Below are positions 1-64,000 of a DNA stretch of 64,000 nucleotides, piece by piece (position 1 is the stretch's first letter; every line of letters begins with the position of its first letter). The stretch is from Giardia muris (Eukaryota > Fornicata > Diplomonadida > Hexamitidae). The translations under genes and the position numbers were made by a program. The notes beneath the pieces were generated by a model. It did not search any database. It had not been told where the DNA came from and saw only the letters and a list, made by a program, of their open reading frames with translations. Location: the NCBI GenBank assembly GCA_006247105.1, contig CM016929.1:558001-622000 (forward strand), in the 5' to 3' direction.

Positions 1-2023
1 CAAGAAAGACCTCTCCTCTTCCAAGAATACCCTAGAGGAGACAAGGAAGGAGCTATCCCAACTGAATCGGGAAGTCTCCTCTCTCAAACAACAACTCCAG
101 AAGGCCAACGAAGAGGCCAAGAAGAATCACGAGCTGAACGAGGCCCTGAACAAGAGGGCACAGGAGGCCGGGAAGAGCCTTGCTGAGGCGAGGGAAGAGA
201 ACACTTCTCTCAAAGGCCAGCTCACTGAGATGGAAAGCACAACACTCAAGCAGGACGACAAGATCTCCCACCTACGCACAGAGAACACTTCTCTTCAGGA
301 GCAACTATCCTCCTCCAAGAAGGCGCAAGGAGAAGCAGAGGAGAGGCTCTCCCAGATGAATCAAGAGATATCCTCCCTCAAAGCCCAGCTCTCCAAGACC
401 AGCGAGGAGAAGGACGCCCTCCACAAACAGTTCGAGGACAGGGAACGACGGGACAATACTCGAATCAAGGAGCTCACTAACGAGAACGACTCCCTCAAGA
501 ATGCACACGAGGAGACAAAGAATGAGCTATCCCAATCGAATCGGGAAAACTCCTCGCTCAAACAACAGCTCGACAATGCCATTGAGGAGTCCAAGAGGCA
601 TGCGAAGATGAACGAGGACCTTCGGAAGGCCTCTAACCAGAACCGAGCCCTCATCAACGCCCTCACCACAGAGAAGGGGACTCTTCAGGAGCAGCTCTCC
701 AAGACCACTGAGGACCTCAAGAGAGCACTTGCAGACCAGAAGGCCCAGAACCTCGCCCTCGAGAAGGAGAACGCCCGACTGAGGACCGAGGGCCATGACA
801 TGAAAGACCTTCGGAGACGCCTCGAGGAAGTGGAGGAGGAGAAGAGGATCCTCCTCCAGAACCTCGCTGCTGTCGGGGGCAGGCTTCCCCCTGCACGGGA
901 GGACAGCTCTCTCATCTCATCCGCCATCCAGGGAGACCTCAATGCACTCCGAAGGCACCTCGACCAGGCGGGACAGAAGGACTCCTCAGGCATGACGGCC
1001 CTGATGCACGCCGCCTCCCGAGGCCAGACCGAGGTCGTCCGCCTCCTCCGGCCCCTCGAGGCCCGCCTCCAGGACGGGAGGGGATGGACGGCCCTGATGC
1101 ATGCAGTGGGGGAAGGACACGAGGAGTGCGTCAGCCTCCTCCTTCTGGAGAGGGACATGAAGGACGGGGAGGGCAGGACGGCAGCCGAGCACGCAGAAGG
1201 CGAGAAGATGCGACGGGTACTCATGCACCAACCCACGCTTCCGAGGCTCCCAGACAGCCTCTCGGAGTACCACTTGACCGCTGTGCTCGGAGAAGGGATG
1301 TTTGGGACTGTCTATGCAGGCCATGGAAATGGTAGAAACGTGGCGGTCAAGGTCGTCAGCCTTGGAAGATATGGCGAGGAGGGAAGGGAGAAGCTTCGCA
1401 AGGAGGCTCGAATGCACCTCTCCCTCAACCATCCGAACATCATCCGGTGCCTTGGGATAGGAGAGAACGACCTCGACAACACCTTTGTGCTCGTGACAGA
1501 GCTCTGCTATGGAGACCTCAGTGAGGAGATGAACAGAAGGAAGAATGCAGGACATTCCTATACCGATCAGGAGGTCTGGAAGACGATCCGAGAGGTGGCC
1601 GCCGCCCTCGCATACCTCCACGAGAAGAGACTCGTCCACAGGGATCTGAAGCCTGCGAATATCCTCATCGCTTCTGATGATCGATGTGTTCTGGGAGACT
1701 TCGGGCTTATAAAGATGCTCGGGGACTCGTCCCGGATGGATACGATATTAGGAACACTTTCGTACATGGCCCCCGAAATCCACCGAGAGGAGAGGTATGA
1801 CAAGTCCGTTGACGTCTGGGCCCTGGGAGTGATTGGATATGAGATGTGCACCCACGCCCTTCCGTTTAGGAACATAGTAGCCATCACTGAGGAAACGCCT
1901 GCTCCTTCTCTCGAGGGTCGTCCCTCAGACCTTGCTGCTCTAATCTCCCGGATGCTCTCGAAGGACCCCAAAGACCGTCCGACAGCACGAGAGGTCCTCG
2001 AGGAGGCGGAGAGGCACCAGTGA
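1..2023 (+). CDS. Coiled-coil / ankyrin / NEK-like protein kinase, 5'-partial
   Basis: The reading frame is open from base 2, so the start codon lies outside the window; 673 residues are visible. The first ~290 are a long coiled coil rich in Leu, Glu, Gln and Ser, with repeated SSLKxQL-type segments. About three ankyrin repeats follow (TALMHAA..GQTEVV, TALMHAV..GHEECV). The kinase domain starts near residue 420 with the glycine loop GEGMFG. It has the VAVK lysine, HRDLKPAN, DFG, the GTLSYMAPE activation segment and a C-lobe ending in DRPTA, so the catalytic residues are present. It resembles the NEK and NEK-ankyrin kinases expanded in Giardia, which are thought to act at flagella and cytoskeleton. 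The order coiled coil, ankyrin, kinase is unusual, because in the Giardia proteins I know the kinase comes first. The stop TGA lies in an AGTGAC context resembling a poly(A) signal. The substrate is unknown. Confidence 0.88.
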   Translation, partial: KKDLSSSKNTLEETRKELSQLNREVSSLKQQLQKANEEAKKNHELNEALNKRAQEAGKSLAEAREENTSLKGQLTEMESTTLKQDDKISHLRTENTSLQEQLSSSKKAQGEAEERLSQMNQEISSLKAQLSKTSEEKDALHKQFEDRERRDNTRIKELTNENDSLKNAHEETKNELSQSNRENSSLKQQLDNAIEESKRHAKMNEDLRKASNQNRALINALTTEKGTLQEQLSKTTEDLKRALADQKAQNLALEKENARLRTEGHDMKDLRRRLEEVEEEKRILLQNLAAVGGRLPPAREDSSLISSAIQGDLNALRRHLDQAGQKDSSGMTALMHAASRGQTEVVRLLRPLEARLQDGRGWTALMHAVGEGHEECVSLLLLERDMKDGEGRTAAEHAEGEKMRRVLMHQPTLPRLPDSLSEYHLTAVLGEGMFGTVYAGHGNGRNVAVKVVSLGRYGEEGREKLRKEARMHLSLNHPNIIRCLGIGENDLDNTFVLVTELCYGDLSEEMNRRKNAGHSYTDQEVWKTIREVAAALAYLHEKRLVHRDLKPANILIASDDRCVLGDFGLIKMLGDSSRMDTILGTLSYMAPEIHREERYDKSVDVWALGVIGYEMCTHALPFRNIVAITEETPAPSLEGRPSDLAALISRMLSKDPKDRPTAREVLEEAERHQ

Positions 2024-2240
2024 CCTGTGATGAGCCCCCCAGTGGACCTAGTATTCGGCTTAAGGTCGTCCGGGCTGCTCTCACCTTGCCTGAGTGACGG
2101 TGACGCCGCCCCGTTCTCAAGAACGTGCTCCTTCGTTCGTGCAAGCACCCCCGCACATCCCTCGAGTACTCGGATCAGACGTGCTCACCCCGCCGGACTT
2201 CCGTTGAAAGGATCCCCTCCCAGGCCGCCTCGGACAAAGA
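2024..2240. other. Intergenic region between kinase gene and tRNA-Val
   Basis: This is GC-rich sequence with no convincing reading frame. I see no AT-rich start-proximal patch and no clear run of four or more T after the minus-strand tRNA; the best is a CTTTG. I find nothing else in it. Confidence 0.6.
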
Positions 2241-2313
2241 TGATCCGACGGAGATTTGAACTCCGGACCTTTCGCACGTCAAGCGAATGTGCTACCAACT
2301 ACACCATCGGACC
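2241..2313 (-). tRNA. tRNA-Val, anticodon GAC
   Basis: Read on the minus strand this is a canonical 73-nt tRNA. A 7-bp acceptor stem (GGTCCGA/TCGGATC, one G-U) is followed by T8-G9, a D arm with GTG/CAC stem and GG in the loop, a perfect anticodon stem TTCGC/GCGAA, variable loop AGGTC, T stem CGGAG/CTCCG with loop TTCAAAT, and discriminator A73. The 7-nt anticodon loop TTGACGT places GAC at 34-36, hence valine. The D arm and anticodon arm closely resemble eukaryotic tRNA-Val (TTCGC...GCGAAAGGTCC). A and B box promoter elements are internal. There is no intron and no encoded CCA. GAC is an uncommon valine anticodon in eukaryotes, which normally use AAC. Confidence 0.9.
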
Positions 2314-3024
2314 TCGAGGGGTCGGCGCATGTCTGGACCTCCAAGATCGCCTCCTACGTGTTGCTTGACGTCTGAGCCCGTTGTCCACGACCGCCGCGAG
2401 CTGCGCGCACCATGCGTCCCTGGAGGTCCGTGCACGTATCCTGTCAGCTGCCCACCGTTGGCGAGGGAGCTTGTACACGCGTGCACTGGCGGCTCTTCTC
2501 GTCGACGTGTCGCGAGAGTTTCGGAGACCAGAACCTGTCATCGTGTCCTTCCCACGCAGGTCGTTTGGATGTTTCAGGACCCCTGGATCACTTGGACTGA
2601 GCCGTTTTGGCACATTGGGCTGCCTGCACGTACTTATGAGAAGAGTTCTCGTGCCGTTGGATATACTCCCTTGTTGACCAGGGTTCTTTGCCGGTCAGAC
2701 GGCGACGACCAGGATGAAACCCTTGTGAACCCAGAGTCGGAGAGTCCCGGACCGACGGAAGCAACCTCTCCTTGCCCTGATGGAACTCGATACTCTGGAC
2801 TCACCAGGCTTCTCCACGCCTCGGTTGTCTTGTGGCCGTCCGAATGGTTGCACTGAGCGGTCCGGAAGTCTCGAACGGAGAGAAGGACTGTCTTAACGGG
2901 CCAAGCACCTCTCCTCATCCTGAGCTATCGTGAAGAGCTTGCTACAGTCATCTCTTCTGGCGTGCCTCCGAGGCGGCAGGGCGGATACCGGGGCGTGCCA
3001 GGACCGACGATTCCTCGCCGCCAT
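2314..3024. other. 711-bp gene-free interval between two tRNA genes
   Basis: No protein-like reading frame is recognisable. The open frames present give Arg/Pro/Cys/Ser-rich translations without domains, and one begins inside the tRNA. I see no further tRNA and no 5S rRNA, and I could not fit conserved elements of RNase P or SRP RNA. A short inverted repeat (GACTGT near 2889 and ACAGTC near 2943) is present. In a genome where most gaps are under 100 bp this is exceptional. It may hold a structured RNA or decayed sequence. Confidence 0.5.
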
Positions 3025-3098
3025 GTGCCCGTGGCGTAATTGGATAGCGCGCCTGACTACGGATCAGGAGGTTGCAGGTTCAAGTCCTGCCGGGTACG
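3025..3098 (+). tRNA. tRNA-Arg, anticodon ACG
   Basis: This is a 74-nt cloverleaf: acceptor GTGCCCG/CGGGTAC (one G-U), T8-G9, a 17-nt D arm with GCG/CGC stem and GG, anticodon stem CCTGA/TCAGG, loop CTACGGA with anticodon ACG (A34 presumably edited to inosine), variable AGGTT, T stem GCAGG/CCTGC with loop TTCAAGT, and discriminator G73. There is no intron. Only a short TTT follows at 3101, so the pol III terminator is weak. It ends 24 bp before the start codon of the SNARE gene. Confidence 0.95.
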
Positions 3099-3122
3099 CA
3101 TTTCTGCTGACCGGGCAATTCC

Positions 3123-3611
3123 ATGGGCCTCGACGCCCTTGCTGCCGATGTTGCCGACCTTCGACGTCTTGTCGCCTCTCTGACCAAGGCTCGGGCGCCT
3201 TCGTCGGAAGAGATCGCCTTTGCACGTGAGCGCTGCCATGCACTCCGAGAAGCGCTCAGTGAGACGACCGGGACTCGTGCAGTCCTTCTTCGCGCACAGA
3301 TTTCCAGTATTGTGGGTGCACTGGACATGCTTCAGGGGGTCCAGGAGCCCCAGGCATCTGCGGGAGGACTAACTGATGCTAATCGTCTAATCGACGAGAC
3401 CTTGACTCTTGCAGAGCACGCAGTTGGAGTTCTTGAGGGGCAAACTGGGATGATTGCACGTCTTGGAGATCGCTTGGGATCGCTTGGGATGACGCTTGGG
3501 ATTGGACGTAAGACTCTGACGTCTCTGGTCAAGCTAGAAGCGAATGCTACAGTTCTTATGGTTATCCTCCTATGCGCTATCGTCGTAATCTTCTTGTTTC
3601 TTCGTCGCTAG
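3123..3611 (+). CDS. Tail-anchored Qb-type SNARE (GOS28/Vti1-like)
   Basis: This 162-residue protein has the layout of a Qb SNARE: an N-terminal helical region (residues 1-75), a SNARE motif at about 86-140, and one C-terminal membrane helix (about 143-160) ending in Arg-Arg. The motif entry LIDETLTLAEH resembles the LIEETISIA segment of GOS28/Gos1. Gln107 is a candidate for the ionic zero layer. Such proteins are inserted post-translationally into ER/Golgi membranes and form one helix of the four-helix fusion bundle. Assignment among GOS28, Vti1 and membrin is uncertain because Giardia SNAREs are divergent. The gene starts 24 bp after tRNA-Arg and converges on fibrillarin with a 28-bp gap. 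Confidence 0.7.
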   Translation: MGLDALAADVADLRRLVASLTKARAPSSEEIAFARERCHALREALSETTGTRAVLLRAQISSIVGALDMLQGVQEPQASAGGLTDANRLIDETLTLAEHAVGVLEGQTGMIARLGDRLGSLGMTLGIGRKTLTSLVKLEANATVLMVILLCAIVVIFLFLRR

Positions 3612-3639
3612 TTTTACTTGTTGGGAGGTATCCCACAGT
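3612..3639 (-). terminator. Poly(A)-signal-like AGTAAAAC for fibrillarin
   Basis: In the 28-bp gap between the convergent SNARE and fibrillarin genes, the minus strand reads AGTAAAAC about 20 nt after the fibrillarin stop codon. This is close to the Giardia poly(A) signal AGTRAAY. Confidence 0.5.
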
Positions 3640-4581
3640 TCATTTAACACGAAAACGGCCTGCAACGACTGCATGGTTACGGTGGAACTCGCCAATGTCG
3701 AGCTGCTCCTTGCACTTAAAGCCGCACTCGCGCAGAACCTCGATTTCACGGGCAAAGACGGCCTCGGGATGCATTGTCGAGTCGACGGAGCTGGCTTTAA
3801 TGCTGATGATCATCCCCCCTCCGGCCTTGAGGTAGAACCGAGCGTTTTCTCCGACGATACGCGCTTGGTCTGGTTGAGCAACGTCAGAGAAAATACAATC
3901 CACCTCGGGGACAGTCATGCGGTAGCGGTATGGATGACGGGCGTCCGAGATAATGGGGTAGATGTTCGGCCTAACCTTGGCCACCTCAAGGAGGTCACGC
4001 CCCGAACGGTTGGAGAACTCGACGGCGTAGACGGCTCCAGCGGGCCCGACGATATCCGAGACGTGGGAGACAGTCGTCCCGGACGCAGCACCCAAGTAAA
4101 GAACCTTCGCACCAGGCCTGATAGGCATGTCCAGGAGGTTGAGGCGCACTGCCGCGCCAAGCTTGGATCTGAAAGGGTTCCACTCGCGGTACTCGATCTT
4201 GTCCCCCTCGACCTCCACTGCCACGCGCTTCTCGCCATAGACGGATATGCCCGGGGCAAGAGATTTGGTAACAAGAGTATCTCCGCGGCCATGGGAGATG
4301 AATATCCCTGGGTACTTCGAGTGTGGTTTGATCATCGTGCGCGCTCCACCCTTAAATCCTCCGTCCCGTGGGCCTCCTCGCGGCCCGCCTTTCTGCCCGT
4401 TTTGACCGCCTCGAAAACTAGGACCGGGACCACCAGGACCTCCGGGGCCTCCGCGCTGACCGTCTCTCTTGAACCCATTCCGGCCCGGCGGAGCCCCCCG
4501 TGGCGGCCCCCGCCGCTCTCCACCATCGCGAGGCCCACGGCCAGCATGACTATCACGATTACGGTCTCTGTCGAAGCCCAT
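3640..4581 (-). CDS. Fibrillarin, box C/D snoRNP 2'-O-methyltransferase
   Basis: This 313-residue fibrillarin methylates ribose 2'-OH groups in rRNA, guided by box C/D snoRNAs. The N-terminal ~85 residues form a Gly/Arg-rich domain (RGG, GGPGG). Next come the fibrillarin hallmark KPHSKYPGIFIS, then YREWNPFRSKL, the SAM-binding motif VLYLGAASGTTVSHVSDIVGP, AVEFS, the acidic IFSDVAQPDQ and IKASSVDST. All expected catalytic regions are present and the length is normal. I placed the start at the ATG at 4581; the frame can be read one codon further only through a GTG. The region just upstream is AT-rich (CGAAAAAAG), as expected for a Giardia promoter, and is shared with the divergent dynein fragment. 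Confidence 0.97.
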   Translation of the reverse strand: MGFDRDRNRDSHAGRGPRDGGERRGPPRGAPPGRNGFKRDGQRGGPGGPGGPGPSFRGGQNGQKGGPRGGPRDGGFKGGARTMIKPHSKYPGIFISHGRGDTLVTKSLAPGISVYGEKRVAVEVEGDKIEYREWNPFRSKLGAAVRLNLLDMPIRPGAKVLYLGAASGTTVSHVSDIVGPAGAVYAVEFSNRSGRDLLEVAKVRPNIYPIISDARHPYRYRMTVPEVDCIFSDVAQPDQARIVGENARFYLKAGGGMIISIKASSVDSTMHPEAVFAREIEVLRECGFKCKEQLDIGEFHRNHAVVAGRFRVK

Positions 4582-4615
4582 CACTTTTCTCGAAAAAAGT
4601 ACGTCGGAAAAAACC
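4582..4615. promoter_or_regulatory. AT-rich divergent promoter, fibrillarin and dynein fragment
   Basis: Two A-rich patches (CGAAAAAAG and CGGAAAAAACC) lie directly upstream of the fibrillarin ATG on one side and of the dynein intron half on the other. Giardia promoters are short AT-rich initiator-like elements near the start codon. The assignment of each patch is inference. Confidence 0.5.
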
Positions 4616-4670
4616 TCAAGTACTGGAGGGAAGAAAAGCTCGCACCAGCAGAATCTTGACTAACACGCAG
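4616..4670 (+). other. 3' half of a split (trans-spliced) intron
   Basis: The sequence ends in GACTAACACGCAG at 4658-4670. This matches the Giardia 3' splice signal, in which the branch-point sequence (CTRAC) is fused to the acceptor (ACACRCAG). The TAA at 4661-4663 closes the dynein frame upstream, and dynein homology begins immediately after the AG. No dynein coding sequence exists 5' of this point; the next gene is fibrillarin on the opposite strand. The matching 5' intron half must therefore be elsewhere in the genome. The purine-rich stretch before the splice signal (about 4621-4645) is the likely pairing region. The 5' boundary is a guess. Confidence 0.8.
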
Positions 4671-7050
4671 CAACCGACGAGAAGGACGAGGTCGTTCGCC
4701 AGGCGAATGCGACGAAGGCGCGTCTGGACCTCGCAAACCGACTGGTCAACGGGCTTTCCTCCGAGAAGACTCGCTGGAAGCAATCCGTGGCCAACCTACA
4801 GGAGCGCGACAAGACCCTGGTCGGGGACGTCCTGATCACGGCCGCATTCATCTCCTACTCCGGGCCGTTCAACCGGCAATTCCGGACAGATCTCTTGACG
4901 AAGTGGATCGCACGGGTGAAGGAGCTCAAAATTCCGATGCAGGACGAGTTTGACCCTCTGCAGCTTCTCACAAACGACGCGCTAATTGCGCGGTGGAATA
5001 ACGACCGGCTTCCAACAGATCGAGTGTCGCTTGAGAATGCATCGATCTTCACGACGGCCGAGCGGTGGCCGCTCATCATTGACCCGCAGCTACAGGGGGT
5101 GGCCTGGATAAAGGCGCGGGAGGAGCGCCGCAAGGCGGAGGAGGAGGCGTATAAGCAGGCGTTAGCCGCTTACGAGGAAGCGAAGGAGGCGTTGCGCCGC
5201 GAGCAAGGAGATGGAGCAGACGAGGGGGCTCTGACGAAACCGAAGCCCAGCGAGGAGAAACTTGGGGCCCTGCACGTGATCCGCTTCTCGCAGGCCAAGT
5301 GGCTTGATACCATTGAGCGTGCCGTCCAGAACGGAGACATGGTGCTCATCGAGAACATTAGCGAGACCATCGACGCCGTCCTGAACCCTCTGCTCGGGCG
5401 AAACATCATTAAACGGGGAAAGACGAAATATATCCGCTTCGGTGATAAGGAGGTCGAGTACGACGACAACTTTCGGCTGTACATCCAGACGAAGATGCCG
5501 AACCCCCACTACTCTCCCGAGATCCAGGCGCAAACGACGCTCATCAACTTCACGGTCACCATCGACGGCCTTGAAGACCAGCTCCTCGCGCTGGTCGTCT
5601 CGGAGGAGCGCCCAGACCTCGAGGAGCTGAAGGCCTCGCTCATGCGCCAGCAGAACGAGTTTAAGATCACCCTCCAGCAGCTCGAGGAGGACCTTCTACG
5701 GCGACTCTCCTCAGCCCAGGGTGACATCTTAGGAGATACCGAGCTCATCGAGAACCTCGAGAAGACCAAGGCCACAGCCTCCGAGATCTCTGAGAAGGTG
5801 AAGGAGGCGAAAGTCACGGAGGCCGAGATCAACCAGGCCCGTGAGCAGTACCGCCCGGTCGCCGCACGTGCCGCGATGCTCTACTTCCTCCTGAACTCGC
5901 TCAACGTCATCGATCACTTCTACCAGTTCTCCCTCTCCGCCTTCATCACCGTCTTTTACCGCGCAATTCGGAACTCGGCGAAGAGCGACGACGTTGCAGA
6001 GCGCGTCGCTATCCTCCTCGACGCTCTGACCTTCGACGTGTATAGCTATGCTGCTCGCGGGCTCTTCGAGCGGCACAAGCTCATCTTCATCTCCCAGCTT
6101 TGCTTCAATATCCTTCGGAAGGACAACCTGCTCCCGCCCGCGGAGTTTACGTTCCTCCTCCGCGGAACGATGTCTGTGACCCGCGAAAACGTCCTAACCG
6201 AGTTTATCCCGACCCCATCCTGGAATAGCGTCGTGGGACTGGCGGAGTCCATCCCGGACGTCTTTGGAAAGCTCCCAGACGACATAGAGGGCTCGGCGAA
6301 GCGCTGGAAGGAATGGATCCAGCACGAGCAGCCGGAGCGTGAGAAGCTTCCGCAGGACTGGAAGAACAAGACGAGCCTTCAGAGACTTTGCATCGTCCGT
6401 GCGCTCCGTTCGGATCGCCTCATGACAGCGATGACGGACTTTGTCGCGGAGTCGATTGGGGACAAATATATCGAGGCCATTCCCTTCTCGTTCAAGAGCG
6501 TCTATGCAGACTCAAGCAAGACGGAGCCGATCTTCTTCATCCTCTCGCCTGGTGTCGATCCCGTCAAGGACGTCGAGGCACTTGGGCGACAGCTGGGCTT
6601 TACGGCGGATAATGGGAAATTCAAGGCGATTTCGCTTGGACAGGGCCAGGAGAAGTTTGCTGAGCGGGCCATGGAGGACATGGCGGAGAAAGGTGGGTGG
6701 GTGTTGTTACAGAACATCCACCTGATGAAGGTCTGGCAGGTCAAGCTTGAGAAGCTGATGGAGCAGTACTGTTCGGAGACGGCTCATGAGAACTTTCGTC
6801 TCTATTTATCTGGAGAACCAGATGCAGACCCTGCGATCGCGTCGGTTCTTCCGGGGATCGTTCAGATGTGCATCAAGGTGACGAACGAGCCGCCTCGTGG
6901 GATCAAGGCGAACATGAACCGCGCGATCAACCTGTTCACCCCCGATGTCTTCGAGATGTGCTCGAAGGGGAACGAGTTCAAGAGCATTCTCTTTGCGTTA
7001 ATCTTCTTCCACGCGATCGTCATTGAGCGTCGGAAGTTCGGACCGATAGG
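4671..7050 (+). CDS. Axonemal dynein heavy chain, internal exon (stalk CC2 to AAA6/early C-terminal domain)
   Basis: This is an internal fragment of a dynein heavy chain, the ATP-driven motor of flagellar arms. It opens in the second stalk helix (ATDEKDEV...ARLDLANRL...EKTRW) and runs through AAA5 (RLPTDRVSLENA, RWPLIIDPQLQ), then the conserved GLEDQLL and LEEDLLRRLSSAQGDIL segments. It continues through AAA6 (GGWVLLQNIHLM, LYLSGEPD) into ALIFFHAIVIERRKFGPIG. There it stops, roughly 300 residues short of a normal C-terminus. A charged insert of about 45 residues lies at nt 5117-5255. The 5' boundary is a 3' splice site (codon phase 1) and the 3' boundary is GG|GTATGT (phase 2). The first internal ATG (4787) lies inside the stalk and is unlikely to be the biological start. 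It most resembles outer-arm chains. Read through, the frame ends at 7096 after 15 non-dynein residues. Confidence 0.93.
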
Positions 7051-7096
7051 GTATGTGGTGTTCCGCTTGCTGTGTGTTGTGTGTTCCTTCACTTAA
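7051..7096 (+). other. 5' half of a second split intron with ncRNA-type 3' processing motif
   Basis: GTATGT at 7051 is a Giardia-type 5' splice site placed exactly where dynein homology ends. The 46-nt half is GT-rich (TGTGTGTTGTGTG) and ends with TCCTTCACTTAA at 7085-7096. This differs at one of 12 positions from the TCCTTYACTCAA-type motif that I recall as marking 3' ends of Giardia non-coding RNAs and of 5' intron halves. No 3' splice site or dynein C-terminal sequence follows, because the next gene is SMC4 on the opposite strand. The last exon must be encoded elsewhere. Confidence 0.82.
7087..7093 (-). terminator. AGTGAAG poly(A)-like signal overlapping the SMC4 stop codon
   Basis: On the minus strand AAG-TGA-AGG contains AGTGAAG, a near match to AGTRAAY that includes the TGA stop of SMC4 (7091-7089). 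The same bases on the plus strand are the core of the dynein intron-half processing motif. Confidence 0.6.
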
Positions 7097-10000
7097 GTTC
7101 TGCTCGGGCCTGCGCTAAGATGCGGGCCGGGTCACAGATGACGCAACGACTGGCGTTGTGCTGTTTATAGATTCCGACTAGACGGTCTGCGAGCTCGAAG
7201 GTGTGGTTTCGAAGGCTGATGACGACGAATTGAGCGTTCCGGGTCTTCTCCCTGATGTAGTTAGCGATGACGGTTACGTTCCGGGCGTCGAGGGCAGCGT
7301 CGATCTCGTCCATGACATAGAAGGGAGTTGGTCGGAAACAATGCAAGGCAAAAATCAAACTTAGGCTCGAGATCGTCTTCTCCCCACCGGATAGGTTGCA
7401 GATCTGCTTCCAAGACTTTCGGGGAGGCATGACACTGAAGAGGACGCCATCGAATGGGTCGAATTGATTCAGAAGCTCGAGCTGCGCGTCTCCTCCGAGC
7501 GTCAGCAGCTTGTACATCTCGCGCAAATGAACGTTGATCTCAGTGAAGCCAGCCATGAACTGGGCTGCACGCTGGTCGCGAAGAGTATTTAGTCGCGTCC
7601 GTGCTTCATCGTAGCTTTCCGACAAAGTTTGACATTCGGCTTGGCGTGTGAAGACCTCACGTTGCCGCTCCCGGTACTCACGTAAAAGACAGGTCGCCTC
7701 ATCAAGGTTCATCCCAGTCTCAGCATGCTTGAGGGTCTTCTTATCGATGGTGATATTCCCATATAGCTGAAGGACCTGCTCCCCCGTCTCAGAATCAAGC
7801 TCGGGCTGGACGAACGTGCAAAGATCACGCAGCTCCTCACGATTCCGTGCATTCAAAAGGTACTCGGCCGATTGGGTACGAAGGCCGATATTCTCGGCCT
7901 CAAAGTCAAAGACCGTCAGGGCCAGGATGGAGCCGGTGGCCTGGATGGACTGAAGGTGACGCCGATATTGCCGTTCGGCGCCGCGAAGCTCCGTCTCGAC
8001 GGCCAGTTGTGCGCTACGAGCCTCCTCCACACGAGCAGCAGCCTCGGCAACAACCTGCTCGAGAGTTTGTAGGCGATCATTAGCCTCGTTGCCTTGTGCC
8101 GCCAACTCTTTGTAAACGTGATCAAGAGAAACCGTCTCTCGCTGAGCCAGTGGAAGGTCCTCCTCCTTGATCCTCAAGGCCTGAACTTTGAGCTGCTCAC
8201 GCTCCTGCTCCCGATTATCTATCTCACAGGTAAGACGCGCCTTCTGAGCATTGGAATCGGCGAGCTGAGCCTGTAAGCGCTCTATGCGCGGGAGGACGGC
8301 TCTTGTAGCACGCTCCAATTGCTTCTGCTCCTTCTGTAACTCAAGTAAGGTGCGAGTCTCAACGTCAAGTCTATCTCGAAGTTCTGAGTTCTTGCCTTTC
8401 CCAAGGCCTCTCTCACGTATATCCTTCGCCTGCACCTCGCAATATTTTATTTCACGCTCGAGTGCCACGGCTTCTTGACGTACCTGGTCCATGTTAAGAT
8501 CATTGAAGGTTCCATTGGCATTAAGAGGATCAGTCTTGAATGTGAGAATGTTAGAGAGGAAGCTATCTGCGGTTAGGAGAGAGACGATGGCCGCAATTCT
8601 CTGCGTCGGTGTGGGCTCCGGAGGCATCTCGGCGAGAGAGAGCTGAAGAAGGGTACTTGAGAGATGCTTGAAAAGAAGGGCGGGAGACGTGATTGCGGAC
8701 AGGTCTGAGTGCTGAGAGGCTAACGCTATTACCGTACTTCCGAGGTGAGTGAGTGTTGGTGCTTGACGAACCGCAGACTCAAGCGCTGTAGCTACGGTTG
8801 AGGCGGCTGATATGTTCAAACCAGTAACAATGGAGTGGAGCGTCGCACACTCTGCCAAGAGGCTTGGTGAAACAACAACCTCACAGGAGGCCAGAACCCC
8901 CGCTGACGCGAGACGTTGGATCGCCAAAAAGGTCTGCTGAAGCTCCGAGCGTAACAATTCGAAAGCACTCCGTTGTTGCTGCTGGGCTTGCGTGGCAGAG
9001 GCTTGCAGAGCCTCGAGAGAGGCGATATCCTCCGCCCCAAGAGACTGCTGTACGCGTGAAATCTCGGTCTCAATCGCCGAATACTGCTCCTGAAGGGCCT
9101 GAAGCCTCGAGTTATTGCCTTCGCGGGCCCCAGCGGGATTTTGTTGGTTCATCCCCGCAATGGTCGCCGAGAAACCCCTGTACCGCGCAAGCATCGCCTC
9201 CTTTGATCCACCACCAGTAATGACTCCATTGGCTTCGAAGACCTCGCCATCGAGAGTGACAGTGCGCCGAGGCTTATCGCTTGCACGAATGGCCCGCTGG
9301 GCCGCTGCAACATCCGCGCAGAGAAGCGTATCTCCAACTACCTGCCAGACCGCTGGGCGAAGGGACTCGTCGGTGAGGATGATAAGGTCAAGGAATCGTT
9401 GAGAGTCTTTTGGTGCCTGGAAAGAGCTTGTGGGGAGCATACGACTCTGGGCACGTACTGTTGCTTGTTCCAGGTTGATGAGATGAGCAACGCCGAGGGA
9501 ATGCTTACGGATGAAGTCCAGAGCCTTCTTCGCGCTGGCCATATCATCGACGACAATACTATCCAGGCCAGGACCGAACGCGCAAACCGCTGAAAGCCTC
9601 AGTTTTGGAGCGACAGAGGCCAAGTCTCCAAGACGACCTCGAATCCCGGAGAGTTCTCCTCGCCTCTGGGCGTCTAGAAGCGCCAACTCAAGCTTGCTTG
9701 CGTGGCTGGTGCTTTCCTCGATATTTAGGGCATCGGTGCGTTCAAGCTCGAGAAGCGAGATCGTGGACTTAAGACGATTCAACTCCGTGTAGAGGTCTCG
9801 TAGCTTCTTACGCCGGCCCTCAATGTCTGCAAGCCTCGTGCTAACTGTATCAATCTGCGTGCCCGTTTGGGCAAGCGCCGTAGCCATGGATCGGGCCGTT
9901 TCTAAACCTCGACAGGCGAGAGATGCCCGTGCTCCAGCTGAGACTGCAAGTTCCAAAAGCTCGTTCGCTCGATTCATGTTGGTCCTGTCAAAGGTGCTGA

Positions 10001-11372
10001 GGATGCTCTGGAGCTCTCCAAGTCTTTGTTGAAGCGGTGCAATTTGCTCAGTAAGTTGGCGGAGCATCTCCTCGGATGTTTGACTCTCTGATCCACTAAC
10101 CTCGAGAAGGGCAGCACGAAGTTCATTAACTATCTTCTCTTGTGCGGCAAGCCGTCCCGAAAGCTCTGCAAGGACTGCAGGCTGGGTTTCAGCTTCATAT
10201 TGACAGGTGGATATCTCTGTCGAGAGGAGGGCAGACTCCTCTTGTGTCTTCTTAAGCTCCGCGCGCATATAAGTCACACGCTCGTCAAGAAGCCGTGCTT
10301 CAACCTCAAGAGAGCGTAACCGGCTTTGAAGGGCTCCTTCCTGGTCAACCGCGGCCTGCTTCTTCGCCTGAAGCTCCGATATCTGCTCTCTGAGAGCATC
10401 CCTCTCCCGTTTGCATCCCGAGTGCTTCGCGGTTGCGGCCTCAAGGCTTTGCTGGGCACATCCTAGATCATTCGTTAGAGCCTCGAAATCGGCGCGGCGA
10501 CGGAAAATTTGAACTTGCGTATGACGTGCCAAAGCTGAGAAGCTTGCAACGAGCTGTTTGAGACCATCAACGGCGGCGGAGTGACGCTCTGTGAGCTCCT
10601 CGCAGTAAGCGGTGGCCGTTTTAAGTCGTGAACGGGCCACTGCGCGATTCTGCTCCAAGAGTTGCGCCTCAGCAGTCGCCATTGCTATGGAGGGGATATG
10701 TACGTTGGAGCCAATGATGACTTCGAGGAACTCGAGTAAACCAGTGTCACCACTCGCGCTGGTATTATCAAGATTGAGAAGCGTTTCCGGAGCTCCGTTC
10801 TGGCGTTGTTGCAAGTGTTTAAGACAGGCTTGGACCTGGGCATCGAGGAGGGGCTCAGGACTTCGCGCCTTGAGCATGGAGATCATTTCGACCTCACCCT
10901 GGAGGATAAGGAACCGATGGCTTGAGAGATCCATGCCATAGGCACGGAGACGCTCCAGGATGTCGGCCTGAGAAACCTTCATCCCATCGATCTCATAATG
11001 AGACGCGGAAGACTGGCGTCTAACGACACGGGAGATGACGAACTGCGATCCCGGAACCTGGATCTTCATCGTATCATTCCAGAGGGCGAAATGTACGTCT
11101 ACCCGTGCTTGAGTTGCATCGGGGTGCTCGGCTGAGGTGTGGATGAGATCTGCAAGCCTGGCATGGCGGAGGGCTTTAGCACGCCAACCGAAGACAAAGA
11201 GGAGCGAATCGATGACGTTACTTTTTCCAGACCCGTTAGCACCAAGGACACAAGAAAAAGATGCAAGAAATGGGCCGACTGCATGCCTTCCGGCATAAGA
11301 CTTGAAGTTCTCGAGGACGAGGTGGTCGAGGATGAGTCGGGATGGAGTCTCCGACATGTACTCCGAAGTCAT
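7089..11372 (-). CDS. Condensin subunit SMC4
   Basis: This 1,427-residue SMC ATPase is the condensin partner of SMC2 and compacts mitotic chromosomes. The N-terminal head begins LENFKSYAGRHAVGPF, with Walker A GANGSGKSN at residues 44-52, followed by IDSLLFVFGWRA, typical of SMC4. Two long coiled coils flank a hinge of about 180 residues (GRLGDLASV to ITGGGSKEAML). The C-terminal head has LSGGEK at ~1327 and Walker B FYVMDEIDAALD at ~1351. Length and motif order are normal. The start is the ATG at 11372, only two bases after the stop codon of the upstream LRR gene; an ATG five codons downstream (11357) is an alternative. The 3' end overlaps the dynein intron half on the other strand. Confidence 0.95.
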   Translation of the reverse strand: MTSEYMSETPSRLILDHLVLENFKSYAGRHAVGPFLASFSCVLGANGSGKSNVIDSLLFVFGWRAKALRHARLADLIHTSAEHPDATQARVDVHFALWNDTMKIQVPGSQFVISRVVRRQSSASHYEIDGMKVSQADILERLRAYGMDLSSHRFLILQGEVEMISMLKARSPEPLLDAQVQACLKHLQQRQNGAPETLLNLDNTSASGDTGLLEFLEVIIGSNVHIPSIAMATAEAQLLEQNRAVARSRLKTATAYCEELTERHSAAVDGLKQLVASFSALARHTQVQIFRRRADFEALTNDLGCAQQSLEAATAKHSGCKRERDALREQISELQAKKQAAVDQEGALQSRLRSLEVEARLLDERVTYMRAELKKTQEESALLSTEISTCQYEAETQPAVLAELSGRLAAQEKIVNELRAALLEVSGSESQTSEEMLRQLTEQIAPLQQRLGELQSILSTFDRTNMNRANELLELAVSAGARASLACRGLETARSMATALAQTGTQIDTVSTRLADIEGRRKKLRDLYTELNRLKSTISLLELERTDALNIEESTSHASKLELALLDAQRRGELSGIRGRLGDLASVAPKLRLSAVCAFGPGLDSIVVDDMASAKKALDFIRKHSLGVAHLINLEQATVRAQSRMLPTSSFQAPKDSQRFLDLIILTDESLRPAVWQVVGDTLLCADVAAAQRAIRASDKPRRTVTLDGEVFEANGVITGGGSKEAMLARYRGFSATIAGMNQQNPAGAREGNNSRLQALQEQYSAIETEISRVQQSLGAEDIASLEALQASATQAQQQQRSAFELLRSELQQTFLAIQRLASAGVLASCEVVVSPSLLAECATLHSIVTGLNISAASTVATALESAVRQAPTLTHLGSTVIALASQHSDLSAITSPALLFKHLSSTLLQLSLAEMPPEPTPTQRIAAIVSLLTADSFLSNILTFKTDPLNANGTFNDLNMDQVRQEAVALEREIKYCEVQAKDIRERGLGKGKNSELRDRLDVETRTLLELQKEQKQLERATRAVLPRIERLQAQLADSNAQKARLTCEIDNREQEREQLKVQALRIKEEDLPLAQRETVSLDHVYKELAAQGNEANDRLQTLEQVVAEAAARVEEARSAQLAVETELRGAERQYRRHLQSIQATGSILALTVFDFEAENIGLRTQSAEYLLNARNREELRDLCTFVQPELDSETGEQVLQLYGNITIDKKTLKHAETGMNLDEATCLLREYRERQREVFTRQAECQTLSESYDEARTRLNTLRDQRAAQFMAGFTEINVHLREMYKLLTLGGDAQLELLNQFDPFDGVLFSVMPPRKSWKQICNLSGGEKTISSLSLIFALHCFRPTPFYVMDEIDAALDARNVTVIANYIREKTRNAQFVVISLRNHTFELADRLVGIYKQHNASRCVICDPARILAQARAELK

Positions 11373-11374
11373 TT

Positions 11375-13636
11375 TTACCCAGATACCTCCCAAGAGTTAC
11401 TTGTAGGGCCCAGTTCGGCTTTGGGGATCGGAGAAGACGGGAGTGGGAAGTATGGTATGGGACCCAGGCTCTCCCCATGGCGCCGGACGTCAAAGGCCTG
11501 AATCGCGGGGGTAGACGTGGGTATGCTATCTGAGACCGAGTCCATGCTCGGGAGAGAAGGTGTTGACCTCGGGGGGCACCTCGTCTCCGACTTCTCGCTG
11601 GAAGAGGTGGAGGTGGACCCAAATAGGTTGGCCTCCAAGGGAACAAAGGGTTGGGCCGCCGTAGGGTATCCTGACCAGCTTCCAGGACCGGGCGGAGGGC
11701 AAGCTACGCACGGAACGGAGACCATCGGCATGGAGGATGGCGCCTCACCGTACACGACTCCGACGGGAGGAAGGGCCGGTGCATGAGAAGGTCCCTGGAA
11801 ATAGAACGGATCGGAACCAGCCCCGGGGTATGGTACGAGCGTCGAGGGGACAAACTGTTGAGACCCGATCGGGGTGTAGTCGTACGCCGGATAGTAGTAC
11901 TGCATCTGCCATTGGATGGGGACAGGGACTGAGACAGGTCCCATAGAAGGCTGTGAAATGCTTGTGGGAAAGAAGATGGGAGCTTGTCGGGCGGAGCATT
12001 GGTCCAAATAAGTCCCAAGGGTCGGGTCACTCAATCCAGGGTGAACGTAGGCATGGCCTGTCGGGACCATGGGAGGGTGTACCGCCATACTAGATTCCCC
12101 ATTCTCCTTTGCCCTACGCGCCCTCAGGACGTTCATCCTGAGGCGAGCACCGATCTGGCGACGCAAATGGGCACTGAAGACACAAGCGTGCTTTCCTTGT
12201 CCGCCGCAGGAGAGGCGGACGATGTTGTGATTCATGTCAAGCAAATTCGCCAGGAGCATTGCGCCCTCGTCACGAATGCACGTCTCCGTCAGGTTCAAGG
12301 AGGTCACAGTGTCATTGTGTAGAAGAAAGGCGCAAAGTGCAGAGGCCCCCCGATCTCCCAACTCATTTCCCGAAAGGTCAAGGTGTTTGAGACGAAGTTG
12401 GTTCTCACGACTCCTGAGACCTGTGAGCAATTCCGAGAGTCCGACGTGGGTCAATTCGCAATGGGAAAGGTCGAAAAATGTGATGGGGACCGTAAGGAGC
12501 AGTTTGAGAAGCGACGGAACCCCAGTGTCGGTAATGTGATTGTGCGCGAATGAGAGACTTCCGAACTGGAGATCTGCAATATTTGTCATTGTGCTAAGTC
12601 CTGTGACGAAGTTCTCAATGCCCCTCGAGGTCATTCCAATGCGCTGGACAAAGATCGCCGAAATTCGAGGGCAAACGCTAACCAGAGAAGCGAGGGAACT
12701 CATCCCATCGTCACCAAGCTGGTTACTTGACAGGTTTAGGGTGTTCAAACCGACGTTTCCTCGAACGAGAGGGACCAGACGCGCAATACTGGTGGCGGTG
12801 AGACTAGTATCTTGGAGTTCAAGAATATGAATTCTGGCGTCATTAACGAGAGCTTGAGAGAGGGCGAGCAGGCCCTCCTCTCCGAAGGCGTTCCCCTTCA
12901 ACTGGATGTCATAGATCTGATTCTGCGGGTGCGAGAGCATGGCGGCCAGGTAGCCGATGGAGGCTGCGTCAAGGCCGCAAGAGCGGAGGCCTATTGATGC
13001 GATATGCGGGTGAGATTGAAGCTTGGCGGTGAGGGCACGGAATGTGTCGTTGTCCATCTGGTTTCCTCCGAGCTGTAGAGTGGATAGCTCTTGTCCAATG
13101 GCTTCAGCGGCGAGGATGGCATCCACAATCGCCCTGATACCCTCGGACCCCAGAGCGTTGTCTCCAAGGCGTAGACGCTTTAGTGATGCTGAGGAACTGA
13201 CGAACTCTGCGATGGCAACGGCGTGGGCGTCCGTTAAGCAGGAACTGAGAAGCTCGAGCGTGTGAAGGGCGGGTAGCGTTGAGCAGCTGGCAAGCAATGC
13301 ACGTAAGTCGTCAGGCGCGACATTCACGTGGTTGATATGAAAGACTGTAAGGGCTCGGGCGCGTGCAAGGACGGCGGCAGCCGCGCGCCATTGCGCCGGA
13401 GAGACCGAGTGTGCGTTTGACACCCGAAAGACTTCCATCACTTCGACGTCGACGCGGAAGTTGTAGAGCTGTGAAGCATTCCGTTCGCTTGCTTGTTCTA
13501 GGAAGTTTCGGGCGGGGGTCAGCGGTGGCTTCCTTGTCGCCTTCTTTGGAAGCTCCACGTACGTGGGCGTATTGTGTGCGCGGCAGTATGCTGCGAGCAA
13601 AGCTGAGAACGAGCGTGGGTGTATTGTGTCGCGCAT
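11375..13636 (-). CDS. Leucine-rich-repeat protein, ribonuclease-inhibitor type
   Basis: This 753-residue protein has at least ten LRRs of the ~28-residue RNase-inhibitor class between about residues 85 and 470 (for example LKRLRLGDNALGSEGI, LNTLNLSSNQLGDDG, LKHLDLSGNELGDRGASAL). A basic linker and a Pro/Ser/Tyr/Gly-rich low-complexity C-terminus of about 220 residues follow. LRR arcs are protein-binding scaffolds; no catalytic domain is visible and the partner is unknown. I chose the ATG at 13636 because an AT-rich AAAAAAG patch lies just before it, while the frame upstream depends on a GTG. The TAA stop is followed by AA and then the SMC4 ATG, so the SMC4 promoter must lie within this gene's coding end. 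Confidence 0.8.
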   Translation of the reverse strand: MRDTIHPRSFSALLAAYCRAHNTPTYVELPKKATRKPPLTPARNFLEQASERNASQLYNFRVDVEVMEVFRVSNAHSVSPAQWRAAAAVLARARALTVFHINHVNVAPDDLRALLASCSTLPALHTLELLSSCLTDAHAVAIAEFVSSSASLKRLRLGDNALGSEGIRAIVDAILAAEAIGQELSTLQLGGNQMDNDTFRALTAKLQSHPHIASIGLRSCGLDAASIGYLAAMLSHPQNQIYDIQLKGNAFGEEGLLALSQALVNDARIHILELQDTSLTATSIARLVPLVRGNVGLNTLNLSSNQLGDDGMSSLASLVSVCPRISAIFVQRIGMTSRGIENFVTGLSTMTNIADLQFGSLSFAHNHITDTGVPSLLKLLLTVPITFFDLSHCELTHVGLSELLTGLRSRENQLRLKHLDLSGNELGDRGASALCAFLLHNDTVTSLNLTETCIRDEGAMLLANLLDMNHNIVRLSCGGQGKHACVFSAHLRRQIGARLRMNVLRARRAKENGESSMAVHPPMVPTGHAYVHPGLSDPTLGTYLDQCSARQAPIFFPTSISQPSMGPVSVPVPIQWQMQYYYPAYDYTPIGSQQFVPSTLVPYPGAGSDPFYFQGPSHAPALPPVGVVYGEAPSSMPMVSVPCVACPPPGPGSWSGYPTAAQPFVPLEANLFGSTSTSSSEKSETRCPPRSTPSLPSMDSVSDSIPTSTPAIQAFDVRRHGESLGPIPYFPLPSSPIPKAELGPTSNSWEVSG

Positions 13637-13657
13637 GCGGCTTTTTTGGTCCAGCGC

Positions 13658-13664
13658 GTTCACT
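13658..13664 (-). terminator. AGTGAAC poly(A) signal of the 1,236-residue gene
   Basis: A perfect match to the Giardia signal AGTRAAY lies about 20 nt after the stop codon at 13684 on the minus strand, in the 47-bp gap before the LRR gene start. Confidence 0.65.
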
Positions 13665-13683
13665 CAGCCAAGAGCTGGGACAG

Positions 13684-16600
13684 CTACTTCTTCCCTTTCC
13701 TCCCCTTCTTCCCCTTCTTTCCCTTCTTCCCTTTGGTACCCTTCTTCTGAAGAACGCGCGGGAGTGGGTCCGGTCCAATGCGAGTCGCAGGTGCTGCCAG
13801 ATTGACAAGTGGAGGATTACCTTGTGAGGAAGGCCGGTCCGCGGGCTCTACGATGACAATCCCGCGCTCCTGAAGACCCTGGCGGATGTGCGCACTACGC
13901 TCTTCGAAGAGAGCCTTCCCAAGTAGCGCCACGGACGGTAACGCTGCTGGCCTACCGAACTCTCCGGCAAGAAGCCGTTCCTTCTGGAACGCGGCAGGAT
14001 TCGAGGCATAGATGTCTTGGGCTGAGGAGGCGAGATCGCCGATTGCCATGATATCGTCCTTCTTCTCCAGTGCCGCTGTCGATGCTGGTACGGTTACCTC
14101 GGCATTGTTATTGAACAGAGAGGCTTCTGGACGAACCGTGTTCAGAAGTCCGTCGCACTTCAGTTGCGAATCTGTGGGTAAGTTCTGGAGCTTATAAACC
14201 TGTGTCTGGGGGTCTGCACTTATGATGGCCCGATCATCGAAGAAATCTGTAATATCCTTTCGACTTGGAAGGGTATGAGTGTCTACAGCTGCTCTACCTC
14301 GAGCTCCAGCTGTTGCAAGCTCAAAGACGCTCGTAGGGTTTGGAATGTATGGGGGTTCGCCCCCAGCGGTCGTATAATCCGAGACGTGAGGTAAGACATT
14401 CTGACTCATCATGGCTCGAGACTCTATCACGCGCTCGAATTGGGACTGGGAGTTGCGTTGCCGATCCACATACGGGATCGTTGTCTGGACGAAGCCTGGC
14501 TTATGGGCTGGAGCATTGATGGGTAAGTAAGTCTTCTCGAACAGAGGGACGGTTCCATCATCCTCCTTACGGAGCGGCCGAGAAGTCATCTCTTCGGTCT
14601 GGATTAGGCGCGCCTCAGGTGAACGAGAGTCGAAAGCGCGCGGCTTGAGGCCGAGTGTTACCTTAGTCAGGATCGACGAATGGTCATCCGGTTCCTCATC
14701 AGGAAGCTTCGTGCGCTCGTAGCGCTCAAGCCCCTCCTTGTAAAGAACGGTATTTCCGAGGTGTGCCTTCGCAATGCGTGCCGTCCCGGCCGTCCGGGCT
14801 GCAGTTATGTCTCCAGTCTTCTCGACCGCCTTCCTTGCCGCCTCAGAAAGAGCATTGAAGGTCCGGGTGGTACGCAGGCTAATCCGCTGTTCCTCCACAT
14901 ACTTCTGTTCCTCCACTCGTGCAGGCTCAATTTCGGCTGCCGCGAGAGCGGTCACACGCCTAGCATCTCGAGAGAGCGCCCGAACCTCTGCAACACCTCG
15001 TGTGATCTCCACAGCCAGGTTCTCATACGATGAGGGAGCTCCAGAGACGGTATATTTCGACATTAGGTCGAGAGCACTCGGCTGGGTCGCTTTCGACTTC
15101 GTCTTCCCAGACGCCTTCTTCCCTTTAGAAGTACTCTGATCTCCACCTTTATTAGCCCGCTCCCGAGCCGCCTTCGCCGCTTGCGCGGCGGCCTCTGCCT
15201 TCGCGGCCGCATCGGCCTTAATCAACTTCGTCTTTGCGGCAACTGCCTGCCGCATAATCAAATTGGATGCAGGATCAGGCATTATCAATGGATTGTCGGG
15301 CTTATCGAGAATGGCGGCGACCGGCTTTAAGCCCTCAACAACCCCACTGTAAATTTCGGACTGTTTGACCATAGCGAGTTCCGGAGCCTCGACACGATCC
15401 TCGGGAGGAGGGGCCTGAGGATCAGATGGTTCAGAATCCTCGAAAATACACGTATAGAGCTCTCCATCATCTCCCCGCTTTGTCCCTCGTCGCTCCAAGT
15501 GTCCCTCGCTATCGCTGTCAAGCATGAGGTCGGCATTGCAAAAAACGTTCTTACTGGCGTCAAGGACTTGGTAGACACGCGGGTCGAGCCCAAACTTTCC
15601 ACCTGCGAGGAGGTCTGCGGCCTTGAGCTCCTTTGCTGCCCCAGAAGCCTGTTGTGCACTCGAATAGTACTGGGCCAACCGCTCTCCTGCATCTGCTGGG
15701 AACGCGAGAGGTCGAATCGAATTATCATACTGAGGAAGCTCGAGCTGGGACGTCACGTACTCGGCAATGGTCCGACGGTAAAGGAATGCGTTCTTCTCTC
15801 CATGAGCCATCTTTTGAGCACCAGCCGCGGCGTCCTCCGAATCCGAGTGTGCCTCTTCGGAGGTGGGAGTATCCTCCTCACGCTCTCGTTCGACGCCCTC
15901 CTCAATCGCCCCGAGAGCCTGAAGCTTCGCCCGATTCAGCTTCCCAATGCCAAGGCCTGTAAAGTCCTCTGCGAAATCGAGCATCTCATCGGCCTCGTGG
16001 ATGCTCGTCGCGGGGAACTGATACTCAGAGTTATACTGCTCGTACAGGGCCTTGCTTTTCGGAACAATTTGATCTGTGAAGTAGTCGGGAACGGCACGCC
16101 GGGCTTGCCCGGCGGAAACCGTCTTGAACCCGTTGGCACCATAACGCCGTCCTTCGGTCAAGACTGCGTTGACAGACTTAGCACGAGCACGACCTTCCTG
16201 GTACACCCGAACGGCAAGTTGCACATCAGACTCGATGTCAGCCAGAGCCGCTTTGTTTTCCGCGATCCGAATTGAGTCTGCCGACTGTCGGTGGACGATG
16301 CGTCCCGCAGTGTTCGCACCCTTATGATCATCGACGCCCGTTAACGTGTACAGGGTGTACCTTCGCCGTGCCGCATCAAGAGAGGCAGTATGGGGCGCCG
16401 TCAAGGGAGTTATGTTCTTTGGGGTTTGGTTGGACGACTTAGATGGCCGTGAAAAGACCGTTTTCCGCGCGAGAGCCTCGGCAGCCGTCATTTGCTGTGT
16501 TGCGGGGCGAACAGGGGTGTGCCCGAGTAATGGCTCACGTGGTCCGTGGATGGCATTAATCGCAGCACTCGAGAGAACTTGTTGCGCCTCACCTAGCGGG

Positions 16601-17394
16601 TTCCGCGACGTCTTGTAAAATTCGGTGGTCGCATCTTTGAAATCATAGGTGAAGCCTGGGCGTGCCCGAGCACGTCGAGTAAGCTGCGGTGGAGCGGTAT
16701 CTGCACGCTCCTCGTTTCCCCCTCCAGTCTCGGCACGTTGAAGCAGCTCACGCGCGATGCCCTCCACATCGATTGGAGGCGTCTTCAATACATCACTGGC
16801 TTCCCAATGCTCCCGACGTAAGGCCTCGTGATCGAATGAGGCATCATCGTCCGGAATATCATCCGGCCCATCGGTGGGAACGGCTAGGCGCTGCCGCCCA
16901 AGCTGGGCCGCCTTATCGTCTAGCAATTGAAGGAAAGGAATAGGGAACCAGGGCTCAGCAGCCGTGCAGGTGAGAGCGATATGGCCTGCGACCCAATCGA
17001 CAGTATCGTGGCAAACAGTGAGCGCATCGGGAAGAGACGCCGGGAGGTGAAGGAGAATCGTTTCAACGACGCGAGAGATTCGCGCTCGACCAGTTCGAGT
17101 CTGACAGTTGTAGTTGCTCGCGGAGCCTAGTCTGATCTGTGGGGTGGCGCCCTCATGGGACTCGAGATGCGCGCGATCGCCCCAGCGTCTGCAGACCGCA
17201 CAGAGGATCCGGTAGTCCGGGTTTTCACGTAGTTTCTGCTCCATCATAACGAAACCTTGACGTGAAGACGATGGCCTGGACCGGACGCGACTATCCTGGG
17301 TCTCTTGCTGTGAGCGCTTGATGATTTTGGTGAGATTTGGGGGAAGGGTATGGGCGCTCGTGGGTCGTGACTCTGGCGACGCCAGACCCGGCAT
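13684..17394 (-). CDS. Hypothetical 1,236-residue protein with Lys/Gly-rich tail
   Basis: I do not recognise this protein. The ATG at 17394 has AT-rich TTTAAAAT directly upstream. The N-terminus is Ser/Arg-rich. Around residues 60-80 there is a possible small zinc-binding motif (CAVCRRWGDRAHLESH, C-x2-C-x7-H-x3-H). The rest is mostly charged and helical, with an Ala/Lys-rich coiled coil (AAAKAEAAAQAAKAARERA) near residue 735. The last ~20 residues are a GKKGKKGKK-type basic tail encoded by a pyrimidine tract on the plus strand. No enzyme motif is visible. A cytoskeletal or flagellar role is possible but is only a guess from composition. It diverges from the next gene across 26 bp. Confidence 0.75.
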   Translation of the reverse strand: MPGLASPESRPTSAHTLPPNLTKIIKRSQQETQDSRVRSRPSSSRQGFVMMEQKLRENPDYRILCAVCRRWGDRAHLESHEGATPQIRLGSASNYNCQTRTGRARISRVVETILLHLPASLPDALTVCHDTVDWVAGHIALTCTAAEPWFPIPFLQLLDDKAAQLGRQRLAVPTDGPDDIPDDDASFDHEALRREHWEASDVLKTPPIDVEGIARELLQRAETGGGNEERADTAPPQLTRRARARPGFTYDFKDATTEFYKTSRNPLGEAQQVLSSAAINAIHGPREPLLGHTPVRPATQQMTAAEALARKTVFSRPSKSSNQTPKNITPLTAPHTASLDAARRRYTLYTLTGVDDHKGANTAGRIVHRQSADSIRIAENKAALADIESDVQLAVRVYQEGRARAKSVNAVLTEGRRYGANGFKTVSAGQARRAVPDYFTDQIVPKSKALYEQYNSEYQFPATSIHEADEMLDFAEDFTGLGIGKLNRAKLQALGAIEEGVEREREEDTPTSEEAHSDSEDAAAGAQKMAHGEKNAFLYRRTIAEYVTSQLELPQYDNSIRPLAFPADAGERLAQYYSSAQQASGAAKELKAADLLAGGKFGLDPRVYQVLDASKNVFCNADLMLDSDSEGHLERRGTKRGDDGELYTCIFEDSEPSDPQAPPPEDRVEAPELAMVKQSEIYSGVVEGLKPVAAILDKPDNPLIMPDPASNLIMRQAVAAKTKLIKADAAAKAEAAAQAAKAARERANKGGDQSTSKGKKASGKTKSKATQPSALDLMSKYTVSGAPSSYENLAVEITRGVAEVRALSRDARRVTALAAAEIEPARVEEQKYVEEQRISLRTTRTFNALSEAARKAVEKTGDITAARTAGTARIAKAHLGNTVLYKEGLERYERTKLPDEEPDDHSSILTKVTLGLKPRAFDSRSPEARLIQTEEMTSRPLRKEDDGTVPLFEKTYLPINAPAHKPGFVQTTIPYVDRQRNSQSQFERVIESRAMMSQNVLPHVSDYTTAGGEPPYIPNPTSVFELATAGARGRAAVDTHTLPSRKDITDFFDDRAIISADPQTQVYKLQNLPTDSQLKCDGLLNTVRPEASLFNNNAEVTVPASTAALEKKDDIMAIGDLASSAQDIYASNPAAFQKERLLAGEFGRPAALPSVALLGKALFEERSAHIRQGLQERGIVIVEPADRPSSQGNPPLVNLAAPATRIGPDPLPRVLQKKGTKGKKGKKGKKGRKGKK

Positions 17395-17420
17395 TTTAAA
17401 TAAGGCTCTGCTCGGATCGG
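17395..17420. promoter_or_regulatory. 26-bp divergent promoter
   Basis: This is the entire space between two divergent start codons. It contains TTTAAATAAGG, the only AT-rich element available to either gene. Confidence 0.6.
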
Positions 17421-20186
17421 ATGCAGCTCCCGTTCCGCTTGACGACCGAGCTGCGGCTCGAGGAGTGGCAGCAGTACCTCAAGGGGACCCTGGGAAACGT
17501 GCTCAAAGTCCTCCGCCGCGAGGTCGGCCAGAACCACCCGATTCTTTTGGCACCGAAGATGATCGAGCTTGTCGCTCAATTCTCGACCCTTATCGAGCAG
17601 GTGCTTAGCTTTCACTCTCCTGAGGAGGGCCGGTTCCTCCCGAAGTTCCCACGGTATCTCTTCTTTGACGTGGCGGCCGATGGTGCCTTGAAGGTCATTA
17701 TCATCGAGGTCTATCGTTTCTTCACAGAGCGGCAGGCAGGGGAGCTGACCCTGGCTAATCTCGTCCCTGAGGACTTCAAGCAGCTATACCAGTCAGTCTT
17801 TTCAGCCCTTCTGGATGGGGGGTTCATCGAGGTACCACGGTTCTACTTGGATGTTCCGGAGGAGCAGAAGGCGGATCTTCAGGGGCGGATCGAGAAGCTA
17901 CATGGGAAGGAGGTCTTCACTCCGGAGGACGCTACATGTGTTATCAGGCCTCTTTCTCCGAATATCTTTTGTCCTTCGATACCAGACGACTTCGTCCGTT
18001 ACAAGCAGCGGCCCATCCCCGGCTTGACAATCGATTTGGCGAAAGCCGCGACAATATCGGAATACCTACTCCGTGTGGTGGAGCCCCCGGAGGGTAGCAA
18101 GAAGCAGGGGAATACCCTCGTACATATCCGTTGTCTCCCGTGTGACTACGATATCACGATGCATTCGCGCTCTCTACAAGCAATTCGTAGCTCCCAGACC
18201 GGCTCGTCGGCGGTCGCCTCTCTCATCGTCGACGAATTTAGCCCCGCCGTCTTCTATCGCCCTAGAGCGGCGTCAGATACCCTTACCGTGGGTGAGGATG
18301 ACTTGGAGGCACGCCCTCTAGTTGTCCCACCCCAATACATAATGGATTCCTGCTTCTTCAATGAGTGGTTGAACCCGTACGATTACGTGAACAGCGTCCA
18401 GGAATCGAAGATCAACAAGGTCCAGTTGGGTGAGGCGGCGGAACCATTGCGGCCTGTCCGTTCCAACCCTTCCAAGGCAGGCTCAAGTCTTCCTATTGGG
18501 CGTGAGACCGCCCCGCCTCTTTCGCAATCAACATACACGCGCGTGCAAGCCGCGCCTCCGGTCCAGGAGCCGCCCTGCGCCCCGCATCAATCAAAGTACT
18601 CTAGTCGTGTGGTTAACCCGCATCTACGCCGTGGTTTCGAGACAGGAATTCGAAATGGGCTTGTCCATACGAACCCCGCGATCGTTGCCGGCTCAGACGT
18701 TTCCGGAGGGACGCCTGCAACCCCATTACAGACTTACGGGCTGTTTCTGGCAGGAGTTCCGGTCTGCACGTCAATCTCCCCTCTTTTCAGCGATGAACTG
18801 AAGTCCCGGATGGTCGGGCGTCCTCGTCGAGAAGACTTCAACGTCAATACCTTGATGCTCACTGCAAAGATGCGGAAGTTCATTGAACTTGGGGATGCTA
18901 GCTCGAGCCTCCTCAATCTCTATGTGAAGTACAACCAGAGCAAGCGGAGCACGGTGACGATCACTCTTCAAGAGCTGTGCGCTACTATGCGGGGGCACCC
19001 TCTCCCGTTCATCTTTCAGATACGAAGGGATCCATTACTGATGGAGTTCCGTCTAGGGCAGCATGCAATTTCTCTCCTCGAACAGCCCTGTCCATCTCTC
19101 CCGAGTGGCACTCATACGCTGCACGCAATCACTGGCCAGACGCTACGCCTCCAAGCAGTTCCGACGGTTCCCTTGTTGGAGGATATCAGGGTGACCTTAC
19201 AGACGGATCTCTATCATACACCAATTGCTCAGCATGCCTGCCATGAGCTTCTTCCGCGAGCGGTCTCACAGGTATCCTGCAACGTCATCAGCGCTGATGA
19301 GCAGGCACACTTCTCAGGGATTCCGGGGTTCGATTGGACGTCATATCTCACCTTACGGAACACCCTTCTCTCTGCTTGGCGTTATGCCCCCCACATCTAC
19401 CTCTCTCTTGACGCTTGCACCCGCACTCTCCCGTACTGCGCCGTGTACATCACTCAAGTGTACGATTATTTGACCGCACGGCTCTGGATCAACCACCCGG
19501 CATATGTTGTCGCGGCCACCGTCCCACCTTTCTCCTTAAGGGTTCGTGACCCTTTAGAACAATACGTCGAACAAGCTAACGCGAAGTACCCCAGGCTTCA
19601 GGCCGGAACCTGTCTCTGTGGGCTCTGCCGTACTCAAGTATCACGGGTACGGGTGAAGGCTGGATCAACCGGACCGGGCGCTCGGTTGAACTTGCCACGT
19701 GTCGTCTGCGAGGCTTGTTATGCGCGTGATATCATTCCGCGGCTCGAGAAGATCCACGCCTCGTACGTCTTACTTGACGCCAACTCTGCCCGTATGACCG
19801 ACGTCCCGGGATGGACTGATGTCCAATGTCTCGTTCTACTCGACTGCGTAAAGACGGCCCTCGGAGACAATGTCAGTTTCTTCGACGTCTTCGACTTCGC
19901 CGCACGGGCCATGAAACGCCCCGCCGAGGAGTGCCTGAAGGTGTACACGTCATTGACGCGTCGAGAGGCCGGCCCCGACCAGCCCATTGTCGAGGAGCAC
20001 GTCCGAAAGCTGACCCAACAGTTCGTCGATGCGGGAGAGGGCGATGTACTCGCCGCGCTTCAGGGGCAGCACGGTTGCGATGCGGCTCTCGCGGTCTATG
20101 TTGCAACGCTTGCGCGGGCGCGAGTTCTGGCAACGGTCGAGGAGGCGCGAATTACGTACGATCTGTATGGGGCATTAGAGCAGTAA
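17421..20186 (+). CDS. Large protein with C-terminal zinc-finger/SANT-like region, possibly SWI3/SMARCC-like
   Basis: This is a 921-residue protein. Near residue 730 a cysteine pair cluster (CLCGLC ... CEAC) looks like a ZZ-type zinc finger. It is followed by a SANT/Myb-like helix set (PGWTDVQCLVLLDCV ... AARAMKRPAEECLKVYTSL). The C-terminus (ARARVLATVEEARITYDLYGALEQ) resembles the EER-type coiled coil after the SANT domain in SWI3/RSC8/SMARCC, core subunits of SWI/SNF chromatin remodellers. I could not find a clear SWIRM domain, so the assignment is tentative. The N-terminal ~450 residues are unrecognised, with a Ser/Pro-rich stretch around 340-400. AGTAAAG overlaps the stop codon (20182-20188) as a likely poly(A) signal. 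Confidence 0.7.
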   Translation: MQLPFRLTTELRLEEWQQYLKGTLGNVLKVLRREVGQNHPILLAPKMIELVAQFSTLIEQVLSFHSPEEGRFLPKFPRYLFFDVAADGALKVIIIEVYRFFTERQAGELTLANLVPEDFKQLYQSVFSALLDGGFIEVPRFYLDVPEEQKADLQGRIEKLHGKEVFTPEDATCVIRPLSPNIFCPSIPDDFVRYKQRPIPGLTIDLAKAATISEYLLRVVEPPEGSKKQGNTLVHIRCLPCDYDITMHSRSLQAIRSSQTGSSAVASLIVDEFSPAVFYRPRAASDTLTVGEDDLEARPLVVPPQYIMDSCFFNEWLNPYDYVNSVQESKINKVQLGEAAEPLRPVRSNPSKAGSSLPIGRETAPPLSQSTYTRVQAAPPVQEPPCAPHQSKYSSRVVNPHLRRGFETGIRNGLVHTNPAIVAGSDVSGGTPATPLQTYGLFLAGVPVCTSISPLFSDELKSRMVGRPRREDFNVNTLMLTAKMRKFIELGDASSSLLNLYVKYNQSKRSTVTITLQELCATMRGHPLPFIFQIRRDPLLMEFRLGQHAISLLEQPCPSLPSGTHTLHAITGQTLRLQAVPTVPLLEDIRVTLQTDLYHTPIAQHACHELLPRAVSQVSCNVISADEQAHFSGIPGFDWTSYLTLRNTLLSAWRYAPHIYLSLDACTRTLPYCAVYITQVYDYLTARLWINHPAYVVAATVPPFSLRVRDPLEQYVEQANAKYPRLQAGTCLCGLCRTQVSRVRVKAGSTGPGARLNLPRVVCEACYARDIIPRLEKIHASYVLLDANSARMTDVPGWTDVQCLVLLDCVKTALGDNVSFFDVFDFAARAMKRPAEECLKVYTSLTRREAGPDQPIVEEHVRKLTQQFVDAGEGDVLAALQGQHGCDAALAVYVATLARARVLATVEEARITYDLYGALEQ

Positions 20187-20188
20187 AG
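20182..20188 (+). terminator. AGTAAAG poly(A)-like signal overlapping a stop codon
   Basis: CAG-TAA-AG gives AGTAAAG across the stop codon of the SANT-like gene, differing from AGTRAAY only in the last base. Confidence 0.5.
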
Positions 20189-20216
20189 AGCGTGTGCCGT
20201 TCAACATTCTATAACC

Positions 20217-21605
20217 TCAGTGCTTGTAGTCAATGCGACTCCTTATCTCTCTTTTCTTGTCTATGGATCTACTTAGCGCATTAAGATCCTTCCTGAGTAG
20301 ATCATTGAGGGGCCTGAGATACCGGGGGATTGTTTGAGTGCGAGATATCACAATTTTAACGTAGCCTATTGTATTTAGACACTCCCGCAACTCCTCCTTG
20401 ATCTTGTCGATTTCCAACAGACACTTGCAAAGTTCCTCCTCCAGCTTGGAGTGTTCTTCCGATAACATCCTAGTGATGCTGAGATTAGTTTGGAGCTTGG
20501 TTGAGGACGAGTCGGGAAGTCCTTGTACCGAAACAAGGTCCACCAGACCAGAAATCAATCGATCATTGGTTGTGGAGCCATACAACTTCTCCAGTTCCCT
20601 CGTACTGCCCTGAAACGCTCTATCCAAATCCTCGTCTTCTTTCTTAAGGTCCATGATCTCCTTCACCATCTTCGAAAGCTTCTCAAAAGTCTCATTCTTA
20701 TACCAAGTAACGCGCAGCACTTCAATCAATTCGTGTAGCATTTCCCTGTTCTCCTCCAGATCACTCCTCAGACCGATCAGTTTGGCCTTGTTCCGTTCCA
20801 ACTTATCCTTCCCCTCAGACACGATTTCCTGAAGAACTGTGACGCCGGTGTCATCAGGTGGAAAAAGTGTATGGCCATACCGTTCCACCCTCTTCGACTG
20901 GCCATTTGGAAGCGAGCTTTCTTCGTCTACCTGTTCTTCGTGATGTATGAGATCCCTTTTGGTATTGAAAGATCCACCGGGTCCGTCTCGTGCCTCAACG
21001 GCCACTAGATCTTGACCTCCACCTATGTGCCTCAAGATCTGCACATCTCGATACACCTCCGAGGTCTTCACGTTCGGGTTCACGCCCTTATTCTCGGCGT
21101 ACCAGAGGGCGTCGTGACCTTCCGAGTCCACGAACCCCTTCTCCCTGTCCCTCAGAAGCTCGACACATTCAGGACGGGAGAAGCGGGCGGCGACCATCAA
21201 GGCAGTGGAGCCGGGAGCCATTCCATCCTCCCGTCGTGTTGTTTGCATTCCCGCCTCATCGAGGAGCAGCTCGGCGCATTCATCGAAGCCGCGATAGGAG
21301 GCGTGCATCAGGGCTGTCCAGCCGTCGGAGTTCTGAAGGCGAGACTCCTCTTTAGCCAGAAGACGAACAACCTCAGTGTGCCCGTTGTCGGCAGCAATCA
21401 TAAGGGCCGTTATCTTTTGTGGGTCTGCAAGGCCACGCTCATAGGGAATGAGAGCTTTCACGCATTCAGCGAAGTTCCTCGCGGATGCATGCATCAGGGC
21501 CGTCCAGCCACGGGAGTCACGTTGGGTTGCTTCATGAAGGTGGGCCCTGACGGCGTCGGCATCTCCCCTTCTCGCGGCGTCGATAAGTCGAGTGGGGGAC
21601 TCCAT
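20217..21605 (-). CDS. Ankyrin-repeat / coiled-coil protein (Giardia 'protein 21.1' type)
   Basis: This is a 462-residue protein. The N-terminal ~190 residues hold four to five ankyrin repeats with the Giardia-typical core TALM(H/I/V)AA (WTALMHASARNFAECV, TALMIAADNGHTEVV, WTALMHASYRGFDEC, TALMVAARFSRPECV). The region from ~270 to the end is a charged coiled coil with many Leu/Glu/Lys heptads. There is no kinase domain, so it belongs to the kinase-less ankyrin family that is very large in Giardia. These proteins are presumed binding scaffolds. It is related in repeat sequence to the kinase gene at the window start. The ATG is at 21605; CTAATTGTGAATT just upstream is the candidate promoter. Confidence 0.88.
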   Translation of the reverse strand: MESPTRLIDAARRGDADAVRAHLHEATQRDSRGWTALMHASARNFAECVKALIPYERGLADPQKITALMIAADNGHTEVVRLLAKEESRLQNSDGWTALMHASYRGFDECAELLLDEAGMQTTRREDGMAPGSTALMVAARFSRPECVELLRDREKGFVDSEGHDALWYAENKGVNPNVKTSEVYRDVQILRHIGGGQDLVAVEARDGPGGSFNTKRDLIHHEEQVDEESSLPNGQSKRVERYGHTLFPPDDTGVTVLQEIVSEGKDKLERNKAKLIGLRSDLEENREMLHELIEVLRVTWYKNETFEKLSKMVKEIMDLKKEDEDLDRAFQGSTRELEKLYGSTTNDRLISGLVDLVSVQGLPDSSSTKLQTNLSITRMLSEEHSKLEEELCKCLLEIDKIKEELRECLNTIGYVKIVISRTQTIPRYLRPLNDLLRKDLNALSRSIDKKREIRSRIDYKH

Positions 21606-21702
21606 CGACTAATTGTGAATTCTGACGGACTGACGATAGAGACTGTTTGAGGTAACCTAGAAGGTCAAGGAGAGCCCGGATTAAAAAGAGGGGAGACGGT
21701 GG
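21606..21702. promoter_or_regulatory. 97-bp divergent intergenic region with two AT-rich patches
   Basis: CTAATTGTGAATTC lies next to the ankyrin gene start on the minus strand, and GGATTAAAAAGAGG lies about 15 bp before the plus-strand ATG. Each probably serves its own gene. Confidence 0.45.
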
Positions 21703-22581
21703 ATGGAGCAGTACAACCGGATCGCGGAGTTCTACAAGGGCATCTACGCCGCATCACGGGAGCTTGACGAGGCGCTGCGGTCGCTCGTGGAGGGCTGGGA
21801 CATCATCCTCGCCTCAGTTCTGAAGGTATCCGAGAGCTTGAAGAAGTTGAAGGAGCTTGAGTCTCCGGGGATACGGGAGACGATCGAGAGGGTCGTCGAG
21901 TACATGGACCGGCAAGCGGAGGTGTCGAAGGGGCTCTATGACCGGTACTTGGGCCTAGGTTCGGCGATCGTCAACATCCAGTCGAACATCGCGCTGATCA
22001 ATGACAAGCTCAAGACGGTCAGGAAGCATGCACGGAGGATGAACAGCGGCTGCGGGTGCACCTCCGCGTCGGTCGACATCACCAATATCCTGGCGGTCGA
22101 GCACGAAGAACTGGTCCGTATTTGTGCCACCTTTGACGTCCAACGGTTTCGGGACTGGAACAACCTCTTACGGGCGGTGGGGCGTGGAGAAATCTACATG
22201 GGCTCAAAGGCCTTGGAGGCTGGGACAAAGATGGACATCGCCTCTCAGAATATGACGGTCGACAAGATTGTGGAGAAGATCCGAGACCGATTAGGTGGGC
22301 TTCGGCTACGCACTAACGCGACCGTGGACACCTTGATCCTGGGCGCCAACGAGGCCATCACACGTGATAGCCTATCCCTTGGAGGGGCACAAGTGTATAC
22401 GGGATACAACCAGTACTTCCACCGGGAACCTGTCAAGACCTATGACCCCACCCTCTTGGCATTCCCACCCTCGGAGTCGGAGCCAACTGATATGGCTCGT
22501 CCTACCTCCACCCGTGTCACCTTCATGCGCCCACCGACCCTACCTGGGACAATGACTCGGACGGGGGTGAAGCTCGAGTGA
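21703..22581 (+). CDS. Helical, BAR-like hypothetical protein
   Basis: This is a 292-residue protein. Residues 1-215 are almost entirely amphipathic helix, with a long, regular heptad pattern resembling BAR/FAM92 (CIBAR)-type dimers that bind curved membranes at ciliary bases. The match is by shape only. A CGCTS cysteine pair interrupts the helices near residue 115. The C-terminal ~70 residues are Pro/Thr/Ser-rich and probably disordered. No catalytic motif is seen. It starts after an AT-rich TTAAAAAG patch and ends about 50 bp before eRF3. Confidence 0.65.
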   Translation: MEQYNRIAEFYKGIYAASRELDEALRSLVEGWDIILASVLKVSESLKKLKELESPGIRETIERVVEYMDRQAEVSKGLYDRYLGLGSAIVNIQSNIALINDKLKTVRKHARRMNSGCGCTSASVDITNILAVEHEELVRICATFDVQRFRDWNNLLRAVGRGEIYMGSKALEAGTKMDIASQNMTVDKIVEKIRDRLGGLRLRTNATVDTLILGANEAITRDSLSLGGAQVYTGYNQYFHREPVKTYDPTLLAFPPSESEPTDMARPTSTRVTFMRPPTLPGTMTRTGVKLE

Positions 22582-22634
22582 TGTGAATGCTTACTACCTC
22601 ATGACATGCTTGTTATTGAGGGTGGAAGAGAAAA

Positions 22635-24002
22635 ATGAGCGAGGCTGAAGAGCGTGTGAAGAACCTGAACATAGTCTTCATTGGGCACGTCGATGCGGGG
22701 AAGTCGACGATCAGCGGCCACCTGATGTTCGAGAAGGGTGGTCTAGACGTACGTACGCTCGAGAAGTTCGAGCAGCAAGCTAAGGCTCTGAATCGGGAGA
22801 GCTGGAAGTATGCGTTTGCGATGGATACATCCGAAGAGGAACGCGAGAAGGGGAAGACTGTCGAGTGCGCCCGTGCCTCCTTCCTGACCGCGAGCAAGCG
22901 GATCACCATCATCGATGCGCCCGGCCATAAAGGCTTTGTTCACAACATGATTGCGGGAACCGCCCAAGCAGACGTGGCGATCCTCGTCGTGAGCGCACGG
23001 AAGAATGAGTTCGAAAGCGGCTTCGAGCGTGGTGGGCAGACCTCGGAGCACGCCCTCATTGCCTATGTCTGTGGTGTCAAGAACATTATCGTCCTTATCA
23101 ATAAGCTCGACGATCCGACGGTCGAGTACTCGGAGGAGCGCTACAACACGATCGTTACCCAGATTCAACGGTTCCTCCTTGGTGTCGGATACGCCCAGAA
23201 CCGGATCCACTTCATCCCGATCTCCGGGTACACCGGGGAGAACCTGGCTAGCCGAGAGAACCTCGATCCCCGCTTAAGCGCCTGGTATAGCGGGCCGTGC
23301 TTCCTGGAGCTACTCGACACCATCAAGATCCCCAAGCGCGACACGAAGGGCCCCTTATGCGCATGCGTCAGTGGGCGTTACAAGGAGAGCGGGGCCTTCA
23401 TCCTTGCGAAGCTGGAACAAGGACGAATGGAATCTGGGATGTCATATGTTTGCCTCCCGAACAACAAGGTTTTCGAGGTTGTTGGGATTGAGGACGAGGA
23501 GGGAGAAGCCTTAACGACGACTCGCGCAGGAGATAACGTGCGAGTGCGAATCCGTGACGAGGCATGGGAGTATTTCCACGAAGGAAGTGTAATTTGCTCA
23601 TTAGGCCCAGAGACTCACGTAACCGTCACCAACACCTTCCAGTTGAAGCTGCTCATCGTCACGCGCGACGATCGCATTGTCCTTAGCAAGGGGTTCAATT
23701 GCGTCCTTCACTTGAACTTGGAACAGGTCGGATGTACTGTGATTAGATTGTTAGCCCTGATCGATCCGAAAACGGGGAAGGTCCGGGCCGACTGCCTCGT
23801 GGAAGAGGCCGGAGAGAAGAAGATCGTTCCTCCAACGCATGCACGTTCCGGTGACAATTGCATCTGTGAGGTCCGTACGGATTCGCCAATCTGCGTCTCC
23901 GAGTTCTCGAAGCTCCTCGCCCTTGGGCGTGCCATCCTTCGCCGCGAGGCTGAGACGGTCGCCATCGGTGTCATTACAAAGACGAAACCGATGAGGCAGT
24001 AA
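22635..24002 (+). CDS. Translation termination factor eRF3 (GTPase)
   Basis: This 455-residue protein is the GTPase that works with eRF1 to release the finished polypeptide at stop codons. The G1 motif GHVDAGKST is at residues 17-25. The segment MDTSEEEREKGKTVECARA and DAPGHKGFVHNMI are the eRF3 forms of switch I and G3. SARKNEFESGFERGGQTSEHA and NKLDDPTVEYS continue the eRF3 signature and separate it from EF-1alpha and HBS1. Domains 2 and 3 follow to the C-terminus (ICVSEFSKLLALGRAILRREAETVAIGVI). It has essentially no N-terminal extension, unlike Sup35/GSPT1. GAGAAAAATG gives an A-rich start context. Confidence 0.93.
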   Translation: MSEAEERVKNLNIVFIGHVDAGKSTISGHLMFEKGGLDVRTLEKFEQQAKALNRESWKYAFAMDTSEEEREKGKTVECARASFLTASKRITIIDAPGHKGFVHNMIAGTAQADVAILVVSARKNEFESGFERGGQTSEHALIAYVCGVKNIIVLINKLDDPTVEYSEERYNTIVTQIQRFLLGVGYAQNRIHFIPISGYTGENLASRENLDPRLSAWYSGPCFLELLDTIKIPKRDTKGPLCACVSGRYKESGAFILAKLEQGRMESGMSYVCLPNNKVFEVVGIEDEEGEALTTTRAGDNVRVRIRDEAWEYFHEGSVICSLGPETHVTVTNTFQLKLLIVTRDDRIVLSKGFNCVLHLNLEQVGCTVIRLLALIDPKTGKVRADCLVEEAGEKKIVPPTHARSGDNCICEVRTDSPICVSEFSKLLALGRAILRREAETVAIGVITKTKPMRQ

Positions 24003-24004
24003 AA
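23998..24004 (+). terminator. AGTAAAA signal spanning eRF3 stop and the next start codon
   Basis: CAG-TAA-A-ATG places an AGTAAAA-type poly(A) signal over the eRF3 stop and the first base of the next gene's ATG. Confidence 0.45.
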
Positions 24005-27000
24005 TGAATACCGACACATCTAATCCTAGCCCCTCCCTCGCGTCGTCACCTACCCTGCTTCTCGATCGGCTTCGGAGAGGCATGGCCTTGGTGATGGACC
24101 AGGATCGTGGACAGACGAGTGATAGCCTCATATCCTTCCTTGAGACTTGTCTGGCCTGTGTTTCAGCCGGCCAGGATACCTATGGCGCTCTCTGCGAGGG
24201 CCTTGACGTGGCTTCCACTGCTCTGCACGGGTATATATGCTGCCTTGGTCTGGATGATGGGGCTAGTCTTCGGGCATTGAATCTCTTTGGAACCATCTTC
24301 GTAACCCTTTGCTCGTGCTTCACACACGCCTTCGAGGCACACGACGAGACCTATCTCGCAGCCGCACGCCCCCATGTCATCCCCCTTTTCAGATCCTTCG
24401 TCGTGATCTGCTTTGTCCTCCCACATACCATCGATCATCATGCTGATGCCATTGGAGGAATCTTCCGAGTCCTTCTCCACCCCGATGTCAAAGCTCTTGG
24501 CCCTTCTGGAATAGACTTTTATCTCACTTTCACCGAGGTCTCTCGCTTTCTGATTTGTCCCGACTTTACTACCATCGGGGCATTGAGTATCTCTCGTGGG
24601 GTGCTATTAAAACGAACAAAGGCGATGGTCGGGCGGCAGCTCGCCCTCGTCATTGGAGGCCTCCAATTCAACTTGGACCTCGTCACAGAAGGACAGCGAG
24701 CAGCCGTCATGCTCCTTCATTCTCTGTCGGCCCAGGTCCCCGCTTTGACCAGTACTGCCTGCACTCAGTCGACCTTCTACTTGCTCCTCACCGCCGCCTG
24801 GGCAAACAACCTCGTTGTCGCACTCTGCAGCAAGCTCCGCACCTCTGACCTCGCATGCGTCTCCCTCTTAGCAACGCTCTGCAACGCGCATCGGACTTTC
24901 CCGGTCGTTACCCTTCCGGCCATAGCCAGGCTTTTTGAGGCCTGTGTTACCAGTAATTTGCACTCCAGACTATTGGAGGACTTGGCAGACCCCATACTGG
25001 AATATGTTACGGCCACTAGCGATCTTGTCAATCAGCTCCGGCGACAATGCGTCGGCAATAGTGGGGTCCGAGATTGTATTAATTACATCCTGCAGTATAT
25101 CGCGCCCATGGCAGTCAGTCTTGCACGCCTTCTCCAGATGGGTGGGGCCATTCCATCGATATCGCTTTTGCGTTTGGACATATCCCTCATACAGTTGGTC
25201 TCCCTTCTTGCTGGAGGTAGCCATGGTGAGCTTAAAGAGCTACCTGGAGTGCCTTTCCAGGACTACACTCGCCTAGTCTTCTCGGGCCTCATACACTATC
25301 TTTGCTCCTGCCTGATGTACCCTGCCACCACTCGCCGGGTCATCGAACTTCGAGGCCTTGGCGAGGCCTTTCGCGCAGCCCTTTTTGCGGCAAGGCACTT
25401 GACTTTCTCCTCTTACACGTACTATTCTAACCTTCTCTCACACTTCTTCCTGGTGCTTTTTGAGCATATCACTCCACTGCCATCGCGCGCTCTTGAGATC
25501 AACGACACGCCGTATACGCTCTCTAGCGTCGCTCTTGAGGTCGAATTGAATAAGAGTCTTTGCGGCGCGTTTCTCGCGGATCTATTTGCTAGTCCCGGGT
25601 CCTTCTTTCGGGAGATAGTTGTTTTCTGCGCACAATGCCAGTCGCGCCAGCCGCCTCTTATTCGGGACGAGTACTTTTTGTCTGTCATAACCATCGTTGG
25701 GCAAGCGTTTACACGGGCCTTCTTCGAGGATCTCTTTACAACTCTTAGTACACGGTGTTGCAGAACCAACCTAGCCGTCTACTTCTTCGACCTCTTACTT
25801 GTGAGTGAGAGAGCCCGTCAACCTCCTGAATATGGGCCTCAGCCAACGAGTTCAGAGGTGGCAACTGGGATTATTTGCCGCAAGCTGCGACTGGATGAAG
25901 GTGGCGGGCAGTTTTATATTGCCACTCTCTATGCAGAATACATGGGCCCTCTCGTCCGATGTCTTGGCCTCCCCTCCCTCATCAGCTTTGCCACCACTGT
26001 ACTGTACAACCTGCTACTCGCAGGAGAGGTGGTATATGTCTGCCAAGACCTTCCACGGCAGCTTTGGGTCTTGCGGATCCCCAAGAAGTTTGTACGGCCA
26101 CAGACCATCGAGGGAGTTCATTTGTTGGCTCCTCAAGTGATCCACGTCCTTAGCGAGCTTTTCAAGTACGAGCTGAACGATTTTCTTATGTCGATGAACC
26201 CCCTGCAGTATCGGCGCCAGCCGGCGGTTCCGCTCTACTTGGGGCCGCGAGAGGCGATGGACATAATGTCCCTTCTGATCTTGACGTCGTATGCCATGCT
26301 AAGCACTTCCACGATTCATCCCGCCCTCCTTCGGACGTTCTCCATGCGCCTCATCGACTTCATTCGGTATTATATCATGGCATATGCCTCCCTTGGGGCG
26401 GCTATTGCCGTTTTCGAGGGTCATTACCTTCAAGTGCTTGCCGACCTCCCCACCCTGGTCTTATCGTCCCTCCCCCCGATCAATGCTGTATTACAGAGCT
26501 CATCCTTCATGAAGGAGAGCGAGCCCTTTCAATTCTCGCCTCTTGTGTTGGACGAGGGCTTTGTGGGGAACCTGCGACAAGCGATCACAAAGGACTTGCT
26601 GTGTGTGTGGGGTATCAACGGCTTCGAGCCCTGCCTTCCTTCAGCTACGCGGGATGCTCTAGGAGGTTTCGAGAAGAACCTCTCTTTCGATGGCATGGGG
26701 GACTTCAACGTCCTCGAGTACGTTATTTATGGCTACTCCAGCTTCCCCTTCTGTGGTCCCGACGCCCGGAACGTCGCCGTCATCTCCTTCATCAAACTAG
26801 CACCCTATGGGCTGTTGAGCACGAACTTAATTCTTCGCTCGTATGTCCTGCGCATCCTTGCTAGCGAGCCGCCCGTGGCGGAGCCCTTCATCGTGCGGAG
26901 GCATCGGAATGGGCTCAGCTCCATCTACTCGAGCGACTTCACGATCATCAACTATCGGATCAATACGTACATTTCTGTGATTCAGAACGCTGAGTTCACC

Positions 27001-30000
27001 TTCCGGGTCGCCGTGCGGAATGCGTTAAGCGATCATATGCTGATTCAGGCCGTCATGGAGGACGCAGTGACATATATCTTGGCTATCGTGGAGCGGCTCC
27101 TGCAGCAAGGAGTCCAGCATGCAGAGGATATGGACCTCGCCTCGAACCTCATCGTCACCGTCGCTAATCAAGACCGTAGGCATTCCGGTAGACATCGGAC
27201 TCGCCCTCTACGTGGGAACCAGGGGATGCTCCTATACCCATTGACGTTGGATCAGAACTCCATCCCGCGACCGGAGGATGCCTTCTATATGGGGAGCTCC
27301 AGTTTTAGCACGAACAGTGTCGATTTTCTTCAGCACCAACTCCACTTCTACTCGCACACCTCGTTGACGTTCGGGTTATTCTATGAGCCCCCTACTACGG
27401 CCATGGAGCTTTTCAACCTTCTCCGTAGGAATTGGATGCCGGCCCAGTACGTAGATGCCTATTCTTGTGATAAGCACCTCCTCTCTCCCATGGCCTTCAG
27501 CGAGTTGGCACTCACGATCAAGGGGCTATTAGGGGTCTATGGTGCTGATCTCCTGGCCCGATTCACAGCGAACCTGGCCACAGTCTATCACGAGCCGCCG
27601 GTGCATCCGGCTCGGGTTGAGGTCTTCTCGCTCTATGACCCGCTAAATAGTGGAGTCGACCCCGAACGGCTCGTCCACATCGTTGATCAGGCACGGCTCG
27701 ATCAACTCCCCCATGTTCGACTTGAGGTTGACCTTCGAAGAGCTGTCCATTACTACGCCCTCTTTTTCGCACGGCAACCATGGCTTGGACAGGCGATACG
27801 GCAGAACGACGAGCGGCTCGAGCTGATTGGACACGTCGTAAAGCTTCTCTACTACGTTTGGGAGCAGCATGGGATCACATTTTACCCGCGTCCGCCAGTG
27901 CTCAGTGATACGGTCTTTGCGGCACAATATGTGGACTTGCTTCGGGCCTTGCATTCATGGGATACGCTGGCTGTCTCGGGACGTCCTCCGGACCAGTTGC
28001 AAGCACTTGGAGCATTACTCTATGTCACCCAGCATTGTTTACTTCATGATGAGAAGGCATTTCATGCTCGACAGAGGCAATCTGTCGACCTGCAGCTGCT
28101 CCACGTGATTCCATATATTCTCCTATCGGCAGTGGGTGCTGGAAAGCATAGCATACTTCAAGCCTATCTTGACATGCTGCTGGGCCAGTGTGAGTACCTA
28201 CCGCATCCGATTAGCTGGAATGTGCGTCTGCGGATGCTTCATAGCCTTGTTTATGCCTTTTCCGTCCAAGCCCCTGGGAGCGTACCTGGGAGCACCATCT
28301 ACCAGAATATTGAGAGCTGCGATGTGGCACTTGAAGCCTCCACTAAGAATGTTGTGGAGGAGGAGATGCTGGAAGGGGGAAAGCATCCTCGCGGGGCGCT
28401 GCTTCTATTAGCCCTTTACATCTTACGTTACCTTGCGCACCATCTGACACGTGATGGAAATACCTCCTTCGGGATCATGATGGCCTGTCAGGTTTTGCGT
28501 CTCCTTTTGGATATGGCCAGTACTAAGCCTCAACATGTCCACAACAGCCTCCAACTAGCCCTCGCCGTTGCCTTCGCCACCCTTTCCCAGAGCCTTATCG
28601 CAGCCTTCGACTCCTTTTCCAGGACTATAAATACATCACCAACCAGTTTCGCCATCGTGACGCAGGTGATCTCCCAGCTCGGCCGTTATGTCGACTGCAT
28701 CGTCCCGGCCTTTGTATTCTATCTTCGCGGACCTCCCACGACTGAATGTTCACCCTTCGCGAGCGCCCTCTATGCTTGCTTCGGGAAGGAGATTAACAAG
28801 GTCTTCTGGCTCGTCGGGAAACTCTCTACAACAGGCCATCCGGTTGGGCTAGCTGTCTATCGTGCTTCAGTTGATCTTCTTCACAAGTTGTCTGGGTCTC
28901 TTAAGGCTGAGAACGCGCTCGACGTTCGTGCCGCCCTTCGCGGCCCCGAGAAGTTCTTGACCTTGGCCCTGTATGCCGACGCTCTCTTCTTGCTATCCCA
29001 AGCCGGGTTGTTAACTGGGCTTCGGGAGCAGTCCTTTTCTGAATGCCATGACCGGCTCACAGATATCCTTCGGACATTGAGCTCTTTGCAGACCCATTGT
29101 ACTCTTCGACGTTTCACGTTTGCTCAGGAAGGGATCTTCACAGACCCTAATGGTGGTGGACATGGGGCTCGTCCTCTTAGCCTACTATTGCAGCTTGTTC
29201 GTGGAGATCATTATGATTTGCTCATATATGGGCCACGGAAGCTTGAACCCACGGAATGTGTTTCTCTTCTTCAACTCTGTCTTGGCGTCCATCATGAGGC
29301 AGTCCTTTTGGTCATTCACCTCATTCGAGGAGTTGATACTCTTCTTGGACAGAATGAGGAGGCTTTATCGCCGGAGCTGACTGCATTCCTTGACGAGTAC
29401 CAAAAGGAGGTCTTCAAGGCCCTAATCCAGGGCTTTCTTGCATTTGCCGATGAGTCACGCTACGTCCGGTACTTCTTACGTTATGGGTATGACCTGCATG
29501 CAGTCCAGGCGACTATTACGACGGTCCTGGGCAAGTATCTGGTGGAGAACCCGATAGCCACCCGTTTTCTCGAGAGCTTCGACATAAGGGAGAAACAGGT
29601 GGCGTACGTGCCCGTTATTGGGATCACCCTGACTAGCCTCGAGCTATACCTGCTCTATAAGGCTCTTCGGACGATTTCCTTGCTGTTCGCGAATATTCTG
29701 ACGGACGATGTAATACAAAAGCAGGCAGACCTCGTTCCGAAGATCGTGTCTCCTCTCTTCGCCTATTATCGCTCTCGCACATATCCGACTCCACTCTTTT
29801 ACCAAGCTGCAGAAGTCATCTTACGTGTTTTCCCTTCCTGCGCCTCCCCAGAGTTTGTTGAGTCCATCCTCACTCCAGAGCATTTACAAGTTCTCGATAC
29901 CATGTACTTGCCCGAGCATTTGGAAGAGTACATTGGAAACACCTTCTTCCCACAAGCCTACATCCTCCAGGGAAGCAAGCGGCTGAACGTGGTGGACTTT

Positions 30001-33000
30001 GTGCGGACATCTCCTGGCGTGTGTCGAAGTTTCTTTGCGGCATCTGCCCGAGTTTTAAACAAGGCCTTCAACCGCTTGCTCTATCAGTGTATGCGCCACA
30101 GGATCTTGCCGATGAATGGGGACATTTTCAGAACATGTGAGAATGTATACCGTCAAGTAACGCACTTCTCCCTCTCAACCCCGGTCTTCATCTCAACTCT
30201 AACTCTTCAAACGATACATCCATTCGCCGGGAGAAAGGAGACGCCACAGGGCCTCTTGGCCGTCCTTCTTGGTGCTCTCTTCACAGATACACTTCCAGAC
30301 TTATCTCAGGAGTTAAGCGTACTCCTTTCCGAGACACTCTGCAGCGTCCTTGGGGGCGAGGTCAACCCGCCCGTCTGGAGCGCCCTTGCCCCTGTGGCCG
30401 CTATGAAGGCCGAACTTTGTTTCGAAAATCCGGCCTTGATCACCTCTTCTCAAACATATCGTCTTCTTTGTACTCTCGTTTACATGGTGGCGGCTGTGAC
30501 CAAGGAACGAGCGGAACCATTGTTTAGACGGTTCCTCGAGCTCTCGGAACAAGTCTGGGGATCATACCGTGCAGATATCTCCACAGATGTTTTAAGCAAT
30601 ATTACTCAACTCATCACATTGTATAGTACGGACGATCAGGTCCAGTGCCTGGAGCTTTCCCAATACCTCTCAGTGGCATCGGTTGAGCTTCTGGCCCAAT
30701 CACTCATTCGTCATCATAATGGCGAGGTCCATTCCGATCTTCTCATCAACCTGGTATTACCAGTCGTCGAGAACCTTGTGAGTAGGCATTCCTTCCAGTT
30801 GGTCGCCGTCTTCAATAATCGGCTTCTTCTTCGGAACCTGCGGGGCGTCGAGGCCATCCTGGCGTTTCAGGAGTCGCTATCTGGGTATGACTACAACCTT
30901 CTCGGAAGACATGTCGATGACTTTGTGCGACTTCTCGGCTTGCGGGTCTCGGAGGCTTGCGACTACCAACTCCTCCTTGCTGGCTTATTGATGCTCCTCG
31001 AGGAAAGCTATATAGACCTGGAAACCCCCTTTGTAATGTTGCTTCTTGGCCACCCGGACCCAGAAGCTGAGCGCTTCTATGAAAAAGCTGGAGAACTCAG
31101 TCTGTTATTCCCGTCAGACTCGTCACAATTGATAGCACAGATACGAGATATCACGGGGCACATCGGGTCGCTTACGGACCAGATAGCTAGCTTCCTAGGA
31201 TGGTCCTTCTCCGAGGAGGGAATGCTTCTCTTCTGGGATGTATCCCACAGAGCTTTGAACATCCTAGCAGAAATAGGCGTCAGTCTTCGCTTCAAAGGTC
31301 TTAGTAGCTACTTAGCTACCTTGAACACTCTGATTACCGTTTTCATCCTTATCGTTGGAAGCCTCCCTTACCACAGACGTGCAGACCTGAGCTTCGTGCA
31401 GCATGTCGTCCTCTTCCTTGAGGACCTGCTCGCGGTCTTGCGATCTTATAGCCCAGTGGGTGCATATCTGGATACGGACTTCCTGTTTTTTGCGCATGGA
31501 GTCGGAGAGGTAACTACGTCGGTTCTTTTCTTCGTCATTGGATGCTCATCGCTCAAGGATTGGCATCTCGCCCCGAAAGACAGGGAGAAGACTCGGATGC
31601 ATCGCTTTCTTACTTCGCTTCGTGGAACCTTGTTGGTGGAGGGCTATGTGCGCCAGCTCGTGACCCTCTGTCTCTCTCTTTTAGGAACCCTAGCCATCCG
31701 GGTTTTCACCCCTCGAGCTCTTTGCCTCGAGCAAGACACCGACAGACTTTGCACAACCGTTGACAGCACAATGGCCATCCTCTTGATCGCACTCTTGGAC
31801 CTAATTCGTACTGTGCCGCCTCCACCTTCCGGGTTGCAAACCCTGGGGGTGGTTCCCCTTCGCTGTCTCGATCGTGGTCATAAGAGCACTGATAGGATAA
31901 TGCGGCTGGTATACGAGCTAGCGAATGCCAACGAACCAGCCCACTCCAATGCCACAACAAAACTACCAGTCAGCCACGAGAGGCTTGCATATCTCGTCGA
32001 GAGATATTACAACCTACTCGTCGGGGGCCTAGCGGGAGAGAAATACTCGTCTGAACGCTTCTCTGCATTATTCTCCAGGCATCCGGAATGGACCCTTCAC
32101 TTCGGTGATAGCTCTCGTGGCCCTCCCCATCAGCCAACGGGACTCACGCTGACGGGCCCCCATGTTCTCCATACGCTCTTGAGCATGGGACTCCAGACTC
32201 CCTTCTTCACCACCTATAGCCGGACGATTTTAAAGATCATCGATGCCCTCAACCTCGACGCACTTGATCACTACCAACAGCACATATCCGCTCTCGAACG
32301 TTTGTCTCTGGCCCATCGCATTGCTTCTAGGTGTATCTCAGCAAGAGATGTGAGCCGACTAGAGATACACACAGCCCTTCAGGCGGCACTTCAGCAAATT
32401 ACCTCCGATGCATGGACAGTACTAGTCCAACTGCTGTGCGGGCTGCATACCCTGCATGTCAGAGTCATTCTCTTTGCCACCGAGATCCTTCGAGCTACAA
32501 CGTCTTCTGCACGACATACACGCGTCTGGGACGAGTTCTTCACTGGGATCTGCATGTTCTACGATCTTCAGCCTCGAAAGAGTGCGGGAGACGACGGTGA
32601 CCTTGGGAGATACCTTCAGGAGCTGCAAGGTGGGCTTGAGCGAGCTATTTTCGCCTCCTATTGCTACACTTTGGCTCTACATGCGACCATTAAGGCCCTC
32701 TACGCGGGATCCGACGGGGGCTGCTCTCCGTACGTCGTACCCTTGCTTCAGTTCGGAGTCTGCATTCTATTGGTGGTTTTCGACATCCCACTCGGGACAG
32801 TGCTGGGCTCTCTTAACAGCGCGGTCACTTACAATGCCTATTACATGGCTCTTCGGCGCACCCTTCGACTGATCATTGATCTACTCGACTTGAGCTGCGA
32901 GCTCTTTAAGCGAGACATTATGCACGCGAATATACCACCTCCTCGTCTCGCATGGAATCTTCGCCCGGCCTATGAGCACGTCAAGCAGTTCCTGGATGAA

Positions 33001-36000
33001 CAGAAGGTGGTTCTGGCACAAGCAGGAGAGATTGATGCATTCATTGGTCTCCCCTTGGTACGACTCACTGGGTGTCTTCAAATATCTTTACCAGAACTAC
33101 CAGACATGCAAGAGAGACAGATCCATGTGGGACACCTCAATGACTCGGGTTTGAAGGCAGTACTCGTGCCTATTAGCGAGTTCTCCGTTCCAACAGTGGA
33201 CCTGCGTTATCTTTCGCTCGATATTCATATGACGGCCCTCAAGAGTGTACTTGAGTTCCTGCAGCCCTATTCGGGGGCTCTCACGCATTCCTCAGACATC
33301 CTTGCATCGCTTATCGTCTATATCAACACTCTAAATGGGTACATTCTCACGACTCGCTTCCAGATAGCTACGTATCCGGCCTTTGAGATGAAGTTCGGGG
33401 TACTTGTGCGAACGGTGGTGACCTTATTGAAGAGGCACTTCCGAGCCTCCGGGGGGATACTAGAGATGCTTGGACCGAGGTCTCTTGACGTTCTAGACTC
33501 TTATATCATCGACATGTCGGCCATTTTCCACGAGCTGCTCTCTCTTTGGAGAGGGGAGACTCATCTTCCAGGAGATGTCCTAGAGATGATGACAGATATC
33601 CTGTCCTGTCTATCGGACATCTGTTACCTGCAAGGAGATGCCCTGGCGGAAAGCTATGCCAGGAGCAGCCTGTTAAGATTGAGGTATGATGATAAGTATA
33701 AAATATACCTGCCCCCGACCGTTCTTGGCATGGTTCAGCGCGTCAACCCAACCCCGGGCGTGGTGTCCGTGACTGCCGGCTCTAGCGTCATCGCTCCGTA
33801 TGTAGGGATTGGGGACCTCCCGGCTTATGGACAGCTCCTTCGGAACAAGGGGATTGGGGTGACGACTGGCTGCACCCTCCTCCCAACGTTCTTCTTCCAC
33901 AGGTCCTTCCTCATGCACCACAAGGTTGGGGAGATCCACGGCTCAACGGGAGAGGAGCTTCTCGATAAGCTATTGGTCTCGATACTCCGCTTCACACAGC
34001 ACGCAGACCGCTTCAGCAGACGGAACTCCCTCGCAACCTTCTTGACCATTTTCCTCTACTTGTCTGCGCGTCCCCTTGACACATATAACGATGCGGTCTG
34101 TAAGATAGCAATGCTCAAGGCCGCCTTCGCCGTCTCCTCGGATTTCGTTTATGAGACGGTCGAACACCTATTACTCAGCTATACGGGCCATGATGCTGCC
34201 GCCCGCGAGCTCTGGGGAAGTTCCACAGCCTCCGAGACCATAGGCATATCACAGCTGAATAGAAGTTATTCCCATCCTCCAGAAGTCATTCGGAGGTATA
34301 TGCGGGGTGCTGACATCTCACACCTATTCAAATACTATGTCATCTGTGTCAAGTCCATTCGGATGTCTTCCGATACCGTCCTTCAACGGAATTCGCTCTA
34401 TGCGTTCTTTTTGCGCCTCATCGCCGAGTCCAGCAGTATCCCACTTGACACCCAGATGCTCTTGGTTGTCACCGATAGCTTATCTCGGTACGTTTCTCAG
34501 CAACCGCACACACAGTTCGGCGGGCTTCTGCGTTTCATCTTGGAAAGTAGTAGTGATGTCTCATTTACGCCAACGCATGCGTCCCCCTACCTTCCAGGCA
34601 TTGGCGCTGGACTCCCACCTCTCTCCCCAATGAATGGGACGCGCCATGATCCTAGTATTCTTTGGACCATCTATGAGATTTTGACAAACCAATGGCGTAC
34701 AGGCCCCGTGCCTAACATTGAGGAGCCTCGGGCCAGCGACGTGCAAGGGAAGACGATGTATGATCTTATCGGCGCCAGCATACAAGAACTCCGCCAGCTT
34801 TACGCCTTTATCGAGAAGAATGGGGCATTTACCCAGTCCTTGGGTCCTCCAGAGGGTTGGATGGAGATCGAGAACGAACGACTTCCCTTTGACCCTCGGC
34901 GTGTACACGAAGCAATTAACATTCACTTCCCTAAGGTTCGTGAGGAGAACTATCCCATCCTTCGCGAAGACATCCTAAACCCTGGCATGCTCGTAGATCA
35001 AATTCGAGGAATCTTCGCCTCCTTATTGGCCATTACAACGCTCCTAACAGCGCGACTGTTCCATGCACCCATATTTGACGAAGTCTTTGATCTCCTATAT
35101 CAAAGTCTGCGTCCACTCGTCGCAGAAGATGCCGTCTTGGCCCAGAAGATTCAAAAGAGCTACTCTGACTGGACGCAAACGATGACAAAGCTTAGCAACG
35201 CGGAAATCCAGGACCTTACGGCTCAATACGAGCAAGCTCTCGGGGTTTACGAGAAACAGAACCAGGACTACAAAGAGAAGCTGCCGAACGCCACCATCGA
35301 AGAGTCCGAGGCTCTTCGGAAGGCATATGAGGACCTCTGGACTGCACGGAATGCGCTCTTCCTGTATCATAACGCCAATGGAACGCGTGACCTCTTCCTT
35401 CGTTCTATCCCACAGCTTGCAAACAAGTGCCGCACCATTCGTGCCCTATATTTGCATTGGACGAAGTTCGTGACTCCCGAGGGGACTAGGATTCATACCC
35501 TTTGGACCCAAGGAGATGAAGCTCGAGGGATCCCACCTCTAGAGAGGATCAACGATTGTGCGCAGCGTCTGGCACACATTGGAATCAACGCGTTCAAACA
35601 GCTTTGTATTGAGATAGACACCCCTCAAGCGGGAAGTGGACCGGCGGGACGAAACATCCATGCAGACTGCAGTTTCAGGATACGGTCACGGGCATTGGGA
35701 GCCGCTCTGGCCTGGGAGACCTGGATCAAGCGTGTAGCCTTCGTGACGATTGATCTCCTACGTATCCCCGAGCTGCAGCTCGGTTGGACGGCTCCAATAC
35801 ACCCTCATGACGAGCAGGGGTCCAATTATATGGTCCTCCGAGGTAGCCGCTGGCGACTTGCTCGCATTAACGTCTTCTCCGGTGGGCGCCGTGGTGCCTC
35901 TTCAAATTATATCATTCGGCCGACGTTTACCGTTGGGATGAGCGGAACAGCGCTTGGGATGGTCTACAAGCGGATCTTCGAGCGAATTTCGTCCCGGGAA

Positions 36001-39000
36001 CTCTATGCAACGATCTTTCTTCAGCACTGTAACCAGCCAAACGAGGCGGCAGCCGTTGCGCTTGCCAACTCATTGAGCATCTCAAACGATGTCCCAAACC
36101 CAAATGCAAGCTTGGGGCAGCTGGATCTCCAGGAGGAACTCTTCCTTTTCAACCGCGATGTTTTGCGCGTCGCCTTCCCAGGCTTCTCGGATACCTTCCT
36201 CACCCGCTGCTTCGTGTACTGGGGCACCCTCTATGACCATGTCACACCTGACTACAACGCGAGTGCCAAGGATATCCACGCAAACTCTTCGGGTCGAGAT
36301 ATTTTCAATTGCTTGCACACCGAGCAGCGGCTCGAGCACTTCATGACCAACCGTGTAGTCCTGGGGATGTTCTTAACGATGCATAACGTCCACACCCTGA
36401 GCAATATCATCCGACGGCGGCCCTTGGAAGCTCTCTTCCGCCAAGGGTTCATGCGCACCTATCAGGATGCTATTCTGAAGTTCAGGGAGAAGCTACACCT
36501 GCTGTTTGCGTCCGTGAAGAAGCCTCCAACTCTATTGCATGGTGATGCTGACGCGGCTGGTTCCGGAGGACTTCTTCAATATTATAGTTCCATCCTTAGT
36601 CTTTCCGGCTCCGAAGCAAGCCCATCTACTGACGTCCCTCTCGTGGGGATGCCGATTCCCAATCCAATGGCGGCCACCCTTTGTCATAACCTATATCCTG
36701 GGAGTGCCGACGAGCTCTTTGGGCTCCAACTCCCCGATACCGTTCTGGTTGAGAGCGTGCGTATCCTCTGTAACGAAACGCTCGAGGCGCACGTCCGTGC
36801 CAAGGAACGTGATTCGTCCCAGCAGCCGGATCCCTTCTGGGAGAACGACGTACATGCCACCCACATCTACCACCAAAGTATCGAAAGCTATGTCCTCTTT
36901 GGCCTCTTTTTCGCCGAGGAGACACTTGAGACGCTTCTGAAGCTCGCCATCCTCAAGCGGACCATCGTGCACCAGCACTCCTCTGAGGTGGGTGGCTCTG
37001 GTTCCGGGCTCAATACATGCATCGATATCACTCCCTACTCAATCCTTGTCCTAGTTCATGCTTCATCCTACCTCCCGACAGGTTTTATGCCAGGCTCTCA
37101 TAACACTCTCCTTGCCACATCCGACTCAGAAGCATATGGTCGTGCCTTTGGAACCTACGTGGGCTTTTGCTCGAACTCATTGAAGGCTCAGTCAGCGCTC
37201 TTACGACACGCTCTAGCAGCGCTCCCAACGAGCTGGCCCGATCCTCGGCCCATCTCAGTCACCGAATCCCTAGAATCCGTATTCTCATGTGATGGGATGC
37301 TGACCTGCATGTCAAGCACGACCCTTATCTACTACCTGCAATTCGCCTTGGCAAGCCCTCTTGACAATGCAGTCCTTATCAGGCGACTCATCTTTGCTAC
37401 ACGTGACGCCTTCTTGGCGGAACGCGTCCTTCAAGGAGGAAACGACCCTCTCATCCTCAATCAGTTTGCAGATCTCTGCGCAATCTACTCCTGCTTCCAG
37501 ACGTGTCTCATTCACATCAGGAACTTCTTGATGCACTTTCGGGACAACTACGCGTGCGGTAGCAAGTTTCAGAAGTGTTATCGGGTCAACATCCTTGATC
37601 CTTTAAGAATCCTGTTTACCACGTTCAGAACCCGCGTTATAGACCTAGTGCGTTGCGATGGACGAGCCCTGGCGACGTGGGCGGCCTGCCGCCTTTTGGC
37701 CATAAATGTTTTCGCTAGGGCTTTCTCCCCACCCTACCGCTACGTCGATCAGCGTATCCCGATGACGGAGGCACTCGAACGCCTGGCCCAAACCTTATGG
37801 ATCGACCTGAAACGCTTTCTTAGTGTAGCGCGTCGACAGACGGTATTGGCACTTTCGGAACAGGCTTTGATCTGCGGTATGCCTGCCGCTGCACGGCTCC
37901 TACAGAAGCGCGAGGAGGACATACAACCAGCTAGTGAGACGGTCTTCCTTAGCCCTCTTGACGCTGATTCCTTCCGTATCTTCCGGTTGCAAGCCGCGTC
38001 TCTTATATCGTCCGGGCTTCTCGTTGATTATACACGTGATTCAGGCAGTAATTCGACCCGCGAGTTGGGCCTCTTCGCGCATGAGCTCGTCCAGCGTATA
38101 ATGGGCTGCCGCTTCGGAGAGGTGATCAGTAGGTTCCCTCTCCTTAGCCTCGAGATCAGCGTCTTAGATGCGACAATCTTACTACATTGTGAGGCGCTCT
38201 CTCTTCCAGGCCCTCGTCCCACCCCAAATCTTGTAACACACCTGGAGACTCATCACAACGTGAATATTTCCTTGACCCCTAGCGAGAAGACCTCATACTA
38301 CCGTTTCGCCTACGATCTCCCACGGTTCTGGAGCGTGGCGGCCGTCATGGCCACCGAACGGATGAATGTGGTACTCCTTCAACCGCAACAGGAGGCGCAA
38401 TCCCTCTACACACACTTCTTCGAGTTCATCCGTAGTGCGTGCAATACGCTTATCGATACGCTTCACAGTGCCGTCCTCGATGGCCTTGAGGCCGAATACG
38501 AGGCGATCTACACTTTCCTCAACTTCAATGCATTTCTACGACAAGCACAACGAGGAGGGGAGCAACCAGCCACTGTCCCTGCTCCTTCTGCACGGCCACC
38601 TCGACAGGAAGCTCCTCGGGAGAATGGGCCACGTGTTCTGTCGAAGATGCGTAACAGCCTTGTCGAGGCACACTTCCTTGAGGCCAGAGACAAGGCTGCG
38701 CAGGTTGTACTGACGCAACTTCTTAACTATCTCATCTGTCCACCGAGCCAGCTCTGCGCACCCGCATGTACGAGTGGAATTCTTGTCGGGGATATGGCAC
38801 AATATACACCTTCATTCCAAACTGGTACCGTTATTGATATAGCATGTGCACAGCTTCTAGCTAGAGGGATTGGGTACGTCTCACCGCATCATATCCTACA
38901 CAATTTCTATTATATCGCCATATCGTTGTGTCGACCCAGTCAACACTTCAGCGGATACCTCTGCGCCGTTCTGACGGTCCTTCTTCTGACGGTGTACTCG

Positions 39001-41484
39001 ACACACCGGTTCCAATACCGAAACATTATGCGGGACGTGGCGTTGCACCTCCCATCGTACGAGCCATCTCCCAAATACTTCCTCGAGCTCTTAGCTATCA
39101 TTGGGATTGACATTTCCTCACTTCAGGACGACTTAACTTGGTCAATGACTCCAAACAAGGAGTCAACCCATTTGCACCACGAGGCGAAGCTAGCCGCCTC
39201 CCAGCTTAGCCTCGTGCATATCGTTGGCGTTCTCATGGGCGCCCAGCACTGCGAGCTTCGCCATTGCTCCACTAAGGTCGACCTACTGAAAGGATTGTCT
39301 TCTAAGCTTCAGTTACAACCCCGTCTAGATAGGCTTTGTTCCACTGAGACCACCGACCCTTCCCTCTCCGAGCCCCTTCTTGTTTGGCTCGGAATCCTTT
39401 ACCCACGCGAGCCCCTCGTACCGCAGGTGCAGTCCTTACGGGAGCATCAACGTCCATTCATTACCTTAGCTAAACGTCTTCAAGGGGTGGAGACTCAGGC
39501 CGAACGATACCGTATCGTCGAGGCTGAGCTACCAGGACTAGCTACACACGCGAATGATTGCTATTCACAACTCAAGACTATGGACGTTGAGCCTGCAACT
39601 TTGATGCGGGGACGTCTGAACCTTAGCTGTGGGTTTATTCTTGTCCTCCTTGCATGCATCGCATATCCTGGGCGCTCACCTTTAGAACAACGTGCGCATG
39701 CGCTACAATGCGAGTTCTCAAGCACGCGCATCGGTCCCTTCCCCTGGCTTCGTACAATGGCGGCGGGACTCATCAATGCTATTCAGAACGAAAGCCCAAT
39801 CTGCACTCGGCAAAGCTGCGCCCTCCTTCAGGAGTTCGCGAAGTTTGCACGTCGAATCTCGGAGTTGGGTTGGCTCCGCGTCAGAGACACGCTTCTTGCA
39901 CTGGCAGAACAACTTCAAGATGCTACTGCACATGCTGGGAAGCTTCCAGATGCCGAGCGATCAGCCTATTTGCGAACCGCACCCTTCCTTCAACCTCTGC
40001 GCCATCTCATTCAGGATTTAGATGGCACCATCGCCAGGTTTAACGTCTCTGACCCCCAGGCGACGCCCCCAGTAGCAAAGCTTCCGGGGACAACAGCGAT
40101 CATGGAATCTTTCGGAGCCCCCGATGCATTAGCTCAAATCTCGCCCCGGTACGCGGATGGGCAGTATTACTACTCGGACACCTTCATCTATGCGGAGAGT
40201 GCGCTGCAATTGGGGATGATCGGAGAGGATTATCTCCGGGGCGCAATAGCCGCATCAGACCTTGCGTTCGGGCACGTTCTTGCGACGAATGGTGTGCGCC
40301 CGGCGGCCACTGGGAGCACCGCGCTACTCTCGCACGCGATGCGAGGAATGTATCCGCGAGCCGCACATGTCAGTCCTGTGCATGAATCACCCAAGATCCT
40401 TTGGATTTCTGGGCTTCCGGTTCTAAAGATAACATTCTTGGAGAACCAGGCGGGTGGGCCGCGTTCTTGCGATTACTTGGTGTATACCCTTCCCATCCGT
40501 GCGGATATGCTCCGCCTACTCGCGTACTTCGTCCCGTACGCGGTGCCGTTGCGCTTCTCGCTCTACCGTGACGCCCTAAATAAGCTCAGCGACGTGGTCC
40601 GATGTCTCCCACGTGCCTCCACATTCTACGAGCAAAGTCTTTCAGTATCTCGCCATATGCACGTACTACGCCTTCCTGAAGCGACGAAGCTGGCGTATCT
40701 GGGAGACCTGACGACGTCCTCTCTTGGCTACGAGTATCAGAAGATTTCGGCATTCCGACATGCGGTCTGTCAGACGGTGGCCCAGCGCCTTGTGATGCAT
40801 GAACTGATCAGTGGAAATGAGGTCTTGACAGATGACCTCATGTTCGATCTTCGTACGGGAGAGGCGATCACCTTCCTTCCTTATGCTCCTATCTCCTACA
40901 GTAGAGAACGTAGCATGATGCTCCATAACGTCGCCTTGGGGCGGGTTAACAAGAAGATAGGAGAGGGGATCCGTCCAAGAGTGGCACTTGGGCCAGCAAC
41001 CATAGGGTTTCTAACGCTTCAGAACGTCTTATCAATTCTTCCTCTCAGCATTGCACGCATCGTTCGCCAGCTCTTGCTTGACACGCGAGTACGGTATCCG
41101 GAGATCGTTGCTCAGTTCCCACATAGCTCTCTTTCAACCAAGAACGCAAACAAGCATATATCGGCTGCCTGGCACAACACTCTTTTGCAGCAAGCTGTGC
41201 TTCATGACCTCCTGGGAGGAGCTGCAGACCTTCAAAGGGCAACCATCGTGGCTCGAGCCTTTGAGGTCTCTCTTGCTATGAGTCGGTTTGATACACATAC
41301 TCCTCCCGCATACGACGACAACCTTCGCCTGGCAAACTTCGAGAAGAGGCATGGGGGAGAGGCGAGCGACATGCTCAGCGCCACGACTTTACAGCAACCC
41401 GCATTGGAGCTTGTCGGGTGGATGGCAGATGTTGCCGTCGATACCCCCTGCCCACCTCTCACCACCATCATCACAGGCAGGTAG
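24004..41484 (+). CDS. Giant unrecognised helical protein, 5,826 residues
   Basis: A single uninterrupted frame of 17.5 kb occupies 27% of the window. I do not recognise the family. I see no P-loop, kinase, ubiquitin-ligase, protease or SMC motif, no signal peptide, and no clear tandem repeat of fixed length. Most of the chain reads as hydrophobic alpha-helices rich in Leu with short loops, compatible with an alpha-solenoid (HEAT/ARM-like) scaffold such as very large nucleoporins, UBR4- or TRRAP-type proteins, but none can be assigned. A charged helix lies near residues 3,720-3,790 (EIQDLTAQYEQALGVYEKQ) and a Pro/Arg-rich linker near 4,860. Codon use matches its neighbours, so it is a normal resident gene. 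It starts one base after eRF3 and its 3' end overlaps the Sec13-like gene by 14 bp. Confidence 0.9.
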   Translation: MNTDTSNPSPSLASSPTLLLDRLRRGMALVMDQDRGQTSDSLISFLETCLACVSAGQDTYGALCEGLDVASTALHGYICCLGLDDGASLRALNLFGTIFVTLCSCFTHAFEAHDETYLAAARPHVIPLFRSFVVICFVLPHTIDHHADAIGGIFRVLLHPDVKALGPSGIDFYLTFTEVSRFLICPDFTTIGALSISRGVLLKRTKAMVGRQLALVIGGLQFNLDLVTEGQRAAVMLLHSLSAQVPALTSTACTQSTFYLLLTAAWANNLVVALCSKLRTSDLACVSLLATLCNAHRTFPVVTLPAIARLFEACVTSNLHSRLLEDLADPILEYVTATSDLVNQLRRQCVGNSGVRDCINYILQYIAPMAVSLARLLQMGGAIPSISLLRLDISLIQLVSLLAGGSHGELKELPGVPFQDYTRLVFSGLIHYLCSCLMYPATTRRVIELRGLGEAFRAALFAARHLTFSSYTYYSNLLSHFFLVLFEHITPLPSRALEINDTPYTLSSVALEVELNKSLCGAFLADLFASPGSFFREIVVFCAQCQSRQPPLIRDEYFLSVITIVGQAFTRAFFEDLFTTLSTRCCRTNLAVYFFDLLLVSERARQPPEYGPQPTSSEVATGIICRKLRLDEGGGQFYIATLYAEYMGPLVRCLGLPSLISFATTVLYNLLLAGEVVYVCQDLPRQLWVLRIPKKFVRPQTIEGVHLLAPQVIHVLSELFKYELNDFLMSMNPLQYRRQPAVPLYLGPREAMDIMSLLILTSYAMLSTSTIHPALLRTFSMRLIDFIRYYIMAYASLGAAIAVFEGHYLQVLADLPTLVLSSLPPINAVLQSSSFMKESEPFQFSPLVLDEGFVGNLRQAITKDLLCVWGINGFEPCLPSATRDALGGFEKNLSFDGMGDFNVLEYVIYGYSSFPFCGPDARNVAVISFIKLAPYGLLSTNLILRSYVLRILASEPPVAEPFIVRRHRNGLSSIYSSDFTIINYRINTYISVIQNAEFTFRVAVRNALSDHMLIQAVMEDAVTYILAIVERLLQQGVQHAEDMDLASNLIVTVANQDRRHSGRHRTRPLRGNQGMLLYPLTLDQNSIPRPEDAFYMGSSSFSTNSVDFLQHQLHFYSHTSLTFGLFYEPPTTAMELFNLLRRNWMPAQYVDAYSCDKHLLSPMAFSELALTIKGLLGVYGADLLARFTANLATVYHEPPVHPARVEVFSLYDPLNSGVDPERLVHIVDQARLDQLPHVRLEVDLRRAVHYYALFFARQPWLGQAIRQNDERLELIGHVVKLLYYVWEQHGITFYPRPPVLSDTVFAAQYVDLLRALHSWDTLAVSGRPPDQLQALGALLYVTQHCLLHDEKAFHARQRQSVDLQLLHVIPYILLSAVGAGKHSILQAYLDMLLGQCEYLPHPISWNVRLRMLHSLVYAFSVQAPGSVPGSTIYQNIESCDVALEASTKNVVEEEMLEGGKHPRGALLLLALYILRYLAHHLTRDGNTSFGIMMACQVLRLLLDMASTKPQHVHNSLQLALAVAFATLSQSLIAAFDSFSRTINTSPTSFAIVTQVISQLGRYVDCIVPAFVFYLRGPPTTECSPFASALYACFGKEINKVFWLVGKLSTTGHPVGLAVYRASVDLLHKLSGSLKAENALDVRAALRGPEKFLTLALYADALFLLSQAGLLTGLREQSFSECHDRLTDILRTLSSLQTHCTLRRFTFAQEGIFTDPNGGGHGARPLSLLLQLVRGDHYDLLIYGPRKLEPTECVSLLQLCLGVHHEAVLLVIHLIRGVDTLLGQNEEALSPELTAFLDEYQKEVFKALIQGFLAFADESRYVRYFLRYGYDLHAVQATITTVLGKYLVENPIATRFLESFDIREKQVAYVPVIGITLTSLELYLLYKALRTISLLFANILTDDVIQKQADLVPKIVSPLFAYYRSRTYPTPLFYQAAEVILRVFPSCASPEFVESILTPEHLQVLDTMYLPEHLEEYIGNTFFPQAYILQGSKRLNVVDFVRTSPGVCRSFFAASARVLNKAFNRLLYQCMRHRILPMNGDIFRTCENVYRQVTHFSLSTPVFISTLTLQTIHPFAGRKETPQGLLAVLLGALFTDTLPDLSQELSVLLSETLCSVLGGEVNPPVWSALAPVAAMKAELCFENPALITSSQTYRLLCTLVYMVAAVTKERAEPLFRRFLELSEQVWGSYRADISTDVLSNITQLITLYSTDDQVQCLELSQYLSVASVELLAQSLIRHHNGEVHSDLLINLVLPVVENLVSRHSFQLVAVFNNRLLLRNLRGVEAILAFQESLSGYDYNLLGRHVDDFVRLLGLRVSEACDYQLLLAGLLMLLEESYIDLETPFVMLLLGHPDPEAERFYEKAGELSLLFPSDSSQLIAQIRDITGHIGSLTDQIASFLGWSFSEEGMLLFWDVSHRALNILAEIGVSLRFKGLSSYLATLNTLITVFILIVGSLPYHRRADLSFVQHVVLFLEDLLAVLRSYSPVGAYLDTDFLFFAHGVGEVTTSVLFFVIGCSSLKDWHLAPKDREKTRMHRFLTSLRGTLLVEGYVRQLVTLCLSLLGTLAIRVFTPRALCLEQDTDRLCTTVDSTMAILLIALLDLIRTVPPPPSGLQTLGVVPLRCLDRGHKSTDRIMRLVYELANANEPAHSNATTKLPVSHERLAYLVERYYNLLVGGLAGEKYSSERFSALFSRHPEWTLHFGDSSRGPPHQPTGLTLTGPHVLHTLLSMGLQTPFFTTYSRTILKIIDALNLDALDHYQQHISALERLSLAHRIASRCISARDVSRLEIHTALQAALQQITSDAWTVLVQLLCGLHTLHVRVILFATEILRATTSSARHTRVWDEFFTGICMFYDLQPRKSAGDDGDLGRYLQELQGGLERAIFASYCYTLALHATIKALYAGSDGGCSPYVVPLLQFGVCILLVVFDIPLGTVLGSLNSAVTYNAYYMALRRTLRLIIDLLDLSCELFKRDIMHANIPPPRLAWNLRPAYEHVKQFLDEQKVVLAQAGEIDAFIGLPLVRLTGCLQISLPELPDMQERQIHVGHLNDSGLKAVLVPISEFSVPTVDLRYLSLDIHMTALKSVLEFLQPYSGALTHSSDILASLIVYINTLNGYILTTRFQIATYPAFEMKFGVLVRTVVTLLKRHFRASGGILEMLGPRSLDVLDSYIIDMSAIFHELLSLWRGETHLPGDVLEMMTDILSCLSDICYLQGDALAESYARSSLLRLRYDDKYKIYLPPTVLGMVQRVNPTPGVVSVTAGSSVIAPYVGIGDLPAYGQLLRNKGIGVTTGCTLLPTFFFHRSFLMHHKVGEIHGSTGEELLDKLLVSILRFTQHADRFSRRNSLATFLTIFLYLSARPLDTYNDAVCKIAMLKAAFAVSSDFVYETVEHLLLSYTGHDAAARELWGSSTASETIGISQLNRSYSHPPEVIRRYMRGADISHLFKYYVICVKSIRMSSDTVLQRNSLYAFFLRLIAESSSIPLDTQMLLVVTDSLSRYVSQQPHTQFGGLLRFILESSSDVSFTPTHASPYLPGIGAGLPPLSPMNGTRHDPSILWTIYEILTNQWRTGPVPNIEEPRASDVQGKTMYDLIGASIQELRQLYAFIEKNGAFTQSLGPPEGWMEIENERLPFDPRRVHEAINIHFPKVREENYPILREDILNPGMLVDQIRGIFASLLAITTLLTARLFHAPIFDEVFDLLYQSLRPLVAEDAVLAQKIQKSYSDWTQTMTKLSNAEIQDLTAQYEQALGVYEKQNQDYKEKLPNATIEESEALRKAYEDLWTARNALFLYHNANGTRDLFLRSIPQLANKCRTIRALYLHWTKFVTPEGTRIHTLWTQGDEARGIPPLERINDCAQRLAHIGINAFKQLCIEIDTPQAGSGPAGRNIHADCSFRIRSRALGAALAWETWIKRVAFVTIDLLRIPELQLGWTAPIHPHDEQGSNYMVLRGSRWRLARINVFSGGRRGASSNYIIRPTFTVGMSGTALGMVYKRIFERISSRELYATIFLQHCNQPNEAAAVALANSLSISNDVPNPNASLGQLDLQEELFLFNRDVLRVAFPGFSDTFLTRCFVYWGTLYDHVTPDYNASAKDIHANSSGRDIFNCLHTEQRLEHFMTNRVVLGMFLTMHNVHTLSNIIRRRPLEALFRQGFMRTYQDAILKFREKLHLLFASVKKPPTLLHGDADAAGSGGLLQYYSSILSLSGSEASPSTDVPLVGMPIPNPMAATLCHNLYPGSADELFGLQLPDTVLVESVRILCNETLEAHVRAKERDSSQQPDPFWENDVHATHIYHQSIESYVLFGLFFAEETLETLLKLAILKRTIVHQHSSEVGGSGSGLNTCIDITPYSILVLVHASSYLPTGFMPGSHNTLLATSDSEAYGRAFGTYVGFCSNSLKAQSALLRHALAALPTSWPDPRPISVTESLESVFSCDGMLTCMSSTTLIYYLQFALASPLDNAVLIRRLIFATRDAFLAERVLQGGNDPLILNQFADLCAIYSCFQTCLIHIRNFLMHFRDNYACGSKFQKCYRVNILDPLRILFTTFRTRVIDLVRCDGRALATWAACRLLAINVFARAFSPPYRYVDQRIPMTEALERLAQTLWIDLKRFLSVARRQTVLALSEQALICGMPAAARLLQKREEDIQPASETVFLSPLDADSFRIFRLQAASLISSGLLVDYTRDSGSNSTRELGLFAHELVQRIMGCRFGEVISRFPLLSLEISVLDATILLHCEALSLPGPRPTPNLVTHLETHHNVNISLTPSEKTSYYRFAYDLPRFWSVAAVMATERMNVVLLQPQQEAQSLYTHFFEFIRSACNTLIDTLHSAVLDGLEAEYEAIYTFLNFNAFLRQAQRGGEQPATVPAPSARPPRQEAPRENGPRVLSKMRNSLVEAHFLEARDKAAQVVLTQLLNYLICPPSQLCAPACTSGILVGDMAQYTPSFQTGTVIDIACAQLLARGIGYVSPHHILHNFYYIAISLCRPSQHFSGYLCAVLTVLLLTVYSTHRFQYRNIMRDVALHLPSYEPSPKYFLELLAIIGIDISSLQDDLTWSMTPNKESTHLHHEAKLAASQLSLVHIVGVLMGAQHCELRHCSTKVDLLKGLSSKLQLQPRLDRLCSTETTDPSLSEPLLVWLGILYPREPLVPQVQSLREHQRPFITLAKRLQGVETQAERYRIVEAELPGLATHANDCYSQLKTMDVEPATLMRGRLNLSCGFILVLLACIAYPGRSPLEQRAHALQCEFSSTRIGPFPWLRTMAAGLINAIQNESPICTRQSCALLQEFAKFARRISELGWLRVRDTLLALAEQLQDATAHAGKLPDAERSAYLRTAPFLQPLRHLIQDLDGTIARFNVSDPQATPPVAKLPGTTAIMESFGAPDALAQISPRYADGQYYYSDTFIYAESALQLGMIGEDYLRGAIAASDLAFGHVLATNGVRPAATGSTALLSHAMRGMYPRAAHVSPVHESPKILWISGLPVLKITFLENQAGGPRSCDYLVYTLPIRADMLRLLAYFVPYAVPLRFSLYRDALNKLSDVVRCLPRASTFYEQSLSVSRHMHVLRLPEATKLAYLGDLTTSSLGYEYQKISAFRHAVCQTVAQRLVMHELISGNEVLTDDLMFDLRTGEAITFLPYAPISYSRERSMMLHNVALGRVNKKIGEGIRPRVALGPATIGFLTLQNVLSILPLSIARIVRQLLLDTRVRYPEIVAQFPHSSLSTKNANKHISAAWHNTLLQQAVLHDLLGGAADLQRATIVARAFEVSLAMSRFDTHTPPAYDDNLRLANFEKRHGGEASDMLSATTLQQPALELVGWMADVAVDTPCPPLTTIITGR

Positions 41485-42349
41485 AGGATCCGAAGGGGTA
41501 GATTAGCTTCGTCCCATCGTTACCGAAGGCAACGGCGAGAGTGGTTCCAGTAGGCCCATATGAAAGGCGTGTGAGAGGAGCTTCAACGTCTTCCCGGTAA
41601 ATCGGGGCGCTGAACGCTAGGGCGTCAGAGGAGGCGTCGTAGACGAAGATGGACCCGCTCTCATACCCTACGGCAAGGGTTGGGCATGAGGTGAGTAACG
41701 GACTTCCCCATGCCAAGCCCCGGATAGGGGTGGTCAGGCCATTACATTGCGTCCTAGTAACTTCTGTAAACTGCTTCCCTTGTCCGGAATCCGATACCAC
41801 ATAGACTAGGACGTGACCAGAGAGAAGGCCGCATGCTACACGTAGTCCACCATTCCATGCCGTGGCCGACACGACCAAGGGGACGCCTTGAATTCTATGA
41901 GTGCCAATACAAAGTAAGTCTAGAGTCACAGGTGTCTGCTCTATGGAATACAAGGCGACCACCCCATCGAGCGCCATGAGGCAGGCGATACCCCCTGTGA
42001 CCGAAAGGTCCGCCAACGGACTATCGTACTGGTGCTTAGAAGAAATGGTCCAGACTCCATGCCCAGAGTCTTGCCAGAGAATAAGTAGCCCATCGTGCCC
42101 GGCGCTCAGGAGGGCGTTCCCATACGCTGCGGGAAGCCAGTATAGACGTGCGACCGCGCCGCGGTGGTGCGTTAGGACCGAGGTCGGCTCGTTCGCCTCG
42201 GTTCCAGCTCCACTACCGAGGGCGTAGATACGAATCGTCCCGTCTGCGCCCGCCGTCGCGACGTAGTTCGCGTAGGGGTCCGCACAGACGTCCAGGATGC
42301 CCTGCGGGTGGAGCGTACGAAGCTCCGCGATCAGTTCCTCGGTCGTCAT
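41471..42349 (-). CDS. WD40 protein, Sec13-like
   Basis: This 292-residue beta-propeller has the size and sequence rhythm of Sec13, a subunit of the COPII outer coat and of the nuclear pore Y-complex. HPQGILDVCADPYANYVA, TAGADGTIRIY, HHRGAVARLYWLPAAYGNALLSAGHDGLLILW and the closing CGLLSGHVLVY and VGYESGSIFVYD blades follow the Sec13 pattern; Seh1 is the main alternative. About six blades are visible and, as in Sec13, the last one may be supplied by a partner. It is transcribed from a 20-bp promoter shared with the phosphatase gene. Its 3' end overlaps the giant gene by 14 bp. Confidence 0.7.
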   Translation of the reverse strand: MTTEELIAELRTLHPQGILDVCADPYANYVATAGADGTIRIYALGSGAGTEANEPTSVLTHHRGAVARLYWLPAAYGNALLSAGHDGLLILWQDSGHGVWTISSKHQYDSPLADLSVTGGIACLMALDGVVALYSIEQTPVTLDLLCIGTHRIQGVPLVVSATAWNGGLRVACGLLSGHVLVYVVSDSGQGKQFTEVTRTQCNGLTTPIRGLAWGSPLLTSCPTLAVGYESGSIFVYDASSDALAFSAPIYREDVEAPLTRLSYGPTGTTLAVAFGNDGTKLIYPFGSSTCL

Positions 42350-42369
42350 TTTCTATTAAATCGACCTAC
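42350..42369. promoter_or_regulatory. 20-bp divergent promoter
   Basis: The whole space between the Sec13-like and phosphatase start codons is 20 bp. It contains TTCTATTAAATC, the only AT-rich element available to both genes. Confidence 0.65.
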
Positions 42370-43215
42370 ATGGGGAAAACACCAACAGGCCGGACGGCTC
42401 GGCGCCTCCGGGGGACCGCGGGGGTCCACCCGATCACGCACTTCTTCGTGAATGTCAGGTGTCTGGACAAGTCTCCTCTCCGGGACGCGCGCACACAGGC
42501 GCTGGTAGAGGTCGCGGCAGCCTGTGCAGACCGCAAGGACCCCTTCCTAGCCTCGCTCCAGAGCCCTCAGGCCGTCACAGACTGGGCCCGGGCGATCCTC
42601 CGCTTCCGAACGACCCGGCTTGGGTCACCAGATGATCTTGAGCCTCTTTTGCCACCGCAATCGGAACTTCGTCCGACGCTCGTCCTTGACCTTGATGGGA
42701 CCCTCCTTTACTCATCTCCCACCCCGGTGGAGACGGCCCTCCCTGTGATCCCGATCCCAGATGACACTTCACTCCCGTATGTTTACTTTCGGCCACATGT
42801 CCACGCGTTTCTGGCCTGGGCACGGGAACATTTCGAGGTTGTTGCTTGGACGGCGGCAACCGAGGCCTATGCCCGCGAACGATTAAGTGCTGGCGGAATT
42901 AGCGACTATTTCGACCACCTTCTTTTCCGGGACTCCTGTACGGTCGTTGGGGACTTGTATGTCAAAAGCCTCCGACGCCTCGGGCGCCGGCTCGATGAGT
43001 GCTTGATCGTCGATGATAACCCCGCCTCCTACCTCCTCAACGTAGAGAACGCCTATCCGATCCCAACGTTCGTCGGAGAGGACAACGATCAGGAGCTTCT
43101 GCGGTTGGTCCCGACCCTCCGGAAGATAATAGAGATGCAGACCGTACGGCATGGTGTCTTTCGACTCGTCCTCGAAGATTCAGCAATGCATCGGGCTCTT
43201 CAAGCGCTAGCCTAG
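42370..43215 (+). CDS. FCP/SCP-type (NIF domain) phosphatase
   Basis: This 281-residue protein belongs to the HAD superfamily of FCP1/SCP/Dullard phosphatases, which dephosphorylate Ser in the RNA polymerase II tail or other proteins. The catalytic motif LVLDLDGTLLYSS has the nucleophile D107 and general acid D109. It is followed by YFRPHVHAFL, EVVAWTAATEAYA and, late, LIVDDNPASYLLN, the family's acidic motif. Most SCPs have DLDET; the DLDGT variant here is closer to the general HAD form. The N-terminal ~100 residues are basic and unassigned. The Tim50-like branch of the family is possible, but I see no membrane helix. The ATG at 42370 lies directly behind the shared AT-rich promoter; extending further upstream would run into the Sec13-like gene. 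Confidence 0.85.
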   Translation: MGKTPTGRTARRLRGTAGVHPITHFFVNVRCLDKSPLRDARTQALVEVAAACADRKDPFLASLQSPQAVTDWARAILRFRTTRLGSPDDLEPLLPPQSELRPTLVLDLDGTLLYSSPTPVETALPVIPIPDDTSLPYVYFRPHVHAFLAWAREHFEVVAWTAATEAYARERLSAGGISDYFDHLLFRDSCTVVGDLYVKSLRRLGRRLDECLIVDDNPASYLLNVENAYPIPTFVGEDNDQELLRLVPTLRKIIEMQTVRHGVFRLVLEDSAMHRALQALA

Positions 43216-43286
43216 AGTTAGAAGGCCAGAAGGCTCTCAAGAAGCTCACGGCCAACAACTTCACCCTACAACGTTCACAGGCATTC

Positions 43287-46200
43287 CTACTTCAATAGCG
43301 CGAACTTGAGCGATTGCATGACGTACGAAATGCACATGACTCCGATCGGCGGGATCTTGAGCAGTGTGCAGAAGTCTACCCCCGCCCCGTTCGCCGTTGG
43401 CCTCCAGGCGATCCTGATGAGTGTAGGGAGGTTCTGCGGATATGCAGCAAGAGGGATCGACATGATGAGGGCAATATTCCCATCCTGCCTGTCAACCAGG
43501 TTAAAGTTCGCTCGCCTGGCCTTTGCAATGACCGCCTCTGCCACTCCCGAGATGTCAGCGACGCCTAGCTGGGCAAATGTCATCGTAGTGATATCCTTGT
43601 GGGCAAGTGAATCCTGTACAAGCCCCCAATTGTGGTAGAACTGCTGAACTGCTTGCGGTGGGTTGATCAGGTTACGATTGGCGTCATGCATCGCCGAGGT
43701 CTCAGATGCCAAGACGTGGATTGGAATCTTGCATTGGAACTGACAAACCCCCTCAATCCCCGTCCCCTTGATCGCAAACGTCAGGAGGGTGAGGTTACCG
43801 GTGCACTGTGGGTCTGGCTGGCTAAGCCGCTCCTTTGTAAACTGGGTATTAGGATCCTGACGGAACTGGACCGGAATCAGGAGTGGTTGCCCACCATTGC
43901 TTATTTCTCCTGGCCCAACGACGGCTCCAGAGATGTGTGGATCAACTGGCGAAAGGCCTAGACCATTAGAGGCAAAGCCTATCATCAGGTCTGAAAAGGG
44001 AACTGTCCCTTTGTTTTTAATAGTTAGTAGCATAAGTGGCTTCAAATCCGCGCGCGTCCACGAAAGTGAGACGTCCATGATGTTCTGAGGCGCAGCCTGA
44101 CGTGTTGGCGCGTTCTGGACCGTCGCGAACGGATACTGAGGGTCGAAGTACGGGAGCGCATTTAGAACAGGCGGCATGACAGTGGCCGGAGGCGCGACCG
44201 CAGACGGAGTGAGAGTTGCAACAGCCGGTTCAGGGACGACTACAGGAGCTGGAGCCGGGGCTGGAGTCGAAGTTGGGACTGGTGCTGGGACTGGTGCAAC
44301 AGGAGCAACGGGGGGTGGCGCCGGAACTGGATCCGCCTTCGGAAGCTGGAGGGCCATAGGAGCTTCGTGTGGGACTGTAGTGACGGTCACGTTTCCGATA
44401 AGCCCTGCAATCACGTCCTGGGATACGTTGCTCCCGGCAGGAACAACGTTGGTCTTCTGAGCGGCGGGTTGTAACAGCTCCGAGGTTGCAGTCCCAAAGG
44501 CGGGGAGTGCCGTTGGTTGGACGTCGCGGACGACGGCCTTCGGGAGGTTCGGAACATCAGCAACGGGAGCACTGACGGTTGTCGAGGGCGGAAGAGAGGG
44601 TGGCATCGCGGTTGACAACGCAGACCGCTGGCTTCCGACGATTTCATCGTAGCTATACTGCTGGATGCTCGTCCCAACGGTGTCCAAGATCTGGAGAGCC
44701 TCCTCAATGTCCGGCCCGCTGTAGGCCGTGTCAGTGATCAGCTCACGCAAAACACACGATACGCTCCCAAGCTCGCGAATGAGAGCCGCACGGATGGCGT
44801 CGGGCATCCCGTCGGTTATTTGCGGCTGCGCCTTTTGAGCAAGGACGACGGACTTCGCAGCCCCAAGGGTCGGATCGACACTGAGGAGTCGCCAATAGAA
44901 AGATGAACGTTGTCGAACATCGGGAGACTCGGCACGCTCCGTGACGAGCTGGAGCGTATGTTGCAAGAGGCGCTGAGTCTCAATCGTCGGGACATAAAGG
45001 AATAGTTTCGTACAAGAAGTAAGGAATTGGAGCTGGACACCTGGAGCCTCATCAAGCAGGGTGCCAGAGAAGCTCGGGTCATAGCTATCTTCAGTGGCAT
45101 ACAAGACGGGCGTTAGGCCGACCAAGTCAGCAATGACATCCTCGGAACCATCGATACGGTTTGCATACTCGCCTAGAATCCAGATGAGGGCGGCCTTCGC
45201 ATCCGGATCATCGAGGGTGACAATGTTCTCGCAAAGTGTCCCAATGATCCCCTCGTAGCGTTCAGGGTATCGGCGGAAGATCAGCTGCGTCGCCACCATC
45301 AATTCTTGCGCGGCGTAGTCGGGAAGCTTGAAGTGCTGCGCCTCGTCGGCGACCTCTCCATCTCCCGAGCCCGTGATCAGCTTGAGGAAGCTATGGACTG
45401 CGAAGTCTGCGACCGAGGGGACACGTATCGCGACCACGCCGAGAGCTCTGATCGCTGCCCGGACGAATAGGGGGTCGACGTCGCGGACGTACTCCGTGAG
45501 CTCGACAATAACCTCCTGCCCGTTGATGTCGTCCGCCAGGACCGCAAGGATCTCAATCTTCTCGAGTTTGATGTAGAGCGGATCGTTATATTTGGCGAAA
45601 AGGAGTCGGACCTGGCGCGAGAAGGGGTTCTGCTGGTCCTGCGTGACAAAGGCGGATGCGACGAGGCGGAGGCAGCGGAGGGCAATCCACCGTGCCTCTG
45701 CCGACATCGAAGACCCGATGAACGAGACCAAGGGTGCCACACACATCCCTTGAACCTTGTAGCACTGCTCTGTGTTGAGGATCGGTGGGTCGGCATAAAC
45801 GTACTTGATGATCAAGTTCACGGCCGTTAACCCGACGGCTGGGTTGCTGTGTCGCAAGAAGTTGGTCAGGCGTTGGATCGTTGCATCGGCCTCCTCATAG
45901 TTAACGGGGAGCTGCCCGTAGTTCGCGATGGCCGAGAGGATATGAAGGGCAGACCACTCGGTTGATGTTCCTAAGGCTGTCAATAAAGCTTGCACCTCCT
46001 GCCAACTGAAAAGATACTCTGCACTCTGAGCGCCAAACATTCCGTAAAGCTCCTCGGGACTGAGACGTGCCGCGATCCCTGTCAACGTGGAGGCTGCCGC
46101 AGAGACGACGGCTTGGTTCCCGTCGGATAGAGCCTCTTTGACCTGATGCACCAGGTTGCGCTGGATTGCAACCTCTGGAGACACGGTATAGACGCGCGCA

Positions 46201-46643
46201 ACGGCGATGACGGCCGTCTTGCGGACGAAAGGATCCGAGTCTGTAAGCCCGCGACGAATACATTCCGAGAAGCCCTGGACCGTCTCCCGAGTGCATAAAG
46301 AGCCCATCGCCCGGATCGCCTGGGCGCGAACCACTGCGTGCTCCTTATCCTGGGAATCAACCTCGAGCGTCTTGACAAAACCGTTCTGAGCCTCCGGATA
46401 GGCCTGGTGATATGCAAGGACGAAGAGGTAGGTCAGCTTCTTCAGTTTCAGGTCTCGAGACGCGCCGAAGCGGGTGACGAGCCCATAAATGCTGCCAACA
46501 TCGCGCCCAATGGAGAGCGCGGAGAGGGCGTGCCCGATTGCCTCCTGGTGGTCGGCGACCTTGTTTGAGTTCTGGAGCCTGTCGGCCCAGTACTCGATCT
46601 CCTCCTTTTGGGCGTTACCCTTATCCTTCTTCCCTGGAGCCAT
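43287..46643 (-). CDS. Beta-adaptin, AP clathrin-adaptor large subunit
   Basis: This 1,118-residue protein is the beta subunit of an AP-1/AP-2-type adaptor, which selects cargo and recruits clathrin at Golgi, plasma membrane or peripheral vesicles. The N-terminal trunk (~1-600) is an alpha-solenoid with family landmarks: LKLKKLTYLFVLAYHQAYPE, VRAQAIRAMGSLCTRE and DSDPFVRKTAVIAVARVY. A long Pro/Ala/Val hinge (PVAPVAPVPAPVPTS) follows, then a C-terminal ear domain of about 230 residues. The hinge is where clathrin boxes usually sit; I see no obvious LLNLD-type box. The start is the ATG at 46643, immediately after CCCAAAAAAACCC, and it matches where homology begins. The frame upstream of it is not adaptin-like. 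Confidence 0.9.
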   Translation of the reverse strand: MAPGKKDKGNAQKEEIEYWADRLQNSNKVADHQEAIGHALSALSIGRDVGSIYGLVTRFGASRDLKLKKLTYLFVLAYHQAYPEAQNGFVKTLEVDSQDKEHAVVRAQAIRAMGSLCTRETVQGFSECIRRGLTDSDPFVRKTAVIAVARVYTVSPEVAIQRNLVHQVKEALSDGNQAVVSAAASTLTGIAARLSPEELYGMFGAQSAEYLFSWQEVQALLTALGTSTEWSALHILSAIANYGQLPVNYEEADATIQRLTNFLRHSNPAVGLTAVNLIIKYVYADPPILNTEQCYKVQGMCVAPLVSFIGSSMSAEARWIALRCLRLVASAFVTQDQQNPFSRQVRLLFAKYNDPLYIKLEKIEILAVLADDINGQEVIVELTEYVRDVDPLFVRAAIRALGVVAIRVPSVADFAVHSFLKLITGSGDGEVADEAQHFKLPDYAAQELMVATQLIFRRYPERYEGIIGTLCENIVTLDDPDAKAALIWILGEYANRIDGSEDVIADLVGLTPVLYATEDSYDPSFSGTLLDEAPGVQLQFLTSCTKLFLYVPTIETQRLLQHTLQLVTERAESPDVRQRSSFYWRLLSVDPTLGAAKSVVLAQKAQPQITDGMPDAIRAALIRELGSVSCVLRELITDTAYSGPDIEEALQILDTVGTSIQQYSYDEIVGSQRSALSTAMPPSLPPSTTVSAPVADVPNLPKAVVRDVQPTALPAFGTATSELLQPAAQKTNVVPAGSNVSQDVIAGLIGNVTVTTVPHEAPMALQLPKADPVPAPPPVAPVAPVPAPVPTSTPAPAPAPVVVPEPAVATLTPSAVAPPATVMPPVLNALPYFDPQYPFATVQNAPTRQAAPQNIMDVSLSWTRADLKPLMLLTIKNKGTVPFSDLMIGFASNGLGLSPVDPHISGAVVGPGEISNGGQPLLIPVQFRQDPNTQFTKERLSQPDPQCTGNLTLLTFAIKGTGIEGVCQFQCKIPIHVLASETSAMHDANRNLINPPQAVQQFYHNWGLVQDSLAHKDITTMTFAQLGVADISGVAEAVIAKARRANFNLVDRQDGNIALIMSIPLAAYPQNLPTLIRIAWRPTANGAGVDFCTLLKIPPIGVMCISYVMQSLKFALLK

Positions 46644-46716
46644 CGCCGGGTTTTTTTGGGAGTGTTTACTGTCTCTCCAGCGTGGGTGCCATAACATAAT
46701 GGCTGAGGCCCAAGGT

Positions 46717-47724
46717 TTACAAGGCAGCAAGGAAGCTAAGGAACTGCCAGTCATCGAGCTGGGCCTTGGAGTTGAGGCGTGGGGCCGGAAGGACTCCACG
46801 TCGTTTTCGTAGCCCAGATACACGTCTTAGTAGCTCCTTAGTGGCTGTACCTTGCTTCGGAGTCAAGTTATGCCCGCGCCAGTCATCGGCGGCGAGAGTG
46901 GTCGCAATGGGGTGAACATAAGTTGCCTCGATTTCTTCGGAGGAAAGGGGTCTTGCGTCTTGTAGGACAGAACGGCTGATTCCCGGTGCCACGAAGTAAT
47001 AGGTGGTAATTTGGGATTGCGATTCAACGTAAGGTTCTGGCTCTGTGCGGGTGATGATGGCAAAGCCTGCAAGGAAGTCGTAACGGTTGAGCTTGGAGAT
47101 GAGCCAAGGGCAGACGGCCATTCTTGCCTTAATGTTAGAGAAATAGACACAAAAGGGGTCATAGAGATAAGGGGCAACGTAGACCTGCGTCTCCTCATAT
47201 GCCTCACGTATGGCCGCCTCGATGGGTTGTTCTATTCCATCAATGGAACCCTTTGGCAAGGACTGGGAGCGGTCAGTACTCGTCCTACATGGACGTAATA
47301 AGAGGACGTATTCTAACGAGTCGTCAACCATCATGACGGCGACCTTCCGTTGCTTCTTCCCACGGGCACGGCACCGCGTGTAGAACCGTTCTCGAAACAG
47401 CCTGATGAACTCGTTCCAATTATCAACGATGTGTGGAGCCAAGCGTCCACGGTTCCTCAGGACCTCCACGTACGTGAGGAGAAACTGGATGACGTAGTTC
47501 GTCTCCATGCTGGAAACGTACTGCGCGCCCTCCTCCCTCCTACGATCCAGGTTATCGATGTAATAGAAGAAGGCTTTGTAGATCAGGTTGATCAACGTTG
47601 GGTGGAAATCCGGCTTCGAGGCCAGCCCGGACAGCTCCATCGAGAGGTTATAGAATCGCTCGATGAGCCCCGTGCTCTCGAAGTACTCAACGTTGCACAG
47701 CCGAATGGTTGGGTCGGTTGGCAT
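46717..47724 (-). CDS. Dcp2-like Nudix hydrolase (putative mRNA decapping enzyme)
   Basis: This is a 335-residue protein. Residues 1-120 are helical, as in the Dcp2 regulatory domain. The Nudix domain has LPKGSIDGIEQPIEAAIREAYEETQV at ~157-181, matching the box G-x5-E-x7-REUxEExGU and the Dcp2 form (PKGKINKDE...AIREVYEET). G159, E165, R173, E174, E177 and E178 are in place, but the penultimate Gly is replaced by Gln180. Box-B-like helices follow. Dcp2 removes the m7G cap in 5'-3' mRNA decay; another Nudix activity cannot be excluded. The ATG at 47724 is preceded by AAATTGTTTATCG on the coding strand. It lies 73 bp upstream of beta-adaptin on the same strand. Confidence 0.78.
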   Translation of the reverse strand: MPTDPTIRLCNVEYFESTGLIERFYNLSMELSGLASKPDFHPTLINLIYKAFFYYIDNLDRRREEGAQYVSSMETNYVIQFLLTYVEVLRNRGRLAPHIVDNWNEFIRLFRERFYTRCRARGKKQRKVAVMMVDDSLEYVLLLRPCRTSTDRSQSLPKGSIDGIEQPIEAAIREAYEETQVYVAPYLYDPFCVYFSNIKARMAVCPWLISKLNRYDFLAGFAIITRTEPEPYVESQSQITTYYFVAPGISRSVLQDARPLSSEEIEATYVHPIATTLAADDWRGHNLTPKQGTATKELLRRVSGLRKRRGVLPAPRLNSKAQLDDWQFLSFLAAL

Positions 47725-47882
47725 TGTACTCGATAAACAATTTTTTTGGATTTAACCAGGATGAGGACGAGGGGGAGGCCTAAGAGAGAAGGGGAGTAAC
47801 GTAGGTACTCATCCCTATCCTGGGAAGCGCAGTCCTCGTCATCCTCCTCGTTGGAGAATACCCCAAAAATAAAGTTGATAAG
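47725..47882. promoter_or_regulatory. 158-bp divergent intergenic region with two promoters and an inverted repeat
   Basis: An AT-rich block (ATAAACAATTTTTTTGGATTTAA) next to the Dcp2-like gene and CCCCAAAAATAAAGTTGATAAG directly before the RIO1 ATG are the likely promoters. Between them, CCAGGAT (47756-47762) can pair with ATCCTGG (47817-47823), or GGATGAG (47759-47765) with CTCATCC (47808-47814). No protein frame or known RNA is recognisable. Confidence 0.45.
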
Positions 47883-49133
47883 ATGGAACGCCTAACACAC
47901 CGGACAAAGCAGGCCAGTAAGCGGACCGACCGCTCGGACCACGCGACGACCAACCTGGTCCTTGATGATCGTATCCGCCTCATCGTCTTTCAGCTCCTTG
48001 AGCGTGGCCGTCTCTTAAGCCTGGATTCGGTCATCAACACTGGGAAGGAGGCGAACGTCTTCCTTGGGAAGGGGCCACAAGGCCCGGTGGCCGTCAAGGT
48101 ATTCTCCACGTCCATAATGGCCTTCAGAAAGCGTGTCGATTACATCGAAGGAGAGCACAGATTTGAGTCCATCACGCACTCTCAAAGGACCAACTCTAGA
48201 CGGTTGGTCAAGCTATGGGCCGAGAAAGAGTATCGGAACATTCTTCGGATCGTCGACATAGGTACTATTTGCATACCCACTCCCTATTTCCTAGCAGATA
48301 CCCTAATAGGAATGGAATTCCTTGGGGTAGATGAAGTACCTGCTCCAAGGCTCAGAGACGTCGCCGATCAGTTCTCTGAGACTCGTTTAGAAAAGGCGTA
48401 CTGGTCCATCCTCAGAGGGATGCGTGACCTTTATCATAAGGGCGGCCTCGTACATGGCGATCTCTCCGAGTACAACATTCTATACCTACATAAGAAGCTA
48501 TGGATCATCGACGTCGGCCAAGCCGTCGATATCACTCATCCAGAAGCCGCCGAATTCCTCAAGCTTGACATCTTCAACATTAGCTGCTTCTTCGCACGCC
48601 TTACCGTCCCTATCCTCACATGCCAAGACGCTCTCAACTTCATCTGTTGTCCAACCATCCCGGAAGTCGACTCACGGTATGAAGGATCAATCGAGTATGA
48701 TGCCCTGACCCCTAAAACACCCACCAAGAGCCTCGATCCCCGAGTCACCGCCTGGATTCGTCAACTCCGGGCCAAAGATGCCAAGGTATTGCAATGGTCG
48801 GAGCTCCAAGCCGATCGAGGCTTCATAGATTATCCCATGCTCGACCGCCTCGGCGACTTCCTAGAAGAACGGATGCGGGCAACGGCAGTGGTCCATGACG
48901 ACGATGATGATGAGGAGGCTGATGAGGATGAGGCCGAGGAGGAGGGTGAAGATGAGGGCGAAGATGAGCCTACGGCCGCGAAGACCCTCAATCGAGCCGA
49001 GTACACGAAGGAGGAATGGCGCGAAGTACAGAAGAGGCTACGCGAAGAGGCTCGTGAGCGTAGAGCCCGCAAGGTGCCGAAGAAGGAGAAGAAGCGCGCG
49101 GAACTATTGGGTAGACGACGAAGACACTCATAA
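47883..49133 (+). CDS. RIO1 atypical protein kinase/ATPase
   Basis: This 416-residue RIO1 acts in late cytoplasmic maturation of the 40S ribosomal subunit. The ATP-binding loop NTGKEANVFLG (53-62) and Lys72 are followed by RIO1-type EHRF, the signature VKLWAEKEYRNI and MEFLG. The catalytic loop LVHGDLSEYNILY has Asp193 and Asn198, and the metal-binding IIDVGQAVD has Asp210. All key residues are present. The tail holds a long acidic run (340-365, mostly Asp and Glu) followed by a very basic Lys/Arg C-terminus, as in other RIO1 proteins. Together with fibrillarin it represents ribosome biogenesis in this window. Confidence 0.95.
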   Translation: MERLTHRTKQASKRTDRSDHATTNLVLDDRIRLIVFQLLERGRLLSLDSVINTGKEANVFLGKGPQGPVAVKVFSTSIMAFRKRVDYIEGEHRFESITHSQRTNSRRLVKLWAEKEYRNILRIVDIGTICIPTPYFLADTLIGMEFLGVDEVPAPRLRDVADQFSETRLEKAYWSILRGMRDLYHKGGLVHGDLSEYNILYLHKKLWIIDVGQAVDITHPEAAEFLKLDIFNISCFFARLTVPILTCQDALNFICCPTIPEVDSRYEGSIEYDALTPKTPTKSLDPRVTAWIRQLRAKDAKVLQWSELQADRGFIDYPMLDRLGDFLEERMRATAVVHDDDDDEEADEDEAEEEGEDEGEDEPTAAKTLNRAEYTKEEWREVQKRLREEARERRARKVPKKEKKRAELLGRRRRHS

Positions 49134-49170
49134 CTGACAGTCCCCCTCCCTCCGCTCCCCCGCCCACTCA

Positions 49171-51681
49171 TCAGGCTGATAGGCTATATAAACGATAGCA
49201 CGCATCCTGAAGATCGATGGGGCAGCTAAGGTAGAGGTACAGGTCCCCCAGGTGCTTCTTAGTGGCCTGAAGGAGTTGTGGAGTGGCTGAGGTGAGTGAC
49301 CCGGACAGGGTTATCAGGATGGGGAGCAATGACGTCGTTTCCTCCCCTTGAAAGATAACGCTCCCGAAGATACAAAGGATGACGACCACATGGCAGAGCT
49401 CATCCGCCTCGAAGCGATTCCAATCCTGGTTCCCTTGAATAAGCAGCAGGTGCTCACGGATGTTTTTAATGCAGGGGGTTGGCCCAATATCTGAACCTCC
49501 ATAGACCAGATGGGCTCCAACCTGCGAGGCCCAGACGCGTAAAGATAGAACGGCATCGTCCCTACCCAAGAGCTTCTCGGCTCTAGGACGCCCCGACCCC
49601 ATACTCGGTGACTGAAGGTCAAGGCCAGACGATCGTTCGAAGCTGACTATCTCCTGGATTGTTACCTGGCCAAGGTACTCAATATACCTGAGGAACTCTT
49701 TGAGGGCGATGCCGACAAACGTCCCATTCAGTATGTCCTGAATCGAAGTATCGTCCAGTTGTGCATAGCAGGCAGATTCAATTGACGAAATATTGTAGAG
49801 GCGACGAATGATTCGTGCCCGAACGTGTAGAAGGCAAAGGAGGGCATGACGGACAAAGGACCAACTATCAAAGGAGGTTGTGAGTGAATAGTAGTAGATC
49901 CGTTGCATAGTTGCAAGCCACGCGCCTAACTCCTGGGTTCGAGGCCGTGCGCGCGGCCGTTGTGTTCGTGGGCCTCCACTCGTTGATAACCCCAACCGTG
50001 ACCCCGACAATTCTCTGGTAGAATGGTTACTTGATGAAGTTTGCTTCGGTGTAATGTGTGACAATATCCGGAGGGTCTCCGGGACGCAGACGGCGTGGTA
50101 TCCCTCTCTAATTCGGCCATAAGGGGAACTTTCTCCACCACTCTTCCGAAGGATGCCCTTGGAGGAGGAGGACGCGCGTGGGCCTAAACTAACAGGCTGC
50201 TGTTTGGTATTCTCGAATGCACCTTGTGCCGCCGTCACCTGATGTTTTTTCATCGACTCCAATAGCGTCGAGGCTACGCTACAGAGGATAATTAGGACGG
50301 AATCTTCCTCCATGTCGGCATTCGTGACCATCTTCAGGGTATCCCGCCTATTAACCGCTGAGAAGGTCCGAGGGTCGCGGATTTGTGCCTGTAAGATCCC
50401 CGGGTGCATCGACGAGATATCTAAGACGCCGATCTCCTGGGTAGAGCGGGAAAGAACCAACCCATCCTTCCCGTGCTTCACAGGTATGTTTTCTGGTGTA
50501 TCGGGCTTATTTCTATAGACGTCGGATGAAGTCCCAAGTGAATGCCAATCGACGTGTGTTGCGGCCAAGTTCTCGGTGGTCGACCGTACTGAATAGGAAG
50601 GAACCTCGACCTCGGGTATCAAAGCCCTCAACAAGGTGGTCCCATCCAAGCGTGGACTGAGGTAAGAGGCGGTGGTGGAATGACTAATACTGTCACCATT
50701 ATTAACTAGCTTAGACTCCTTGGGGTCTAGGTCGTGTGTAGAAAGGTCTTCGCTCGAGCTAGAGCAGGCGGTGATATCCACGTGGAAGGAGGAGTCGTTC
50801 TTGATTGCATGAGCAAGTAAGGATTCGTCGAAATCCGCATAGTCTCTCCTAGTGTTCCACACCTCTGTCAAGTCCTCACCGCTTGCAGCTATCCGCGTCC
50901 AGACGTTGTTATACATCTTTGCCATAAGCTCTGTGGCACGAGAGCATAAGGCCTCATAGACGTCCTCCTCCTGTGCAGGGGGGAGAGATGCAAGCTTAGC
51001 AATCATCTCCGCGGCCGAGAGGAGTAAGAAGCATTCATTAGATAGCAACAAGTATGGGGAACTGAGCTCGGTCTTGAAGACCGTGAGCGTCAGAAGCAAG
51101 GTATTCGCCGATGCTCGTCGCTCATTATAATAGCTATTGTGCGGGTCCAGAATGTTCTCCAACGGGGCATTTAGGAGATTAGCGTCACGCTTCTCCTCTC
51201 GTTCCTGGGAATCCCGAGTGTCCGAAGGGTCTGAGACGACGGAGTCGAACCTAACCGCCTCGGCCCCTAGGACCACGATTTGACAATACGAAAGTATATC
51301 GACATCGGTGACATATCCGTCGCCATAGCTCCTGAAGATCTCCCGCATCAGGTCGGGCCGGATCAGCTCCGCACACTGATAAGGTGCCAGAATTTTAGCG
51401 CATAGTGTGGCACAATACTTGATGACGAGAAACTGTTCGACGTACCCAGTCAAGAGGACCCCGAGCTCCCGGACGGCTGAATCGTATGCCCCCCGTTGCT
51501 CCAGCGTTAGATAAGCGAGACCTCGACTCGAGATGCGGATACACGGGATGAACTCCAAAAGGGCATGGAAGATATCCGAAATCTTCGACCTTATCTTGGC
51601 TTGGAAGGTGTCTGTCTGTGCTAGCTTCGAGAGCGACTCGTAGGCGTCCTCCAAGGCACGCAACCTTTGCTCCCATAACAT
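49171..51681 (-). CDS. Hypothetical 836-residue helical protein
   Basis: I do not recognise this protein. Residues 1-290 are alpha-helical, with several hydrophobic helices (LGVLLTGYVEQFLVIKYCA, TLLLTLTVFKTEL) that look like buried solenoid helices, not membrane spans. The middle (~290-560) is Ser/Thr-rich and probably disordered. The C-terminal third is again helical (SWFVRHALLCLLHVRARII-like pattern, VVILCIFGSVIF). No catalytic motif is present. The ATG at 51681 follows an A-rich GAAAAACTCGGAG context. It converges on RIO1 with a 37-bp gap. Confidence 0.75.
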   Translation of the reverse strand: MLWEQRLRALEDAYESLSKLAQTDTFQAKIRSKISDIFHALLEFIPCIRISSRGLAYLTLEQRGAYDSAVRELGVLLTGYVEQFLVIKYCATLCAKILAPYQCAELIRPDLMREIFRSYGDGYVTDVDILSYCQIVVLGAEAVRFDSVVSDPSDTRDSQEREEKRDANLLNAPLENILDPHNSYYNERRASANTLLLTLTVFKTELSSPYLLLSNECFLLLSAAEMIAKLASLPPAQEEDVYEALCSRATELMAKMYNNVWTRIAASGEDLTEVWNTRRDYADFDESLLAHAIKNDSSFHVDITACSSSSEDLSTHDLDPKESKLVNNGDSISHSTTASYLSPRLDGTTLLRALIPEVEVPSYSVRSTTENLAATHVDWHSLGTSSDVYRNKPDTPENIPVKHGKDGLVLSRSTQEIGVLDISSMHPGILQAQIRDPRTFSAVNRRDTLKMVTNADMEEDSVLIILCSVASTLLESMKKHQVTAAQGAFENTKQQPVSLGPRASSSSKGILRKSGGESSPYGRIREGYHAVCVPETLRILSHITPKQTSSSNHSTRELSGSRLGLSTSGGPRTQRPRARPRTQELGAWLATMQRIYYYSLTTSFDSWSFVRHALLCLLHVRARIIRRLYNISSIESACYAQLDDTSIQDILNGTFVGIALKEFLRYIEYLGQVTIQEIVSFERSSGLDLQSPSMGSGRPRAEKLLGRDDAVLSLRVWASQVGAHLVYGGSDIGPTPCIKNIREHLLLIQGNQDWNRFEADELCHVVVILCIFGSVIFQGEETTSLLPILITLSGSLTSATPQLLQATKKHLGDLYLYLSCPIDLQDACYRLYSLSA

Positions 51682-51753
51682 CTCCGAGTTTTTCTATGCC
51701 AGAGAAGTGATGAGGGAGCTGATATATTTTCTTGGAGAGACGAACCTTCCTCT

Positions 51754-52362
51754 TTACATCGTGGCGATCCCGAGCATCTTGACAAGCTGCGGTTCGGTTG
51801 CCTTGATGGCGCGCGTGATGCGGTTGTTAAAAGTCTCATCGACGTCGGCATACCCCGCGACGACACGTGCACGAATCCCCTGTTCCGTGATTGACTCATC
51901 TGCAAGACGAACAGAAACTCCCTCAAGCTTCCCACCGTTCTGTTGGAGGAATTGTACGATGCGCTGCTTGTCAGCTGGACGACAAAGGACCTCAAAGTCG
52001 TCGCCGAAACAAATGGCGACCTCCTTGAGGATCTTCTGGACCGCCTGATAGTATTGTTCGGTCCCATCAAGGGCTTGCAGCTGTTTCATCACCCTGTCTC
52101 GTACCTCTGCGACGAGGTCCTGGGCCGCCGCCGCCAGCTTTAGGTTCTTCTGGATCTGAAGGCGTGAAAGCTCGGATTCGCGCTCATCATCTAGTGCAGT
52201 GCGACGACGTGCTAGACGCTCCTGGGTCAGGGCTTGGTCTCGGATCCTCTGGTCCCGCGCCGCCAGCAGCCCACGCATGTCCGCCTCGGCACAGATCTCG
52301 AAGGCGAGGTTATCGTACTCTGTGATTGTGGTAAGGAGGGCAACGTTCTGATTTGTTGGCAT
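51754..52362 (-). CDS. V-type ATPase subunit E
   Basis: This 202-residue protein forms, with subunit G, the peripheral stalk that holds the V1 head of the vacuolar proton pump. The first ~110 residues are one long Glu/Arg/Ala-rich helix (EICAEADMRGLLAARDQRIRDQ..LARRRTALDDERESELSRLQ). The C-terminal globular domain carries the expected CRPADKQRIVQFLQ, GVSVRLADESITEQGIRARV and VDETFNNRI...LVKMLG segments. I chose the ATG at 52362 because CGTAAAAAAAGACGGG lies immediately upstream and the length then fits the family. The frame is open 35 codons further, but those residues are not subunit-E-like and would pass through the promoter. Confidence 0.9.
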   Translation of the reverse strand: MPTNQNVALLTTITEYDNLAFEICAEADMRGLLAARDQRIRDQALTQERLARRRTALDDERESELSRLQIQKNLKLAAAAQDLVAEVRDRVMKQLQALDGTEQYYQAVQKILKEVAICFGDDFEVLCRPADKQRIVQFLQQNGGKLEGVSVRLADESITEQGIRARVVAGYADVDETFNNRITRAIKATEPQLVKMLGIATM

Positions 52363-52724
52363 TTCCCGTCTTTTTTTACGGAGGAGTCGTTGGCTTACGC
52401 CGTCTGCCATCTTATCTGGCGTGAAGACATGAAGGGAGGGGTGGAAGGAATCAGAATGTGGATGCAAAACTGGATTCGGAAAGAGTAAAGGATTACGAGT
52501 GAAACTGTCCTTCCTTCAGTCCTTAGACCCTGAGGTTGAGTGGGGCACTAGTTGAGTACAGTATTTTCACACTATCCCTCTTTTAGGATATTCCGTAGTG
52601 CTCAGGTCTCGTATCCCTTCCTCTCCAAATGGATATCCGTCCATCCCAACACCCTTCATACACTGGCGCAGGCTTTGACCCATCCCCGGGAGATACTGAG
52701 GAGAGAAGACCTCTATTGTCCTAA
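52363..52724. other. 362-bp gap upstream of V-ATPase E and the WDR44-like gene
   Basis: The first ~20 bp hold the A-rich V-ATPase E promoter on the minus strand, and the last ~15 bp (TATTGTCCTAA) hold the start context of the plus-strand gene. The middle contains no protein frame. A candidate small RNA on the minus strand is listed separately. Confidence 0.55.
52481..52560 (-). ncRNA. Candidate small non-coding RNA with Giardia-type 3' processing motif
   Basis: On the minus strand TCCTTTACTCTT (52492-52481) matches 10 of 12 positions of the TCCTTTACTCAA-type motif that follows Giardia non-coding RNAs. Upstream of it a ~65-nt GC-rich segment can form a small hairpin (CCTCAG / CTGAAGG around GGTCTAAGGA). 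Before that comes an AT-rich patch (GTGTGAAAATACTGTA) that could be the promoter. CTGA and ACA elements are present, but neither a full C/D nor an H/ACA box set can be assigned. A two-mismatch motif alone occurs by chance, so confidence is low. Confidence 0.3.
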
Positions 52725-54662
52725 ATGTTCACGACAGATCAGTCGGCCACGGGCGAGGAACCCCTCTGCCCGCGGCCGGCGCTCGCCGCCCAGCGGGGGC
52801 TGCAGTTCGTGGGCGCGGTGGCGACGCCTCGCTTCGAGGCGAACTCACTGGTCTCGGCGACAGAGACAACAGAGGACGTAGCGCAAAGCGAATCGTATCG
52901 GGCTAATCCCTATGTCCCCCCGCAGCTCCCGCCGCCCCAGGTCACCCACTCCTCCCTATATGATGAACCAAGTCTTAGTAGTGTTCTCCTTCGTACCCCA
53001 CTACCTCAAGACATTGGAATGCTTGATGGGGTGGGACGAGAAACACTCCGGGTGACTGATGGGCCCAACTTCCGCGTCCTCGAGATGGGTAGAAGGCCTA
53101 ATGATAAGAACGCGTTTCCGCACTCGACGACCATCTCCTCCAATTCCTTTCTCTTAGGCTCATTGGATATCTTCTTCTCAGCCTCTCCTACATGTCTAGC
53201 CGCCTTCGCCCCCAAGCAGTTACTTGCCATAGCCACCACCGATGCTAACGTACAAGTCTGGAAAATTGTAATTAGTTCGGGCGCAACAGTATCTCCGACT
53301 GATACATTGGCGCCGTCTTCTCAAACGACAACCCTATCCCCGCCAGCGTTGGAGGCGCACTCATCCAACCCTAGTACATTTGATGGCCATAGCGGGCTTG
53401 CAGAGTCATCGAGTGAGGTATCGGACTGCTCGGTGACAGAACAGGAATACTCCAACGTGCACGCCGTATCATCACAGAAGAGGTGCGTTGAGGACTCCTT
53501 ACAACCACCGAGACAGGTTGGCCGTCCTTCAAAGCCAACGTTGGTGGTCAAAAAGACCGGTGATCTCACACGTATTGGTGAGTTATCCACTCATGCAGAT
53601 AACGTACAGCCACGGGTTAGGAAGCGCTCTATCCGTGGCACCGGGACGCTCTGTGGAAAGGAACCACGGTCTGCAGGACCAAACACACCGGTGTACTCAA
53701 AAGTTAGGTTGGACTCGGTGCAAAGCATTTCTCTCAGCTCCGGGATTAAGGTGGTCTTCTTACGGCAGTATACTGGGCATCATGCTCGAATCCACACATG
53801 CCAATGGTCTCAGGGTGGGTTTCTCGTAACTTCCTCGGCTGATGGGACCGCACGGATATGGAACCCTGTGAGTCATTGCTGCCTTGCCGTTCTGAAACAC
53901 CAGACCTCTGTCATCGCCGCGGCCTTTCACCCTCGAGCCCAGAACTGGGTCTATACGGCATCTGGTGCGAGAGTATATCGATGGGCCATCTCTCCTTTAA
54001 GCTCAACCCATTGGGTTGGACCTGCAGACAACACGGTACTTGCTCACGCCTTTAACAGCTTTTCACCGGAATGTGGGATCATCCTTGTCGGAAACGTGGA
54101 AGGAACCGTCTTCCTCCTTCGTGCGGATACGTTACGATGCTTATATCAGCTCAGCCTCGGGAAGCACCGCGCCTCCATAACGAGCATTGACATCACCGAG
54201 TCAGGCTTGGAGGCGTTTGTAACGTGCTCAAACGGTAGGGTCTTCCAGTACTCATTAGTCTCGCTATTACCCCTCTGCCTTTATAATCCCCTCCCTAGGG
54301 CTCGGACCTCCACCCCGCTTCGGCCAGTCCTCATCGAGACCGCCCGGTTTGTAAGTGGGGAGGTTATCCAGGAGCAAAAGGCTTGCAGGCGTTGGAGAGC
54401 CCTTCTTTTTGTCGCTTTTGATAAGGGTGGGATCAAGTGCTTCGATAACATCGGCTTTAGTCGGACCGGGGATACTTGTGCGATGCCCCAGACAGACATG
54501 AAAAGATACAAGCCGTGGAGACGGAGACCCTGCTATACCCTCGACTCCCCACAGTCGGAGTTCACTTGCATGGGTGGCATGCGAGTCATACTCAATGGGA
54601 TGGAGGCGAACCTCGTGGCTCTGGGGCGCTCGGACAATCGCCTGAGCCTCATATTGCTATAG
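52725..54662 (+). CDS. WD40 protein, WDR44-like
   Basis: This is a 645-residue protein. The N-terminal ~340 residues are Ser/Thr/Pro-rich and largely disordered, with one WD-like strand set at ~165-185 (PKQLLAIATTDANVQVW). The C-terminal propeller begins VVFLRQYTGHHARIHTCQWSQ and continues GGFLVTSSADGTARIWNP, LKHQTSVIAAAFHP, VGNVEGTVFLL and FVTCSNGRVFQYSL. This order and spacing resemble WDR44/Rabphilin-11, a Rab11 effector in endosome recycling and ciliogenesis, including the early WD strand followed by a linker before the remaining blades. A Rab partner is inference only. The start ATG follows ATTGTCCTAA. Confidence 0.75.
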   Translation: MFTTDQSATGEEPLCPRPALAAQRGLQFVGAVATPRFEANSLVSATETTEDVAQSESYRANPYVPPQLPPPQVTHSSLYDEPSLSSVLLRTPLPQDIGMLDGVGRETLRVTDGPNFRVLEMGRRPNDKNAFPHSTTISSNSFLLGSLDIFFSASPTCLAAFAPKQLLAIATTDANVQVWKIVISSGATVSPTDTLAPSSQTTTLSPPALEAHSSNPSTFDGHSGLAESSSEVSDCSVTEQEYSNVHAVSSQKRCVEDSLQPPRQVGRPSKPTLVVKKTGDLTRIGELSTHADNVQPRVRKRSIRGTGTLCGKEPRSAGPNTPVYSKVRLDSVQSISLSSGIKVVFLRQYTGHHARIHTCQWSQGGFLVTSSADGTARIWNPVSHCCLAVLKHQTSVIAAAFHPRAQNWVYTASGARVYRWAISPLSSTHWVGPADNTVLAHAFNSFSPECGIILVGNVEGTVFLLRADTLRCLYQLSLGKHRASITSIDITESGLEAFVTCSNGRVFQYSLVSLLPLCLYNPLPRARTSTPLRPVLIETARFVSGEVIQEQKACRRWRALLFVAFDKGGIKCFDNIGFSRTGDTCAMPQTDMKRYKPWRRRPCYTLDSPQSEFTCMGGMRVILNGMEANLVALGRSDNRLSLILL

Positions 54663-54719
54663 TTATGAGAGGGAGAAAAGGAAGAGCATAGGGAGAGCGG
54701 AGGAACAAGAGGCTGAGCA

Positions 54720-55484
54720 CTAGATGTTGTCGTTGAGATTCATGTAGTTCATCGCCGTCTGCTCAACAACGGAAAGGATGGTCTGTTCAACGGCCTCGCG
54801 TTCCCGCGTCTCCTTCTCAAGCTGACCTTCGAGCCGAGAATAAACTTCTCCTATGAGGGAGCGTAGATGGGCCTCCGTTCTTCTCCGCTCGTGCTCCATG
54901 GATTTCAGGCGCTGCCGAAGCTCGGAGGTCCGAGTTCGTAGACGGGTCTCAAGCTCTGCCAGGAGGGACGAGGCTTGCATCTCCTCCTGCTCGATCTCGC
55001 TCTGGAGTTGTAGCAGGTCGATGTCTATGGCGCGCTTGTTCCTCTTGTACAGCTCCTCCTGGTCCTTAGCCAAGGTTATCAGGGCCTCGTCAATCTCCCC
55101 GAAGTGCTTGTCGGCAAGCGTCGCCATCCGGACCGTCGACTCCCGCTGTGTCACCCGGTATTCCTCCAAAGCATCGGCCAAAGAATCCTCCACATCCCGA
55201 AGTTCCGTAGCTTTTGCTTCCCCGACGCTGGTAAGGGTCTGGCGCTCGGCCTCGATCAACCCGAATAGGCGCACGACATAGTCCTTCACCTTGAGCATCT
55301 CCTCCTCACGATAAGCCTCAGCTTCCTCAAGACGCTCAGAACAGTCATCAATTTCTGCCTGGATGGTATCGATCTTCGCCGTCCGATTCTGCTCGATCCG
55401 CGTTTGAAGCTGGAGGAGCCGGTCGGTTAGCGCCGATATACGCGTCGGGTCTGTGACTGTGGATCGGGAAGATGGTGGCCCCAT
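54720..55484 (-). CDS. Beta-giardin / SF-assemblin family protein
   Basis: This is a 254-residue, almost fully alpha-helical protein. A short Pro/Ser/Thr head (MGPPSSRSTVTDPT) is followed by a continuous segmented coiled coil (RISALTDRLLQLQTRIEQNRTAKIDTI-type heptads through to the C-terminus). The head-plus-rod layout and length fit the beta-giardin/SF-assemblin/SALP-1 group. These are striated-fibre proteins of basal bodies, and in Giardia of the ventral-disc microribbons. The ATG at 55484 is preceded by AGCAAAATTTTTC. The frame continues upstream without a family match and would cross the divergent gene. This gene is the clearest lineage marker in the window. Confidence 0.88.
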   Translation of the reverse strand: MGPPSSRSTVTDPTRISALTDRLLQLQTRIEQNRTAKIDTIQAEIDDCSERLEEAEAYREEEMLKVKDYVVRLFGLIEAERQTLTSVGEAKATELRDVEDSLADALEEYRVTQRESTVRMATLADKHFGEIDEALITLAKDQEELYKRNKRAIDIDLLQLQSEIEQEEMQASSLLAELETRLRTRTSELRQRLKSMEHERRRTEAHLRSLIGEVYSRLEGQLEKETREREAVEQTILSVVEQTAMNYMNLNDNI

Positions 55485-55536
55485 GAAAAATTTTGCTATC
55501 TCCATCTCGCGGAAGGAGTCCTCGCTTCGGTTGAAT
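55485..55536. promoter_or_regulatory. 52-bp divergent promoter
   Basis: The space between the giardin-family ATG (minus) and the chosen ATG of the 5'-nucleotidase-like gene (plus) contains AAAAATTTTGC. An in-frame plus-strand ATG at 55483 overlaps the giardin start codon; I prefer the one at 55537. Confidence 0.5.
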
Positions 55537-56532
55537 ATGGCTTCGATATGCTTCTTTCTGTTGATCGGCACCCTTCTTGGGCAGCCATTAGGGGTGCTGG
55601 ACGCGGCCTCCTGGCTTTCCAGCACCGAGGTTATAGAATTCGGTACTCTCGCACCAAATCCCCTTGCAGAAGGGATCCTTTATGGCGTCCGGATGCTAAC
55701 CGGCGCGCAGGTGGTCATTGCCCTTGGTGCAAGCTTCTTAGGCAGCATATCTGAAGGAATCATACACCCTAGCAGAGTCCTTCCACACTTGGTCATACCT
55801 CTATCGCAAGGGGGAGCCGACAGGGAGCAGAACGCATTGGAGACGAACTTCTTGACGGGGAGCAACGACTTTTACCTTGTTCACATGCAGGGAGCAGGGT
55901 TGTACAAGCTCTTTCAGGGATACATCCATTCCGCAGTCTGCACTGGTACTGGGTCGTATCACTACCCTCAGGTATCTGGAATACGCTTGAAGTACGACGG
56001 AGGATGCTTGATCAATGCACTCGACATCTGTGAGAGCTGGACCTTGAAGGGGACGATGTGTAATAGCTGGAGAACGGTCAATACGGACGAGCTGCTATTG
56101 GTGGTGATGGAATCCCTCATCGTCGAGAACTCGTTGGTCCCCACCATTTTCGAAGACGTCCCGATCCAGAAGGTGAACACGACGCTCCGCCAAGGCCTCC
56201 TCTACTTCGTGCGGCAGTTCAACGGGACGATCGTCCTCTCAACGGCCCAACTGCATGACGAACTACAGGAGCTAAGTACGTCCGTTCCCCTCAACCCTCA
56301 GGCCCTCGCCTTCCTCTGCTTCTTCCTCGCCCTGCTGGCCGTCAGCTTTATCGCCTGCAAGATGGACCGCCCCACAAATGGCCGGCAACAACAAGACCGT
56401 GACGATTCGGAGCCGATAGACCCTGGAAAGCTCAACAAGCATATGACCCGTCGAGACATGCTCCTCTTCATGGCGGCTCCGAATGGAGGCGACGAGGTCT
56501 TAGATGGAGAGGCCACCTCCACGCCGGAATGA
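55537..56532 (+). CDS. Membrane-anchored orphan 5'-nucleotidase C-terminal domain protein
   Basis: This is a 331-residue protein. Residues 1-23 form a signal peptide (MASICFFLLIGTLLGQPLGVLDA), which is why I start here and not 18 codons upstream. The luminal part (~30-235) follows the 5'-nucleotidase C-terminal domain: NPLAEGILYGVRMLTGAQVVIALGAS, a degenerate pi-phi segment, YHYPQVSGIRLKYDGGCLINAL and TVNTDELLLVVMESL. The metallophosphoesterase domain that does catalysis is absent, and the GGDGY-like substrate loop is not seen, so the protein is probably a binding or structural relic. Near 256-276 a membrane helix (ALAFLCFFLALLAVSFIAC) is followed by a ~55-residue charged cytosolic tail. Surface or endomembrane location is inferred. 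Confidence 0.75.
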   Translation: MASICFFLLIGTLLGQPLGVLDAASWLSSTEVIEFGTLAPNPLAEGILYGVRMLTGAQVVIALGASFLGSISEGIIHPSRVLPHLVIPLSQGGADREQNALETNFLTGSNDFYLVHMQGAGLYKLFQGYIHSAVCTGTGSYHYPQVSGIRLKYDGGCLINALDICESWTLKGTMCNSWRTVNTDELLLVVMESLIVENSLVPTIFEDVPIQKVNTTLRQGLLYFVRQFNGTIVLSTAQLHDELQELSTSVPLNPQALAFLCFFLALLAVSFIACKMDRPTNGRQQQDRDDSEPIDPGKLNKHMTRRDMLLFMAAPNGGDEVLDGEATSTPE

Positions 56533-56553
56533 CACGCAAGCCGGACCATACTG

Positions 56554-56560
56554 AGTGAAT
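56554..56560 (+). terminator. AGTGAAT poly(A) signal
   Basis: A perfect AGTRAAY match lies about 20 nt after the stop of the 5'-nucleotidase-like gene. It is directly adjacent to CAAAAAACAG, which is the AT-rich promoter of the CDC7-like gene. Confidence 0.7.
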
Positions 56561-56579
56561 CAAAAAACAGGGCGAAGGA

Positions 56580-59500
56580 ATGTCACGAAGGCATCAGACG
56601 ACCATCGACCAGATCGAGTACTCGCAGTCCCGACAGGAGTTCCCGGAGATTCCCTTCGACCGCTATCGGATCACTCAGCACGTCGGAAAGGGGGCATTCT
56701 CGAAAGTCTTCTTAGCCTACACTCCTGAGTTCCAACGCCGAGCCATCAAGCGCATCCGCCTGACGGCGAAGCCGCACCAGCTCCTCAAGGAGATCGAATT
56801 CCTCCGGCGGCTCGAGGGAAAGTCCCATATCGTCCAGATCAAGGAGATCCGCTTTCATGAAACAACACTTCAGACGACCGTCATCACCTCCTACTCAGAC
56901 ACTGACGACTTCAAGTCCGTCATCCTGGACTTCACACCTCGCGAGATCCAGGCCTACATGCGCTCCATTCTGACCGCCCTTTCGCACCTCGAGAAGCTCA
57001 AGATCATCCATCGCGACATCAAGCCTGGAAACTTCCTCTTCGAGCGACGGTCTGGCAAAGGCCTCCTCATAGACTTCGGGCTAGCTCAAACCCTCCGAGA
57101 GGTGCGCGAGTTCCCACTTCTTCGTGGTCAATCCCGCTCCCGGAAGGGGGTCATCCATATTAATCTCGACCGTCTGGTTCGCCAGAGCCAACAGTTCCTC
57201 AACGACCTCAATTCCCAACGTGAAGAGGTTTACTACTCTCAACGCATGCTCGTCAAGGAAGGGCAGGGGGTCCCATCCACGCATGCCGTGAGTGGGATGA
57301 CACCCTCAACAGCAAATATCGTTCGGCCAAATGACGAGACCTTCGATCGCCTCCCAATCGCCGGGTACATCAACAAGGACCAAAGCGCGGCTCGCCCACT
57401 GCCACCCTCAGCCCATAGCGGCACCCATGGATACCGTGCACCCGAGATTCTCGTCCCGGTCCGGAACCAGGATTGTAAGATCGATAGCTGGAGCGTCGGA
57501 GTCATCCTCATCCAGATTCTGACGGGCAAGACCTCTCTCTTCCGTGGTAACCCGACGGTCGACATCTACGAGATCCTGGCGATTCGCTCGATCATTGGGA
57601 CTGATAGGTTCATCCAAGGGATGTCCCGCCTCAAGGCGGACTTTAGTTTGACGGCCGGTGCTCCAATGCCCCAGTCGATCTCTCTCGAGGAGCTTGCAGA
57701 ATGGTATAATCCCGACCTTCTGGCAGTCCTTCCTGCCTCTTGCTTCGACCTTTGCCGTCGTCTCCTTGCCTTCGACCCCGAGTCGCGTCTGAGTGCCACC
57801 GAGGCGCTTTCCCACCCCTTCCTAGCTATTGATGAGGCCTTACTACCAAACTATCGCTTTCAAGATGGGGCGCATAGTCGTAGCCTCCTGTCCTTCACCG
57901 GGTACACTGGCTCGGTCTCCGTCCATGACAATGCGAACCGCGAGGAGGAGACGCTCCAGGCACTACGGAAGCGTAGCAGTGACATTGCGGAGCGCCTAGG
58001 GCTTTGTAGAGTCACCTCTGAGACACTAGCAGACGAGTATTCTACCATGGCGCCTCAGTCGATGATCCCTCTCCCACGGGAGCTTCGTAAGCAGGCTCAG
58101 AAGTCCGTCCAGCGCTTCGAGCTTGATAAGACCGTTCAAGGACCCTCGGGGATCATCGTCGAGCGTTCTAAGCCAAGCGATTATAGTTTTCCTAATAACT
58201 CGTCGGTCCAGGATCTTGGAGCATGTGGTGGTGTCACTCTGTCACGCCCACGCCTTGCTGCGGCACCGGGATCCCAGGCGCGTCATTGTGCCATCGACGC
58301 GGCCGAGCGCGCCAAGATAGCCGAGTATCGCGAGAAGGGGATTCGAATCACCCTTGATGACCTTCGCCGCGAGGTCCTTGACGAGCAGTGGGAGATCGCT
58401 AACCGAGACAAGGAGTCCTTCGAGCGCGCGGTGCGCGCGACTGCGATCCGGCGCCGCCTTGACCCGTGGATTCAGCCGCTCAAGGGCCTTGACAAGGAGC
58501 TTCGCCTTTGTCAGAAGGATGTCCGCCGTGCGGCCGAGGAATATCGCCGTGTTGTCCTTTCGCTTGGACTGTTGAGCCATGAAGCGGAAGGTGAAACTCC
58601 TCACCCCGAGAAGAAGACCGGCCCATCTACCAGCACCACAGCTACTGCCGGCGTTGGAGGGGAAGGACGTCAGTTAAGAGATGGGAAAGGCAAGACTTCT
58701 AACTTTGCCGCTTCGGTAACGGGCCAGTCCACGGCCATGAACTACCACAGCTACCTATCATCACTAATCCCCTCTCCCAATGCCCTTCGAACCGCGGTTA
58801 ACATCAAGATGCGTTGTGACACACAGATTCAGGTCGCCAAGACGGCGGACGTTAAGACTGTCGAGTCCTGGTACTACCCGAAGAATTACTCCTTCGCGAA
58901 GATTCGTGGGCATAGACTTCTCAACTTCATCATCCGCGAGGAGCTCGTGCAGAACTCGGTCCCAACGGCCCTCGGCTTCGCGCCTGGCGGACAAGGCGAG
59001 CCTGAAAATGCGGCCATTAAGGGACTTGCCTCTGACCTCGCTTCACGCGCCTGGCAGCTCGTGCAGAATGCGGCCGCGCGAAATAAGTTCACCAAGTCGG
59101 CGTCTCAGGAGGTTTACAATCTAACGCTGAAAGCCGCGAAGATCGCGAGCGTCTCACATCGGCTCGCGCTCTCAGGCCCAGACGCCTGGGAGGCGAAGGG
59201 TGAGTCTTTCTTCCTATCCCCGACATCAACGCTCGGAAAGCATGCCATCAAGGCAGACGAACTGAAGTCGTCGATTCACGATACGAATACCCGTCTTCTT
59301 CAGCACCAACATCACGCCTCCCAATGCCAGTTCATCATCCAGGAGCGGATGATGCTCCTCGCCAAGATCCGGCACGTTGTGGAGGCGACACAGGCACGTC
59401 TGGACGCTCTTAATACCCAGATCACCGTTCTTACGTCGTCGCTTCAAAACTCTCCAGCCAAAAGCCGTGACTCACTTCAAGAGGAGCTGACTCAACAGAC

Positions 59501-61682
59501 TGCACGTCGGGATGGACTTGTTGATAGTCTCTCGAAGCTCGCGACGCTCGCGGCGGAGAACGAGAGTGTTATCACGCAGAACAGGGCTCATTATACGAGT
59601 TTAACGCAGGAGATCGAGGGTCTGGCCGCGAGCAAGCGGCAGCTGTCGCAAGACTATCAGAAGCTCTTTGACAGCCACATCCGTGACGCAGAATACTCAT
59701 TTGACGATGCACAGGAGAACTTCCAGGAGAACTACTCGGACTGTTGGTCGGAGACGATCTCCGTCAGCGATGAGGGCTCTGAGGCCCAGCCTGCGTTCAA
59801 GCCGTTCGGAATCTACAACCCTTCAGAGCTTCAGGAGCCATACTTTTCCTCACTCGATGAGATGAAGGCTGCCCTCCGGAAGCAGGACATCGCGGCTGAC
59901 CGGCGCAAAGGACGGCGTGAGCAGCGTCGTCGTCTGGAATGTCTCCTGGCAAAACGCCGCGACCCGGTTGTAGACCAGCTTCGCGTACTCAACGACGAGA
60001 TCCAGCGAGCACGTGCCGACCTTCTCGCAGGCACCATTACAGATGCCGGAACGACGCAGCAGAACTCATGCACGGAAAGCCGTACGAGCCACAACGCCAT
60101 CATGCCAAAGCAGGCCCTTGTTGTCTCCCCATCAATGCTTGCTCAGGCCGTGGCGATCAAAGCACTTGCTGCAAAGTACGCATCGGTGCTGGGCTTGTAC
60201 TCAAAGACGGCGTTGACTGGAGCTCCCGGGGGGATCACTAGTTCAGCATCACTGGCTGCGGCTGGGAGAACGCGCAGACCTGCTGATATCGATTCAGCTG
60301 GTGCCGCTGAGAAGGAAGCGCAAGAGGGAACGGCACATGATCGGCTCGGTGGGCGATCTACCGACGTTAGTCAGTTATCCCGCGCGAACATCAGTGCTTT
60401 GACGCACAACACGACGCTTGGGAACCAAACCTTGGGTGGGAACCGCGAGCGGCCATGGTCACTTGCCGAGGACAACCAGCAACTCAGCACACTGAAGCCA
60501 TATGCCCGGAATGCGATGGCCTATCTCGCTCAGCAGCTCGAGGTGGAGAGGAAGGCGCATGCGCTCTTTACCCTCTTCTCGTCGCCGTATGGGCGGTACC
60601 TGATGCCCTTCCATAAGATTATCAGCGAGGGGGCGCCATTCCCAAGCGGGATTCGCTCGAATTCCTTCTACCTCATGTGCACGAAAAGCGACCTCTGCAT
60701 TCCAAACGAGCTCCAGGAGGCCATTTTGACATTGCAAACGTTGGCGGAGCGTTACTTCCGGACGACCATTGGGCGCAAGGATCTGTATCTAATCGCGGCG
60801 GCGTGTCAGACGGAGCTGGACCTTCGAGCGCAGAACGCTACTAATACCAACAATCCGAACAATGCAAACAATGAGCTCCAGCATCTTGGTCTGTCGCGTC
60901 GCCCACCGAATCTGGACTACATGCTCTTGCTCCAGAACAAGCTTTCAAGCCTCATCCCATTCTACGAGGACACCCGCTCAACGTCTGCGATCACAGGCCT
61001 CAACCGCTCTGCCACCCATCGCTCACTTGCAGATCCAAGTCGAACGTCTCAGCGCTATCCACAGACGTGCAAGTATATTCAGACGGTCCTCGAGCAGGTT
61101 ATGCGTCGCTTCGTCGCGATGCCTGGCGTCCTTTCCAGCCTTCTCGAGGAGTGCACAGAAGGAATCGCCAACATCAAGGGCCGCATCCTCGAGGCTGTCA
61201 TCATCGAGATGCGGAACGCCTTGCGTTCAGGTAGCGTTGCCAACAACGACAACATTACGACCGGTTGCTCCGCCTACGGGAACAACGTCCTTTTGCGTCA
61301 GTCTCTCGACCTCCTACTGCAGGCCATCGGGACGCTTGGCGCTGGCACGGTCTTCGAGATTCTTCGTGGCCTCACACACCCCGTCACCCTCCTCAAAGGG
61401 TGTGGTCTCATTAAGGAGCAGGCCGCCTCTCCTACTGAGGCGGCTACAGAGGCGGCTGCAAAGACAAAGAGGGCGTTTAACTACTTAACTGACGAGGACG
61501 TCCGAGCCATCAAGCAAGCTGCGACCTCGGGCGATGTCGTTGGGTCGTTCGACGAGAAGCTGATCCGGAAGATCGACGATAGTAACGCTCGTCGCCGCAT
61601 CCTTTTACAAACGCAATACGGCGGACGCCATCATCTCGAGGTGATCCGACGGCGTAAGCGCCGTATGGGGATTGTCTTCTAG
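56580..61682 (+). CDS. CDC7-like protein kinase with very long C-terminal extension
   Basis: This is a 1,700-residue protein. The kinase domain (~28-440) has glycine loop GKGAFS, Lys57 (AIK), HRDIKPGN (His144-Asn151), DFGLAQ (165-170) and GTHGYRAPE (281-289). DFGLAQ, HRDIKPGNFLF and a ~110-residue insert between DFG and APE are characteristic of CDC7, the S-phase kinase that with Dbf4 phosphorylates MCM to fire origins. CK1-type kinases are the main alternative. CDC7 proteins are usually 500-900 residues; here about 1,250 further residues follow. They include coiled coils (~930-1,080 and ~1,130-1,180), an Asn-rich run (NATNTNNPNNANN) and a Lys/Arg-rich end (RRRKRRMG). No Dbf4 gene is visible in the window. 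Confidence 0.85.
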   Translation: MSRRHQTTIDQIEYSQSRQEFPEIPFDRYRITQHVGKGAFSKVFLAYTPEFQRRAIKRIRLTAKPHQLLKEIEFLRRLEGKSHIVQIKEIRFHETTLQTTVITSYSDTDDFKSVILDFTPREIQAYMRSILTALSHLEKLKIIHRDIKPGNFLFERRSGKGLLIDFGLAQTLREVREFPLLRGQSRSRKGVIHINLDRLVRQSQQFLNDLNSQREEVYYSQRMLVKEGQGVPSTHAVSGMTPSTANIVRPNDETFDRLPIAGYINKDQSAARPLPPSAHSGTHGYRAPEILVPVRNQDCKIDSWSVGVILIQILTGKTSLFRGNPTVDIYEILAIRSIIGTDRFIQGMSRLKADFSLTAGAPMPQSISLEELAEWYNPDLLAVLPASCFDLCRRLLAFDPESRLSATEALSHPFLAIDEALLPNYRFQDGAHSRSLLSFTGYTGSVSVHDNANREEETLQALRKRSSDIAERLGLCRVTSETLADEYSTMAPQSMIPLPRELRKQAQKSVQRFELDKTVQGPSGIIVERSKPSDYSFPNNSSVQDLGACGGVTLSRPRLAAAPGSQARHCAIDAAERAKIAEYREKGIRITLDDLRREVLDEQWEIANRDKESFERAVRATAIRRRLDPWIQPLKGLDKELRLCQKDVRRAAEEYRRVVLSLGLLSHEAEGETPHPEKKTGPSTSTTATAGVGGEGRQLRDGKGKTSNFAASVTGQSTAMNYHSYLSSLIPSPNALRTAVNIKMRCDTQIQVAKTADVKTVESWYYPKNYSFAKIRGHRLLNFIIREELVQNSVPTALGFAPGGQGEPENAAIKGLASDLASRAWQLVQNAAARNKFTKSASQEVYNLTLKAAKIASVSHRLALSGPDAWEAKGESFFLSPTSTLGKHAIKADELKSSIHDTNTRLLQHQHHASQCQFIIQERMMLLAKIRHVVEATQARLDALNTQITVLTSSLQNSPAKSRDSLQEELTQQTARRDGLVDSLSKLATLAAENESVITQNRAHYTSLTQEIEGLAASKRQLSQDYQKLFDSHIRDAEYSFDDAQENFQENYSDCWSETISVSDEGSEAQPAFKPFGIYNPSELQEPYFSSLDEMKAALRKQDIAADRRKGRREQRRRLECLLAKRRDPVVDQLRVLNDEIQRARADLLAGTITDAGTTQQNSCTESRTSHNAIMPKQALVVSPSMLAQAVAIKALAAKYASVLGLYSKTALTGAPGGITSSASLAAAGRTRRPADIDSAGAAEKEAQEGTAHDRLGGRSTDVSQLSRANISALTHNTTLGNQTLGGNRERPWSLAEDNQQLSTLKPYARNAMAYLAQQLEVERKAHALFTLFSSPYGRYLMPFHKIISEGAPFPSGIRSNSFYLMCTKSDLCIPNELQEAILTLQTLAERYFRTTIGRKDLYLIAAACQTELDLRAQNATNTNNPNNANNELQHLGLSRRPPNLDYMLLLQNKLSSLIPFYEDTRSTSAITGLNRSATHRSLADPSRTSQRYPQTCKYIQTVLEQVMRRFVAMPGVLSSLLEECTEGIANIKGRILEAVIIEMRNALRSGSVANNDNITTGCSAYGNNVLLRQSLDLLLQAIGTLGAGTVFEILRGLTHPVTLLKGCGLIKEQAASPTEAATEAAAKTKRAFNYLTDEDVRAIKQAATSGDVVGSFDEKLIRKIDDSNARRRILLQTQYGGRHHLEVIRRRKRRMGIVF

Positions 61683-61708
61683 GCAAAAGGATGGCTAAGA
61701 TAAGCTTG

Positions 61709-64000
61709 TCATGTGTTTGCGACAAGATCTGTTATAAGAGTCGAGAGTGGCCCAGTCCGAGCCGCCTTTAAGTAAAGATGGACACCCGTGCCAGTGATTC
61801 GAGACAGATCCGTAAGGAACTCGTAGATCGTGTCTGAGATTGGTGTGGACGTGAGAGAAGTGGCCACAAGAGGCTGCGCATCCCGGTGCCGAAGCCAGAA
61901 GAGATGTAGTGCCACAAAGAGGTCTTCCGGAGCAAGTTTCACGTTGTCGAAGGTGTCCTGTGTGACATTCAAGGATGGAGCCATTGGGTTACTATTCTGA
62001 ACGACCGCCTCGATAAAGCTCGGGTAGAACGTACAGACACGCTCCCAAATGATGTTCGCCCCTCCAACCTCACCTGCAAAGAGGTCTGCTTGTTGTGTCA
62101 GGTCACTCGCCCGAAAGATGTGCGTGGCAATCGCCATTCTTCGATCATGAGCGAGTGTCAATGCTGATAAAGTCGGCCCACGTAGCTTTCGAATGAGACC
62201 CACAAGAATGGCAAGGGCCGCCTCAAAGCAGGCGTTATCTGCAAGGAAGACGTCTTGCATATTAGGGGTTGGGGTATAATGATCATCAGGATTCATGATG
62301 GGGAGGAATCGGATGAGAGAAGACTCGGTAAGGAGCGCCTCGTTGAAGCGGGAAGCGAGGGTTAAGAGAGCGACAAGAACATCGGTCAGGTTGGCCCGCA
62401 TGGTCATATCCAGGAGTGCACTATAGCAGTAGCTCGCCGCGGAGACGTTTCCTTCGAAGAGAAGGCTAACGAACAAGAGCATATCTGTCAGGATGGTATA
62501 GAGGGCTCGCCGTGTACAACACAGGACCACCTCCGGATTGATACAAAGCGCGCCCACGAATTGGGCATATAAGGCCATCAAGGAAACCTTTAGGGAGAGA
62601 ATACTCTCCGTTTCATCACAAAAGGCGAAGAATCGACACATCCGAGACGTTGCTAGCACAAGACGGCTCGCGTACTGTGGTGCGTCGACCTGGGCCGAGC
62701 GCGTCATCAGAACAAGCTTCTTCAGAGCTAGCTTATACTCTCGAATGCGTGGTGCATAGAGTGAGCCTTCAAAAAGTTCAAGAATTTGACCCGATAAAGC
62801 ATTATCAAACGTAATGTTAGGTCGCACATGAGCCCCACGACGGAGGGTTGGGGTCCGTACCGAGTCAAAGGGCTTAAAGTCCTCACGAGAAGTACTCTTT
62901 TCGGGGCTCACCAACTCGACTTGCTCCTCATCTGTCAAGGGTAGTCCAAGGTTGGAAACTGTAAGGTCTTCTTGAGGTATATCCGCCGATGATGGCCTAA
63001 GATTGGATGGTGCAGGCCGTGGAATGCTAGTAGTAGTAGTGGGTTGAACCAGTGGTGGCGTTGCTGCTTGGTTTGATAGAAACCGTTCATTGCTTTCCTC
63101 GTTGAGTGAGAAACTAGGTGCCGTATAGCTCGAAGGGTTTGCGAGGCCCATCACCGGTCGGGCGTCTTGGGGTGAGTATTGGCTTTCGTCACGAAGACTT
63201 GTATGATGGCTCATTGGAACACTAGGGCGCAAGGCTTCAGCGATAGGAACCTGGTTGGATAGCATCTCAGGTGAGACGGCGTGTATTGAGGAGCTGGCCC
63301 CCGGTTTGGAGAGATATTGCTGAACGGATTCAAATCTTTCCTCTTGTACCTGACCCAGCTCTGGCTCATCTGGAAGAAGCCCATCCACGGCTTCTTCGAC
63401 GGGAAGGAGTTGAAGAAGCGCCTCCAGGTCCGTGTAGTCTTTCCCTTGGACGGTTCGAGATATCTGTGAAAGAAGACGCCGCTGTGTCGCCCCATCAGAT
63501 GCGTTGAGCAGGGCGGCAAGGCAGCCGAGTAAAACGGAACGTGCGTTGCCCCCCTTGTACTGAGGGTAGTTAGCGCTAAGATAGCCCTCTGTAAAAGTGT
63601 AGGTCTCAGGACTCATTCCCGTTGGTTTGTAGAGGGTAAGTAATGATTGGATATGGGCGGGAGTGACCTCCAAAATGTGATCGTTATCCCTCGATGCCTC
63701 GGCCATCACGGTGACGAGTCGAACGATCGAGAGCCGCGTTGGGATCTGTCGCAGCTGCATCTTCGCACCCCGCCCAATCATATTGACGAGACAGACCTGG
63801 ATGATGTTTTCGAAGGACGTGATATGCACGTGACGCTCCACCAGCGAGGTTATCTGCTGCTTCAACTGAGTGAGGTTGAACTGCTCAAGCCTGGAAAGGA
63901 GGACCGGAAATAGGAACTCTAGGTCGTAGAGCGTCAAAACAAGCTCCGCAGTGATGTATATTTCCATGAGCTCCTCACCCAGCTGCAACGCCGCCTTCAG
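61709..64000 (-). CDS. Hypothetical helical protein, 5'-partial
   Basis: I do not recognise this protein. The frame is open to the window edge, so the start is missing; about 763 residues are visible. The first ~220 are Leu-rich helices (LVLTLYDLEFLFPVLLSRLEQF, TRLSIVRLVTVMAEA) resembling a solenoid. A Ser/Pro/Thr-rich linker (~225-375) follows, then a second helical block to the end. No catalytic or membrane motif is evident. The frame has no ATG start within the window and codes through to base 64000, which supports truncation by the window. It converges on the CDC7-like gene with a 26-bp gap. Confidence 0.75.
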   Translation of the reverse strand: MKAALQLGEELMEIYITAELVLTLYDLEFLFPVLLSRLEQFNLTQLKQQITSLVERHVHITSFENIIQVCLVNMIGRGAKMQLRQIPTRLSIVRLVTVMAEASRDNDHILEVTPAHIQSLLTLYKPTGMSPETYTFTEGYLSANYPQYKGGNARSVLLGCLAALLNASDGATQRRLLSQISRTVQGKDYTDLEALLQLLPVEEAVDGLLPDEPELGQVQEERFESVQQYLSKPGASSSIHAVSPEMLSNQVPIAEALRPSVPMSHHTSLRDESQYSPQDARPVMGLANPSSYTAPSFSLNEESNERFLSNQAATPPLVQPTTTTSIPRPAPSNLRPSSADIPQEDLTVSNLGLPLTDEEQVELVSPEKSTSREDFKPFDSVRTPTLRRGAHVRPNITFDNALSGQILELFEGSLYAPRIREYKLALKKLVLMTRSAQVDAPQYASRLVLATSRMCRFFAFCDETESILSLKVSLMALYAQFVGALCINPEVVLCCTRRALYTILTDMLLFVSLLFEGNVSAASYCYSALLDMTMRANLTDVLVALLTLASRFNEALLTESSLIRFLPIMNPDDHYTPTPNMQDVFLADNACFEAALAILVGLIRKLRGPTLSALTLAHDRRMAIATHIFRASDLTQQADLFAGEVGGANIIWERVCTFYPSFIEAVVQNSNPMAPSLNVTQDTFDNVKLAPEDLFVALHLFWLRHRDAQPLVATSLTSTPISDTIYEFLTDLSRITGTGVHLYLKAARTGPLSTLITDLVANT

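Follow-up and report, generated by a model that had tools for sequence, protein, structure and literature searches.

A dynein heavy chain beta exon of Giardia muris between two half-introns, and distant partner exons for its probable trans-splicing

A single coding exon of a dynein heavy chain beta, here termed exon C-2, occupies positions 4671-7050 on the + strand of a 64,000-nucleotide stretch of Giardia muris DNA (the window; C5:558001-622000 of an assembly of 9,737,486 bases in 52 contigs, to which all genome-wide counts below refer). The G+C content of the window ranges from 0.52 to 0.60 in 2-kb steps. The exon is 2380 nt long, and its frame (4673-7048) runs through 792 codons without a stop, leaving two exon bases on either side. 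Pfam matches comprise positions 264-340 of the MT stalk profile, AAA_9 (E 5e-83), and Dynein_heavy D6 (E 3e-36), and the end of the exon corresponds to the first 24 positions of AAA_lid_11, a match whose 25.5 bits lie below the cut-off of 31. An earlier note on this DNA had described an isolated dynein exon with exact splice borders, reaching from the second stalk helix to early in the C-terminal domain. The borders stand, with a 3' splice site (4660-4670) immediately before the exon and GTATGT (from 7051) immediately after it, and so does the start at stalk helix 2, whereas the far end does not, the frame stopping slightly earlier in the AAA6 lid.

Both sides of the exon are taken by genes on the opposite strand, as the same note had stated. 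They are a divergent fibrillarin gene (3640-4581) and a convergent SMC gene (7089 to about 11372), whose stop codon sits, on the other strand, within the processing motif at 7085-7096 (Table 1). It had also held that the 64 kb carry no further dynein, and whole-genome searches with exon C-2, PF12774, and PF18199 indeed returned no second dynein match inside the window. A very long single frame of 5826 aa (24004-41484) likewise has no dynein match in these searches.

Table 1. Features in and around exon C-2 (positions in the window)
Feature	Position	Strand	Basis or remark
Divergent fibrillarin gene	3640..4581	-	PF01269, E 1.9e-96; ATG 4581-4579
3' half of split intron 1 (acceptor side)	4582..4670	+	at most 89 nt, from fibrillarin start codon to exon
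GCTCGCAC, pairing stretch of intron 1	4638..4645	+	perfect 8-bp complement of GTGCGAGC in the 5' half-intron after C-1 (C1:1956464)
Fused branch point / 3' splice site CTAACACGCAG	4660..4670	+	pattern match
Exon C-2, dynein heavy chain beta: stalk helix 2, AAA5, AAA6, start of AAA6 lid	4671..7050	+	frame, Pfam, alignment
5' splice site GTATGT of split intron 2	7051..7056	+	
GTGTTCCGCTTGC, pairing stretch of intron 2	7058..7070	+	perfect 13-bp complement of the acceptor half-intron before C-3 (C1:382868, -)
GU tract TGTGTTGTGTGT	7073..7084	+	common to the four identified donors
12-nt RNA 3'-end processing motif TCCTTCACTTAA	7085..7096	+	fits the consensus in passages of PMC3510501
Convergent SMC gene	7089 to about 11372	-	TGA stop 7091-7089 in AGTGAA context

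The earlier note had proposed looking for an upstream dynein piece ending at a 5' splice site and for a downstream one preceded by CTRACACRCAG, and each was located on contig C1. The upstream piece, exon C-1 (C1:1952422-1956463, + strand; 4042 nt, or 1347 codons plus one base), is present in two copies and is followed by GTATGT and the processing motif. It carries the end of AAA1 (AAA_6), AAA_7, AAA_8, and positions 1-260 of the MT stalk profile, which is divided between this exon and exon C-2. The downstream piece, exon C-3 (C1:382867-381613, - strand), is preceded by CTAACACGCAG and carries Dynein_C. Consecutive exons of one conserved gene are found at distant loci, C1 (+), the window on C5 (+), and C1 (-), with C-1 and C-3 on opposite strands of the same contig about 1.57 Mb apart. 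The N-terminal part of the chain is a separate polypeptide of 2386 codons (C1:642985-635825, - strand) with its own stop inside AAA1; the PF12774 profile is covered at 1-229 by this piece and at 233-327 by C-1.

When joined, C-1, C-2, and C-3 encode 2558 residues, and the junction phases 1 and 2 match. Alignment with P0003, P0006, and P0009, which are three of 713 protein matches and were picked for spanning both junctions, is free of gaps within about 30 residues of either junction, at 49.8-50.7% identity. Junction 2 falls within the conserved stretch RRKFGPI/GWN. Judged by its sequence, the product is an axonemal outer-arm beta-type dynein heavy chain that would form a full motor once joined. 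Axonemal dynein heavy chains 9, 11, and 17 are among the named matches in the 120 listed of the 713 (the search excludes proteins longer than 1.75 times the query), and among the matches listed the protein appears closest to such axonemal DNAH9/11/17-type chains. Within the genome, exon C-2 gave 26 matched stretches at E up to 1, itself included. A contiguous full-length copy of this paralogue, which the earlier note had set against a split gene, was not found in the assembly, since the next best match by score has only 38% identity.

Taken singly, the short signals are unremarkable. CTRACACRCAG with at most one mismatch occurs seven times in the window, a count reached by 11 of 100 shuffles, and GTATGTG occurs five times (28 of 100 shuffles reach five). 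Genome-wide, exact CTRACACRCAG has nine places versus five for the reversed pattern, and the processing motif alone (CTCCTTTACTCAA, at most one mismatch) is unenriched, with 12 places versus 18. It is the combination of signals that carries weight: GTATGT followed by TCCTTYACTYAA within 10-40 nt has five places genome-wide and none in the control, these being window 7051-7096 and two donors, each in duplicate. Both donors of the dynein gene display the extended 5' splice site GTATGT (window 7051-7056 and C1:1956464), both acceptors the fused branch point and 3' splice site CTRACACRCAG (window 4660-4670 and C1:382868-382878), and both 5' half-introns the 12-nt processing motif (window 7085-7096 and C1:1956501-1956512).

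The halves of intron 2 (window donor, C-3 acceptor) are complementary over 13 bp, a length that 0 of 2000 shuffled donors reach, with a duplex z of -5.0. A perfect 13-bp pairing is also displayed by the Hsp90-type halves in the assembly. For intron 1 (C-1 donor, window acceptor), the complement spans 8 bp, which 96 of 2000 shuffled donors reach (z -1.2), and by itself it is weak. The only support for complementarity in intron 1 is the matching of four donors with four acceptors (DHC-beta 1, DHC-beta 2, DHC-gamma, and Hsp90): of the 24 possible assignments, the cognate one gives the lowest summed duplex energy. A fifth acceptor-like site, C2:1926592, stood in the first energy table and was omitted from this four-by-four assignment. 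With the GU tract included, the C-1 donor slightly prefers the C-3 acceptor (-26.2, z -1.5) over its own (-24.0, z -1.2), which counts against helix strength as the sole source of specificity. Every donor prefers its own acceptor once the GU tract is trimmed off, with half-intron limits chosen by hand and the trimmed version made after the off-target preference of the C-1 donor had been seen.

Two proteins from other sources bear on the borders of exon C-2, which in both are read from protein sequence only. P0001 (776 aa) has 99% identity over 95% of the query, with few residues different, and continues beyond the exon as GYVVFRLPYVVCCVLYVVCSFT to its end (frame ...FGPIGYVV...VVCSFT). This tail fits a frame that continues unspliced through GTATGT, a longer GU tract, and the processing motif. 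P0002, from a more distant source, has 71% identity over 87% of the query and GYV after FGAI.

We consider it highly probable (about 95%) that the exon in the window, C-2, belongs to the outer-arm dynein heavy chain beta gene of Giardia muris and that the pieces of this gene are joined by trans-splicing. The earlier note had arrived at a gene split into at least three pieces joined by spliceosomal trans-splicing, a proposal that the partner exons, the matching phases, and the seamless alignment now support. The heavy chain would derive from four genomic pieces and consist of a separate N-terminal polypeptide and a C-terminal polypeptide, the latter from three separately transcribed RNAs, C-1 (either copy), C-2, and C-3. 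Each donor RNA would be cut at the 12-nt motif, directly after the half-intron; complementary stretches would match the donor half-intron to the correct acceptor half-intron, and the spliceosome would join the exons in trans. Positions, phases, protein continuity, splice signals, motif, and complementarity (weaker in intron 1 than in intron 2) are direct observations, and cleavage at the motif, spliceosomal catalysis, and assembly of the two polypeptides are inferred by analogy with G. lamblia.

The DNA-level search was limited to a single assembly, a point in favor of one cis-spliced gene whose exons are scattered only through misassembly. Against it, the exon is closely flanked by the fibrillarin gene on one side and the SMC gene on the other, the partners are on a different contig and on opposite strands, P0001 from another source shares the read-through tail, and the donor motif is known from the 5' halves of G. 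lamblia trans-introns (passages of PMC3510501); we regard misassembly as very improbable. Equally improbable is a dead, unexpressed exon fragment left by rearrangement, given that 792 codons are open, that the sequence recurs with 99% identity in one other source and, over 87% of the query, with 71% identity in a more distant source, that splice sites and processing motif are intact, and that no other copy of the same part of the paralogue was found in the assembly, even though the exon neither opens with a start codon nor contains a stop ahead of the splice site. Splitting at the protein level seems tolerated, because the N-terminal part of the dynein is already encoded as a separate polypeptide, and exon C-2 might by the same token be translated alone, without splicing, as a third one. 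Yet the frame has no ATG, GTG, or TTG to start from ahead of 4787, which is already within the exon, junction 2 lies within RRKFGPI/GWN, and the phases match, so that this last possibility is the most improbable of all.

Two of the four identified donors, DHC-beta C-1 and Hsp90, are duplicated, with borders at the processing motif. Exon C-1 and its 5' half-intron occur at C1:1950001-1956512 and C1:2022699-2029210, offset by 72,698 bp. The comparison covers 6512 bp and shows 3 mismatches; beyond the last base of the motif the copies are no longer identical. The left border of the duplication falls in C1:1947121-1947800, assuming no indels; among the four slices near it, three match at 120 of 120 bases and the leftmost at 28 of 120. 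Provided that it is continuous from one sampled slice to the next, the duplicated unit would measure at least about 8.7 kb, and on that proviso the duplication is not a simple retrocopy. A tandem duplication of 72.7 kb was rejected as the source of the copies: the DNA that follows the first copy has no match to the start of a unit, and all five slices from C1:1946001 leftwards are unmatched at the fixed offset (63-83 of 300 bases). The Hsp90 donor occurs on C1 (L063:2672-3748) and on the reverse strand of C4 (L064, motif end 1046978). The two copies span 1077 bp, starting with AAAAATG (start codon) and reaching to the processing motif; they have unrelated flanks and differ at a single base (T/C), the third from the end of the motif. 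No target-site duplications beyond 3 bases were found around the copies. Among the nine exact 3' splice-site places genome-wide, none is a second copy of any of the four acceptors.

A GU tract, TGTGTTGTGTGT, within 0-2 nt of TCCTTY has six places genome-wide and none in the control. All six are donor half-introns, of DHC-beta 1 (two), DHC-beta 2, DHC-gamma, and Hsp90 (two), the same donors from which the pattern was derived; the p68 donor is not among them. At four of the six donor loci, a count made without a chance control, the stop codon of a convergent gene lies inside the 12-nt motif. At the fifth (DHC-gamma), the convergent stop codon is in the pairing stretch, and at the sixth the scan gave no convergent frame of at least 150 codons. 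Read on the other strand, the motif core TTYACT becomes AGTRAA, and frames entering the antisense motif often end there because it has stops in two of three frames. According to passages of PMC9014877, AGUAAA is the poly(A) signal of G. lamblia and NAG-URA a dual-use stop codon and signal. For DHC-gamma, the donor reads ATATGT at C2:908507 and the acceptor CTAACACGCAG then AC at C3:432595, and the dynein reading frame together with the title of Roy et al. suggests an intron of AT-AC type.

We put forward tentatively, as a somewhat doubtful idea, that the donor half-genes of trans-splicing are movable units defined by RNA ends. The Hsp90 donor copy resembles a retrocopy and is possibly one, derived from a cut, processed donor RNA. 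At the DNA level, gene ends could alternatively offer landing sites for microhomology-driven donor duplication, since TTYACT is the reverse complement of the poly(A)-signal-type AGTRAA.

The p68 donor, which belongs to the fifth published trans-intron, was not found in the assembly by pattern or complement searches, the pattern search returning only the two Hsp90 donors. The acceptor-like site at C2:1926592 (-) includes a stretch able to pair with part of the processing motif and precedes a 150-codon frame; no matching donor was found for it, and a search for the exact complement of a stretch in this site gave its own antisense and three one-mismatch places genome-wide. One of these three, in the window (42698-42711), was rejected as a p68 donor because it lies inside an ordinary reading frame, phosphatase-like by eye (LDLDGTLL). 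Exact CTAACACGCAG is also present at C3:1042059, just upstream of a frame that is LSm-like by eye, in a gene with a possible short GC-AG cis-intron (ATG then GCATGT). A probable cis-intron of 28 nt, GTATGTTCATATCGTCTCTAACACGCAG, lies at C1:1590480 (-) in a gene that is WD-repeat-like by eye.

The core trans-splicing arrangement is already published in outline. Xu et al. 2020 (PMC7641422) report for G. muris homologues of all four trans-spliced genes with conserved splicing motifs, so the headline is known, along with five trans-introns and the motif TCCTTTACTCAA, in a genome of 9.8 Mb, 59 scaffolds, five chromosomes, and 54.7% G+C. The main text of that paper has no mention of 'dynein', 'Hsp90', or 'heat shock', and donor duplication is absent from the passages covered here. 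Given this prior coverage of the trans-spliced genes in G. muris, the earlier note was right to claim novelty cautiously, for the position, sequence, and conservation of the pieces. It had also pointed to a trans-spliced G. lamblia dynein with two fragmented introns, which corresponds to the DHC-beta gene with two trans-introns of Roy et al. 2012 (as cited in PMC5224939 and PMC10711314). In the passages covered, PMC5224939 gives RNA support for the G. lamblia DHCB1, DHCB2, DHCG, HSP90, and P68 trans-introns, with 3,772 and 17,724 supporting reads for the two DHC-beta introns; PMC3510501 covers the 12-nt motif, which the four then-known G. lamblia trans-introns use; PMC10711314 names four trans-spliced Giardia genes; and PMC8494341 names Dhc-beta C-2 and C-3 in G. 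lamblia. A limited literature search and the passages covered gave no published description of the donor duplication, the GU tract, or the stop codon in the motif.

By published description, the G. muris gene resembles G. lamblia DHC-beta in its two split introns, extended 5' splice sites, fused branch and 3' splice sites, 12-nt motif, and complementary intron halves, the last more clearly in intron 2 than in intron 1. The resemblance reportedly extends to the separate N-terminal polypeptide, as Roy and co-workers are said to have found in 2012 that the G. lamblia dynein is likewise translated as two polypeptides, the N-terminal one being separate. Unlike in the descriptions of the G. lamblia gene, exon C-1 occurs twice in G. 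muris, and the GU tract before the motif was not found described in the passages on the G. lamblia gene. The motif stands 34 nt after the 5' splice site in the window; for the four G. lamblia cases known earlier the distance is 34-93 nt (passages of PMC5224939). The Hsp90-type halves of G. muris share the donor and acceptor anatomy of G. lamblia Hsp90 (HspN/HspC), except that the HspN-type donor is present in two copies on different contigs of the G. muris assembly.

The probable expression route of the split dynein, with two trans-introns and the N-terminal half apart, now has G. muris coordinates. Together with the G. lamblia reports, its presence in G. muris suggests that the route is older than the divergence of the two species. 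The shared GU tract beside pair-specific helices provides a lead on how split introns find each other, and the donor borders at RNA-processing signals provide one on how donor genes multiply. Both leads, of moderate interest, bear on the origin and persistence of trans-splicing.
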